Assembly: GCA_015501585.1 (NCBI GenBank)
Contig: JADNRY010000259.1
Location: forward strand, 1-64,000
Length of the DNA stretch: 64,000 nucleotides
Origin: Rhodocollybia butyracea
Lineage: Eukaryota > Basidiomycota > Agaricomycetes > Agaricales > Omphalotaceae
Direction: 5' to 3'
The position numbers were made by a program, and so were the translations under genes. Below the pieces are notes generated by a model that had not been told where the DNA came from, did not search any database, and saw only the letters and a program-made list of their open reading frames with translations. Positions 1-64,000 of the stretch are shown one piece after another. Each line of letters opens with the position of its first letter. The stretch's first letter is position 1.

Positions 1-224
1 GAAGCCACATTGGTGGAGATATTCCATGCAGGAGCCAGAATAATACATGTTGTTAGAGATATACTGTGCAGGAACCAGAGTAACCCAGATTGGAAAAGCA
101 ATTCTATACACAAGCCAGAGTAACTCAGATTGGGAATACAAGCCATGAAGCCCACAATCATATTACATTTACTTATAAGATTTCTGCATTTTATATGCAT
201 ACTAGTACTCAGTACAGAAGTTGA
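1..224. repeat. Degenerate tandem-like repeat at window edge
   Basis: Variants of a phrase of the type GCAGGAGCCAGARTAA followed by CAGATTGGGA recur about three times at roughly 50-bp spacing. No reading frame of note. The stretch lies just past the stop of the minus-strand Plavaka gene, so it may be its 3' flank or a fragment of another repeat. Confidence 0.4.
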
Positions 225-2674
225 CTACAATATACCATAACCTTCATCATCAAGCACATCCATATCATAATTTACTGGCTCTTCACCATTGTTTGGTCCA
301 GCATCACACTCCTTGATATCTTCCTCTTCCTCTCCCTCAGAATCAGACTCAATTTCATACCCATAATCATCCCATCCATCTGCGTGTTGAAAATTCTCAT
401 AGCTACCTTTATCTTCCCACTCTGAGTCTGGCCCAGAGTCACCGTCAACTTTGAAGATGCCTTCCTCCACCCTAGTAGTAGCTTCGTCCTCTGAATCTGA
501 ATGCTGGTTGCCAACAGGACCTTGTGTTGGAATAACCGCACAATGATGGCCCAAGTTGAGTCTAGGGCTGAAATGAACCACCCAATCACGGTCTGCAAAA
601 CTGTGAATACAGTCAGTGTAAAAGATGAAGGCAAGTGTAAGGCAACATACAATTGAACATAATACCAAATATAATCTTCATCATTATCTGCTGGAGTCAA
701 GCGATAGCCTAAGGACCCATGATATCTGAAGTTTTACCAAGTGCAAATGTTGGTACCAGATGTACCGCACGGACTACCAAAGCAGGGTCTATGAAACCGA
801 AGGCACATGCTTCATTGCCATCAATAAATCCCACATGTGGATAACACTTTGCCTTCCAGCCAAACTTGTAAGTGGTATCCAAGGCAAACCATTGCACCCA
901 AAGAAAGTCCATCCGCTGCTCAATATCCCCATGGCAAACCATAACATGATAGATTCCAATGACACAAGCATACCAATAAGGATGGTCCTCACCATCAGAG
1001 GCTAGCACCATAATGTCAGGGTGAGTACGTGGATTGATGGTATCTTGAGAATGTCACATATCGTAGGTGGTATAGTTGACTCGAAGAACCTTGTGGTTGT
1101 ACATGATGTTGTTTAGGATGTCAAGTGTACTTAACTGAGTGAAAGTAATGTTGTCTGAGTCTGACTCCAGGGTATTAGTGATACAGCAATACAGGTGAGT
1201 TTTGAGATTAAGCAGAAAGTTCTATTGAATATTGTACTGTAAGTGAGAAAATATACCGTAAGAGCAGGATCCTTGATATTCTGGTTCATAAATGAATGGA
1301 TATGTATTTTCACAGAACAATCTTTGGAAATAAAGTGATGCGTCTCAGGATCAATGGAAGTGATGAGATCAGAATGGTCAAAGGTACCCGAGGATCGATG
1401 ATACTAGTGGAAGGGGTGTCTGATTTCTCGGCAAGTTTTGCATTATAATCACAAAGACGGTACTGAGCAGATCTGATAATGCGTACTTGTCTTTCTTGAA
1501 GAGTGACCTGGCGTGTGAACTTGTAACACTTGTTAGTCCGTGCATAGTAACATTTAACATGTTTATGTTCCAAGGTCTTTACCAAGAGAGGTAGTATGAA
1601 TGTCAAGGTGATCAATGGAAATATCAGAATGTAGTCGGAATTTTGCAAAGGAGTGAACCACATTCAAGTCAAAAAGCATATCAAGGATTTCTTTGTTATG
1701 GTCCGGGATGAGGCCTTCAAAGACTGGGATTGAAACCTATGAAAAGCAATTGGTATTTGGTCATAACAAAAAGAACCTCAACTTGCCTGGAGCATATCCT
1801 CGTAATCACGCGCTGCAAGGTTCTTCATTGCAGATACATTCTGATTGATAAGTTGTATGGTATCTCGACCAAAAGTGGGAACATCGTGGAATCTGAAACA
1901 ATCATGAGTCCTAAGTAAATGAAAAATAGATAATGCTTACCACTGGTTCATGATATGAGTGACTCCAAGCAGGATAACTATCCAAATGAGTTGAAGTAGA
2001 ACAGCTTTGAAAATACCAATTTCAAATTCATGAAGGATGTCAGACACAAACAATGCAAAGTAGTTCATCCCAAAAGCCAGGAAGCATAAGGAGAAAGTAT
2101 TCTAATGACAAGTCAATGGAAAAAAAAACTAGAATATCTTGAAAGCACTTACCCAAGTAGGTGTTGCAGAAATGGGTCCCAAGACAGACAATCAACAGCC
2201 TTGCTTGCAATGCTGTATCCATCCTCAAATATCCATTTTTGAGCTTTTTCAATCATACTCTGATGTTCTTCTGAATCTCTGTTTGCAAGATTGACCCACC
2301 GTTGTCAGTCATTATGAGTCCCCACCTGATTGAGTTGGTTTTTATGAACATTACATTGCATACATGGATGTTGACCCAGGCATTTCTTGCAACAAAGTAA
2401 GGCTCTGGGAAACAATGGGGAAAAACAATTTAAATTTGAAAAAGAATGCATACTTCTCAGGATAGTTGGCCGAGTATGTAAATATACGAGGAAAGATTCT
2501 GCAAATAATGCTGTCACTACACTCCAAGACAATCCCATTTTCGTAAGCATCCATAAACTCTTCATCCAAAATAAGATCCCAGATGGCTTGACTGAGTTCA
2601 CGGCGCATGTGGTTGACTACAGCTTCAGTTGGAGGTTCCCCGACTCTGACCGAAGGGAAGGGAGGGTCTTGTAG
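225..2674 (-). pseudogene. Plavaka-type transposase, C-terminal half
   Basis: Read on the minus strand, exons carry landmarks of basidiomycete Plavaka (CMC/CACTA-related) transposases in the expected order. First comes a segment with RRELSQAIWDLILDEEFMDAY and FPRIFTYSANYPEK (about 2,608-2,450). Then, after a probable intron, comes a cysteine pair in GQHPCMQC (about 2,355). The hallmark DILHEFEIGIFK follows (about 2,040-1,985), then a segment with RMDFLWVQWFALD and GFIDPALVVRAVHLVPTFALG (1,011-709), then YYVQ and an acidic tail ending at 225. The pieces lie in different frames joined by GT-AG gaps. Family membership is strong; exact exon joins are not resolved. Its N-terminal half lies at 5,245-6,917 on the same strand, separated by inserted DNA. 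Several joins look decayed, so it is called a pseudogene, but introns could explain some breaks. Confidence 0.75.
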
Positions 2675-2689
2675 GTGTCAAATGAGTGT

Positions 2690-3965
2690 TTGATTCTTCA
2701 AAAACCGCCAGATCGGGTATCTCTTTCCCACCTGATGTTGAGCCGGCATGCCGGTTAGTCCATTTGGTATTGCCAGATTTCCCCATCCCGATTTGATACG
2801 GTCATTGGCTTGAGTTCCTGCCGTGCCTGTGCTGCCCCATGAGACGCCACAGCATGTGCTTTTGCGCCGTAGTATCTTATCTTATCTCAGTCTTATCCTA
2901 CTTATTACAGCGTTTTCGGAAAACCTTGTCCGAAGCGAAAAGTATGATGTAAAAAATAATTCCGAAAAGGGAAGCGCTCGGGCCAGTGCTGCGATTACTA
3001 CGTGCGCTCATGGTCTTCCACCAAATTAGCCAGGATCTCAAGGAGCCTGCACTTTTTCTACTTGAGAATGGACATCAGGCAGTAGCGGGAAGCTTATCAG
3101 CAAGCATATACAGCAGCACAAATCCTCTGGATTGACGAGATGAGCAAAGATGCATGAGTGGACAATATATTCAGCTGTGCTGTTCTAGGCAAACGCGCTG
3201 TTGTTTCAGCCAATTTTGTTCAAGGGGACTGGTATTCACTTATCACGGCTTTGGGAGTTGAAGGATATTCCATCACCGCGTTGTTCCCGGTTCTCTTAAT
3301 GGTGATGACTCGTTCTTTGATTTTATTATTTCCGATGTGGTATGTCTTTTGAGTCTAATTTACAGATGTACGCTAATGTCTAAGTAGATTCCAATGATGA
3401 ATCCATTTCCAGGTGACCAAAGTGTTATCATCACGGATAACTGTCAGATTCACAAGTGACAAGTCTATGGCTTTGAGTGAAGTTGTTGAGTCTTTGGTAT
3501 CATATTTCCTTTGAACTTTATAGACAGTTGCTGACCATTCATTCCCATTTCCTATGCTGTAAAACTGTATTCTTACCACCATACTTATTCTCCTTCAGTG
3601 CAGGTAATGCTCTTGTGTTATAGCTTGTAAGTACATATGAGTCTGATTTTTTTTAGTGAAAGGATATCTTACATCTGCAAAACCTGGGTTTTGATCAAAG
3701 CAATTCTATTCAGTTGCTATTCAGTCCAAAGCATCTCAGAGCAAGGGTACTCGCTGTAGAGCACTCTGAGCTGCTCTGGGTGGCAGCTTTGACAGCTTTG
3801 GAGCGCTCCAGAGTGCTCCAGAGCAGCCAAAGCTCATCCCAGGTTTTGCAGATGTAGAAGGCACTGGAAACAGGCACAGGACACTAATGACCCAGAGATC
3901 TTCCTTCTTGAAGCTATGTCAGCAGTTTCAGCTGAATCAGCCCAAGGATGGATTAGACACCCTAT
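2690..3965 (+). pseudogene. Tc1/mariner-like (IS630-type) transposase remnant
   Basis: A plus-strand DDE transposase relic. In order it shows WIDEMSKDA (first catalytic Asp block, near 3,130), then a frame carrying NFVQGDWYSLITALGVEGY (near 3,215), a frame-shifted block DDSFFDFIISDVV (near 3,310), then NPFPGDQSVIITDNCQIHK (second Asp block, near 3,400). A weak FLPPY-like block follows (near 3,570), and the C-terminal AMSAVSAESAQGWIRH lies near 3,915-3,950. It has stops and frame changes and no convincing third acidic residue, so it is inactive. It lies in the opposite orientation inside the Plavaka gene. The region before 3,100 is poorly conserved, so the left limit is approximate. Confidence 0.72.
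3672..3854. mobile_element. 183-bp MITE with TA target duplication
   Basis: The termini are perfect inverted repeats: CATCTGCAAAACCTGGG at 3,672-3,688 and its reverse complement at 3,838-3,854. Each is flanked by TA (3,670-3,671 and 3,855-3,856), the signature of Tc1/mariner-type transposition. The interior is rich in GAGC/GCTC palindromic words. It sits in the mariner transposase remnant. Deleting the element plus one TA joins the flanks into one open frame reading VKGYL then RRHWKQAQD, so the insertion point is exact. Confidence 0.88.
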
Positions 3966-5190
3966 ACCCCATACTATTTCTGTTTCTTTACATATTTTTT
4001 ACTTCATAATGATTAACCTGTGTGCCCATTGGCATATTGTTTATAACTTATGAGATATATCCTGATCAGACCAGGATCAGAGTGTAGGTAAAAGAGTGAC
4101 ATGAGTTGGACTAAATGAGTAATGGGAGTTGGCCAAGTAAGTAAGTATACTACAGCAGAACTAGTACAAAACCAAGTTTCAAATCAAATCAGTTCACTGT
4201 GCTTTGAGGCTCTGGCGGTATTGCTTGTTCTATACACACACATCTGTATGGATCGTGAGTGTGTAACGAGTCTGCCTATGGGAGACTATGTTGGCCTTGA
4301 ATACGCAATCCCAGCTGAGCTGGGTACTTGGAATGCCTGTAAGGTTGTCACTTGGTTCAAACTCAAGTTTGATCAGGCGGTCCTTGACAGAATCGTTGAA
4401 TATGTACTTAATGCAAGATTCAGTACGGGAGAGAACATTTTCAGGAATGAGAGGCGATGAAGAGTGGATATTGGCAGTGTTTCCAGCTGTAACTGAGACT
4501 GACCAACTTTGAGATTGAAATAGAAGATGGTTGCCGCTGTAAGCCATAGTCATATTATTAAAATTCTTGGTGATGATTAGTTTGGAATATATCTAGTGTA
4601 GCAATTGATAGTTATTCTCAAGCCTAAATTTGTTTGTGCAATTTGACACGGTCAAATACCGTATACGGATGATATACAACCTCATCCATACCGTAATGTT
4701 TTCCGACCTCAAATTTACTTGGTATAATATAGCCTTATATACGTGAAGTTTTCTTAGTATATTAACCAGATTTCTGGTCAACTTTCAAGGAGCTTTGCAA
4801 TCAGTATAATGAGTGCCAGGTTCATTGATCTTATAAATGATCAAGTAAGTATGATAAGAAAAAATTACAAGGCACAAAAACATTGTATCAAGGTAAATAA
4901 TTGCATTTTTGAGACAAGGATAAATACTTCACATTAGGTTCCTCAGGAAAAATAGAAACAGGGTTGAAATTTTTGTTCCATGGTGCCAAAAGCACACTAA
5001 AAAATTGTATGCGGTTCGGAGGTTCAAACCTTGGTGCACCTTGAACCCAGGTTCACAGACTTCCCGAACCTGCACCTGAACCTTGAGGTTTGGTTCGAGG
5101 AAATTGTCAAACCGCACCTGAACCTTAGGTTCGGTTCGGGTTCAAACCCGGTGCAGGAGGTTCTCGAACTGACCTGTGGCAACACTGGAT
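3966..5190. other. Insert DNA within the Plavaka gene, no recognised gene
   Basis: This stretch separates the two halves of the Plavaka gene. A 112-codon plus-strand frame (4,122-4,460) overlaps a 107-codon minus-strand frame; neither matches a family I recognise. From about 5,010 to 5,190 the DNA carries clustered GGTTCGG/AACCTGAACC words and ends with GGCAACACTGG. This resembles one end of a small TIR element, but no matching opposite end was found. AT-rich DNA from 4,530 to 5,000 shows nothing clear. Confidence 0.4.
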
Positions 5191-5244
5191 GGCCGCATAA
5201 CAGAGCAGTGACAAGACAATGCTTTGCCTTGTAGTTGGGGATTG

Positions 5245-6917
5245 CTGCACAGCAGCATTAAGGATTACCATACTGCGTCTCATACCAGCTTTGGAAGTCA
5301 TCAGGGAGCTAAGAAGGCACGTTAGATATTACCATATGTTACACTGGTAATGAAGAAAATTCACCTTTGGTATGTACGCTAGATGATGGGCAGCATATGC
5401 ACTAGGCTTTCCTCTATCATACTTGGACTGGTTACCCATGTACATATAGATTGGCCACATTGAAGCATTGCCCCAGGTTCCAACACGAGTGGAATCAGAC
5501 CAGAACATTACTCCAGCTACAGCGTTTGGAACCTTCAGTTCCTCATTGGTGGGCTCTTCTTGTTGCTTGGTCCACTGTTCAGCCTGGATACTGTTGTGTT
5601 CCTTGAGAAATGTGTTTGAGTTGTAAAGCTTGTGGTGAAGGTGGATAGAAACGGGGTCTTCATCTGGCTCTGTCAGCTGAAGGTGAAACAGCTTGAATGG
5701 GGAATAATGATATTTTTTGGAAGCAGGAGATTGGAAAGCGGCTTTGATAACCTCGAAAGGCTTCCTATAAAAGACACCCTTCACCTCATACACAGGTGCA
5801 TCTTCCTCATTCTGCTTCACCCCATGGCAGGGAACAGGAATACGAACAGAGCCCTTGATCCAGCCATCTTCTGCATAAAGAGGATCACTGTCATCCTCAT
5901 ATTCATCCATATCCTGCTCAACTGTACATGTGTTGAACCTGTTGAAGTGCTCCTTCTGGAAATTGTCAGGCTCAATGACCTCCTTCACCAGCTTTTTGAA
6001 CTCAGTGGGTGACTTTTCTTGATTTCCGTTATACTGCCAACCCATAAGGCGCATGACCAACACATTCAAAAATGGTGCAATAACTTGTTGGATCGGTGTA
6101 GTTATGCCGTTCATGACTTTCCGGACAGCCGTTCCAAAGACAGAGAGAGAGGAAGAAGGAGGAGAAACGGGAAAACCTGGGCCTTCACAGATATCCTCAA
6201 TGACAACTTCTTCATCAGGTATTGCGGCTGGAACTTCAGGATACGCTCTGAATATACCAAATGTGTCAGGTTCAGTGTAGAAATACTTCTGTAGAGGTAC
6301 GCATATAGACAGTTCGTTGTTGGGAGTAGGAGTAGGAGTGCGTTCCAGAGCAGGGGGAGTTGGAGCATGTGGGATTTCTTCAGCAGGTTCAAAGTTTTTT
6401 GGTAGCACACATGATAATGCTGGGAGATTATCATGCAGTTGCGCAGGAAGGAATCGTGTCCGGCCAGTTTGAGAGGGCTTCAGCACAACTAGCATCGGAG
6501 CTGGAGGCAGGAATGGGCTCTGGAGATGCGGTGGGCATATCTACATCGTTCAAGTTGGCGCGCTGTGAAACATTACCAAATGGCATTAAAACACAGGCTT
6601 AAACGTACCTCTACAATGAAATCTTCCCATACAGCCTTATCTTTTTCATCTGGGACTTCAGTAACATCCATACCACTGGTGCGCTGAACTTTGCCTTTGA
6701 GAACACAGCTAGGAACATCCAACTTTGGAAGAATCTTAAGTTTTGATGCTTTGCTACCCTTTGGCTTCAAGGTAAGAGTTGGCTTGCATCTGGTAGCTTT
6801 ACTGCGATGAGATGAGAGTTTGGAAGAGGTAGAGAACTCCTTCTTGCAGGTGGGACAGTAAAAGACAACCATCATGAGAGAATAAATCAAAAGGAGAGCA
6901 ACGGTGTAGCGCATCAA
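5245..6917 (-). pseudogene. Plavaka-type transposase, N-terminal half
   Basis: The minus-strand start at 6,917 encodes a leader and then a single C2H2-type finger (CPTCKKEF...H...C, residues about 21-43), followed by a basic linker. A splice donor GTACGT near 6,609 leads to a second exon. The main exon (6,495-5,330) carries TGRTRFLPAQLHDNLPA, then the Plavaka core: RKPFEVIKAAF, HYSPFKLFHLQL, AGVMFWSDSTRVGTWGNAS, WPIYMYMGNQSKYDRGKPSAYAAHHLAYIPK. After a short intron, LPDDFQSWYETQYG continues at about 5,311-5,268. The downstream part is found again at 2,674-225. The family normally has all these blocks in one gene, so about 2.5 kb of foreign DNA interrupts it near 5,245. Confidence 0.8.
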
Positions 6918-7530
6918 GCTGTATACATATGTCAGTAGCTAGCAAATTCAAAGAAACAGACACATACCAGTAATTCAGATGAACTGGAAGCAGTCCAAGA
7001 GAAAAATCTCACGTGTATTGGTAAACCGAGTTTCTTAATTCCGACTTGTACTCCAGTTGAAAGTTCAAAGAACAATGGGGAATAATGATATTAAACTGGA
7101 CTAATATAGTATGTAGCAAAAAAATGACCTGAAAATGGAACATTCTCTAAAAACAATTTTAGTATGTCAGAAAGACAGAAATATTGGAGAAACTTACAAC
7201 GTCTCTTGCACAGAGCCACATTTCTGCAAGTTGAATGCTCTCATCATTGCAGAGTCTTATCAACATTAAAGTCGTGTGTTTAGGAAGACATATGACCACG
7301 GAAAAAAAACATATTTCCAATGAGCGCTAGTTTAAGCACCATCTCTTCTTGCTTCTTACTGCCATCAGCCTCAAGCAGCATCGACCATTTCAGATGGGAA
7401 ATGTAAGTCTTTCCCTCTACCAATCCTTCGTCCAATGCCACCTTGGCTATGGGAGGTGACAGGCTTTTCTGTAATGATTGGACGATGTACTAAATATTTT
7501 CTCTTACTTTAGTTCACAGGTCTCTGCTGC
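6918..7530. other. Noncoding stretch upstream of Plavaka gene
   Basis: AT-rich DNA with no open frame of note. It may hold the 5' untranslated region and terminal repeat of the Plavaka element, but I could not identify a matching inverted repeat pair. Confidence 0.3.
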
Positions 7531-7836
7531 TTGATATTGCTGTTGCCACAAAAATTGTCTGGTCATCTGGCAGAGTTCACTGCCACAACCCGCCTTTCTA
7601 CCTCTCTGCGTTCAATCCTGGGTGAGAGACGGTTAGTAAGGTTGGGTGCCTTGTATTCTCATTCCGGAGCGGGTACATACCTAGTTATGTGGCTTACAGT
7701 GTTACAACTGATACAAGGCTCTTTTACTTCTTAGGCAGCGCATAAAGGGAAGGCAGGCCAAATAAGTGCCCAGGTCTAAATTTTCTCGTTCAGCTACCAC
7801 CATCTGCTCTCTTCCTCTCTCCCCAGCACTTCTACC

Positions 7837-7874
7837 CAGATTGTTGCTCCTGCAAATCCTGGAGTAAATCCATC
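7837..7874. repeat. 38-bp direct repeat, copy 1
   Basis: CAGATTGTTGCTCCTGCAAA and the following 18 bases recur at 8,194-8,231 with one mismatch, 357 bp away. In one frame both encode QIVAPANPGVNPS. Copy 1 is preceded by a polypyrimidine-CCCAG-like sequence, so these could be duplicated exon starts. Confidence 0.7.
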
Positions 7875-8193
7875 AAGGCCAACAATCTTCCAGGGAAATG
7901 TTCAAGATAAGAATCTATCGAGCAAATAACATGTATCATGTTGTTTCACGTGGGTTCAATGTTACAGTTGCGAAGTTGCAGCCGGCGTTGAATGCGAAAC
8001 TATTGCTTGGGGAAGAGAGGGAGATGCACAAGCTGCAAGCTGTATTTAAAAGAACAGGGAAGAGGTGGGTTGTGTTTTTTGTTTTTGAGAGTGCTGTAGC
8101 TGACCCATTGACCGATAGAGCGAATCCTTGGTCAAACAGAGTGACCGGTGGACATTGTTTGTTGGCAGCTTGAACAAGCAGGGTATGATGTGA

Positions 8194-8231
8194 CAGATCG
8201 TTGCTCCTGCAAATCCTGGAGTAAATCCATC
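8194..8231. repeat. 38-bp direct repeat, copy 2
   Basis: Partner of the repeat at 7,837-7,874, with one T/C mismatch near the start. The sequences outside the 38 bp differ, so it is not part of a longer tandem duplication. Confidence 0.7.
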
Positions 8232-8771
8232 GCCTTTGATACCACCCATGTGAACCTTTATAGGTTCAAAAGCAGTCCATGTGCCATATCCAACAAGGTT
8301 CCAAATGCTGAGCTGGTGTTTGAACTAGGTTTGTACCTGCTCAGAACGGCTACGTGTGGTGGCAAGACAGCATAGGAACACTTGTCAAGGAGAGTTTGGA
8401 GCCTGTGAAGTATCGACTTCAGCTGCTGCTCCTTGGGTAAACTCACTGCGGGAACTGGCTTTTGTGAGCTTTTTTTGCCCTATGCTTCGATCCTTTTCTG
8501 AGACCTTCATTAGTTCTTTTTCTTGTACTCACACTCAAGTCTCTTGCCATTGGCGGCTCTTCTCCCATCCAGCCCCACTGGTTTCTTGTAGTGACAGCTC
8601 TAAACCGCCTCCAACTTGCGCTCCTTGCAAACCCAACCATCACCATCGCCATGGCAGCTACCAGTGTCAGCAAGAACGCCGATGGTGATAGCCAGCTCAC
8701 TTTCCCCAGCCCGACTTTTCGTGTTTGCTTGCTACCATTGCTTCCCACCATTTTGACAAATGCGAGGCTAC

Positions 8772-9448
8772 TAGAGATGTCCACGAGTCCAAGTCTTCAC
8801 AAGTACTTGCAGGTAAGATCCGTGTGAAAACCCGCAAGTATGTGACTCGCGGATCCCAGGATCCGTTTCCCACGGGTCAGGCGCGGGTCACAAGTCAGAC
8901 ATTTGCAATTTTCGGTTGACTTGCAAGTACTTGTGTGACTTGTGCAAGCAATATGAACTCATATATTTGTTGTTGGTGATCAAAACTTACAGTAATTAAT
9001 AGTATCATATTTATTATAGTACTTATCAAGTACTGCCACACATGTTTGAGGTTGTAGACAGCTCACAGCGACTGAGCGCTTATTTTAGCGCCCAATCGCT
9101 GTAGGCTGTCTACAATCCAAAGCCTAACTGTCAGTACATTTTTACTTCATACCATAGTATGAAATTAGTGTAACAAGTAAAGTACAGGTTTTTAATAGCA
9201 TTATACACTGTATGATCACTGTATGCAAGTAAATAATGGTAAATACTTGTGAATATAGCTGTAACTACTTGATTAGTGTGCGGATCCACAAGTACTTGTG
9301 AGACCCGCAAGTACTTGCAGATAATACTTGCGAGTCAGTGACCCGTTTCCCACGAGTCAGCCGCGGGTCACGAGTCAGGCCTTTTAGGCCACAAGTACTT
9401 GCGCTCCGGATCCAAGTATACTTGGATCCGGACTCGTGGACATCTCTA
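8772..9448. mobile_element. hAT-type MITE, family A, copy A1 (677 bp)
   Basis: The ends are inverted repeats TAGAGATGTCCACGAGTCC (8,772 onward) and its reverse complement (to 9,448). A perfect 8-bp TSD GAGGCTAC lies at 8,764-8,771 and 9,449-9,456. An 8-bp TSD and TAGRG-type ends are hallmarks of the hAT superfamily. Both subterminal regions are packed with AAGTACTTGCAGG/CCCGCAAGTACTTG words, likely transposase-binding repeats. A central hairpin lies at 9,051-9,117. No coding capacity, so non-autonomous. Related copies lie at 21.4-23.1 kb. Confidence 0.92.
9051..9117. repeat. Central hairpin of MITE A1
   Basis: GTTGTAGACAGCTCACAGCG pairs imperfectly with CGCTGTAGGCTGTCTACAAT across a short AT-rich loop. 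The same hairpin recurs in copies A2, A3 and A4 and, with changed stem sequence, in the unrelated family-B MITE at 16,130-16,196. Confidence 0.8.
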
Positions 9449-9456
9449 GAGGCTAC

Positions 9457-9880
9457 TAGTGGTGTTCATATTCCCTATCCAACTATATCCGACTCGTGGT
9501 TGTGCTGTGCTCATTGAGAGTGTCAAAAACATACCTGTACTTGGCCCTATCAAATGCATGCATGCTCGTCGAGTCACTTGGCTGCTATTGTCAAACCGCC
9601 CACAAGGAATGGCATCGTCTCAAGAGCAGGAAGAAGAGATGGGTAAAGGAGGAAAAGAGGCAGATGAATAGGCAGATGAAGGGGCAGAGAAAACTTGGAG
9701 ATTGTATGCGAGTCATCTCTTTGCTTCTGTCATGCACACAAACCCAACCGGCCGGTTGGGTTTGGACACCGTGCTTGGCTACTTGTGAGTGCTTGAGTAG
9801 CGATATGTCTGCTCTATTCTGATTACTGACTTCTACCTATCAAGCTCAGAACTCAGTCTATTGCGTTCACACACTTTAGA
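9457..9880 (+). other. Unrecognised frames between two mobile elements
   Basis: Two overlapping plus-strand frames (9,459-9,671 and 9,496-9,822) occur. The first ends in a Glu/Lys-rich tail; the second holds a basic KEWHRLKSRKKRWVKEEKRQ stretch. No family is recognised. They may be the continuation of the sequence interrupted by MITE A1. Confidence 0.25.
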
Positions 9881-9883
9881 CAA

Positions 9884-11198
9884 CCACTTTTTAGGTCTTG
9901 TTAGCTTACACTTTTGTTACATTGACCTGACTAAAAAGACCCAGAATCCTGGGCCTATCCTTTGGCCTCAGGTCATGACCTTGGGGTTAGGTCATGACCT
10001 AGCTCAGGTTGGTCCTGACCCAGCAGCCCTAGGTCATGACCTAGGGTTGAATAGGGCATGCTTTGGGATGGGTAGGGGATGGGTAGAGGAGTGTAGAAGA
10101 GTGTCTGGGAGGGGTAAGGGAGTGTCTGGAAGAGGTAGAGAAGTGTGTGTGAGTGTAGGAGGGGGGAGACCAAAGAACAGGATGACCAGGAAAAGGGAGG
10201 ACAGGTGCTAGGGATGATAAGGGAGGCTGTGTTAATGGATACCTGGGGAGAGGGACAGTGGAATGATTGAGATGCTGTGGGAGAGATCAGAACAATTGAT
10301 AGAGGGATTGGGGAATTGTTTCGGAGGGTGGCCACAACATGGTGGGGGTCTTACAGGCCACTGTTAGGTATGTGGAGTAGGCAGAGCAGGAGGGGTAGAA
10401 CCACTTGCTCTGGGCAACTTGGTCTTGACCAGGGTCAACTTGGCCTTGACTTAGGTCACCTTGGCCTTGACCTAGGTCACCTTGGTCTTGACCTAGGTTA
10501 GGTTGGTCTTGACCAAGGGCAGGTTGGTCTTGACCAAGGGCAGGTTGGTCTTGACCAAGGGCAGGTTGGTCTTGACCTAGATTAACTTGGTCAAGACCAA
10601 GTTGCCCAGAGCAAGTGGTTCTACCCCTCCTGCTCTGCCTACTCCACATACCTAACAGTGGCCTGTAAGACCCCCACCATGTTGTGGCCACCCTCCGAAA
10701 CAATTCCCCAATCCCTCTATCAATTGTTCTGATCTCTCCCACAGCATCTCAATCATTCCACTGTCCCTCTCCCCAGGTATCCATTAACACAGCCTCCCTT
10801 ATCATCCCTAGCACCTGTCCTCCCTTTTCCTGGTCATCCTGTTCTTTGGTCTCCCCCCTCCTACACTCACACACACTTCTCTACCTCTTCCAGACACTCC
10901 CTTACCCCTCCCAGACACTCTTCTACACTCCTCTACCCATCCCCTACCCATCCCAAAGCATGCCCTATTCAACCCTAGGTCACCTACCTGCCTACCTACC
11001 TTTGGTCTTCCTCCCCTCACATCAGGTCTCCCATTCCCCCCTCACACTCCCCCACCCCTGCTACACCATCCCCTACCCTACCCTAGGCCATCTACTAGAC
11101 CAACCTGACCTAGCCCTAAAGGATAAGCCCAGGATTCTGGGTCTTTTTAGTCAGGTCAATGTAACAAAAGTGTAAGCTAATTAGACTAAAAAAGTGGG
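9884..11198. mobile_element. 1.3-kb fold-back (near-palindromic) element
   Basis: Outer inverted ends share CCACTTTTT and TTAGCTTACACTTTTGTTAC, then GACCCAGAATCCTGGGC. Inner arms 10,041-10,430 and 10,589-10,979 are essentially identical in inverted orientation over about 390 bp. Both strands therefore encode the same 100-residue spurious peptide. The right arm carries about 110 bp of extra sequence (10,980-11,120) absent from the left. The spacer is a tandem array of 21-bp units. No transposase is encoded. A clear TSD was not found, so the exact ends and superfamily are uncertain. Confidence 0.8.
10420..10590. repeat. 21-bp tandem array in the fold-back element loop
   Basis: About eight variants of a 21-bp unit GGTTGGTCTTGACCAAGGGCA fill the spacer between the two inverted arms. 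Each unit contains the small palindrome GGTCTTGACC or GGCCTTGACC. Related GGTCATGACC palindromes occur near the left end (9,970-10,040). Confidence 0.85.
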
Positions 11199-11511
11199 TG
11201 ACTGAACTGGTTCACATTCACCTGACAATATTTTCACGCAGCTTGTAGGGCGGCTCCAACAGACAATGACCCTCAGCCTCATTCTCAATAGAACAGACTG
11301 CCCTTCAACTTGGGTCTGGATCACGCTCTGGACGGAATAGCTGGTGGGCTCCTGGGCTCAGTTCTGCTACCACTGGAGTTTCTGAACCGTTTTGCGTTTT
11401 AGCGGTCCAAATGTCAACTGCCTTCTGCATTTCAAACTCACCGTGTCAAGGGCAGGATAGGCCGTTTGGGGGGAAAGGCTGGGGAGGTTAAAGGTTTTTG
11501 TATTCCTAAGG

Positions 11512-12513
11512 CTTGAAGCCCAGTCAAACCCGGGCATGCCAGGTCAAGCTAAATCGAGCGAAACAATCCCTGCAAAATTCCCCGATACTGCTCATTTTTG
11601 CTCAGCCTGGCTCAATATTCTGGACTAACTTTAGCCAAAATCGGGCTCAGTCAAGCAAGAAAGTTGACGACATTTTGGCTCAGACCACCACTCATTTAGT
11701 ATCGATTTAGCTGCCTGTTTTTGCTCATTTTTGCTCATCTAGATAGGTTGAAAAGAATTTAAAAGCGCATATATTTTGGCTCTACAGTAGCATGATACAG
11801 GGCTACTGTAATAGATACTAGCTACCACTAGTACAGATACGCCTTCTGAAAAAAAGGCCATGTATCAACTTTCTACAACTCTGAGTGACCTAAAAGCAAT
11901 ATGTTAACATTAGTGTGTGATGCAGACTCGCAACATGCAACCAAAGTACTTAGGCATCGCGAATCTAAGAAATATGAAGATTTGAGTTAGGAAGATGATA
12001 AGAGATGTTGATTCACACCTCGCTGGAGCCTGGCGCGTGTATGCTGATTTGCATTGTCGGTTGCTTTGGAGAGCATTAAAAAAGCATATCAGATAATTAT
12101 TTTTACAGCTTACCAGTGCCTTTCTAATTCTCTCTTTCCTCTCTAACCACCTGAGGAAATATTATAGCATTTTGAGGGAGATAAAAGAGTCAAGGAGGAG
12201 AATAACGATTTGACATGGTGGAGCGGAATGAAGAGGTGAGTGACGTGGCATCAAAGTGGTTAATTTTAGCGACTAGATTCTGCCTTTTACATAAATTATT
12301 GTTCAATGTTTGAGAGCTCAGTTTGAAAAGAGCACTGTTTAGCCAGTTAACAGTTTCTAAATGGGTATCATCAAATGACTTGAGCTCAGTTCGACCAGTT
12401 CGAGTGAATAAAAAAGGCACCATCGAATTTGGCTCATTTTCACCCAATGCCTTACTGATTTCACTTGACTTGGCTTGGCCTGGGATGCCCCAATTTTCAC
12501 TGGGCTTGAAGGC
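11512..12513. mobile_element. 1-kb MITE-like element with long inverted ends
   Basis: The left end reads CTTGAAGCCCAGTCAAACC, then GGGCATGCCAGGTCAAGC and AAATCGAGCGAAAC. The right end, reverse-complemented, reads CTTCAAGCCCAGTGAAAATT, then GGGCATCCCAGGCCAAGC and AAGTCAAGTGAAAT. That gives about 55 bp of imperfect inverted repeats. The interior repeats TTTGCTCATTTTTGCTC words. No coding region is supported. The TSD was not determined. Confidence 0.65.
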
Positions 12514-12776
12514 TGCAGCCGCAAGCACCTTTGTAACGTATTTAGATACTTTTCTAGTAAGTAATCTCATTGACATATGGTTAACTGTAGCAGTAATGGT
12601 ATAGACCGTCCTATCATAATCCATAGTAAGGTGTGCTCTTTGAGCAATGACTGTCAATTTTTTTGGGGCATTAAGTGATCACATGTCATATTTTCAGATG
12701 CATATAGCCTACAGGAGCATACAGCTATGTTCCTTACTCTTAACCATTGCAATCCTTAATTTTTACTTTCTTGCTC

Positions 12777-14700
12777 ATGCTCACAATGCCCAGAGGCTCT
12801 ACTAATGCAGCTTTGAAATCTGCTAGATCAATCCAAAGATCATACAAAGATTCCCAGAAATCCCGCCATGCTCAAAAGTCCACAAATTCTCAAAGACTGC
12901 AATGTGTTGACAGCAAACCTGGTTCAGAGACTGAGACCAATGATGAAGAAAACACTGAAGTCAAGAAGCAACCCGTTAAAAAGAGAAAGTGAGGCAAAAC
13001 GCAACAAAAGATGACAAGGATGAAGAAAGCCAAAAAGATTTCAGTTGCATGTCAACTTGAAGAAGATTCCAAGTGAGTGTTGCCCTTTCTAAGGCTCTAA
13101 TTCTTGCTTAATGCTCCTCAGCGAATCAAATACTCTAAAGGCCTTCAAGAACGTTGCTCACTTCCATGTTATTATGCACTCTCCTCGCATTCCTTGGCTC
13201 AATGCTTTTGTAGCGGGTCTGGTTAGAGACAATATAGTTGAAAAACCTGATAGAGATGAAGATGAAGAGGAAGAGCCCAAAGACTTGTACGCTTTTTTCC
13301 AATCCATGAACTTCACTAACTTTGTCTTTCTTAGGGAATCTCTTTACCCTGTATATGATATCATCAAGAAACAGGTTCCTGACTTCAAAGATGAAATATG
13401 AGAAATCATTGATTCGAATGTTCTGGATGCCCTAGTCTCGGTGGTTTGTATAGATTTTTCTTTAACCTATCAACATTGATCCTGTCTAGATGAACAAGAC
13501 CGCAGGAGCTTTCATCTCAGAAGATGTTCAAAGTATCAAGGACGAGGTTCCTCTTTGGCTTGAAGACTTGATCAAGGAAGATTTGGACCCACGAATCAAT
13601 AGAGGCAATGATAAAACCAAGACTCGTGGTTGGAAGCACCTCATGATTGGACGCCTCCTATGTCCTCCCATTAAACTTGCAGAATTTGACAAAGATCCAG
13701 AGCGGTACATTTTGACATTTGCTTATTGCTGCACTTGTTGATACGGTAATAGCTTCTGTCAGCAAGTTATCATAAACAGTGTCCCTTCAGGTCCAATCAC
13801 CTCAGGTCATTTTCCTTCAGTGTTCTACCAAGACCATGGTGTCGCTGCAGCTGAAGGCTTTTCTAATATCTTTGATGGTCTCTTGTTTAGCTGGCCGTTG
13901 ATAATGGTAAGTTGTTCATCTAACACCTTTAATGGAAATGCTCATATATGCATAGACATGGGTGTTCATATTCCACGGCTCTTCAAATGCTCAATGGTAT
14001 CGACACTGGTTCATGGATGTGCTTGACTGCTGTGCGGAAGGAAAGCCAGATCGATCACCATTGAAAGACAAAACCAGGATTGGTATTTGAGCCTGGGGAA
14101 AGGCCGTTCGATTTGGCATTTCCGCCATAATGCCTGAACAAGTGGCATACTGTGCAATACTTGTACGTGTTCCCTTTACCCTCTTTTTAACTCTAATGCA
14201 CCCGTAGCTTATGCACACCATGTCGGCAACTGATGACTGAAGGAACGACAAAGCAAGTACTGTCATAATGGAGATTCATGACACTATTATGGCTTTCTTT
14301 CAAGATGAAGAACTTAGGGATGAAGATTTCATTGACTTGTTTCATCATCAGTGGGACAAGTAAGCTCTCATTTTGTTATGGATCAAATGCTAATTTTATT
14401 TTAGTGCAATTAGCTGAACGCTTCCTGAGAAGAAGAAAGCGGCCAAAGTCAGCAAGAACGACAAGCACTCTAGTCATCACCAAGCGTTGCTAGCCATCCA
14501 GGAGAAGAAATGACACATCACAGAAGCTGCTGCTGCCGCTGCTGTAGTGGAGAAGGAATTCAAAGAGGATGTTGACAAAAATCCTCTGAAGTCTTCAAGA
14601 ACTGGCGATGCTGAATGCTCAATGACTCCGCAGGCTAGACCGCCACCTCTGGCCTCGGTAACAAACATTGTAAGTCTCCTGTTGTTTAGCCCCTTTACAC
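12777..14700 (+). pseudogene. DUF6698-like protein gene (probably decayed)
   Basis: Exon-like blocks on the plus strand match, in order, the DUF6698 family common in agaricomycetes. A basic N-terminus (12,777-12,992) is followed by an acidic block with EKPDRDEDEEEEPKDLYAFF (13,240 onward). Next come EVPLWLEDLIKEDLDPRINRGND and GWKHLMIGRLLCPPIKLAEFD (13,540-13,690). Then PITSGHFPSVFYQDHG (13,795-13,840), IMPEQVAYCAIL (14,130-14,165) and FFQDEELRDEDFIDLFHHQWDK (14,300-14,360). A Lys/Ala-rich tail follows. GT-AG gaps separate several blocks, but at least one internal stop (about 13,399) and frame changes inside blocks are not explained by clear introns. Function unknown; the family often lies near transposons. 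The assignment rests on block order recalled from the family. Confidence 0.6.
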
Positions 14701-14739
14701 TTTTTCTCAAAGGCCGCTACCTAGCCTACACCAGATGAT

Positions 14740-15540
14740 GTGAGTCCTTTTGCTGTATTGTTGACTTTTATTCTGATGTCTGACACTTCACTTTCAGCAA
14801 ACACCATCCGTACCAAACTCAAAACCTTTGATATGTCTTTGCTCTACTATCTTGGCTATCAATGCTCATTTTCCTCTAGTCTGAAAAGTTGCCTGTCAAA
14901 GTAAGTCATTCCTGTGTAACATCATCTTCTAGTTTTGACATATTTTTCTCAGACTTTGCGAAAGTCGGCTTTCAAACCTCCCTTTACCATTACAGTATGT
15001 TTCGTGTGCTCATTCTTTGTTTGTAGCCGTTGCCTAAGCGCCTCTAGTACCTGTAAGTGTTATTTGGTCTGTCATTATTGGCCACTGTTGATTTGATAAA
15101 CTATAGACTTGCTTTTGACCTTTGCTGAGTACACTACATTTTCACTTGTTAGACAACGCTGACTTTTTTTTTGCAGATTCTGGCCATTGACTGTTCATTA
15201 CTGCTCATGTATGTTAGTCATCTCTTCACACCTTGATATTGCTGATCCGGCACCCTACAGACCTACTTTTCCTGCTCTGATTTGCTATCTGCTGCTTTGT
15301 AAGTGACTTTGTTTGCTCTGATTAGCATCACTGATTCAGCTCGATGGATGTCCTCCCACCAACCGCACCATCATTCAAGGTATGTGACATTTGTTTTGTT
15401 ATTCAAACGTCAACTAATGTATTTTCAAGCCTTCAGTTCAGTATTCAATTATTGTTTATGTACTGGTCTTGTACCATTGACTGTTGTGCTACATATTGTA
15501 GCGGCTATAATATTAAAGTTTTGATGTATGATCAAATCTG
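14740..15540. other. No recognised gene
   Basis: T-rich DNA with short plus-strand frames (longest 73 codons at 15,303) and several GTAAGT/TTTCAG pairs. It could be 3' sequence of the preceding gene. Nothing is identifiable. Confidence 0.3.
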
Positions 15541-15848
15541 AGTATCGCGTCCTGTTATGATCAGCCTGGTAGTTCATGTCTAACTTGGTGCTTATGATAT
15601 GTCTGATCCAATCTGAAAATTCTGGCAGTGCTTGTTTAATCTGGGACTTAAGATAACTTTTGTCTACATTGGAAGTCCTGGTAGTTTTCATCCAATCTGG
15701 GACTTATGATAACTCTCATCCCATCTGGAAGTTCTGGTAATTCTCATTCAATTTGAGACTTATGATAACTCTCATTCAATCTGGAAGTTCTCATCCATTC
15801 TAGGACTTATGGTGGTTCCCATCCAATCTAGGATTCATGAATGCTCTC
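15541..15848. repeat. Degenerate short repeat array, left part
   Basis: About eight variants of ATCTGGGACTTATGATAACTCTCATCCAATCTGGAAGTTCTGG-type phrases, each about 30-45 bp. The array resumes at 16,540 past the family-B MITE, with the TSD copied on both sides, so the MITE inserted into a pre-existing array. Confidence 0.7.
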
Positions 15849-16531
15849 TAGGGTTTTAAAGTGCGGTGCACAAACCGTTGGATAACCGACAACCGCACTG
15901 CACTGAACTGCGGTGAGGGTAAATAAAGGTTGCACCGGTGCAGCGGTTTGCATCCGGTGCAGTTTGCGGTTCTTGGAAATTGAAGAATTTGCATAACTGA
16001 TCAAAACCGGTGGTAACCGGTGGTCAACCGGTGCAATTTACATAATGAAAATAATTGATTGACTGTGTTTTTCAAGCCTGACTTTATGTATTGTAAAGTA
16101 GATGTGATCTGGTAATCAAATTTTTAATTGTATACAGCTCACAGACGCCCATGTGCCACATTTGATTTGGGCGCCTGTGAGCTGTATACAATCAAAATCT
16201 TGATGACCGCATCAAATTTACTTTATACTAATGTAAGAATACCTTTATACACTGTTCATAAGTAGAGATTATTTTATTAGGCAACACTACAGGGTATATG
16301 ATGTTTTGAAACTGGTATAACCGCCGTTTTCACCGGTTCCGCACCAGTTTGCACCGGGTTATTGCCAAACCGGTTCAAAACCGCATAACTGCACTGAACC
16401 GGCACCGGTGAGGCGGTTCTTATCAGTTCAGTGCAAGGTTTGCTGAAATTTAAAAAATATACCACCGGTGCAGTTATCGGTTTGCCCAAAATGGCTGACA
16501 AAACCGAACCGCACCGCACTTTAAAACCCTA
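15849..16531. mobile_element. hAT-type MITE, family B (683 bp)
   Basis: The ends are TAGGGTTTTAAAGTGCGGTG and the matching inverted copy. A perfect 8-bp TSD ATGCTCTC lies at 15,841-15,848 and 16,532-16,539. Subterminal DNA is rich in ACCGGTGCA and AACCGCAC words. A central hairpin lies at 16,130-16,196. No coding region. Its ends nearly match those of the 9.4-kb hAT element at 26,094-35,492 (TAGGGTTTGAAAGTTCGGTG), which shares the ACCGGTGCA subterminal words. It is therefore a plausible non-autonomous client of that transposase. Confidence 0.93.
16130..16196. repeat. Central hairpin of family-B MITE
   Basis: TTGTATACAGCTCACAG and GGCGCCTGTGAGCTGTATACAA-type arms flank a short loop. The outer stem GTA(T/G)ACAGCTCAC is shared with the hairpins of family-A MITEs, although the surrounding elements have different ends. 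Confidence 0.8.
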
Positions 16532-16539
16532 ATGCTCTC

Positions 16540-16700
16540 ATTCAATCTGGAAGTTCTGGAATGAACTTCCAGAATGGATGAGAGCATCCAGATTGTCTAA
16601 ACATACCAGATGGGATTCAGATTTTTAACAGAATGATTCCTTAACTCCCAGATTCTCTAAATTTACCGGCTCTGGGACTCCTTTCCAGACAGGTGCCAGA
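16540..16700. repeat. Degenerate short repeat array, right part
   Basis: Continuation of the ATCTGGAAGTTCTGG-type array interrupted by the family-B MITE. It includes a small palindrome, GGAAGTTCTGGAATGAACTTCC. Confidence 0.6.
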
Positions 16701-16740
16701 AATGTTAGGTTTTGCTGATGTCGATCTTGAATTCATTTTT

Positions 16741-17259
16741 TTTTGGCAAGCAAGGATTTGCTCCAAAATGAGATCTTGTGATAGTGATTTTTGGAGTCCA
16801 CAAGAATAATACCTGTCCCATCCAGAACACTACTCATGAAATGGTCAATCTCAAGTCAATCTCATATTGTCGCAGACATTCAAATAAACACAAAAGCCAA
16901 GCGATAACTCCATTTTGAAGATCTCCAAAAATAAACCCAAAACCAAGTACTTCCATGTTTTTATTTACTTCCCATCCCATTTCACTCTTTACACCTTCAT
17001 GCAGGCTTTTAAAGTCAATATATTTCTTGTCCAGCATGCTGCCTTTCTTAGCTTGAAGAGTGACAGAGATTTTGCCCTTCTTGGGAGGGTTATCAAACTT
17101 GAGCTTGATTCCTAGCATTTTCGCGTTGAACAGTGAGAATACAACAAGTAGACGGAAGTAGGCTAGCGTACCCTCAAACTTGAAAATCAAGCAATCAAGT
17201 GACGCAAGTCAGTCAATGTACTTGGACACATTGAGCGTGAGTTTGGGGGTAGTAGACAT
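16741..17259 (-). pseudogene. Orphan N-terminal exons of a STAND/NLR-type gene
   Basis: The minus-strand start at 17,259 reads MSTTPKLTLNVSK, then after a short GT-AG gap IFKFEGTLAYF, then LKFDNPPKKGKISVTLQAKKG and SEMGWEVNKNM. Another gap follows, then IDHFMSSVLDGTGIILVDS and SFWSKSLLA. The same blocks in the same order start the NACHT-WD40 gene at 62,691 (MPATPKPKLNLSK, VLKIEGTLHP, LKLDNPPKTGRIYVTLQAG, SEMQWKMNTDM, IDYFMSSVVDARGFIIVD). Nothing of the NACHT or WD40 parts follows here, because repeats begin at 16,700. It is a truncated paralogue of the receptor N-terminus. Confidence 0.72.
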
Positions 17260-17599
17260 GTCGACACGATACAACAGTTACTGCGATGATGGTGGTACAA
17301 TAACAAGAGCAGTTTGATTGACATCTGCCAGCGTCGGTGCCGGTCACTCTGGACAAGCACTGGAAACCTTGGCAAATTACATTCAATGTCCACCTTTGTG
17401 TCTATGTTGTCACTTTTTCAATGTACATTATCCTTGGGTGCAATTTGGAGTCACAAATGGACCTTTGTATCATGCTCAGTGTCAGAGCTTTGCAGAGATT
17501 TTCCCGGGCAACACACTTCCATGGGACCCAACCTCGAAGATTTAGCAGACTGACCAACACATTTTTTTTCTGGCCCCGAATCTCCTCGAGAGAGCACAG

Positions 17600-18948
17600 T
17601 CGATCTGCTCTTTCTTCTGCCAGAACTCTTCACCCAAATCGCCCTCTTCTACACCTGTCCGCATGTTGCAGGCCCGCTGGTATCACTGACGCCATTCTTG
17701 CTGATATGCAAGGATATTTATGAACGCTTGACTGGCTGCAGTGTACACAACTTCAACAGCTTCTCTGGCCGCCTGTTGCATCTCTATGCCCAGGTTTTCC
17801 GCCCATTGTGGCTTATGCGTCTCGATCAAGGATAACACGTGTAACCGGGTGTAGATGTTGTTGGCAGTTATGTGAAGCTTTTGGGAGGTAACCAGGATGA
17901 ATTGGTGAATGAAATAGCTGTGCGAGATGGATATCTTGGTATCTTAGTAGGAAAGGTTAGTACTTTAGTCTTTAAAGCTTTACACGTTACACTGTACTTG
18001 TAATGTAATTCTTCCATAGAACATCTCCTCTCTGAACCAAAACCTCTCCGCAAACACATCATCCAAGAAGTTTTACCATTCCTCGCCGTACCATTCCGTT
18101 ACCAAATCACTTTTGCTTACCATTAGCTGCAGACCTAGGCATGGTTGTTGACACCTCCGCACTCTCCATACCTACTCTCCATGGTCCATATCCGCCTTAT
18201 CATACCCATGCCAACACCACTGGTTCCTCCGCTGTTCACAATGCCAATAACATGACACCCACTAACATCTGGCACCTCCCACACCACAGCCGTTGGGTTT
18301 CTCTCTCCACACCGCTTGCTGCCAACGCACTGAAGTTCGTGTATTTCCCTTGTCGTGAGACAATGCTATTTGAGATCAGCGAGTTCATGCCTAGGACAAG
18401 GGAGGAGGCAAGGGCGAGGGCTGCTGCTGCGGGCGTGGATGGTATGAATGTGCCGAGGCCCACACAGCAGGATCTACACGAGTTGAATGTGGGGTTGCTT
18501 GGTCAGGAGATGGTACCGCCGCCTTTGGCTCCAGCTTGAAGCACAACTGCAGCTACAGTTACAGCTACAACCTCTACTTCTGCGCCTACGGATACCACCA
18601 CTACCGCTGCCGCTACTACTTCAACTGCAACTCTACTACCCACTACCGTTATCATTCCCTCCCTCCACTCATTCACCAAAGGCGGCAGAACACCTCTTCC
18701 ATACCCAGACCATATCTGCCGCCTTCTCCTCTTGTTGCATTCGAATTCCCGGATGGGGATATCAGGAAGGCGCAGTGCGTGCTTGCTGAACATCTGGGAG
18801 GTGGGATGGAATTGGAGTTATCATCGACAAATTGAGCATGCCTTCAAAATGCTGGGATATGGACTGGTAGACACTGAGGTTGTGTAGGAGGAGGTGCTGT
18901 CTATGTGCCAGGGCTGTTGAGTGGGCTGTGGACTGGGAGGATGGTTGT
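17600..18948 (+). pseudogene. F-box-type protein, N-terminal and middle part
   Basis: Plus-strand segments match the architecture of the large agaricomycete F-box-like family. The blocks are GPLVSLTPFLLICKDIYERL and NFNSFSGRLLHLYAQVFRP (about 17,670-17,815), then LSEPKPLRKHIIQEVLPFLAVPFRY, then SRWVSLSTPLAANALKFVYF. RTREEARARAAAAG and PTQQDLHELN follow (18,390-18,490), and finally AVYVPGLLSGLWTGRMVV (to 18,948), where a GTGAGT donor follows. The family's remaining C-terminal domain is found only at 23,149-24,167, beyond 4.2 kb of other elements. Frames change several times. The family call rests on motif order and is moderately sure; the true start was not found. Confidence 0.5.
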
Positions 18949-20192
18949 GAGTACAATTTTTTAATATATTGTTCTTTGGCTTTGCTTGTTTTTTTAGTTC
19001 TAATTCTCGTTGGACTTTGGGTTGGACACAGATTCTATTTTCTTATTCTTTTTCATTCTTTCTTTTCTACGCGTTTTGTTCATTTATTTTATTTTTGTTT
19101 AGTTCAAAGATTGATTACTAACCCCCCTCTGTTCATTACTACCTGTTATAGATACCTTCGGAAATGCATCTCTGAGCACTGTTGATGCCGCATGAACCCC
19201 GCACGTCTGATGCCCAGGATCCTGCTACTGCTCTTGAGGCAGCTTCCTGATGTTGTGCCTGCCACTGGTCTTGTGTTTCTGTTGTTGTGTTATCCTCTCA
19301 TTCACAATTATCTTCTGTGTACATATACATTGTTGTGTGTCTGTTTTCGGTTGTTGTTATGTCTTTGGTATCTTTCTGTCCCCCTATGTTTACATGGATC
19401 TGTTTCTAGTGTAACTATATCCTCCTTGAGAACATTTGTGTTCTTGTTTTGCATTCGTGTATATGTTCCAGTATTTATGTTATCGGTTCTTGGACTTGGT
19501 TCTGTAATTTTCCCACATACCTGCATCTATTCTCGCCTACATCTACTCTTGATCTATTTTATAGTCGTGCTCCATCTCTTGGGTGTTGTAAAAAGTACTA
19601 TCATAAGCTTGTTCTTGGAACTTGGCATGTTACAATGTGTAATTACATATATCATTTTCTTGTTCAGATTTGCTGTTTTTGTTCAAAGAGTTATTATCGT
19701 TTTTTTGTAGTATTTTACTTACATATAGACACCCCTTTTGCTGCTAGATTCTTTGTTCTTTGTAATTTATTGCTGTTTGTGAAATACATAACACGCACTC
19801 CTGAAATTTGCAGAGTCATGCATGCACTGGGATGCAGAAGTCCCGTCATCACATGTGAGCCAGTGAAGTGATGCTGGAGCATTAGTATGTGATATACATA
19901 TATGTAGTTATGAGAGACAACAAGGTACTACATGTACATACTATGTAACATACGGAGAAAGGACTGAACAGCCAAAATCCAACAAGACTTTGGTAACTTT
20001 GCACTTGGACATTTGAATTAACATTGTTCACTGCCATTCAGTCCATTGAGAGAGCATTCACCGCATCTGGGGTTGACTGGAGTAAAGTAGATATTGTAAG
20101 AAGAAATGAAATGAATAGCAAGGTTGTGGTGCAATTACATCATGTATGCCATGGGAAACGTAACGGGGGTGACAGGGATTGGGCCGTCTGGG
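18949..20192. other. T-rich noncoding DNA with a dispersed repeat
   Basis: Strongly T-rich on the plus strand, giving spurious Leu/Phe/Val-rich frames. It contains a repeat (19,247-19,421) shared with 24,645-24,817. No gene supported. Confidence 0.5.
19247..19440. repeat. Dispersed repeat, uninterrupted copy
   Basis: About 175 bp starting GTTGTGCCTGCCACTGGTCT match 24,645-24,817 at roughly 90%. The match continues (CTCCTTGAGAACATTTGTGT) into 37,308-37,335. This copy therefore represents the empty site of the 12.5-kb element inserted in the other copy. Confidence 0.85.
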
Positions 20193-21060
20193 TCAAAGAT
20201 TGCGGTAATCACGTAGTTCAGCCAATACACTTGGGATCACCTTTTCTGCCTTGTCCAGAACTTCCGTGACTGCTGCGAGATATTCATCTTCTGTCTGCTC
20301 AGCCTCCTGTGCCAAGGTAGTCAAGCTCAGTAAAATTCTTTCCATTGCAGTATCTCTACTGGCACCGTATGCCAGTAGGGCCGCAATGAACTTCTTGTTG
20401 AACTCAGAGAGAGGTATGTGAGGTTGAGTGGGAATGATATCACTGAGAAGGTTGCCATTGGGCGTAGGCGCTTCTGCATTGGTGCCCCTTTTGAGCAGAA
20501 AGAGCACCATGTCCAGTTTACATGGCGATGGTTTACCCCAAATCATTCCGGAATAGCCAAGTGCGGCCCATGTAAGTGGGATCCCATAGTGAGCCTGACG
20601 CTCGAGGTCTGCACCATAATCTAGAAGGAGACGCCCTATTTCCACTTTCCCATGTTTGCAAGTGTAATAGAGTGCAGTGATGCTGAGGTCATTGAGTGCA
20701 ATAAAAGGACTGTCAATGGGCGCGCCATGCTGCAACAGCAACTTCATCAGCTCCAGATTCCAAGAGAATTCTGCCAAATGAAGTGGCTGATAGTTGTATT
20801 TGCTGGATTGAGCTCCGATGTCTGCACCTGCTTCGAGAAGGAGAGCAGCAATGTCCCTGCACTGGTATTGTGCAGCAATGTGCAGGGGCATGTTGTAGCC
20901 ATGCCTCAAATCCAGGTTTATCAGGTGTGGAGGGGCAAGGAGTTTGGCCACTGTATGGAGCTTCCCTGCTTTCACTGCTTGAATGAAAACCACCTGCCCA
21001 AGCTTGGTGTCAGTGAGGGCTGCCTTATGCCCAGGTTGGAGGATCGCATGAAGCCAACTA
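20193..21060 (-). CDS. Ankyrin-repeat protein
   Basis: The minus-strand frame ends at 20,193 and is open back to about 21,090. Residues carry ankyrin repeats in series: VFIQAVKAGKLHTVAKLLA; PLHIAAQYQCRDIAALLLEAGADIG; QPLHLAEFSWNLELMKLLLQHGAPID; TALYYTCKHGKVEIGRLLLDYGADLE; PLTWAALGYSGMI; LDMVLFLLKRGTNAEAP; and a last degenerate unit FIAALLAYGASRDTA. A C-terminal helical tail rich in Glu/Ala follows. Ankyrin repeats mediate protein binding; no enzymatic domain is visible. An AG acceptor just before LHAILQPGHKAAL (near 21,060) suggests an upstream exon, perhaps in 21,185-21,387, whose own 5' end is cut by a hAT MITE. The gene may therefore lack its start. It lies between the two halves of the F-box-type gene, on the other strand. 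Confidence 0.75.
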
Positions 21061-21184
21061 CAAGTGAGGATAAGGGCGTGGAGAGATCCAGGAGATAGTA
21101 ACGGGGAAAGTCAAATTATAAGCTCTGGTGGAAAACCTTCAAAGTAATCTTTTGCCATGTCAAAGTGGCCAAGTTTGTCAAGCC

Positions 21185-21387
21185 TCACCTAAACCTCATG
21201 CCAAAGGTCACCCAGGTACTGATATCACCTGATGTGACTATATCTGCTTCAACGGGCCAAGCTTTCTCACTACATGTCAGGCTCCACCGCCGATGACTTT
21301 GCATCTTGTCTTTCTTCCACCAAGGATCGTTTGCATTGTCACTTGTTTCTGTTGGATGGTTCAAGTTGCTCTCTGATGCCTTGACAA
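21185..21387 (-). other. Possible 5' exon of the ankyrin gene, truncated by a MITE
   Basis: A minus-strand open stretch reads ESNLNHPTETSDNANDPWWK, then RRWSLTCSEKAWPVEAD and ISTWVTFGMRF. It is followed by TAGGTGAGG, which contains a GTGAGG donor-like site toward the ankyrin frame. Open sequence is cut at 21,387 where MITE A2 begins. No family recognised. Confidence 0.35.
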
Positions 21388-22688
21388 TAGAGATATCCAC
21401 GAGTCCAAGTCTTCACAGGTACTTGCAGGTAATATCCGTGGGAAAACTTGCAAGTATCTGACTCGCAGATCCCAAGATCCGTTTCCCATGGGTCAGCCAC
21501 GGGTCACAAGTCAGACTTTGGGAAATTTAAGTTGACTTGCAAGTACTTGCCTGACATGTGAACTCATATATTTATTAATTGGTGATCAAAACTTACAGTA
21601 ATTAACAGTATCATATTTATTAACAAGTACTGCCACACATGTTTGAGGTTGTAGACAGCTCACGGCGATTGGGCGCTAAAAATTAGCGCCCAATCGCCGT
21701 GAGCTGTCTACAACTCAAAGCCTAACTGTCAGTACATTTTTACTTCGTAACATAGTATGAAATTAGTGTAGCAAGTAAAGTACAGGTTTTTGATAGCATT
21801 ATACACTGTACAACCAATAGAGATGTCCACAAGATGGATCCGGCGCGCAAGTACCTGTGGCCCAAAAGCCTTGACTTGTGACCTGCGAAAGATCCGTGGG
21901 AAACGGATCTTTGACTCGCAGGTAATTTACCTGCAAGTTTGCGTGTATTTATGCCAAAGAGTGTACTAATAATCATTAATAAAGTACTTACCTGTTTTAT
22001 GATACATACCATTTATAAAACATTGTACTGTAACTGTCTACTATTATTTCATACTTAGTTATGAAGTAAATATGTACTGACACAAAGGTTTTACATTGTA
22101 GACAGCTCACGGCGATTGGGCGCTTAAATTAGCGCCAAACGTCGTGAGCTGTCTACAACCTCAAACATATGTGCCAGTACTTGATAAGTACTATAATGAA
22201 TATGATACTATGAATTACTGTAAGTTTTGAGTGTTAACTGACAAATATTGTTGCTTGTACTGTAAATTTTAAGCACTAATTAACAAATGTATGGGTTTAC
22301 ATTGCTTGTACAAGTCATAAAAATACCCGCAAGTACCTGCAGGTCAGCTGAAATTCTCCAAAGTCTGACCTGTGACCTGCGCCGGACCCGTGGGAAACGG
22401 ATCCTGGGATCCGCGGGTCACATACTCGCAGGTTTTCCCACAGATCTTACCTGCGAGTACCTGTAAAGACCTGGACTCGTGGACATCTCTAACAATCAAT
22501 GTATGCAAGTAAATAATGGTAAATACTTGTGACTATAGCTATAAGTACTTGTTTAATAGACAGATCCACAAGTACTTGCGAGTCAGTGACCCGTTTCCCA
22601 CGAGTCAGCCACAGGTCACAAGTCAAGCCTTATAGGCTGCAAGTACTTGCGCCACGGGTCACAAGTATACTTGACCTGGACATCTCTA
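21388..22688. mobile_element. hAT-type MITE, family A, copy A2 (split by A3)
   Basis: It starts with TAGAGATATCCACGAGTCC and ends with GACCTGGACATCTCTA at 22,688. Its middle is interrupted by A3 (21,818-22,491); removing that and one TSD leaves about 620 bp colinear with A1. A central hairpin lies at 21,650-21,716. The 3' end is joined directly to the interior of another family-A copy (A4), and the outer flanks (CTTGACAA and TTTGTTGT) do not match. The expected TSD has therefore been lost, or A2 inserted into A4 with later deletion. Confidence 0.85.
21818..22491. mobile_element. hAT-type MITE, family A, copy A3 (nested, inverted)
   Basis: 674 bp with ends TAGAGATGTCCACAAGATGG and CTGGACTCGTGGACATCTCT plus A. 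It lies inside A2 in the opposite orientation. The TSD is ACAACCAA (21,810-21,817) and ACAATCAA (22,492-22,499), 7 of 8 identical. A hairpin lies at 22,096-22,159. It carries the same AAGTACCTGCAGG-type subterminal repeats as A1. Confidence 0.88.
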
Positions 22689-23148
22689 TTTGTTGTTGGT
22701 GATCAACACTTACAGTAATTAATAGTATCATATTTATTATAGTACTTATCAAGTACTGCCACACATGTTTGAGGTTGTAGACAGCTCACGGCGACTGAGC
22801 GCTTATTTTCGCGCCCAATCGCCGTGGGCTGTCTACAATCCAAAGCCCAACTGTCAGTACATTTTTACTTCATACCATAGTATGAAACTAGTGTAACAAG
22901 TAAAGTACAGGTTTTTAATAGCATTATACACTGTACAATCACTGTATGCAAGTAAGTAATGGTAAATACTTGTGAATATAGCTGTAACTACTTGATTAGT
23001 GTGCAGATCCACAAGTACTTGTGAGACCCGCAAGTACTTGCAGATAATACTTGCGAGTCAGTGACCCGTTTCCCACGAGTCAGCCGCGGGTCACGAGTCA
23101 GGCCTTTTAGGCCACAAGTACTTGGATCCGGACTTGTGGACATCTCTA
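22689..23148. mobile_element. hAT-type MITE, family A, copy A4 (5' truncated)
   Basis: From TTTGTTGTTGGTGATCAA onward it is colinear with A1 from about 8,966 to its right end, finishing GGACTTGTGGACATCTCTA at 23,148. A hairpin lies at 22,774-22,842. The left third is missing; A2 abuts the break. Confidence 0.85.
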
Positions 23149-24167
23149 GTTTATTGTATCTTGGAAACACTTGCCCACTCCCATTCACTGAAGAGACTCT
23201 TGGTCTTGTTGCTGTGCCTCTATACATCCATTTGAAAGAATGGGTTGTGTATGAGGGTGGGCGGGTTGTTCTGTGTGTGGGAGATGACCTCAAGGAAGAT
23301 AGTGACAATGACAATGTTGCTGGAAAAGGGAAGTACTGTCAGGATCAGAGTAGGAGCAGTGGAAGGAGCAGCAGTGGCAGTGGACCAAGCAGGAGTAAGA
23401 GCAGGGCCCGGAGCACTGGAAAGCGGAAAATTCCCACTGACCTATTCGACCAAGGTCTTAAAGATGCATGGTTCCCGCCAAATTCGATGATAACGCCACT
23501 CGGAGAACAGGTGTGGGTTGTTGTTGAGGGTGCAGGGGACAGGGAGTATGGGTATGTCGCTGTTGATGCACTCGAAGAGGGACAAGGGCATGGCTTGACA
23601 GCAGAAGTGAAGAGCAAACAGAGACCTCAGATGTGGTATGATAAGGAGACATGGTTGGGGTGTAGAGCAAGGGAGGAGGTGTTGAAGGGTATGAGGAGGT
23701 GTCAAGGGAGTGTGGGGGACAATGCAGATGTAGACTCGCACCCTGTGTTTGAGCCTGACACCAACCTTGACACAGACCTTGACCTACCAGTGTATGATCC
23801 TTTGTTGTTGATGCTCCCTCCATGCACTGGGATCCACAATGTGATCATCACAGGCACAAAAGATACACACCATGTGGAGGCGTGGGGGGACTGGATGTGG
23901 CAGGGATGGGCTGGTGGGGATTGTGAGGAGCGGTTCAGTGGGTATTTTTTTTCAGCTTCTGTTTTGTCCCTTTGCTGACTTTTTACTTTGATTATCTAGG
24001 TGACCCCGAACACACCACCAGGTGCTCGTTTGAACAGAGGCAAGATCTTTTTCTATGGGACACTTCTGGGATTGACAAATGTTGTTGGGACATGGACAGT
24101 CACGCATGAGGATCCATGGATGCCGGCGTATGAGGGGGCATTTACGTTGGGGAAGAAGGAGGAGTAA
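23149..24167 (+). pseudogene. F-box-type protein, C-terminal part
   Basis: The plus-strand frame from the MITE edge reads LGLVAVPLYIHLKEWVVYEGG, an acidic and Ser/Arg-rich linker, then DAWFPPNSMITPLGEQVWVV. MWYDKETWLGC and a cysteine-containing stretch follow, then CTGIHNVIITGTKDTHHVEAWGDW. A donor GTATTTT (23,942) and acceptor CTAG (23,999) lead to a last exon (24,000-24,167): PPGARLNRGKIFFYGTLLGL, NVVGTWTVTHEDPW, EGAFTLGKKEE, stop. This is the C-terminal domain typical of agaricomycete F-box-like proteins (the DIILTGETD...H..AW...YGRV and FRG.L...NLVG.WR blocks). The N-terminal part is at 17,600-18,948. Coding sequence appears to start inside MITE A4 only by read-through. Confidence 0.6.
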
Positions 24168-24817
24168 GGCCTAACTCTCGACCAAGCTCAAAAATTTCGC
24201 AAATCCACATGAACAAATGACAATATCTCAAAGCGAGCCTAGACTTTCCAACTATCAAAAAAATTGTATTCCGTTTCTTCTTACAGCTCGCGATCCATCA
24301 ACATCCGCCCAAAAAAATTATTTAATTTAATTTTTTTGTCTTTTTCGGTATTAGTTGTCTCATCTCGTCTTCCTTGGATGCTTTACTCTGCTCGTTGTCT
24401 CATCAACTTTCTCATCCACCGCCACTCCTTTTTGGTGGTAAGGCTACCATGGTATCTGATGACAGTCGATCTTTCTTATCCATTCAGGTGTTCTGTCATT
24501 GGGCATTATCCTTTTCTGCTCTTTGTTATTGTTGTCGCATGGCTGTCTGCATATCATATTCCCGAACTTATATCCCTCCCCTGCCCACTTCTTTGTGTGT
24601 TTTATTTTATCTTATCTTTTCATGTTTCTGTTCTTATCTCCTGATGTTGTTGTGCCTGCCACCGGTCTTGTGTCTCTGTTGTTGTGTTATCCTCTCTCAT
24701 TCACAATTATCTTCCGTGTGCATATACATTGTTGTGTGTCTGTTTTCAGTTGTTGTTATGTCTTTGGTATTGTTCTGTTCTCCTATATCTACATGGGTCT
24801 GTTTCTAGTGTAATTAT
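24168..24817. other. T-rich flank with dispersed repeat copy 2
   Basis: Noncoding pyrimidine-rich DNA. From 24,645 it repeats the 19,247-19,421 sequence and ends in TAATTAT, where the 12.5-kb element begins. Confidence 0.7.
24812..24817. other. Target-site duplication AATTAT, left
   Basis: AATTAT here and at 37,302-37,307 flank the 12.5-kb TIR element. The uninterrupted paralogue at 19,247-19,440 has a single AACTAT at this point. Confidence 0.85.
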
Positions 24818-24848
24818 TATGCTGTTCAAATTGCACAAAAATTACCCG

Positions 24849-25020
24849 CCGTAAACCTTGAATGTCCCCCGTAAACTTTTTCTTTTTGACCCGTAAACTT
24901 TCAATCTGGGAAACTTTCATTTTCTGCCCCGTAAACTTTTGTTTTTGCCCTGTAAACTTTCATTTTTTTTTTGCCCCATAAATTTATCCCCGGAAACTTT
25001 CATTTTTGGCTGTAAACTTT
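24849..25020. repeat. CCCCGTAAACTTT subterminal repeats, left
   Basis: About six imperfect copies spaced 20-35 bp apart, inside the left end of the 12.5-kb element and mirrored at the right end. Confidence 0.8.
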
Positions 25021-25197
25021 TAGTGGACCCATAACATTTCAGTCTTTGATATTATCAAGTGGTTGCACTGACTCGAATTTCTACCTTGTAATTGTACTTA
25101 GGGATCTGCATCTGGTCCATATGCTTTTGAGTTATCAAGCCCTGAAAATTCATGGGTTGAGTACTTGATTGTGGTGCTGTTCAATAGTGCTGCTTGC

Positions 25198-25480
25198 TCT
25201 CTGCAGCATTCACTACAATTTTATTATATTCCCAAGGTGCTCCCCTAACTAAATTACAATTGGCTAAGGAAGAGAGGACCCTATATCATATATGTGGAAT
25301 TGCTCTCTGTAGCCCCCACTACAATTTTGTTATATGCCCAGGGTGCTCGCCTAACTAGATTACACCCTTTTGGCTCAACTGGCCAAGGAACAGAGGACCC
25401 TATATCATATATGTGGAACTGCTCTCTTTTGGCTCAATTGGCCAAGGAAGAGAGGACCCTATATCATATATGTAAAACAG
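25198..25480. repeat. Tandem repeat of GGCCAAGGAAGAGAGGACCC-type units
   Basis: About three copies of AGAGGACCCTATATCATATA lie within longer units carrying GCTCTCT, CACTACAATTTTRTTATAT and CTAACTA words. A related sequence lies inverted at 37,410-37,720. Confidence 0.75.
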
Positions 25481-26093
25481 TACATACTGAACAGTCCTGC
25501 TTGCTCCACTCTTGTTCTCATTCTCATGGATACATCTATGATATCCCATGATTGACTAGTGGACTTCCAGTGTAGCACAAAAGCTGGACTACTATTGCAA
25601 ACAAAGATAAGTAATATAAGTATGATAGAAAGGAGTGTATATTAGCAAGACCAAGGTAAGCGGACGCACGACAGAAAGGAGTATACATTAGTGTGATCAA
25701 GGTAAGCATAATGTGTAGATCAATATAACAGTGCAGATTAACAAGAGATTTGGCTTTCTTGCATCTTTATTAGGGCCAGCAACTGAGTTGTGTATGATCA
25801 TATCATAATCTGCTTGTGATAGGCAATAGAGATGACCTTCCAGGTCCCATGAGACAGTGACCACTTGCTGCAGGAGGTATCAGTATTAAATTACAATATG
25901 CATGGAAGCACACACACAACCGCCAGCTATACACAGATACTTTCCATGTGTACAAACATGAATGGGCCTTGGAGTTGTTGACCCAAGAGGGTAGTGTGCA
26001 GGTGCATAATCTTGTTCTTCATTCTGGTGTGTGAAGCCTTCTGGAATAGGCTCAAGTGCATCGAAATATTGGCTGGAGTCTATAGTAAGTGTT
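25481..26093. other. Noncoding part of the 12.5-kb element
   Basis: No open frame of note. From 25,486 to 25,660 the sequence matches the inverse of 37,440-37,610 (shared TTGACTAGTGGACTTCCAG and CAAAGATAAGTAATATAAGT). Confidence 0.5.
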
Positions 26094-26361
26094 TAGGGTT
26101 TGAAAGTTCGGTGCAGTTTGGTTTTTCCCCTGATTGTTAGACAACCGAGAACTGCACCGGTGCAAATTTTCATCATTTTCTTTGCACCGTGCACCGAACC
26201 ACGAGCAACTCCAGCACCGGTGCAGTGGGATAGAACTTACATGGTTTAAACCAGTTCGGTGCAACACCGGTGCAGCACCAGTGTAACCGGTTAGTGACAC
26301 ATGAATCCAACTAACGTACCAGGGGAACAACTACATAACAGGCATACAAAAAATAAATATA

Positions 26362-27949
26362 CTAACAAGTTACAGGAAAGAATTCAAGACCCCGTTTCCA
26401 GCGTGTACATCGATCCATCCACCATTTCTCTTGCTCCTCTTCAGTTGCCTGGGAGAGAAAAGTGTCCTGTGTTTGGAATCCATTCACCACCCAACAAAAG
26501 AGCCCACCAGCTGTGTATTGCGTGATGGAATACCGGCGCTCGTGTGCCTGAACAGGAGTGTTGTAGTGAACAAGCAATGCGGAGGGCAGGAAAATAACAC
26601 ATCCTGGGGGAAACTCAAGGACAAGCTTCAAGTCGGGTAGAACAAGATGACCGCCCGTGCAAGGATTGAAGTCCCCAAGCGAAAAAGCGGGGCACCATCC
26701 ATCGGGTCGGTTGGCACCATCAACGTGGGGGTCAGTCGTAGTTTGCGGGCCCATGTTGACGGTGATTGAGGACCATACTGAATTTGTGAAGTTGCGACGC
26801 AAATGCACTTCATGCGCATGGAGTAGACCTTGATGCTGGGCATAACTTTCGTACATTTTGGGGTTATATGTTCGAAATATTTCTACATGCAATGTATCGT
26901 AAGTATTTGCCGGGAACGAGCAGAGAGCTACAACTGACGATTCATGAAACCAGTTGCGCAGAGCATCGCAGGGTGCTGGAGCAGTCCATCCATGAAGTTA
27001 CATGCAGGTGGAGTGAGCACACGGTTTGCGGGATGCTGGGCCTCACAATCAGTAAGGGCCAGAAAATAGACGGAAGCACGTACCGTCTCACCACCGCCAT
27101 GCGATGGCCCAGAAGCAAGTGCCGCAAAACCATTCCCGCGGGTGTAGTGAAGTTGCTTCGGCGTAAACGAGAGGCTAGCCGCACCCGACGCAATCACGGC
27201 CTCTAGTGGCGCCACAACCTCTGCCTTCCAACGTGCAAGCTCTTGAGGAGATCCAGCAACCAGCACCATCATCCGTTGGTTGCGGTCAACGATGGGCACG
27301 GCACCACCTGCGGCTGGCAGTGCAACATAGCGCCAGCCAGGTTGGGCACAGAGGACCGTTGCATCCCGACCATCCGCCGCCAGCACCTGGCGTTGGCCTC
27401 CAAAGCCGGAAGAGTTAACGGGGAGGTCAGCAGCATCAAAATCAACTCGGATGGCATTTGCGGCGGCCCGTGTGCGATGAGCCGCATAGGGAGCTTTTGC
27501 AGGAATGTCCGAGGATGGGGCAGCCTTGCGTTTCTGTCGACGGCGTGGATGGGAGTTTTGTTGCTTGGCATTGCGGGTAGTACGCCCCGGCCTTGAGGCA
27601 GTGGCATCCAGGGTGGGAGAGGTCGCAGTGGGAGGTGGCATGGTAGGAGAGGAGGCAGATGGGGATGAGACGGCGGGCGGCGGGATTGCGGATGGAGTAA
27701 ACGGGCATGGGTGTACCTGCAGATCCTATGTCACAACATTCAAGATGCACGAGTTTGTGAGGCAACAGAACAACATACCTTATCGACCCTGGGCGTCTCC
27801 AACTCACAATCCGAGAGGTCAGTATCATTCTGGGCATCAAGCTCGGCAAAACGAAGTTGTAGGAGGTCCGACACATCGACGTCACATTGGACGGATTGTT
27901 GGAGGGTGAATGGCGAGAATTCTGCACCGGAACGTGTTTGGTGGGTCAT
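26362..27949 (-). CDS. TET/JBP-family 2-oxoglutarate/Fe(II) dioxygenase
   Basis: Three exons give an uninterrupted 492-aa protein: 27,949-27,779 (57 codons, MTHQTRSGAEF), 27,725-26,939, and 26,882-26,362. Introns are 53 bp (GTATGT...TAG) and 56 bp (GTCAGT...TAG), with phases that agree exactly. The N-terminus is acidic then Pro/Ser-rich and basic. The C-terminal catalytic domain shows VNMGPQTTTDPHVDGANRPD (iron-binding HxD), GWCPAFSLGDFNPCTGGHLV, LPDLKLVLEFPPGCVIFLPS, the distal His in ALLVHYNTPV and the 2-oxoglutarate-type Arg in ERRYSITQYTAGGLFCWV. This family oxidises 5-methylcytosine (TET) or thymine (JBP) in DNA; it is expanded in agaricomycetes and reported there mainly with KDZ transposons. 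Here it lies inside a hAT element, downstream of the hAT transposase. Oxidation of 5mC is inferred, not shown. Confidence 0.92.
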
Positions 27950-28433
27950 GGTCCTTCCAACCAAGATGTGCGGGTAAGGAAGAGGTAGAAAACAGAGGCC
28001 TGGTATCCGCAAAACGGGGTGCACACGGAAAAAGGCCCTCCCAAGGCCACAGGGTTAGGGATATGGTACGTTGTGGTGGATGCAGTGAGCGAAGTGGCTG
28101 TGGGAGTGTGGATCAGAACAGAAGCTGCAGAACTGGTAGAGACGGCAATAAACAATACATGGGTAAGGATATAAAGATATTATCCGGCGGATGGAAGAGG
28201 TGAGTATTTCTGACGCAAATCTTTACCTTTGTGGTTGAAGGTCAGTGAGAAGATTAAATTTTCATGAAGTGATGGTCAACTTCACACAGCTGAACTGAAG
28301 TGGGTTTAGACGCCTTAATTTCGAGTTCGTCATTCTGAACAACATATCGTATCTCAAGCAACCATTTGAATGTATGAGGCTTCAAGTTCATATATTTGTT
28401 GAAGCTACTAATTGTAATATACGGCAATACAAG
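27950..28433. promoter_or_regulatory. Spacer between hAT transposase stop and TET/JBP start
   Basis: 484 bp with no gene. It must hold the 3' end of the transposase transcript and the promoter of the dioxygenase, unless they are co-transcribed. No TATA box or terminator could be assigned with confidence. Confidence 0.35.
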
Positions 28434-29286
28434 CTACCCATAAATATCCGTTGGAAATGCTGCAGTATTAAGGCTACCGAGACCGCATAACTTGTCTAAC
28501 TCCACCTCCATCTCGTCACAGAGAAGGAATCCCTCAAACTCAGAGAGATCTATGTGCTCGACTGCCTGCTGGTTCGTCTTTGCAAAATCGGTAGCTTCCT
28601 GGCGCCAATGCCATTTCATTACCTGTGCCTCCTCAAACCGAATGGGTCCAAGACGTGAACATCGGTCATCGGCTGTCTCTCCGCTCGAGGAAAAGAGCCG
28701 CTCGGAGGGGACTGAGGAAGCCATGACGGGAAGGATGTCCAAAGCAATACGCGCAATGGTGGGATACCGATATGCATGTTCCTGTGGATGTTTCAACTCT
28801 TGTGTACAAATATACATATAACTTGAAAACTTGAACGAACCCCATAATATCGGCAAAGGTCCATGTCGGGGGTGTGCTTGGGTGAATAGCTCTTATTCCA
28901 TGCCCGGAGTTCTGCCTGCCATCCGGAAAAACTGGTCTTTTGTGAAGCTTTCTGTGCATGGACACGGGCGTATGCAATATCGGGTGTTTCACTATCACTG
29001 GCATTCGATGCAGCGGCCGGGCTGGACGGTGCAAACACAGAGGAGGCAATGTTGGGGTTGTCACTGTCTTCACCAATTTCGGAGTCTTCATCCGAGCTCG
29101 CAGCTACAGTAGCTGTAACTTCCGGCGGAAATTCATGGCGTTTGTGCCAGTATTGTGCCATCTAGAAGAGCAACAGTGAGAAAGAATGACATGAAAAGGC
29201 ACAAATGCGCGCACCGTAGCCTCGACCAACTTCTCTGCTTCGTCAATCCAATTTTTCGCATTTTTGTTGCCTGCAGCAATTTCAGC

Positions 29287-29470
29287 GGCTTGGGCCTCGG
29301 CACCCCCCCAATGAAGTTCAATCCAGTGAAGTTTATAATAGGGATGGATAACTGGGGACAATCAAAGATGAGAATGTAGGCTTGGGCCTCGGCACCCCCC
29401 AAATGAAGTTCAATCCAGTGAAGTTTATAATAGGGATGGATAACTGGGGACAATCGAAGATGAGAATGTA
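29287..29470. repeat. 92-bp tandem duplication in the hAT transposase
   Basis: Copies 29,287-29,378 and 29,379-29,470 differ at about two positions. Each contains an intron 3' end (polypyrimidine, TTGTCCCCAG) and the start of the exon encoding HPYYKLHWIELH. 92 is not a multiple of 3, so both copies cannot be read through in one frame, but splicing to the acceptor proximal to the exon body would restore it. Confidence 0.9.
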
Positions 29471-30386
29471 TAGATCGGAAACAAAATATACACACATAAC
29501 GATAGTACATATGCTGGTCTGGTGTCAAACTTTTTGTAGTATTTGCGGAACTTGGCAAGGCCAGCTTTGATGGCAGGATGATAGAGTTTGAATTTTTCAT
29601 CGGCGAGCTTGTTCTCCCATTGAGTGAGCAAGGTCTCAAGGGCGGGAATAGCTTTGTAAATGGAAATATTTTTGCTTGCCGAAAACACTTGTTGAATATG
29701 ATTGGCATCCTAACCAAGCATAAGGTTAATAGCAGATAGTAATAAAGGAGTGGGAAAAAAGTACCTCCAGGATGAGCTTACAGTCCTTCACCCGATCCCA
29801 GTCCTGGCTAGAAAACTTAAACGCGGCCCATGATATCTTCTTTACAATTTTTCCTTGGCTTCAAACAACAGTACATGACCCGAAGAGCTCATCGGCAACA
29901 AGTATAAAACAATTTATGGCCTGTAGCAATGTATTAAATATACCGGACAAAGTCAGAAATGAGTAGCAGTGCGTACCTTTGAAAGTTTTAACCCACGCTC
30001 AACCATCCCATATGCAGAGCCCCACCGAGTATTCCCATGAAGAATCAGTGAGAGGGGCGTATCAAATCCACATTCCCGCTGAATTTTCTGGAACTCCTGA
30101 ATTCTCTGTCCAGAGGCTTGAATTTTTGTTGCCAGAGTACGAAGAGCTGCAATCACATCAAGGGATCCACCCAGGACACGGTTATTGGTGTCCGCGGGAT
30201 CGTATTCCCAAATCGCTTGCGTAGTCTCGAGTGCTGCTTTCTTTGTAATAATCCCCATGGTGTCGCTAACTCCAAGATTCGAAACATGGCCCAAACACCT
30301 ACAGACTCTAAGTGATGGGCAGTGAGAAAGAGTATGCAGAGAACGTACATTAATTGGTTTTTTTTCGGCGTCCCAGAAACCGAGAT

Positions 30387-30639
30387 TATAACGCGCCCTA
30401 TGGGCAAAGTCCTTAGGAACACCGGTGAACACGACAAATAGGATACTATTGTGTGTACGACGGTGTAAAAGACTAACTAGACTCTTAAGTAATCATACGA
30501 TACTTATAGTAACGGATTTATTATATAATTAATAATAAATAGAATGATAAGATAGACCGTTTGGTCTATCGGCGGCGTCTAGGATGACCGTATCGCCAGA
30601 TACGGTCAGTGGTGATTATGGAGAGGCGGAGGCGTTACA
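30387..30639 (-). repeat. 3' LTR of the gag-only element
   Basis: 253 bp, nearly identical to the copy at 33,492-33,744; the differences are near 30,537, 30,554 and 30,598. It contains a small hairpin GATAGACCGTTTGGTCTATC. Confidence 0.93.
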
Positions 30640-30653
30640 CCCTCCCCCACCAG
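30640..30653 (-). promoter_or_regulatory. Polypurine tract
   Basis: On the minus strand GGTGGGGGAGGG directly precedes the 3' LTR (TGTAACGCC), the expected place for plus-strand priming. Confidence 0.75.
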
Positions 30654-30979
30654 ATTAACATCAGGGATGTGAATCGAAAATGGTAATGACATCATCACCA
30701 TCCGAACCATTTTTAATTTGGTTTAACATAGAATGATCCCGTATCAAGTACGGGATTAATTGATGCGGCGCATCAGATTTTCGGACTTGTCCAAATCAAA
30801 CAATAGTGGGGCGTACCACTAGAGCATGATTTGATTCGGAAATGTCCAAATGTTCAACGCGCAGACTCGGAAGTTTCCGAGTATTGCTTAATGAGGATTC
30901 TCAGTGAGAATCCGGGCTGAGGATAAGTAGTTATGCCCAGGTAAGGCATATTACCTGGGCGTCGGAATAAACCAATAAA

Positions 30980-33323
30980 TCATTCGGAAGGTTTATCCTT
31001 TCCGATACTTAAGGAGGTGTCCTCCTTGATTGGCTCAAGAACACTTTTAATGTTCTCGGTGTCCGACTCATCGGGGTGTTCTGATGATTCAAGTTCATTG
31101 TCTCTATTCCTAGAAGAGACATAATATTTAGTGAGGGCCATGTGGTCCTCAATGCGTGTGACGGCTCTGACCATCACTTCTAATTTGGCATACTCCGGAA
31201 CGATCCCCTTGTTCGTGAGTTGCCTGATAATATTGAAGGGTAATCCCTCAATGAACCGTTTCCGCATTGTTGCATCATCCGGTGTTTGGAGCATCCGTGA
31301 TGCCCATCGTGTAAGTGAGGAATAATAATCCCTCACACCCGTATCGGGTGAATACTCAATAAGGTCAAACTGCCGTGCAGCTTGATGAATGGTCGTTGCT
31401 TGGATGCAACGATCAAAGACACCAATGATGGCGCCTTCAAATGCCCACTTAAGGACAGTGCGGTGTATACCAGCGACTTCGTCGTTATACCAGTCAAGGG
31501 CTTTGCCCTGTAGAAACATGCCAAGCACGGCAGTCCGTGTAGCATCGTAATCATCACCGCACATGCGGTTGACTACCATCCATTGGAGAAGTGACATTAG
31601 CCACCGCTCGAAGACATCGACATCCGGAGATCCGTCATAGACCTCCGGAGATGGAACTTTAAGAGCTTTACGGCTCTCAATGGGAGGGATAGGATTCCCT
31701 ACCTTATCTCGAATTTGTTTACGGTACACTTTGTGTACCTTGTGTTTCCATCGGGAACGACGTTCATCGTCACCTGTTGTTTCTCGCATCTTAGATGCAA
31801 GTGAACGCAGTATTTTACGGCGCTCATTAGGAGTAATTTTACCCTTACGGGTAGCAAATTTGTCTAGCCAAGAGGCATCAGACGAAGAGTCAGTATTTGA
31901 CTCGGTATCACTAGAGTCAGATGATTCATCCGACCATGGCCTGCATTTGCGGCCTTTGGATTTAGCACTCTTGTGCTTCCTCCCCCCTTCACGGGATTTT
32001 TTGCTAGGCGCTTTCGCTCCGGCATTATTGCTTGGTCCTGGAAAGGACTCAGCGGGTGGAATGTAAAATTGATCCCAGATTTCTCTGGGAGTAGTCAATT
32101 TATCAACGGGTATTCCGTCGACATTATATCCCACCATTTGGTCGGGAATCCCAGATGGCGCGAATCCGAAATCTCGGAGACTGGTGTTATGTTGGCGTTG
32201 AATCGCTATGCGACTCATCCAATCTTTAGCTACTCCCAACGGAAGTGGCTGTGGTTGCAACTCGGCCAATACTGTTGGTACTGGCATTGAACTTGGCTCT
32301 GGCGCATTGCTGGGCGGCAATTTGGGCAGTCTTACGGTAGTGTGTACTACCGGAGGGGTAACACTTTGTGTCGCCGGGGCGATGGATATGGTAGTAGGAA
32401 CTACCGGAAGGGTACCGTGTTGCGGTCCCATACTGGAATGATTTCCAGTAGTGTTTGGTACAACTACTGGAGGTGTAATAATATTGGGTAACCATTGGCG
32501 CCCTTGCAGTAGGGAAGTACATTGTACTTTCCTGTGGTGGTATCGCTACTACCTGATTGAAGTTACGAGGTAACTTTGGTTCACTTTTGATGTTCACCGC
32601 GCTTTGTGGTGAGCAAGATTTGGTCACCGGTAATGGCCTGGGACCTCGCAGTGTCAGAGACGCTGCCTCCGCATTGGGACTCTGTCTCATGCAGGATGTG
32701 TAGATGGGTGTCGGTATAGTTACTGACACTGGTGCGTATTCCTGTCGGAATACAGGAACATGACGGGGTGACTTGGTCATCCCTTGTGAATACTGTTTGT
32801 CCAACAGTGATTGTTGGACTGACGGTGCCTTGGGCACAGTCTCATGCCATTGGCGTACCGAGTTGTTTGCCTCGGTAGGAACAGATGGTGCTGCATTGTG
32901 CAATACCGGCGGTGTGACGGCAGGCCGTCTCGGTGTGGGTGTAGCAATAGTGATTCTATTGCTGTTTCTTGATGAAGAAGATCTTTCTTCATCAGATCGG
33001 ATGCTAGATGCATCCCATTTCTCAGTTATATTGAGAATACGATTGAGTACTTGCGTACTCTTGTCGAGTGATGCCGCTACATCTTGTAGCGCAGAAGAAA
33101 TCTCACTTAAACCCTCTCGGGTTGGCCGTTTCTTACGAATAGTCATAGACTGTTCATTAGGTGGACTCTTGTCCTGCCTGTAGTGCTGTCTTTCAGATGC
33201 ACATACGGAATGAGTCGCTGATGCGACTGAATAGATTGATTGTGGTGACACGTCACCACGAATGGAAGGTGCGCGATCGTGCACGCTCCGATATGACTTC
33301 TCTGATTGATTTCGAGAGGTCAT
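30980..33323 (-). CDS. Gag of the LTR element, with one frameshift
   Basis: Two overlapping minus-strand frames. The first (33,323-32,226) starts MTSRNQSEKSYRSVHDRAPS and is Ser/Pro-rich. The second (open upstream of 32,431, to 30,980) is Pro-rich and then has a Ser/Asp cluster. It continues with a retrotrans_gag domain: VDVFERWLMSLLQWMVVNRM, GDDYDATRTAVLGMFLQGKA, DWYNDEVAGIHRTVLKWAFE, YYSSLTRWASRMLQTPDDAT and RFIEGLPFNIIRQL. No zinc knuckle is seen near the end. The frame changes between about 32,430 and 32,500, where the Pro-rich composition moves from one frame to the other. This is either a one-base indel or a programmed shift. Capsid formation is the presumed role. Confidence 0.85.
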
Positions 33324-33491
33324 TGAGACAGCAAATGATATAGCGGGACGGAAAAATGGAGCGGGTTTGTGTAGATTGTGTAGTGAGTTGGAATAATGGT
33401 TGTTATACTTGGTAGTATAACTGTTTTTAGCTTGTTAAACTAATAGCTTTGTGTTATTCACACAATAGTAATTTTTTGATGTTCAAAAAAG

Positions 33492-33744
33492 TATAACGCG
33501 CCCTATGGGCAAAGTCCTTAGGAACACCGGTGAACACGACAAATAGGATACTATTGTGTGTACGACGGTGTAAAAGACTAACTAGACTCTTAAGTAATCG
33601 TACGATACTTATAGTATCGGATTTATTATATAATTAATAATAAATAGAATGATAAGATAGACCGTTTGGTCTATCGGCGGCGTCTAGGATGACCGTATCG
33701 CCGGATACGGTCAGTGGTGATTATGGAGAGGCGGAGGCGTTACA
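33492..33744 (-). repeat. 5' LTR of the gag-only element
   Basis: Partner of the LTR at 30,387-30,639. It supplies the promoter in the minus direction. The bases immediately downstream on the minus strand (CTTTTTTGAACATC) do not resemble a usual tRNA primer-binding site. Confidence 0.93.
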
Positions 33745-35847
33745 GAGATCTAGGGCTAAGTGAAGCTCGTCCACCATCTGGCATAGTGTACCATTGCTTG
33801 TGGCATTATCAAAGGTAGAAGGACCGAGCTGATAATGAATTAACTTGGCAACATGTGACTGATAGACACGAAATTCCCCACCTTCGACACTTTCTTCTCA
33901 ACGTCAATAATTCCAACACGTCAACACATTCCAAGATAATAACGGCCGAGATTATCCCCATCATGTGCTCCTTCTACCGACCGAAAACCCAGGATTGTTG
34001 ACTTGAGCTTCCACAGGGGACGTTTCTTCTTGCGCGGGATAATCAAAATATAGGAAGACATGGCCCCAAAGAAAGGCATCTTGTTGCTCGGAGATGACCA
34101 CATATCACCACATGTAGCCACAAGCCCAATTACTGTCTGCATTTCCTTCACTTGATTTTCCAGTGTGCGTACATACTCATTGTGAAGATAAGTAGTGACC
34201 TGATATGCACTGGCTAGCTCACAACTTTTTGTTAATGGGCGCACCACGACAAGGGTATTCCGAAAGAAGGGACTGTCTGCAGTAGCAAAGGACTAGGTTA
34301 TGGAATGTGAGTGATTCTTCCACTTGTCAAAGACCGATACACTTACCTGGTCCGTGCAGATGATATACTTTGATGTGTGCTCCAAAATCTGAGCCTTCGA
34401 AACTCCTTGGGTCCTTGCGTTGCTGGCAGCGTATTAAACCCATGTTTTTGGAGGGATTGGGTCCCACTTTCCTTTTCGGCCTTCAATGCTTCAGCCTCTC
34501 GAGCTTTGGCAATTCTGGGCGGAACCGCGCGCGGGTGTTCTGCAATTCCTCTTTCCGCACATCGCTCCGCATACAGACTGTAGTGTTGGTGTGCATGCGT
34601 GCGGCAGGCGGAATTTCCTCCCGTAAAAAATGCATTTCGAAGGCCTCTTGCTATTACTTTCGGATCCTGCCTTTATCTTCCATTAGCTGGGAAATTATAT
34701 CATGGACTTACACACTCACTTGCATGTAAGACACCATCGTCCACGGGCTTTGGTAGTCTCCCCATTTTTATGGAAGTTCATGTCACAGAGATCCGAAAAC
34801 AGGAGGGGAATATCTTGTGCATTTGCTTTCACATTGATGCCATCAGGTATGTCGCTTTTGTGTTTTTTATGTAGACTGATTAGCTTGACCGGCAAGGTTA
34901 TTTGTGTAATATGCACATTGTTTGTTCCCTCTTCCATTTCTATCTCTTCCTCGCTTTCACTACTCACGGCGGCCTTCTTTTGTTTCTTGGACGGTGGTGG
35001 CGCCCGATCTTTGCTCTGGTCATTGTCACTGTCCCCCGAGTCACTGCTATTAGTACTGTTACTGTCCCTTTTTTCAACGTCATTGGCATGTTTGCGTTTG
35101 GTTAATGACTTGTTGGAAGATGTTTTTCCTTTTGAAGTAGTTTTTTGCGCTGTTTTTTTACCCGTGTGAGTTGGCATTGTGCTCGAACAGAGAAAAATTT
35201 GTTGCTGGGTTTCTATGCCCCATTTCGGTTCAACATAATATATTTAGTACTAGGCTACTTTAGGCTATAACTAGTAAGCCAATTTCGGCTGTGAACCGGT
35301 GCGAACCGGTGTACGGTTTCACCGGTTCACACCGGTTATGGTCGGTTTTGAGATTTCGGAAATATAAGAGAACCTTGAACCGCACCGGAACCAAACTGTG
35401 CACCGGTGTAATTTTTTTCGGTGCAATTTCCGGTGCAGTGCAGTGCAGTGCACAGTTTTGAACGGTTTGTTGCACTGCACTTTCAAACCCTATAAGTGTT
35501 TTATAGGAATTTTGGGCAGTCTCAAAATGCAAAAACTAGATGGATGAATAACTAGGCATCCTGTAACCACCCTTGAGCTCAATTGATTTAAAAATAATAC
35601 ACCTTCAACATGGAAGGACAGTATTATACCATGATATGGCAAACCAGCCACAGTCTGTGACCTTTCAGTGACCACTGACCCTTGCCGACTCCACTCTCTT
35701 TTGTTGTGCCTATGGTAATCCACTACAATGACACTCAACAACCCTCAATGACCATGAACCATTGCAGAAGATCTTCTGAGTGGCCTCTGATTCCAACCAC
35801 CAACCTTCACCAGCCCTGGTCCCTCACTGCCAAGCTCATAAGCTGTG

Positions 35848-35924
35848 TTAGAATAAGTGCACTAAGTATACAGCTCTGCCATGTAACCGGTTACATGGCA
35901 GAGCTGCATAGTGCACTTATTCTA
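35848..35924. repeat. 77-bp palindrome
   Basis: TTAGAATAAGTGCACTA ... CAGCTCTGCCATGTAACC is followed directly by its reverse complement. The arms differ by a 4-base insertion (AGTA) in the left arm. It could form a long hairpin with almost no loop. It may be a tiny MITE with TTA edges. Confidence 0.85.
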
Positions 35925-37089
35925 AGGGCCAGGCTGTCACTGACCATCACTGATCCTAGGCCCTCAGACTGTCTCGTACAAAATAATGAAGGCAAGTTGG
36001 AGGCTCAAATGGTCAACCTGGTTACAAGTTACAAGCACTTAGCAGTCCAAGCTGCATGTTCTAACCACTCTGCTATTAGCACCTGATAAACAAGTAATGT
36101 TTATTGTATGGTATCTGTACTGTCTGTGTAGTGTACTGACTAGCAGTTGCAGTATCTATCACAGTAACAATTACCAATGAGTCTTGATGTAAGTGAACAT
36201 TGGTGAGGATTCTGGCTGCCGTTGGTTTGACACTTGCACAAGTCAATGTTGTCAATGCTGTCAGCAAATATTGGTGTGTACTGGGACTTCCAGCATTTTG
36301 TGAAGCTGTTGGACTGACTGTTGCTGTTTTGCAGTCTAATCTGACACATAGCATCACTCGCGGCTCGTTTCGTGTATCAAATGCCTGGTGACTCAATTCC
36401 AAGTATCAGACTATAAAGATGCACTTCCCTGGGTGCCAATCACTTTGTCATATGCTCCGATGAACACCTAGTAGGGGGCAAATATGTATATTACTCTGAG
36501 TGTATGAGATGCTTGGAAAATGTGTGAAACAGTTTCATTTTGGCACTGGGTAGAGTCAGAAGATTGACAAGATGTTGTATCCTGAGTTCCTCCTCTGCTG
36601 ATTGGTTTTGGTGGCACATTACTTGCTGCACTCCAGGAAAACTTAGTGGATCTGGTTAAAGCAAGCCTGGTGTAGATGGCACACAAGTCTCCCACACGAT
36701 ACAATTCCACACTGCTCTTGAAGGGCAAGATCAGCAACAACACCAATGAGAATCAGCACCAATACCAGAGATTGTCAGCGAGAGTCAGCAGCAGGGGCCA
36801 GCCACAACCCACCAGCACTTAAGCCCAGCGGCCGCTGACAATCGCCAATGGTCATTGATCACCAGGATTGACTTTTCCTGGTCCACATATAAAACTCTGG
36901 AAGGAGTGTGGTTTAGAGAGGTGTAGTGTGTGTTGTGCGCATTTTCAGCCATCATGTGACTCTGCTTTGTTTTCCGGTGATCTGGCCCAAACAGAGTTTA
37001 ACGTTTTCGGCGTGTAGGCAAAGGATTACGGCACGTGATGTAATTTTACTTGGCATTTCAAGGGGGAACCTTTTAAGTTTTGCCAAAAA

Positions 37090-37270
37090 TTGAAAGTTTA
37101 CGGAGGAACTTTTTAAAGTTTTCCCGAAAATTCAAAGTTTACGGGGGAACTTTTTAAAGTTTTCCGGGAAATTCAAAGTTTTACGGGGGGACATTTTGAA
37201 GTTTTCCGGGAAGACCAAAGTTTACGGGGGGAGGCATTTTAAAGTTTTCCGGGCAGGTGAAGTTTACGGG
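37090..37270. repeat. AAAGTTTACGGGG subterminal repeats, right
   Basis: About six imperfect copies of AAAGTTTACGGGGG alternating with TTTTAAAGTTTTCC(G/C). They are inverted relative to the repeats at 24,849-25,020. Confidence 0.8.
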
Positions 37271-37307
37271 GGCCTAATTTTTGTGCAACTTGAACAGCAT
37301 AAATTAT

Positions 37308-38319
37308 ATCTTCCTTGAGAACTTTTGTGTTCTTGTTTCTAATGGCCAGTGCAAACGTAACCATGCCAGACACCAGCAGATTGTTGAGATATTCTTGGAG
37401 TTAATCTATAGTGATTCACTCCTTGGCTTATATGCAAGAAAACATGATACATCTAAATTTCTCACTAATATACACTCCTTTTTATTGTACTTATATTACT
37501 TATCTTTGCTTGCAATATTCCAGCTTTTGTGCCATACTGGTCCCTGGAAGTCCACTAGTCAATGCTGGGATATCATACTAGATGTATCCATGAGAGCAAA
37601 CAGGACTGTTCAGTCTGCACCGTCTCACATATACAATATACTAGGGTCCTCTCTTCCTTGGCCAATTGAGCCAAAAAGGTGTAATCAAGTTAGGGGAGCC
37701 ACCTGTAGAGCCCCACTATCCACTTGTCTACAAGGGCGAACCATGGCGTCAACCCCTTGTAGATAAGGGGCTTAGGTTGGTTTCCCACATATAACTAAAT
37801 TTCAGAGGTCCTTGGAGCATTTAGACTAGAATTGACCGTCGGCACCAAGTCAGCACCATGACATCATGTGACCCTGCCCTGAGGCATCCAGATGCTGTGA
37901 TAAATGTGGTATTACTATGTATAGCAAGTAAATTTAATGAGATACAAAATACCTAGGCCTAGTTGCTATTGACAGGGACATTTATGAGAGTGTCTACCTT
38001 GCTGATGAGTGCCTCCTCACCCCTGTCTTTGACTGTATATGGATTTGATGTTTTTCTTCTAGTCACCCACTTATGTCAGGTAGGGTATGCCCTAGGTCAA
38101 TTAAAAATGACTATATTAGGAAAATTTCAAATCTTGACAGTGAATGAGGTCAAAGCTGTTTTACTACCAAATTAGGCAATTTTCCACCTGAACTAGTTTT
38201 ATGTTTTTCTGATAGAGTTAGACAGTTTTGAAATTTTTGATAAATTACTATATTACAGTTTTATTTCAATAAGGTCAAAGCTGTTTTTATCTCGATTAGA
38301 CAATTTCATAATTTTTGTA
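37308..38319. other. Noncoding flank of the 12.5-kb element
   Basis: It begins with the continuation of the dispersed repeat (CTTCCTTGAGAACTTTTGTG). From 37,410 to 37,720 it holds the inverse of the 25.2-25.7 kb repeat. The rest is AT-rich with no supported gene. Confidence 0.5.
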
Positions 38320-38700
38320 GTGGATCAGGTCAAAGATGTTTTTTCCATGAGGACAAGAACATGTAGTAGGCATCCAGATCTCCTCTCTATACATAGAACA
38401 GGTTGCTCACCACACATGAAGCCAGTCCTGTGGTGGGCAGGGGTTGGATTGACAAATAGAACAAGGGATGGCGAGAAGTACGCAGGCGAGGCTTACCATT
38501 ACGACAAGAGAACTGGCATAGTGTCTGGAAACCCCGCACACTCCCATCTCATCAATACCTTCCAACGCATCATGAAAACAAAGGCCGCAGCAAAAGGAGT
38601 TGCAGCAACTAGAAACCATGCGGAAGCCATGACAGTCAAAGACGTTGAGGCTATGGTTGGCTGGTCAGAAAATGAATGTCCAAAATCCATGGTTGACTCG

Positions 38701-38720
38701 GTTCTCATTGGTTCTCATTG
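38701..38720. repeat. 10-bp tandem duplication causing a frameshift
   Basis: GTTCTCATTG occurs twice in tandem. With one copy, the upstream frame (MVDSVLIG) runs into the downstream frame (PDQSAEHVMLV); with two, it hits a stop. Confidence 0.9.
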
Positions 38721-39390
38721 GCCCTGATCAGAGCGCAGAACATGTAATGCTTGTAATAAAGCACACCTTTCTTCAAGGGTTCTTGAGCTTCGGCTTTACA
38801 CTGTGGACAAGGTATGTGTATCACTGCTAAGAGGTACATCTAAAGTTCAAAATATGCGTTAGGAATAATGAGCTTTGCCAGCTACAGCATGGCGATCTTA
38901 CCTGGAACTGTTGCGGCCTTGCACCAGACTGCACAGAACACTTCAAAGTTCACCTTGAGAATCGAAAAGGATGGCAGAAGAAAGTGGGTTATGACCCGCA
39001 TCCTACCGGTATGCTGTCCTCTTTTTGTTCAGTAAATCGCAGAAACATAAAACTTACTTGGCACTGTCTTCTCTTCTTAGATAACATGTATGACATCTAC
39101 CTTCAGCCAGTCCATGCCATGGATATGCACTACCATTTGCCAGTGTGGACAAGTGTTTGCCGCTTACTTCATGGATGAGAGTTTGAATGTGACGATTTTG
39201 TTTTTCCTTTTTTTTCAGTCAATGGGACAATACAGCCTAAACAAGAATTCACTCACAATGACCCAGTCCCTGATTCAAGAGGCGTCAGCAGCCGCAGGAG
39301 TAGCCAAGACTTTCACTACTCATTCCTTGCACAGAGGCAGGGCCCAATACCGGTTCATGTGGGCTGAAGGAAAGCAGCGATGGTCACTTA

Positions 39391-40645
39391 CACCGGGGGC
39401 AAGGACCGGCGCAGTTGATTTCCCACTGCCATTAACGCAGTGGGCAACGCAGGGGGCAACGCAGTCGTTTTTGCGATGATGTCATTCTATTGAGACAGAG
39501 TTCCGAGCCTTCCGGCTGATTGATCTTTGTTAACTCCTTGTACTATGCATCGAAATTTCTGGCTTAAGAGATACAGTCCATTGTGTCTACATCTACTGTT
39601 GAACCAAGCAGTGTTCAATGGACACCAGACATGACTGGGTTTTGAATGTCAGTTCCTGTAATTGCGGCCAGCAGGACTCAGGTGCCGCGTTATAGCGCCT
39701 AAATCTTTCCCACCACCAATTACCTGGTTTCTGATGTTCCCTTATGTTTACCACATGAACAAGGAAGCGTACTCTCTAACTTTAGGTGAACAACATATTT
39801 CTAAATACAATATGTAGCCAGGCAGAAATTTTCCCAAAAATTTACTGATTTATTCATGTCAATATATGGTTTTTTCTGCCATTTCAATCACCCAAGAGGG
39901 GATGTAGCCAGGGGGCTTCATCACTAATGTAAAATACTGCATAGTCATGTTATAGCAGTCCCTAGCACCTCAAATATACCAGATCTAGTATCAGCCCAAG
40001 GTAATGAGCTTACAGTAAGTAGTATAAGTAAATGATCTCCAATGTTTGCTGTTATCATCACAATTGTGCCCCCCAGCCTTATCACAATGTCCAAGCAATA
40101 CAATAATGAGCTGCACAGAATTGAGAGTACTAGTAGTATTTTCAGCATTCGGCTGACCTACTACTACTTAGTAAGTATGATATTGAGAATTTTCAACTAT
40201 CAATAGCAAGTTCTCAGATAATTAGCATGCAATGAATAAAGTATCATAGAGTCTAGACCCAATCACCCTCTGAGACCCATAGATGGGTGCTTCTAATTTG
40301 TCCAGTGGCTGCTCCCTGTTCATGCTCTTGCCAGTTCGTGCAAATGATTGCTGTGTATGCCAAGCACTTATTGCAGTGACTTCTCGGTTCTAGCCTGGTA
40401 AATGTTAGCACTATCCCTTGGAGCCAGAAGTAGGAGTGCGCTTGAACAGGCCTGAACTCTGGGATCACTTACTTATAACGCTGCGGGGAAGGTCCATCAG
40501 GCATCAATCATTTACATATTCACTTGCGGCCGGCCGGAACTCCTTTCAATAGAATGACGTCACAAAATCGACTGCGTTGCCCCCTGCGTTGACCACTGCG
40601 TTAATGGCAGTGGGAAATCAACTGCGCCGGTCCTTGCCCCCGGTG
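39391..40645. mobile_element. 1,255-bp TIR element with TTA target duplication
   Basis: The left end CACCGGGGGCAAGGACCGGC continues GCAGTTGATTTCCCACTGCC and more; the right end is the inverse, for about 90 bp of inverted repeats. TTA flanks both sides (39,388-39,390 and 40,646-40,648). Removing element plus one TTA rejoins the host frame as RWSLTIVRWWGGWAEDE. No transposase inside. A CACCG-type end with a 3-bp TSD suggests CMC (CACTA/Plavaka); the TTA duplication would also suit PIF/Harbinger. Confidence 0.9.
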
Positions 40646-40928
40646 TTACCATTGTCCGTTGGTGGGGAGGGTGGGCTGAAGATGAGCGAGTCAGTAATTT
40701 TAGATCAGATCATCCTGTATTGATCAGTGTTTTGTAGGTTGATACGTTAATGAAATACCTCATGGATTCGCTGCAAAGTTATGAGACTGGTCACGGAAAT
40801 GCTCTCTGCCCTTCAAGACTCGAACCAGCTAAGAGTTTCATGAGTGATCACTCACTCAATCAGCCAGTAACCACCAATGATTTCCGTCACTTTGCAGCTG
40901 CAATGATAAGCGCTAACAAGCAGGTGGT

Positions 40929-41229
40929 GTTGTAGTAATTTCTTATAGCGCTGTAAAGTAAATGTACGGACTCAGCGCAAATACTAGTCGGAGTAAACGT
41001 CTCATATACCTGTAAAGTAAATGTACGGACTAGTACAGGATAAGTAAGTAAACTAATATACAAAGAGAATAAAAGAAAGGCTAACCTCAGCGCGAATACT
41101 AGTCAGAGTAAACGTCTGAGGTAGCTTACATACGCGAGTAGCTACAAGTACAAGTAAGTTAGATAATAGCCAAAATGAAAATCAAATACTACAGGCTATC
41201 TTACACAGAACACATTTGTACTTACTCAA
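40929..41229. mobile_element. 301-bp insertion flanked by CAGGTGGT, potential new intron
   Basis: CAGGTGGT lies on both sides (40,921-40,928 and 41,230-41,237) inside the recombinase gene. Reading CAG|GT at the left copy and AACAG|GT at the right copy, the insert would be removed exactly as an intron, leaving NKQVVDMLCVPPE in frame. The insert contains two direct repeats: GTAAAGTAAATGTACGGACT (40,952 and 41,011) and an AATACTAGTC.GAGTAAACGT phrase (40,979 and 41,094). No strong terminal inverted repeat is seen. Confidence 0.7.
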
Positions 41230-42130
41230 CAGGTGGTTGATATGCTTTGTGTTCCGCCGGAACTCACTTTGGCGCATATGCGCCAGATGGCCTTTCCAGG
41301 CACAGAGTCGCAGGGAAATGCTCTGAAGCCCCTTTCCCATCAAGCCGCAAGCTCTGATTTACCAATGGAAGGTATTCCGAGGCAGGACCACCGCCCTCAA
41401 AAATCACTCAAGTCAGAAAGGAGCGCGCCCATTCCAGGTGTCATGGTACCTGATATTCCCAAGCATGGCAAAGACTTGTTCATGGCCATAGTGAAGCAGT
41501 GGGAGGAAGGTGATCCTTCACAAGGGTTGATGACACCACTGAAAGACTGGCCGGTTGAATGGTATACTGGGTTGATGCGGCTTGTCACTGGAACAAAGCG
41601 CTCCAACCGCAATTTGGTTGCTGATGAGTATGAGCGGTGAGTGCTAGAGCTTGCAGGCTGTGTAGTATATATGATTCTTACCCTGGTCCTTTTTGAACAG
41701 GCTTGGATGGTCCAGAGACGCATTCAAGGCAGCATACCCGGGGATTTACAATAACTTGACAAAGCTGTATGCAGCAATCTGAGCGAGAAATCCAAAACAT
41801 GCCCGCAAGAGCAAGAATGGGTCCCGAGAAGAGCGTGAAAGGAAAAGAAAGCAGAATACTGAAAGTGAGAGTGGACCTGAAGATGGCGGGGAATGAGTTA
41901 CTGAATGTTAAAAAGTTCATACGTTACTCGCGAGTTGCATTATAATTTCTAATTCTAACCTAAATTCCCAGCGTTTTATGTACAATACTTAACTGCACCA
42001 TGTAATAAGGTATACAACCTAATCGGGACTTCCTTTTGTTTATGATCCCATGCTGCCAAAGTACTGTCCCATTTTGAGCACTTCGTATGTCCCATGTCCC
42101 AGGGGCCATTAGCATTTACAGTAACCCCCG

Positions 42131-42255
42131 TGCAGTCACCCAGCAGTCACCTGCAGTCACCCAGAACAGTCACCCAGCAGTCACCCAGCAGTCACCTTAT
42201 GTCTAAATGCAGTCACCCTGCAGTCACCCTATGTCTAAATGCAGTCACCCTAACA
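42131..42255. repeat. CAGTCACCC microsatellite-like array
   Basis: About ten copies of GCAGTCACCC/CAGCAGTCACC, with two copies of a longer TATGTCTAAATGCAGTCACC unit. Noncoding, downstream of the recombinase gene. Confidence 0.85.
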
Positions 42256-43277
42256 GCCGCCCAATTAATTATATATGTAACAAGAAAAACAGCAATGTAT
42301 CCTGTATCCTGTGTACTAAGTGTATCCAACTGTAGTGATTCCTAATGTCCAGCCTCCAGACAAAATATTTAATCCAGACTCTGCATACTTAGTGTTTCAT
42401 CGCTCTTTACGCTTTTTCACGTGATTCTTTTCCCATCCATACCTATTACTCGCTCAGAATTGGCATACAATGATACATTCAGATTACATGAGGTATAACA
42501 TATGTTATGTTTAACTATGATTGACGTTTACACTGAGCATTCTAAGGTGCTGTGTAAATGCAACTATCTCAGATGCCGCATGATGGCCATCAATGATCAA
42601 ACACGGCATTCCCCCAGTTGTCACTGTACCGTCAATACACATTCCTTGCACCCAATCCTCAGGCCCTAATATTTATGCACTATAGTATTTAAATCTCACA
42701 CTGGTAAGCAGACCGCAGGCGATTTTTTTGTTATCTGTTCACGCCCTACTACCTACTAGAGCGATGATCCGGCTTGATCGGGCCTCACTGTTACACATTA
42801 CAGTTGGCCAATCACCCAAAAGTGTCGTGATTATCTGGGCGTAAATATGTAGTGCACCGACAGGTGTACATGATGAGATCCAAAGGTCATGAACAGTAGG
42901 GGCACAGAACATGTGAATAAGCACTCTACGTTTCTGAGCAGAAAATTTGATCCATTGACACAATGCGTCAGATGGTTTTTAAGTTTGCGCTGCTAGATAT
43001 AACACCCTGCCACCTTCCAAACTCGCTTGACTTGGAAAATTGGAAATTCAGAAGCCACCATCAAGCGGTGGTGAATGCGGGGCCTCGGAACTTGGGAGTA
43101 AGTGGCAGTGCGCAAGGTGCAGGGTTGAAATTGATGGGTTTTGGCTTCTCGATAAAAGCTTACTGTTAAATCGCTAGCATGATGTTTCGACCCCACCTCA
43201 AAAACTTACGCATATGCCCAAATGAGCTGGTTTGTGAGTATGTCAAGCAATTTAATAACTGTTCATTTTGCTTAGAA
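42256..43277. other. No recognised gene
   Basis: Intergenic DNA between the recombinase and the MULE-type gene. Short frames only. It may hold the 5' end and terminal repeat of the MULE-type element. Confidence 0.35.
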
Positions 43278-45393
43278 ATGTCCTTAGCGCCATACAAAAA
43301 GAGCGCTGAGACAAAGCCTTACCGCCGTTTCCTCTTTTTTCGGCGATTCAAGTGACAGTGAGTTGGCGATTGAGGAAAAAACTGTGGCACCAAAGCGCAA
43401 GAGGGAGCCACCAAACACGCTGAACCCACCAAGACAGCTTGCCCCTTCTTCCATCCCTTCAGCGCCCCTTTCCAACCAGCCTCCACGTCCTGCTCCTGAT
43501 CAATTTCCATTAAGTGGACCCTATCCATATCCGCCTTATCCATACTACCCACCATTAACAACCATCCCGCACCCTCCACAGCCACTAGTATATCCTGGAA
43601 ATCATGCCAGTGAACCACACCAGCATTTAGTACTGGGCGCCCAAATCCCAGCTTCAGAGTCTAACACACCTAAAGATCATTCAAGGGATGACAGCTCTGA
43701 TTCTTTGCCCTTGGCACCCCCTGTTTTCTCTGTGAATCCTGGTCCTGTACAGAGACCCAGTGTTCCACTTGAAGGTAAATGTGTCAATCAAGACACTCAG
43801 TATATTCACTATGAAGATCTTGTTGGTGGGGAGTGGAACCGCTGGCCTGAGGGAAACTGGGCTATGGATATTTCTTGGGAGCTTTTCTAACAAACGGAGG
43901 AGCTGGCTGTTCATTGGGCCTGTAGTACATCTGGTGGGAAGCAGAGAAATAAAGCCTCTAAAGATGCATTGGAGCTAGGACTTGGAAAGCGGACCACACG
44001 GCAGTGTTTGGGAGTCATTGAATGTGACAGCCCTGATTGTGCACGCATTATCCGTCCAAATACCCGGGGAGCTAGGTATATCAACCACCAACTTGAGTCT
44101 CCTTGCAACTGTGGTGGAAAACTGAAGCATATGCCCTGTCAGAATCAATCCCAAATTATCCAATGGTCTGGGGGTATCCGCTACATGAATGGTATATACC
44201 ATCACAACCACTGGATGCTCCCAGTAATTCACTTAACCCCAAAGGAGAAAAATCGGTTTGAAACTCTTGTTGGTACAAACCCAAAATCAGCTCCTGCTGC
44301 CATTGTCTCTGGTAACACTGTAGATGGTACATCTGGACCAGATATCTCTAGTGCTCTCATTCATAGTGGCCGAGTTGGTCGCTACCGCTCAGCAATACTT
44401 GGTAAAGCTGAATCAAAATCAGGGGATGACTTCATTGCTTCATTCATGCAATATCAGAAAGACAATCCAAATTGGATCATTGCAGAGACTATGCTTGGGG
44501 GTGTTTCTGTTGTTTCTGGGCAAACACCCTTCATGGCATCTCAACTACATGATGAAGCCCTTCAGATTGACGGACCATTTAATGGGATTGTCTCTGATGC
44601 TGCACACGGGTGGTGGCGGGTACGAAACTCACTCCTACTTGTCAGTTCTGTCTTCTGCCAAGTTTTGCAGGCTTGGGTGCCAGTGCTAATCAGTTATTCC
44701 AACGGTGCTTCAGAGCAGCACTTTGAGCACCATTTCCTTGCTCTACTTGAATCTATTGCCTCCATTGCACTCCAGAATGGAAAAGAGGTTATTGATGAAC
44801 TTTTTGCAAGTGTATGTATCATTTTTAAGGTTAAATTCTATGAGCTAATTATCACAATATCCTAGATTATTGACTTTAGTGAAGCTGAACGCCTTGGCTT
44901 CATGAAAGCTTTTGTCCGGTTTTGGTTAAGACATGGTAGCTCACGCACAGAGTTTCAACTTCGCGAAAAAGCTGCTGCAATCCTTCGTGGATGTAAGCAG
45001 CACTTTCGCAGTAGTATCACAAGGGTGAAACGGATTACTGCAATTGTTCCTGTTGAGCGCCAGGAATATTTTGAAAACCTTGCCATATCGCTTGTAGAAG
45101 CTTCACCTGACATGTATCTCGAGATTGTCTCAAGTATCAAAGAAGAATTTCCCAAGCTTCGTCCCTGGTTAGAGTGGTGGTTGCGTGGAGAACATGCCAG
45201 TATGCTGTTTGAGTCTCAGCGTGCCATGCAAGCAAATATCTGGGACTCACTGCCTGATAGTACAAATGCAGAGGAAGCTATGCACTTTAGTATGTATTGT
45301 CAGCAAGGGAAGGACCATGACTTTTTACCTGGCTGGATTGCCTTGAGGAAGATTGCAGGGACATTTGAGAAAAAAATACATTGCAGCCTCTTG
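43278..45393 (+). pseudogene. MULE-type transposase with GCM-like N-terminus
   Basis: A possible start (MSLAPYKKSAETKPYRR, 43,278) shifts frame at a T-run near 43,330 into a long frame (43,340-44,812). This carries a Pro-rich region, then GCM/zinc-like Cys-His blocks: AVHWACSTSGGKQ, CLGVIECDSPDCARII and CNCGGKLKHMPC. The DDE core follows: FNGIVSDAAHGWWR (first Asp), PVLISYSNGASEQHFEHHFL, then past an intron (about 44,812-44,863) IIDFSEAERLGFMKAFVRFW (second Asp) and SLPDSTNAEEAMHFSMYCQQ (Glu). These match MULE transposases. An in-frame TAA at 43,888-43,890 interrupts an otherwise continuous frame just before the Cys blocks. Donor GTAAGT at 45,393 leads to the protease-like exon at 45,453. Confidence 0.75.
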
Positions 45394-45452
45394 TAAGTAC
45401 CTTGTAATTTCTTTGCATTGTGGAAGGGACTTAAAAAAAAAATACTAAACAG

Positions 45453-47095
45453 TGGGGCAACCAACTCACTGGGGCAAGTTTCCTCTCCAAGTTCGTAAGG
45501 AGCTCCAAGCATCAATTGGCCGTACAAAACGCTCTCGACAAAAGGACCGAATCAGGACTGGCAAAACTCGCTACATAAATGACGGCCGGCCCAAGGATGA
45601 TCATCGCCTTCTTGGACAGAGGAAAAAGCAGGGGAAAAGGAAAGCATATGTTACAGACATTCATCAACAGGCTCGGGTGATTTCACGAAAGTGGCAGAAA
45701 CTGTTAGATGGAGATGAACTTGAGAACATGGACAAAGAATGGCCAGAGTGGAATGGTATAGGTGGAGATGAACTTGAGAACATGAATGAAGAATGGCCAG
45801 AGTGGAATGGTATTGAGGCCGCTTATCCAGAAGAGTGGAATGGCATTGTTACTGGCTCCGATGACCATTTTGAGAACATGGATGGCCAATGGGAGGAGTG
45901 GAATGGTATTACAACATCTGGTATCAAAAAGTCAGCAACAGTCAAAGCCCTACGCAAGAGTGCTGTGTCAAGTGGCCTTTTCCATTCTGAAAATGTCAAA
46001 GAACCCTTGCCAAACCCTCTCTCAGAAAATCCTCTTGCTTTGCACTCCACTCAAGCTCTCCTAGACAGTGTACCCTGCAACTTTGAGGTTATACTTATGA
46101 ATAAGTCGCCTGTCATCCTTGTGTCTAGCCATTTGAAAGGCCTGCAGGGGTACAAGTGGCATCAAAATTCATGCTGGGCTGATGCATCCCTGGAGGTCCT
46201 CTATTGGTCCTTCAACTTCTTCTGGAAAGATATTGTCACTCTATTTGAAAGTGCTCCAGGACATCTATTCTTCCATGTCTATCAATCTTTTAAAACACGG
46301 AGAACCTTGCTTATGGGAGATACAATCCAATCAGTGGCATACAAGAAGTCACTCACTATGCAGCGCAACTCTTTTCGTAAGTTTATTAAGGACAATAACT
46401 TTGGAGCTGAAACTGGGCTTTATGGCTTTGACTCTGCGACGGTATGTATAAAAAGCAGCAAGCTTTTTCTAAATGGAATAGACACTTACAAAGACATCCA
46501 GGCTTGGATTTCCACTTTACTGGATATATCTCAGACATTGGCCCATACAACAAAAGACATTATATCAGATGCTGATTATGCAATATTCCGATTCTTTGCC
46601 CCAGAGATCATACAGCTTAAACACTGTACAGGACATTATGGCATAAAATTGACACCTAGATCTATAGTCACACATGTTCAGCTCACTCCTCCACATCCAG
46701 GTCCTTCCCCTCGGACAACTGGTGGTGCACCAGAGAGAGTATGGGAAAAGTTCAAGGGAAAGTTACAAGCATGGGCCCGGAGTGTAGTTGATGGCAGAGT
46801 TGAGCCACTCGAATGTTGCTGGCGCTCAAATAATGATGCTCTCTTCTGTCAGGGAGATTCAACAGCTACAGAAATGTTTACTTCTCTACCAATTTGCTGG
46901 ATTATATCTCAGCATACAGATCAACAAAAACCTTGGGACTTCCCTTACAAACTTGCGCCTGTGGCTGGTGTAGAGGCTCAGAGCCAGCAGTTCTTTTATG
47001 AAATTGTTGGCCGGATATTTTTCAATGGCAGCCATTATGTGTCCCGGTACACCGCACACGACTTGCTGTGGCCTTGCCCCGCATGCCACGCATAG
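45453..47095 (+). CDS. Ubiquitin-specific-protease-like (C19) domain of the MULE gene
   Basis: A long plus-strand exon starting after an ACAG acceptor at 45,452 and open to a stop at 47,095. It begins GQPTHWGKFPLQVRKELQAS with a basic stretch, then four copies of an ENM..EWPEWNGI-type repeat. The protease signature follows: GYKWHQNSCWADASLEVLYW (Cys box, near 46,150-46,200) and near the end FFNGSHYVSRYTAHD (His box). This Cys-box plus His-box pattern is that of USP-type deubiquitinases, which cleave ubiquitin. It follows the transposase on the same strand and its exon start fits a continuation, but my proposed junction (45,393 to 45,453) is one base out of phase. A single fused protein is inferred, not proven. 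The catalytic domain appears complete in this exon. Confidence 0.7.
45705..45920 (+). repeat. Coding repeat, ENMDxxWPEWNGI units
   Basis: Four related units each encode (D/E)-ENM(D/N)-x-x-W-P/E-EWNGI, spaced 18-24 codons apart. Their DNA is also similar (GAACTTGAGAACATG, GAGTGGAATGGTAT), showing recent duplication inside the exon. Confidence 0.8.
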
Positions 47096-50000
47096 AGGCT
47101 GGATGTTGAGCTGGGGGGTTGAGCTGGAGGACCGGGGGCGACTGTTGGGACGAAACCGGTTCTTAGCTTCTTACTTGAGCGGACAATCCAGCTGCGAGTG
47201 AGTTTGTCAGAGGAACGAAAGAGAAGGGAGAGGAAGAGGACCTAAAGCGGGCGGGTGTGCACAACTGCGGGATTTGAGGGCGTGCAACGTTCCCACCGCG
47301 AAGCTAATGTGGACGATGAGTCCCTTGCCGAACGGACAGTGCTAATGAAGGAGACGTCGCGGCTAGTTAAAGCTGCAATGGCAAAGAGAGATATGGGCAA
47401 CTTACTCAAAAATCCGCAATCACGTAGGGTCAACACGTCATACACTACAGCGGCTTGGCATTAAAAGGTATGATAACATTGGCCCAGGCACTCACGCCAT
47501 AGACCAAGGGGACGACACCGAGTCGCGTCTGAGGGCCGCGGTCCCGTGCCGCCAACGCCTTACATGAACACGAACACCCCCCCGCTCGGCTACCGTCCAA
47601 TGCTGTGCAGAAGCCTGAGCAGAAGTGACAGTCCCGAGAAAGGCAGTCAGCACAATGATTCCCATGGCGTCTAAACGAAAAAAAAACTCACCTCTAAGCA
47701 ACTCAATCAATACTCCAAACGACCTTTTCGCCGATGGCTTCAATGTCGGACTCGTTGTGTAACAGATTGATGGGAACTACATGTTCGTCGTAGGTAATTT
47801 TGACACGAAGACGGTGCGGCGGCGCCTCCTGACCAAGCGCATGGCAAATGAGGACAGCAAACTTGGAGAGCTGAGCGTTATGGCAAAATTTTGTGATGCA
47901 AAGTTGAACTCGTGTAATGAGACAGAGGAGATGAGTTCTATCATAGCATTAGACAATGTATTTCTGATATTAATACTTGCAGACGTACCTTTGATCAACG
48001 CCAACACTGACAAATTCTTTGGTGCAGGTATCTCTAAGTCGATTGGGACCTTGTAATTTTTGGTTGTACGTGTATGAGCAGACTCGGGATCTGAAGTAGT
48101 AGAGACGTAAGGAAACACCCATAACCCAATTGGTTGTAAGTCGGTCGTGGGTGGTCGTGGTTCGGTCGTGGTTGTCGTGGTTGTCGTGGTGCTGCGGTAA
48201 ATTCAACTTGACAGGACGTGATCATGTGATCTGTCACTTTCCGTTCCGGTTGTTCCGGTTGTTCCACACATTTCGCTAAGTACTAATGATACTTACGTGT
48301 TTGTGCGCTTGACTGGTGAGTACTACCGTTAGGTAGGCTCAATCAGCTCCGGAATATAACGCCGGAAGACGCGCCGTAACCTTCACTACATCTGGTGGAA
48401 TGATGCATCCAAGTTGCGCGCGCATGCACGGTACATGCGTGTGTTGACCAGACTGTGCACAGCCAGTACATGATAGCGCGGGTTGACAGGGCCGTTACGG
48501 AAGAAGGATCGTTGGCTGGGTTATCATGTGTAGAAATCCCAACCCAAATGCTGTGTTCCTGCATGCTCGAGCTCGACTACATAACAGACCAAAGCAGATC
48601 AAAGCCTGGTAAGCTCGGGTAGGCGATTTGTCCGAGGACCTGTCCGAGCATGTGTGGGATCCGAGGTCCGAGCCCCGCACATTGAAAGCTCATGCTCAGA
48701 CATTCGTAGTTTTTCTAACTAATATACTCTGTTCCTCCAGTGACACTTGGAGACCTGCACGGTAACTACAGATATATTGATAAGGCTCCCTATGATATAT
48801 TAATAAGCCATGCATACCTATACAAAGGATGGGTGGGAGACTCATACATAGCCAGCTCTGACTGAGTTGGCATGTACTTGTGCGCTCGTACAATGACTCA
48901 TACATGTATACTTGCACCGTAAGTTACCCACACAAGCTCGTACACTCATATGTACAAGCTACTTGTACCTGCTTGTACCTGCTTGTAATGATGCTCATAC
49001 CCTGTGACTGTACAAGCTCGCATGGCTCACACACTTGCACAGGTTACCTGCCTGACATGCCTGTACCTTGTAAAAATGCATAAAGCCAACATGAAATAAT
49101 AATGAAAAAGGTTAATCAGCCCGCTTACAATTTGGCAAAGCTCGCTCACTCCGCCTCATATATACTCAACCAGACTCAATCCACTGGCTCTCTCCCTCTA
49201 GATCAAAGCCAAGGCCCAAGCCCCCGCCGTATCAAATCTCAGATGTAATGCAAGAGAAATTAGGTCACCGAAGGAAGTAAATTAGATTTTTCGACATTAA
49301 CACAAAGGTCCAACTCCGACTCTCAAATGCTGCCTAACGTACTGCACTATACTTCTCCAGCCCTGTCATCATGCGTTTTTAACTGGGTTTAACCTGATTA
49401 AAGTATACCCACCCTCACCCAACTGGTTTAAGATGGTTCAACCAGATTTCATCGTGATGCCCTCTGTTTAAACTACTCTAATTGGGTTACTGATCTAGAA
49501 CATTGAGCATCAAAGGTCATACTAGTTAGTAGTAAGTCAGTCAGCAATAAGTCAGGGGAGGTGTTGCATGCGCTGGCTTTGAGAAACATTCATATGTTCC
49601 ATGAGCTGTTGTAGGATACGATAGCTATCAGTGGTCTTGGACGTAGTTCATATGCTCAGAGCCGGCGCTGCAATGGTCGGTGCCGCAACAGGTTTCAATC
49701 CTCCTGTTCTGGTTCTCTTATGGTTGATGTTTCGAGATGTTTCCATATGGATTTCGAGGTCAAAATCTAATCTATTCCTCTCTGTGGTAGTGCTAGCTGC
49801 CCTACAGATAGGTAGTACTCCACTTCTCACATTTACTATTACTTTACTTCCCGTTCACTTATGTGCTAACTTACACTGTACTAGCTTACACTGTACTGCT
49901 TCATCCCCCACTATTATATCACACTTGACTTATGTTCTGTTTCGTCTCACTTCTGTTACGCACTATTATTTACTACTTATTTGTTCTTTACCACTTACTA

Positions 50001-50700
50001 ATGTGCGCGTACTTTCTGTTTTACTGTGCTAGTGACTACCCTTTCCCCTCTTTAGGTACCCTAGGACCAGATCTTTGCTGGAATCATTTTATCTTACTTC
50101 AACGGCGAATTGGAATGTACCATTTTCATGGCAAATAACCCATCTCAGCTGAGAGCTATCAGCAAAACAAGTAAATGGTTTTTGGGGGCTTTGTATGCAG
50201 TAAATGAGATGAATTCTTGCATTTCACCCACAATAATCCCTGCCCAGTATGGACTGAGTGCAACAATCACAGAGCCAAATGTCTGGAGGTGCATATAAAT
50301 AAACTACTCAAATGATTCATATCGGCTAGCTCCGAACCTTATTCTCTACTTTTTGAAGCACCCTCTCTTCCCAATACTGTGAATCCCTGCTAGTGGGATA
50401 TTGGGGGTTTCAGTCTAGAGGCAGGGAGTGAGCATAAACTACAGTTGAAGCCATTTTTGAAGCCATTTTGGCTTGCCTTGTGCAGTAGCTCCAAACCCCT
50501 GCCCTGAGCCCTCATAAGCGAGTTTGTATGTCCTCAAAAAGCCACAGGAGTACTGAAAACGTGGGGAGACTACCGTATCAGCTGCTGCACCAACAAACAG
50601 ATGGAGCTCTCCACCTCAAACAGCAAACAAAACTACCGCTAGAGAGAAGGCAGCTTCATTGCTTTCTAAAGGAATATAGGCCCCACTTTCTGCCTAATAA
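47096..50700. other. Mostly noncoding DNA, no recognised gene
   Basis: Short frames include 47,255-47,464 (RSHREANVDDESLAERTVLM, then a helical basic stretch) and 47,781-48,056; neither matches a family I know. A GTCGTGG/TTCCGGTTG simple repeat lies at 48,135-48,270. The T/C-rich region 49,600-50,050 and the remainder hold nothing identifiable. Confidence 0.4.
48135..48270. repeat. GTCGTGGT and TTCCGGTTG simple repeats
   Basis: CGGTCGTGGGTGGTCGTGG and GTTGTCGTGGTTGTCGTGGT, followed 50 bp later by TTCCGGTTGTTCCGGTTGTT. Short and imperfect. Confidence 0.7.
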
Positions 50701-50703
50701 AAT

Positions 50704-51028
50704 TGCAGTAACACTGCCTGCAAATCAACATAAATTTCTGTGGAAGTACTAAAATTATGTTAAACTTGTGTGCAGATAGTAAGATTACAGTGGAGTAGGG
50801 GATCATGGCGTTCCGGGCCGGAGTTCGCCGTCAGTATATAGCCTTTCACGCATGTTCGTAGCTACTCAGTTGTATTCACTCATGTTCTCTATGATTACTT
50901 CTCACTGAGGTTGGGGTCTTCCACCTCAACAGATAGTAAGATTATGTTAAAATTCCATGAGGTTTCATACAAGTTTAACATAATCTTACTATTTCCGCCA
51001 AAATTTATGATGATTTGCATGCAGTGTG
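50704..51028. mobile_element. 325-bp MITE-like inverted-repeat element
   Basis: The left arm (50,704-50,763: CACTGCCTGCAAATCAACAT and onward to ATTATGTTAAACTTGT) is the inverse of the right arm (50,966-51,028) at roughly 80%. A further internal hairpin, TAGTAAGATTATGTTAAA with its inverse, lies at 50,935-50,993. TSD not resolved. No coding capacity. Confidence 0.65.
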
Positions 51029-51239
51029 GCGGCCTGAATGCTTCTGCAGGAATGCAAAGGAGGGCTGCAGGAAAGCAAGACAATTGCAAGGGAAGGAGGT
51101 TTAACTTTTAAGCAAGATGTACACCCTTTATATACTCGGAAATACCCTCTTGGGCAATCCTCATGCAAATAACACACACAGCATGTTCATGTGACCTCCA
51201 GCTAACTTTCCTGTGGCACAAGTCACCAGTGGTCAAATA

Positions 51240-51639
51240 GTTGTTAAATTACTCAATCCTCAAAAAATGATTGTCTTGGTAAACTACAACATTCCAAATG
51301 ATTGTCTTTGATAGTAGGTGCTCTGAATGATTGTCTTAATTCTTGGTACTCTAAATGACTGTTTGCTCAAGGCAATCAAAATGATTGTCCTCAATAGGAG
51401 GCAATCTCACTGATTGTCTTGGGTTGGGCACTTTAAATGATTGTTTGCTCAAGACAATCATTTTGATTGTCCTTGAGAGTTGGCAATCCAAATGATTGTC
51501 TTAAACTGTGGGCATTCAAAATGATTGTTTGCTCAAGACAATCAAAATGAGTGTTTGGCAAAAAACCACCTAAATGATTGTTTTTTCAAAAAATAATTGT
51601 CTCAGACAATCAAATTCATTGTTTTTCCTTCCTGTAGTG
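51240..51639. mobile_element. CACTA-type terminus with AATGATTGTC subterminal repeats
   Basis: Reading the minus strand from 51,639, the element starts CACTACAGGAAGGAAAAAC. It is followed inward by about twelve direct and inverted copies of AATGATTGTC(TT) within 380 bp. A CACTA end plus dense short subterminal repeats fits the CMC superfamily. It abuts the Copia pol frame, which is lost at this point. A matching left end was not found, so only one end of the element is supported. Confidence 0.65.
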
Positions 51640-54600
51640 CTTGAGAACATATTTGTTTCTGTCTGCAAGTTCAATGTCCGGAGGTTGTTCCATAAATATT
51701 TCTTCATTATCTTCGAAAGTGGCATTAAGAAATGCACCATGAAAATCAAAAACTTCTATGTCCCAATCATTCCTTGCTGCAATCGCAAGGATTGATCTCA
51801 ATGATGCCAACTTTGCAACTGGTGCAAAAGTCTCAAAGAAATCCACTCCTTCTACTTGTGTGAAGCCCTTGGCAACTAACCTAGCCTTATATTTATCAAC
51901 AAGACCATTCTTCATTTTGATCTTCAAAGCCCATTTACAGTCAACAACATTTTGATTGTCAGGTCTTGGTACAATTTCCCAAGTTCCTGCATCTAACAAT
52001 GTTTTTAATTCTGTATCTCTGGCTTCTTTCCATTTGGGCCAGTCAACTCTGGTCTTAGCCTCCTCATAGGAGGGCTCAAGACCTTTGGCTTCAATTGCTG
52101 CTGCTGCCAGCCCAAATTCAATTTGGATGTCTTGTGCCTGTTCACCAGGTTCATTCTCTGGAATTGTAGTTGGAAGTTGAATGCCTGGGGTTACAAGTGG
52201 TGCTGATGGTCGGCTATCTGTGTGTCCTTCTCCAGTAAGTAGATCCTGTACTTTCCTTGTTGTTGTCCTTCTGCGAGAACCTTCTATAATATTCTGGTGA
52301 CTGAGTTCTGAGTTTAATGTTCCAAGATGATTATTTCTTGGTAACACAGGTTTGGGGATAGTTGGTGTAATTGGACCTGTGGGTGCTACAGATGGCTTTG
52401 TTGGTGTAGATACTGGATTTGGAATCTGTAATGTTTCCAGTTCAATGGGATTTGGCATGAATCCTTCATCCTCCTCCTCATGCCTAATTCCACCTGGAAC
52501 AAATGTTGGTGCATCCTTGTCAAATTTTATACTCCTTTCTACTGATATTGTCTTGGTCTCAGGCCAATAAATTCTATGACCACTGGATACAAGATCAAAT
52601 CCAAGCCAATGTCCAATCTGTGCCCGCGCATCAAGTTTTGACTTGCTATCACGGTCATTATGGACCCAAACCTTTGCTCCCCACTCCCTAATGTTGGATA
52701 AATTTGGTTTCTCACCAAACATTACCTCATATGGAGTTGTATTTCCGAGTGCCTTTGTCCCACTCCTGTTCTTCAGCCAGATTGCATGCTTCAATGCCTC
52801 ACCCCATAAATTCTTGGGTAATCCACTGGCATATAGCATAGCCCTAATGCGTTCCAGTAGGGTCCTGTTCAATCTTTCAGACACTCCATTGTGCTCTGGT
52901 GTATCATGAACAGTGAGATTCCGTTGAATCCCTTCTTCAGCCAGATATTGGCTGAATAAATTGCTCAGGTATTCACCTCCTCTGTCTGAGCCTAACACCT
53001 TTATGCGTATCTCCTTCTGAGTCCAGAACCATGCACAAAATTGTTTGAAAGCATCATAAGTTTCATCCTTGGTTGCAAGAATATATGCTGTTGACCATCT
53101 TGAATGATCATCTGTAAAAGTGCAATAATACCTCTTGTGGCTTGGAGTTTGTACTGGGGCTGGTCCCCATACATCTGAGTGTACTAAATCTCCAATATTT
53201 GCTGCTCGGTCAAGCTCCCGCTCCTTGTTAATTGGTTTGCGTGTCTTCTTGGCATATTCACAGGTGTCACATGACTTGACTGGTTCTGATTCATCCAGTT
53301 CTATGCCCTCAATCAGGCCATCCTTTACCATTTTTCGGCAAGCTTCTGGTGCAATATGACCAAGTCGGCGGTGTAATTCATTCACAGTCACTTTTTCTGG
53401 TCTTGCAGCCATTCCATACACATTATCAGGTTTGTAGGTGACCTGATACAATCCATTTGTACTGTTGATTTGACCCAATACTTTGTCTCCTTTGCCATAT
53501 ATTCGGCAAAAATTGTCCCGAAACATTATGGAACATCCTGCTGCAGTAATCCGGCTTATTGAGATGAGTGTCACACTCAACTTTGGTGCATACAACACAT
53601 CCTTAATTAGGACTGTAGTTGTTTTCTTCTTTCTAGGTATGGTAACGTGCATATCACCTCTCCCAATTGCATCAAATGTTCCACTATCAGCAGATCTAAT
53701 ACTTTTTGGTGCAATAGAGGTGAAGTTGATAAATTTATCCCTATATGGGGACATGTGGCGTGATGCACCTGAGTCATAAAGCTCTGTGACACCATCCAGA
53801 ATCTTGTCAGCATTTGCAAGAAAAATACTGTTATACCTAGTGTATGCCTTTCCAAAATCATCCACATTGATTTCTTCATAATCAATGTCTTGTAATTGCT
53901 GTCCTTGTATAGCATCTGGGTCTGGAATACTGAGTTCCACTAAAATAGGTCCATTTGAGGAGGTTTCCAGGGGTCCTTCCTCATTATCCGAGTCTTCTAC
54001 CTCTTGTAGGTCCGGAACTTCGAGTTCATCAATATCGCTGAACCAGGCTTCATCATCCCAAATCTCTTCTGTTCTCCAGTTGTCTGGGGCATCCAATGAT
54101 GTAGACACACTCTGAAGGTCTGGCATTGAATTACCATCATCAGAGTCACTGTCATGGGGAAGTTCAAACTCTTTTATTGACTGAACACTGGATCTATTGG
54201 ACTCATTATTGGAGTCCCACAAGAACTCATCATTCACATAGATGGCTCCCAACCCTTCCAGTTGTTCATCAATCTCATTTTTAGGTTCTTGATAACCTGA
54301 TATATTCTCCTGAACTTTTAATTCCCATACATCATCTGAGAGTGCATGTGCATACCATGCAAAATCTTCATTGTTGGTGGTGGCTGTGTTTACTTGAGTT
54401 GATTTGCCTTTGCCTTTCCAGTGTTTAGGCCATTGACCAGCCTTTCCACCTCCCTCAGCAAAGCAATCCTTCTTCATATGCCCTGTCTTTCCACAGTTAT
54501 AGCATTTAACTGACTTCTTGTTTCCAAACTTCTTTGAAGGTCCAGCATTATATGCTGCTTCCTTTGCTCCACTTTTGGAGTTCCGGTTTCCAAGTTTCCG

Positions 54601-55266
54601 GCGGTCAGATTCATCCAAGATATCTCTAATATAGGTATCCACACTGAGTTGTTGGTTTACAAGTGTTGCAGTTGCAGTGAGTGCTGCCAGGTATGGATCA
54701 TATGATGGAGGAAGTGCAGACATAATAATTGCAACAAAGTTGTCATTACCAGGGTCTGCATTCATAGAGACTAGATCCTCCCTAATAGTAATTACACGGG
54801 TTATGTAATCCCGCACATCTTCATCGCTCTCACAGCGTTCATTCTGAAGCTTACGCCGTAAGTCCACTACCATCATTCTTGACTTTCCCTGATGTTCATC
54901 AACTAATTTCTTCCACATTGCTCCAACACTCTTCTCTCCTTTAACCTTCAAAAATAATGAATCAGGTATAGTGCTTGCTATACCCTGCTTCAGTATTGCT
55001 GACTCTGAATTCCATGTTTTCATCTGCTTCTCCCAAGCCTCAATGGCAGTTTTCTCAGATGAAGTTGGCCCAGCATTTGGATCAGCTACAGAAGGCTTAG
55101 TAGGTGGTTTGCTGGACTCAGGGATATAATCCTCAAGACCAGCAGCCTCTGCTGCAAATATGAATCAATCCTTATAAATGACCCAATTGGACCCATCGGC
55201 ATTAAGCTTGGGTAGCCGTAAAAAGTAATCACCGAGTTTGGAGTTACTGGAGTTTGCTGACGACAT
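51616..55266 (-). pseudogene. Copia-type gag-pol polyprotein, 3' truncated
   Basis: The minus-strand start at 55,266 (MSSANSSNSKLGDYFLRLP) runs in one frame to about 51,640, broken by one internal TGA at 55,165-55,167 (context YKD-stop-FIFAAEAAG). Domains in order: UBN2-type gag; CCHC knuckle CYNCGKTGHMKKDC; protease with LYDSGASRHM; pre-integrase HRRLGH and CDTCEYAKKTR. The integrase core has HSDVWGP, TDDHSRW and the DHE block GEYLSNLFSQYLAEEGIQRN with HNGVSERLNRTL. Reverse transcriptase starts with DWPKWKEARDTELKTLLDAG and runs to FETFAPVAKLASLRSILAIA and DFHGAFLNATF, then is cut before the YVDD block. RNase H is absent. The frame ends where the CACTA-type terminus begins. Typical for basidiomycete Ty1/Copia; inactive. 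Confidence 0.93.
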
Positions 55267-55426
55267 TTTCGTATGTTATAATTCAGAGTTTCGGGAATTT
55301 CTAGAGCTTATCGTTGGTGGACAGATTGTTGATCAAAGTTGTATTGTCAAGGATAAATGTTGTTGTATTATTTAGTTAAGGTCGGGGCCCATAACCTATT
55401 GAAAGGTGATAAGCTTAACTAAATAT

Positions 55427-55670
55427 TGTTGGGGGAAAAAGTGCTCTTAGCGATAGAGAATAGGTTCTCTGAGCCTGTATTTATACTAATATTTGATACA
55501 TGAGAATATTCTACTATATAAGTTTACTGACTAGAAATGACTCATATTGACTAGAGTCATGACTTGTAATGACTTTCCTCCATTACTACCAACATGAGTC
55601 TGTATGACTCGATATGACTCGGAATGACTAAGCATGAGTCTGAATATGACTCCGCTTGTATATTCCAACA
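55427..55670 (-). repeat. 5' LTR of the Copia element
   Basis: 244 bp with ends TGTTGG (plus-strand left) and CCAACA (right), as expected for an LTR, lying 160 bp upstream of the gag start on the minus strand. It contains many TGACTC/TGAGTC/GAGTCA words. No second LTR was found left of 51,616, in keeping with the truncated pol. Confidence 0.75.
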
Positions 55671-57176
55671 TTCTCATGAGTCCAAATAATGGCAGGAAAA
55701 ACAAAAAAAGAACCTTATATTCCAAGCCTCAATTTTGGACAGGGATCCGGACTCATGTCCATCTTTAACCCTTGATGGTATGCGTTTCAGCGTAGTATAG
55801 GTTTACCCTCAAAGGGGTTCCGATATTTCACCTCTCTATGATTTATTTATCCTTGATTTTTGTTTACACTTGGCAGTTTTGTGCTACTTACTTATATTCA
55901 GGTTGTGATGTTACAAGTCCTGAATGTAATGAAGGCTAATCCTTATGGCTGGTTTTGCGTGAGAATTCTTTCCCGATTAGGGTTGATCTTGGCCAAATTT
56001 CACACCAGGATGATACAAAAATCTGCTTGGCAGATTTGTGATCTGAAAGAAAGCTGATTATCCTAATAAGAATAATTGGTGGTTTTCAGTCTGCCTGAAA
56101 TGGTTACTGAAAGTCTGTGATAAACTATAAAAGGAATATCGTATCTTATCGGAACATTTCAGTACACCTTTCTGCCGAGCAGACCCTTGTACCATTACGG
56201 TGTGTTTGGAAGAATTGTTTCCCCATATTTAGAGATGTCAAAGCGCTTGACATGTGACTTTCTGATGTACCCACTGTATATTCCATGTTACCCAAAACTT
56301 TGCCGCATCCGATACCTTTTTACTCTTGAACTTCTTGCATCAAACGCTGTTGTGGTTCCACCTCTAATGCGTGGATTATCGGTGCTGTACATTCTTTTCA
56401 CCACACGGCGTTTATCCATTTACTTGATTTTGCCATTTTAATAATACTTCCATTTTTGTAGCCCCCGCACTTTACTTCCTCGGTTTTTTACATTTTATTG
56501 GCGGTCATTGCAGTGCACGATTCATAACTAGTGTCTTGCAGGACTCGTACCTGCCACGCGCTTGGCGCGGTGGCCCACACTCGCAAGTTTTATTCCCTCA
56601 GTTGTTTGTTCTACAAGTACACCTCTGAGCAACCTCTGAGGGTATGTTTGTAGGAATCTGTGGATAGGCAGATTTACAAGTGCCTCTGTGTACAAAACCC
56701 AGACTGACTCATATGAACTGGAGTCATAATGTGTCAATATTGCATTGACTCATTTGTAGTACATAGTTACTGTGCATTGAGTCATTGACTGTGCATGACT
56801 GTGCAATGATTCTAAATGACTCATAATGACTTGCCTGGACTTATAGCAAGTCAATTCCCTTATATAGTGTAGTATACAGTTGTATAGTATATAAGTACCT
56901 AGTTTTATGGAATGAGGCCCCATCGGGTTGTTGACCCAGGGCTTTACCCATCTCTACCCTCTGGTGTGCTATTGTCCCCACATTTGGAGGATGAGCGTAG
57001 CTAGTATCTGAATTTTTCCCCTTTACAACAACAATGTTGTTTTATTTATATATCTGTGGAACTAGTACTTAAACTTATCTTAGTCGCTAGTACTTATTGT
57101 CTCATTCAAGTCTCACAGGTAAATATTCAATACAGAGTTGTTTGTACTACAAGTACACTTCTGAGATTGCTAGTAC
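55671..57176. other. Repeat-derived flank, no recognised gene
   Basis: At 55,745-55,769, GGATCCGGACTCATGTCCAT plus CTTTA resembles a decayed right end of the family-A hAT MITE. The stretch 56,690-56,840 again clusters TGACTCA/TGAGTCA words like the Copia LTR and may be an old related LTR. The rest is AT-rich. Confidence 0.4.
56690..56840. repeat. TGACTCA-rich segment
   Basis: At least six TGACTCA/TGAGTCA/GAGTCAT words in 150 bp. These match the core bound by Gcn4/AP-1-type bZIP factors; the same words fill the Copia LTR at 55,427-55,670. Confidence 0.6.
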
Positions 57177-60100
57177 TTATCGTCTCACATTTACCTTTTT
57201 CCAGCAACCTTCCCAGTTTTTGCCATATGTGAAATTACTATAGTCAATGTGTAGTGCAGAGTTTGTGGCATCAGCTGGCATAGTGAAAAGCTGTTGGTGA
57301 TTAGTAGCTCCAAATCTGTACTGAGATGGGAGCCAAAACAAAAGATGGCCTTCAGGTGATACCACCCAACCTCGCATATCAAGATAGACACTGGAAGGCA
57401 AAATCAAGCATGAGTGGCCATATATAGGCTCTGCTACAGCTTTCCCTGCTACAGCTTTCCAGATTCTCACTGTATGATAGGAGCCAGAAACAATATGTTT
57501 TTCATCTGAAGGCAAAGGAGATGACAGAACTGAATGGGTTTGTCCCTTTAGTGAATCTCCTAGTGACTGTGCTATTGCTATTTCTGTGCTCCAGACTCTC
57601 ACTGTCTGATCCCCAGAACCAGACACAAAATGTGTTCCATCTGGAGAGCAGGAAACTGACTGAACCCAATCAGTATGGCCTTTCAATGGATTCCCTACTG
57701 GACACCCAGTTACTACATTCCAGATTCTCAATGTATGATCTCTGGAACTGGATACAATATGCACTCCATCTAGAAAACAGGCAACTGACTGGACACAATC
57801 AGTATGCCCTCTTAAAGGATGCCTTATAGGCCGCCCTGTTTTTGCATCCCATATTCTCACTGTCTTATCCCTGGAACCAGACACAATGTATTTTCCATCC
57901 GGGGAGCATGCAACTGACTGAATCCAATCAGTATGTCCCTTCAATGGGTCTCTCATTGGCTTCCCTGTTTCTGTGTTCCAGATTCTCAATGTCTGATCCC
58001 TAGAACCTGAAACAATGCATTTTCCATCGGCAAAGAAAGCAACTGACTCAACCCAGCCAGTGTGCCCCTTAAATGGCTCTTGCGTAAGCTGTCCTGTATC
58101 TGCGTTCCATATTCTGACTGTCCTATCACTTGAACCAGACACAATGTGCTTTCCATCTGGCGAATAAGCAACTGACTGAACCCAATCAGTATGTCCTATT
58201 AATGGCATTCCTACTGACTTTCCGGTGTGTGTATCCCATATCCTTACTGTTCGGTCCCTGGAGCCAGATGCAATATAGTTTTGATCTGGAGAGTAAGCAA
58301 CTGACTCAATCCAGTTGGTGTGCCCCATTAATGACTGACCTACTGGGTTCCCAGTCTCTCCATCCCAGAATCTTATACTAAAATCCAAGGAACCGGATAC
58401 AATGTGTCTCCCATCTGGAGCATATGCAACTGAGTGGATCCAATCAGTATGGCTGCTTAATGTATTTGATATAATTTGTGGCTGTACTGTCTCTGCATTC
58501 CAGATTCTCACTGTCCGATCCCTGGAGCCAGACATAATGTGTTTTCCATCGGGAGAGTATACAGCTGACCAAACTGACCGAGTATGTCCCTTTAATGGCT
58601 CTCCTGCTAGCAACCCAGTTTTTGCATCCCATGTTCTGACTGTTTGATCACCAGAACCAGACACAATATATTTTCCATTGGGGGAGTAAGCAAGGGACAG
58701 AACTGAATGTGTATGTCCATGCAATGGCTCTCCTACTGGCTGCCCAGTTACTGCATCCCATATTCTTATTTTCTGATCCCTGGAACCAGACACAATGTGT
58801 TGGCCATTTGGAGAGTATGCTACTGACTCAACTGAGTGAGTATGTCCTTTCAATGGTTTTCCAACTAGCTGTCCAGTTTTTGCATCCCAAATTCTCACTG
58901 TCTCATCCCTGGAACCAGACACTATGTGTTTTCCATCTGGAGAGTATGCAACTGATGTAACTGAATGAGCATGACCTTTCAATGGACCTCCTATAGGCTG
59001 CCCTGTTATTGCGCTCCATATTAGAACTGTTGAATCTCTAGAACCAGACACAATGTGTTTCCCATCTGGAGAGTAAACAGCTGCCTGAACCCAGTCAGTG
59101 TGCTTCTTTAATGGATTTCCAACAGGCTGCCCTGTCTCTGTGTCCCATATTCTCACTGTCTGATCCCTGGAACCAGATACAATCTGTTTACCGTCAGGAG
59201 AATAGGCAACTGACTGAACCCAATCAGTATGTCCCATCAGTGGCTCCCTTACTGGCTGTCCAGTTTCTGCATTCCAGATTCTCACTGTCTGGTCTCTGGA
59301 ACCTGTTACAATATGTTTTCCATCTGGAGAGTAACTGGCACTATCAACTGCACTATCAAGTGGGATTTGGTTAATTTCGGAAGCCCAATATCTATGCTTT
59401 CCTTCCTGTTTAATTCTAATCACGTTCTTCAGAAAGCCATGGAGATGGTGATATAATAAAGTGTTTTCTGGGATCATGGCCAGTGCACTTTGATATAAGT
59501 GTGGAGTGCTATAGGCAATTGGGAAATAAAATGTCCGGACAAATTTTGCAATATCAATGGCAGCTTCAGGTATTTTGAGGTCAGAATGCTGCAATGAATT
59601 GGTTAGATGCCACATATCAATACTTAACTGCGGAGTGTGCTCAATGCTCATACCTTCCACTTTGTCTGATCTGACAAGTTGTCCATGCTATCACGGATCT
59701 GAGATGTTCTTCCCATCAAGCTCAAGCATTCCATCCAGTACATAATCTTTTCACCAGTCATCAACTGTACTACTTGGTTCAGCACTGTGTGATCCACATT
59801 GTCTGTCATACAAAGATGGTGAATCCAGCTTTCACAAGAATACTGAAGCTCCTCCGAAATATACTTTTCCACTCGTTCTCCTAATCTAGGGTTCGATATG
59901 AATTCATTCGGAATACAAGAATCTTCCAGATAACAAATATTGAATCTCAACTGAGACATCAACACTTTCAAGCAAGCAGTTGTAAGAAACATGTGTTGTT
60001 CTTTTAGATTTATGTTAAACCCTCTTTTTACTCCTTCATCCTGAATGAATTCTTTGAATGATAAATGGTACTTGAGTTTTCCATCTCCACTCTTGTAAAT

Positions 60101-62691
60101 TACTGCACCTAGGGATCTGACTATTTCCTGCACAGGATTACTTGTGAACTTCTGTAATGCATTTGCTGTCACTGGCTGCTGAAGAATAAAGAGGGTACCG
60201 ATGACATTCATGTAGTCTATGGTATCATTCGGTGGGTCTTGTATGGCCTCTGTCAAGACAGTGTTGTATAGATCATAGAGAACACCATAGGAATTAGTTC
60301 CAGACTTGGATCCTTTCACTTGTTTCTTCAGGATATTCAGATGTTTCTGTGGGTATAGAGCCTGAGCCAGGAACTTAAATGCGGTATCTGCTAATATAAA
60401 GAGTGACTCTACATAAGACAGTAGCCACCTCACATCATCCTCACTAATTGCCTGTTCCACCTTCTCATTCTTCTTAATGCACTTTCTGAGAAACTTGACA
60501 ATATCATCTTGGGTATTTGGATCTTGCTGTATATCTATTATTCTCAATTGCTCCCCAGGTGTGAAAACTTCACTGATCTCAGCATTTGGCCGACTTGTTA
60601 TCATGAAGTGAAGCCAACTGTGATTCTTGCATAGCTCTTGAATCTCCAGAAAGAAACAATTTACGGCTTTCCTTTTCCTGAGCCCATTCATCAAGTGCAT
60701 CAATGATGACTAATATCTGCCTTGTCGGGTATTCATTTCTCTCTTTTGTCACCATGTTCAATGGCTGGTGCAAAAGGTTATTGAATTGATAATGCAATCC
60801 TCCGGAGGTGTTTAGCATCGGGTCACTTGCCAAATATCTTCCAAATGCCGAAAATCTCTCTGCAATATTGTATGCAAGAGTTGGTACCAGCATATGCAGA
60901 TCTTCACTGCGGGTTCCTCTAGTGCAGTGAAAACTTATGGCCAAATCTATACCAGTGAGTTCTGGATGACTTGATTTTTGGTGGAACATCTGTTCAAGTG
61001 AGCCCACAATGGAACTTTTACCTGTTCCTGCTAAACCATGAAGCCAGACAATGCTATTTTCTTTGATGCTTTTTGTCAAGTCTGACAGAAGTTCAACCCG
61101 TGTTGATTCCATGCAAACCTTGTGGCCTTCGTGAAATTGCGGCTTTAACTTCTCCATCAAAACTCGGGTATGTTCTGTGAACACCTTTTTAGCATTACTT
61201 GTAGATCAAGGTAGCAATACACTCTCTTACCAGCAGAGAGGCTAAGCAAAGCAGTAACCTGAGTTAAAACTAACAGATATTTGGCTTTCAGATTGTCGAA
61301 GGCATTGCAGAAGTCGAATATGTTTTCTGCCAGCTCTGATGAAAGTACTAGTTGCTCTGTAAGTCTGAAAGTCAGATTGCAATATGTGAAAGTTCAATCT
61401 AGTAGCTTGTGCTCACTTAACAAATTCCCCTGGCATTTGATCAACACCTGCTTAACGGCACCTTCAATGCAGTTCAAAGTAGATTCAATTACTCCTTCTA
61501 CTTTCTTTGAATGCTCCTTGAGTGGGCCAGCGTCTGCAATGATGGAGAGCATGTCTCCCATGTGCGCAAAAAGCTCAAGAATATCTTTATGACACTTCTC
61601 CTGGGTTTTGAGGAACTAAAGATTGAGGTACTGCTGTAAGATCTCATACATACATTTAAGGGAATTCTTACCTCAAAAATCTGAGTAACTGCACCTATCA
61701 CAACTCCAGCTGTGACATTCAACTTTTTATTACAAGTCTTATTAGCTTTTATCACCTCGACCAACTGAATAGTAACTCACTCGTCCTAAAACACTTGCAA
61801 TTTGCAAGATCAGATCAAGCCCAGCTTGATACTTCCCTAGTTTTGGTATAAGTGAATTGAGCGGGCTGAATGTCTTCAAAATGTCTTCGAGTGAATGCTA
61901 TTCATCCAGCCATGAATGAAAATGAGGAGAAAAAATGTATATGCACTTACGCCAGAAATGCCTAATATAATTGTGAGATTGTTTCCAACTAAGGTAAATT
62001 CTTGAATATTCCCTTCAAAAATTATCGGGTTCACATGATTAACAGCATGTTAATAATCCTAGTTTGATACATTACCTACCTGTTATATCTGATTTGACAA
62101 ATCTATTAAAAATGTCCTCGTTCTTCAGTAAAAGTGGGCCGGGAATTAAAGATCTGCTTTTAAATGGTTTTCTGCGATGGTACTCATTGATGTCCACAAT
62201 AATGAAGCCTCTGGCGTCTACAACACTACTCATGAAATAGTCAATCTTATATGCTTGATGGAGATCCGCAACTTAGGTACATGCCCACAGTACGATGGGC
62301 CCTGAAGACCAACAATACCCCCGCACCCGCAGATCGTCTGAAGAAGGAATTAAATCAAAACACTCACATGTCAGTATTCATCTTCCATTGCATCTCACTA
62401 TCTGCTTTTTGGCGGCTACTTTTGATGAAATCGCCTTTCGAGTGCGGTGGGTTATCTGTCCCAGCTTGCAGAGTCACATATATTCTCCCTGTCTTGGGAG
62501 GGTTATCAAGTTTGAGTGTGAGTGCTAGCATTTCGCACACGCAGATGAGTATAAGACGGATATACATGGATGTAGCGTACCCTCAATTTTTAAAACCAAC
62601 CTATCAAGTAACATAAGAGATCGCGGCTGTTGTCTAGAAAACGGAGAACCTACTTGGACAAGTTGAGCTTTGGTTTGGGTGTTGCAGGCAT
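57177..62691 (-). CDS. NACHT-WD40 STAND (NLR-like) protein
   Basis: Multi-exon gene starting at 62,691 (MPATPKPKLNLSK). Short N-terminal exons carry VLKIEGTLHP, LKLDNPPKTGRIYVTLQAG and YKIDYFMSSVVDARGFIIVD. Helical exons follow: LGKYQAGLDLILQIASVLGR, LNVTAGVVIGAVTQIFE, GDMLSIIADAGPLKEHSKKV and NIFDFCNAFDNLKAKYL. The NACHT domain (61,184-59,650) has Walker A GLAGTGKSS, Walker B LVIIDALDEW and a MITSRPNAEI sensor. A 57-bp intron (GTATGAG...TTGCAG) joins it in frame to DLKIPEAAIDIAKFVRTFYF and then about 15 WD40 repeats (59,330-57,250) of nearly identical sequence (type GHTDWVQSVAYSPDGKHIVS then GSRDQTVRIW). Just after Walker B, near 60,660, the frame shifts by one base with no convincing intron, so the allele may be damaged. 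Such proteins act as intracellular receptors in non-self recognition; the ligand is unknown. Confidence 0.85.
57250..59330 (-). repeat. WD40 repeat array in coding DNA (about 15 units)
   Basis: Fifteen successive units of about 43 codons, each with GH...(D/H)(W/S)VxSVAYSPDGKxIVSGSRDxTVRIW. Units are closely similar at DNA level, as in the HET-E/HNWD class. Variation concentrates at positions such as TDW/THS/TRS/TGW and the residue after SRD. Confidence 0.9.
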
Positions 62692-64000
62692 GGAACAATA
62701 CTGGATTGACGGAGACCGTTGCGATGGTGGTGGTACGAGATCAAGATGATAAAGGTCACGCCAAGGCCCGAGGATGGCCGCAGCTATTTTTGGGGAAAGA
62801 TCAAAAACGAACACGAGGATCCAACAAGGATCCACATATGGTCTATTTTCACACTCACTCAGCGCAATTTAAACGTATGAATGAAGTCTCATGTGAGCAG
62901 TTTCATGCTCGACGTTAGGTACTGGTATGCAGAGGTTCACGCGTTTACGAGCAGGCAATGCATTTTGATACCTTTGGAAATGCACCTTCAAGCGTCGTCG
63001 ATACTTCCTGGCCATCAACTTATTCTAGATTGAAGATTTGTCGTTGAGCGCAATGTACTTACTACTCACGCAAGTGTATTTGTTCCGAGGGCGCTGTCTC
63101 CGTAAAGGTCAGTAGATCTCAGATTATCCCGTTACTAATTAGATTTAACCCATTCGTGTTCGAGACATCTAACCTTTTCAGACTGACTCCTGAACTTTTT
63201 ACTTGACTAGCAACTCGATTAAGCCATGGGGGATTTGGTTTGACAGGGACGGGTGAAGAAGTGGGATGGGTTGGTGGGACAGTGAGTTTTTTGTTACTTC
63301 TTCTACTTCTTTTGTCTGGGTTGTGTAGTCTGTCGCTTCCTGCCTTTTCCATTGCTTATGTCTCGAGGCCCTCGTATGAACAGGGGGCAAGAAATTCACC
63401 CTCACATCCACTCGAAGGTGTGACAACTGAGGGCTCTATAGCGCAGCTACGTAGAATTATCCCATGGAGAAGAACAAACATACTTACGCAATGGCGGGGT
63501 ACCGAGGGCCGTCCGAGTCTGTCCATATCCCACAACCCCTGAATGGCTATTGAAAATTTGGACTAATCGAGTGCAAGAAGTGTGAATCGGACAATGCATC
63601 GAGGATGCGGTGTAGTGAGAGGGCTAGAACCGTCACCGGCTGAGTGCGAATATCATCTAGACAGCCCCACTTGGGCATGGTTCACATCATTGACATTGAC
63701 AGTAGCCACTCAGATATTGATGGTGTTCGTCCACAGTATGATCGCACCCATAGCTAGTGAATCAACAATCAGATGTGAAGAGATCGGACGAGGACCACTC
63801 CATCTAGTGCCACGAGTGTATCGTGGGCGTAGTAGCGATGTTTCTGAGGGGAGCGGTGGAAGGATAGATGTCGTTAATACAAAGTTAGCGAGGCTTGCGA
63901 AAAGAAATCTCAACAACAATTTTACCAGCATGATTTACGGTTTTGTTTTCCATCAGCAGTTCACGTAGCAACGAGCATCGCAAGCAGATCGCGAGATCAA
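62692..64000. other. Upstream of the NLR gene, no recognised gene
   Basis: Short frames only. A plus-strand frame at 63,240-63,542 has a run of leucines (VSFLLLLLLLLSGLCSLSLP) that could mimic a signal peptide. A frame at 63,582-63,968 has no recognised domain. The NLR promoter should lie in the first few hundred bases. Nothing else is identifiable. Confidence 0.35.

Follow-up and report, generated by a model that had tools for sequence, protein, structure and literature searches.

In the mushroom Rhodocollybia butyracea, a hAT transposon was found to hold a TET/JBP-like gene inside its own ends. We favour, with some reserve, the reading that this gene is a long-standing cargo whose product would oxidise methylated cytosines on the ends of the element and thereby help it. 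A transposon carrying its own DNA-demethylation enzyme would directly counter silencing by methylation. The element (copy C560, Table 1) lies in the window, the whole stretch of 64,000 nucleotides that was analysed, and the positions given for it refer to that stretch.

The hAT element and its two genes

A scan of positions 25901-35700 returned the ends at 26094 and 35492 as the sole pair of terminal inverted repeats (TIR) and target site duplication (TSD) within the scan thresholds. The inverted match of the TIRs covers 14 of 14 bp and the 8-bp TSD is identical on both sides, with 0 mismatches, confirming the hAT-type ends and perfect TSD described in a first-pass annotation of this DNA. The TIRs of hAT elements start with a YARNG-like consensus, with which the TAGGG start observed here agrees. 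Together with the TIRs, the 8-bp TSD and a transposase with a dimerisation domain place the element in the hAT superfamily. The motif ACCGGT occurs at 9 sites in the two ends (516 bp combined) and at 0 sites in the interior when the LTR insert is set aside. The number of TIR matches with up to two mismatches (1,102) was not above that of a reversed-pattern control (1,250) and was therefore not used as evidence.

Table 1. Positions of the element, its ends and its genes in the window
Feature	Position	Strand	Remarks
Whole hAT element	26094..35492	- (strand of its genes)	9,399 bp, closed
TSD TAAGTGTT, left copy	26086..26093	.	
TSD TAAGTGTT, right copy	35493..35500	.	
TIR TAGGGTTTGAAAGT	26094..26107	+	
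TIR, perfect reverse complement of TAGGGTTTGAAAGT	35479..35492	-	
Subterminal region, TET-like gene side	26094..26361	.	4 ACCGGT sites; first 200 bp align with C875 end
Subterminal region, transposase side	35245..35492	.	5 ACCGGT sites
TET/JBP-like gene, predicted exon 1	27779..27949	-	Start codon at 27949
TET/JBP-like gene, predicted exon 2	27084..27725	-	
TET/JBP-like gene, predicted exon 3	26939..27035	-	Lentinula homolog comparison
TET/JBP-like gene, predicted exon 4	26362..26882	-	HVD, distal H, R; stop at 26362-26364
hAT transposase, N-terminal part	33745..35177	-	Start codon at 35177; exon limits approximate
hAT transposase, C-terminal part with dimerisation domain	28434..30386	-	Exon limits approximate
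Nested LTR element splitting transposase	30387..33744	-	LTRs 253 bp, TSD GAGAT

The hAT transposase that had been annotated was recovered by its dimerisation domain (PF05699, E 8.3e-8, 32.4 bits against a Pfam cut-off of 21.4) and by similarity to Tricholomella and Hypsizygus hAT proteins on both sides of the LTR insert. The nested LTR element, whose LTRs show 3 differences in 253 aligned bases, is a young insertion; its gag-like ORF is weak (Pfam E 0.096, below the cut-off). Inside the ends, as annotated, the TET-like gene lies 484 bp downstream of the transposase, both on the minus strand, and the two genes would have moved together with the element.

Comparison with a Lentinula homolog gave a model of four exons and 476 aa with GT-AG introns, and ruled out the three-exon models, both the 492-aa one of the first-pass annotation and an initial one of 472 aa. 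The frame is open under the predicted splicing, beside a transposase split by the LTR element, as had been claimed, and the catalytic residues reported earlier (HVD...H...R) are visible in it and kept in relatives; HxD was found in 41 of 44 sequences, with no motif match in the other 3. The gene scored 23.9 bits with Pfam Tet_JBP, below the curated cut-off of 34.9, which is a detection threshold and not a biological criterion, and none of four TET-like matches from the same genome scored above it. For the Lentinula homolog, a predicted model (mean pLDDT 67.7) had CcTET as its top fold match (E 5.4e-13), followed by NgTET, CMD1 and TET2, although the CcTET TM-scores were modest (0.33-0.36 by query). 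As judged from a dN/dS of 0.11 between the C560 gene and its C983 relative, exon 4 is under purifying selection. The encoded protein is a predicted TET/JBP-like dioxygenase that would oxidise 5-methylcytosine.

CpG decay and the possible role of the enzyme

The one other copy carrying the transposase, C637, could be compared with C560. Among the 58 transitions between them, 30 were CpG to TpG or CpA, while 17.6% of C/G positions lie in CpG (p 3.7e-9), which is the trace expected if this hAT family is methylated. The enzyme would counter the host's methylation of the ACCGGT sites, which contain CpG, cluster at both ends and are putative transposase binding sites, and also of the promoter. No protection in cis is visible, since both copies show equal CpG decay (16 in the TET-carrying copy, 14 in C637), and this gives a self-demethylation function no direct support.

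The equal decay is also in line with an enzyme that, instead of freeing its own carrier, targets many transposons in trans or serves as a repressive mark, an alternative that we regard as possible, if rather doubtful. Oxidised 5mC in Laccaria and Coprinopsis is described as enriched not only in DNA transposons but also in retrotransposons, and it was proposed there that oxidised marks mediate suppression (PMC8889193); for AG-type enzymes, Kojima speculates that they may act with no target specificity (PMC12730594). The same paper nevertheless argues that repeated capture by unrelated transposons hints at a benefit to the carrier, as in the reading that we favour, in which the enzyme helps its own element.

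Other copies and the history of the gene

A second hAT end, homologous to that of the element, was found on C875 with a 73%-identical TET-like gene alongside in the same orientation. The C560 and C875 ends align over 200 bp with a score of 107, whereas 300 shuffles reached 33 at most, and the end lies 244 bp past the matched segment of the TET-like exon on C875 compared with 257 bp in C560. The C875 gene is broken and no transposase was detectable there; ends, transposase and TET-like gene occur together in only one copy, C560. Since a related gene sits beside this homologous end in the same orientation and with almost equal spacing, the pairing of hAT and TET-like gene is likely old and the gene a long-standing cargo. 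The earlier proposal that a hAT lineage captured the dioxygenase is therefore upheld in part, by the closed element and by the end and gene on C875, but with a single complete copy.

The same evidence bears on whether the gene was picked up by chance and is useless to the hAT element, which we consider unlikely. Such a passenger would fit the at least 136 TET-like loci that remained in the genome after merging, the single complete copy, and a CpG decay that is the same whether or not there is evidence of the gene. It accounts poorly for the layout on C875 and for exon 4 being under purifying selection in this clade, though this selection possibly acted while the gene was in other elements.

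The cargo reading was also examined through the flanks of the gene and through further copies. No TIR with a TSD above 2 bp brackets the gene in its flanks (43 candidate pairs were counted, whereas shuffled flanks gave 56 on average), and no full-length family copy without a TET-like gene turned up in the genome; dioxygenase-free full copies and a gene with insertion signatures of its own, which the first-pass annotation had named as the findings that would speak against it, were thus not found. C637 was unusable as a transposase without TET-like gene and tests nothing here, because its similarity ends inside the transposase. Positions 45001-52000 of its contig gave a single 33-bp match, to the LTR insert, and positions 27950-28557 of the element had no match elsewhere. 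Read by eye, the C637 sequence past the break looks like another insertion.

Genome-wide proximity was dropped as evidence of linkage. Four of the 136 loci have a hAT nearby against 1.4 expected under uniform placement, which is hardly an enrichment, and that expectation is too low because transposons cluster. The counts come from 150 of 167 first-look TET-like candidates scored (at least 149 matches) and 123 of 237 Plavaka candidates; ahead of the proximity count, rows (138 and 144; 22 and 46) were combined by hand, which gave 88, 88 and 49 loci. The other three hAT and TET neighbours look coincidental. On C312 and C1316 the adjoining hAT family is at least 99.2% identical in the four copies compared, and the sequence that these share stops short of the matched TET part by about 3.2 and 2.2 kb. 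For C520, the 875 bp in common with C551 end about 1 kb short of the C520 TET-like gene; this exclusion is weaker because it involves one pair only.

The nearest gene, on C983, is 78% identical over 170 residues and lies downstream of a Plavaka transposase (PF18759) on the same strand. PlavakaB elements are described with 5'-CATCA..TGATG-3' ends and a target duplication of 2 or 3 bp (Kojima 2025, PMC12730594). On C983 such ends gave a 14/15-bp inverted match at L061:87 and 9851, with non-CATCA pairs scoring nearly as high (23 versus 24 of 40); no duplication of 2 or 3 bp was observed, the flanks being GCGGC and CTAAT. The tree comprised 30 of the 149 matches from the same genome, namely the ones for which loci were given, together with 14 of the 18 homologs (all but P0004-P0006 and P0018). 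It allows but does not favour a clade of the C560 and C875 genes that leaves out C983 (AU p 0.18), and rejects a single clade uniting the C983 gene and the other Plavaka-associated genes (p 6.6e-49; p 6.5e-45 with neighbouring unlabelled genes admitted). Because the closest gene sits downstream of a Plavaka transposase, the gene clade has probably changed transposon superfamily, passing between hAT and Plavaka elements in either direction.

An insertion into this hAT copy of a Plavaka or other non-autonomous element carrying the gene is suggested by its C983 relative and by one CATCA (26171) and one TGATG (28270) flanking it. It is very improbable, however, since the inverted match does not extend past these motifs (7 mismatches in 15 bp), no duplication flanks them, no other bracketing signature was found, DNA similarity to C983 is confined to the coding region, and C875 has the same layout of end and gene.

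Comparison with known TET-carrying transposons

The first-pass annotation had TET/JBP genes reported mainly with KDZ transposons, a view overtaken in 2025, when hAT, Plavaka and other transposons were described as carriers (Kojima, PMC12730594). TET+ hAT elements were among them, from rust fungi and with 7-bp duplications. What is new relative to the rust TET+ hAT7 described there is an 8-bp mushroom hAT with the TET-like gene downstream of its transposase. If the favoured reading is true, it would be a second, structurally distinct type of TET+ hAT outside the rusts, with a gene clade common to hAT and Plavaka elements in one genome; the enzyme as a transferable anti-silencing module would become testable, as would the CpG-containing end motifs as its targets. 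We advance only tentatively, and think unlikely to hold in full, a wider reading of a self-unlocking mushroom hAT: an 8-bp lineage separate from hAT7 whose own base-oxidising enzyme would erase CpG methylation at transposase-bound ACCGGT, its clade being a mobile module against silencing, exchanged between hAT and Plavaka and outside the three described types of transposon-borne TET.

The transposase is 37-48% identical over 89-94% of the query to Tricholomella and Hypsizygus hAT proteins (P0019-P0022, P0026). CcTET of Coprinopsis cinerea (8jkk, 7vpn, 7w5p), which the predicted Lentinula homolog matches best in fold, differs in having no sequence match to the TET-like protein in PDB searches with the single protein, two family profiles (E up to 10) or one Mycena homolog. 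Close kinship with CcTET marks the AG type of Kojima. The TET+ PlavakaB (Kojima 2025, PMC12730594; C983) likewise has its TET-like gene downstream of the transposase and on the same strand, but with a Plavaka transposase and CATCA-type ends where the element here is a hAT. Kojima's mushroom Plavaka enzymes are described as PE type, with the hallmark HxE, whereas the C560 gene has HVD and both it and the C983 gene have HxD. The TET+ hAT7 of Puccinia rusts (PMC12730594) also carries a TET/JBP gene in the same element and on the strand of its hAT transposase; its duplications are of 7 bp and not the 8 bp found here, its TET gene lies upstream of the transposase in the three families whose order is stated and not downstream as in C560, and its enzyme is of PU type in contrast to the HxD enzyme of the agaric element.

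The hAT element and its transposase

The genome searched comprised 95.6 Mb in 1,381 contigs, with the window on contig C560. The hAT element with a transposase proposed in the first-pass annotation was confirmed as a closed unit: its inverted ends are flanked by the 8-bp target duplication TAAGTGTT without mismatch, and in a scan of the element stretch for inverted ends with target duplications this end pair was the sole one within thresholds. The hAT dimerisation domain of the transposase exceeds the Pfam cut-off. The protein resembles hAT transposon proteins from Tricholomella and Hypsizygus, the best match having 48% identity at 89% query coverage, and this similarity is present on either side of the LTR insert, whose two LTRs differ at 3 of 253 bases. 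Read by eye, there is an apparent in-frame stop between conserved transposase blocks.

Features of the window and of related contigs
Feature	Location	Strand	Description
Partial Plavaka ORF	window 5332-6540		partial Plavaka transposase, E 6.3e-13
Short hAT relative	window 15849-16531		683 bp, non-autonomous; perfect 14-bp inverted ends TAGGGTTTTAAAGT
Ankyrin-repeat ORF	window 20196-21110		305 aa
hAT element	window 26094-35492	genes on minus	9,399 bp, perfect 14-bp inverted ends
hAT transposase	window 35177 (start codon) to 28434	minus	split by LTR insert
LTR element	window 30387-33744		inside transposase; target duplication GAGAT; weak gag-like ORF
Copia-type open frame	window 51619-55164		1,182 aa, gag to reverse transcriptase
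WD40 ORF	window 57180-59687		836 aa; 14 stretches with WD40 matches, the repeats probably being near-identical
Short hAT relative	L007 (contig C736) 967-1514		548 bp; ends TAGGGTTTTAAAGT / TAGGGTTTGAAAGT; duplication CTCTTAAA
Palindromic stretch	L062 (contig C875) ~3250-3700		ends CATCAGGAAAAGC..GCTTTTCCTGATG; cuts the TET-like gene; by eye reads like a Plavaka-type non-autonomous insertion

The TET/JBP-like gene and its place in the element

A homolog from Lentinula lateritia, 51% identical over the full length, served to correct the initial three-exon, 492-aa gene model to four predicted exons and 476 aa. The top homologs point to a host that is probably an agaric close to Omphalotaceae. The protein has the HVD motif, the downstream H and the conserved R, all common to its relatives. 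Since its Pfam Tet_JBP score (23.9 bits) is below the 34.9 cut-off, the gene is called TET/JBP-like. The structure predicted for the Lentinula homolog (mean pLDDT 67.7; catalytic part 72% identical to that of C560) gave CcTET as top match (E 5.4e-13), then NgTET, CMD1 and TET2, with modest TM-scores.

That a hAT element captured this gene, as first suggested, was strengthened by three structural arguments. The first is that the closed element encloses the gene, which is on the same (minus) strand as the transposase. The second comes from contig C875, which has a TET-like exon of 73% identity. At 244 bp past its matched part, against 257 bp in C560, and in the same orientation stands TAGAGTTTTAAAGT, which opens a 200-bp alignment to the C560 element end (score 107, maximum 33 in 300 shuffles). 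An insertion breaks the C875 gene, which is also truncated upstream; the 13.2 kb between the hAT end and the contig end yielded no hAT transposase. A third copy, on contig C637, matches C560 at 95-97% identity across the transposase half and ends within the transposase; it is silent on the gene because its missing part has no match anywhere else in the genome. The 268-bp end beside the gene is resembled at 18 places, with full coverage only in the window; the others appear to be short, non-autonomous relatives or else fragments. The 683-bp relative has a perfect 8-bp duplication, ATGCTCTC, and 8 ACCGGT sites.

The third is that an insertion of the gene segment independent of the hAT element found no support: no inverted repeat with a target duplication >2 bp was found bracketing the gene, and candidate bracketing pairs showed no excess (43 versus a mean of 56 in shuffled flanks). 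The Plavaka-type end motifs CATCA and TGATG flank it once each and do not continue as inverted repeats.

The closest gene (78% over 170 aligned residues) is on contig C983, with a Plavaka transposase (PF18759, E 4.8e-84) upstream of it; the stretch that holds them has inverted ends CATCAGGAAA matching at 14/15 bp and no target duplication. PlavakaB ends are CATCA..TGATG according to Kojima 2025 (PMC12730594). DNA similarity between C560 and C983 is confined to the coding region, and exon 4, with a dN/dS of 0.11 between C560 and C983 at near-saturated synonymous change, is under purifying selection within the gene clade. In a tree of 44 sequences the C560, C983, C875 and Lentinula/Collybiopsis genes cluster with support 100. 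Grouping the C983 gene with other Plavaka-associated genes was rejected (p 6.5e-45). This gene clade has probably switched between hAT and Plavaka carriers.

Among the candidates scored (150 of 167 TET-like, 123 of 237 Plavaka), 136 merged TET-like loci were obtained genome-wide. The nearest transposase within 10 kb was KDZ at 28, Plavaka at 16, hAT at 4 and none at 88, with ~2.5, ~2.5 and ~1.4 expected for the three types under uniform placement; hAT is thus hardly enriched, and the three other hAT pairs look coincidental. Genome-wide proximity gives no answer on membership, and the case rests on structure. KDZ neighbours were on the opposite strand in 27/28 cases; Plavaka neighbours were upstream on the same strand in 14/16.

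CpG trace and proposed action of the enzyme

The two C560 element ends contain 9 ACCGGT sites in 516 bp; the interior has none outside the LTR insert and 3 inside it. This clustering suggests that the transposase may bind ACCGGT, a site that contains a CpG. Of the 58 transitions that separate C560 and C637, 30 change CpG to TpG/CpA, against a 17.6% share of C/G positions that lie in CpG (p 3.7e-9), which is the trace expected if the hAT family is methylated in its host. Given this trace and the CpG in ACCGGT, the most likely role of the enzyme would be 5mC oxidation at the ends of the element and at its promoter. CpG decay is equal in the two copies (16 versus 14), which counts against a strong cis effect. 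CpG observed/expected is 0.75-1.09 across parts of the element versus 0.45 in the remainder of the window, which fits a younger element within a methylated, CpG-decayed neighbourhood.

Comparison with known TET-bearing transposons

Kojima 2025 (PMC12730594) describes TET/JBP genes in 11 transposon lineages; the mushroom ones named there are Kyakuja, Zisupton, EnSpm, Plavaka and Helitron2, with no TET-bearing mushroom hAT found in the sections consulted. A literature search gave no other publication on TET genes in hAT elements among the matches listed, and the word hAT was not found in the accessible text of a 2026 review citing Kojima (PMC13297926). The C560 finding is real, and its kind of transposon was already described in 2025. 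The TET-bearing hAT described by Kojima is the rust hAT7, which makes 7-bp duplications, whereas those of C560 are 8 bp. What appears new is this 8-bp hAT with the gene downstream, in a likely mushroom host, and a putative enzyme with HxD, which places it outside the PE type.
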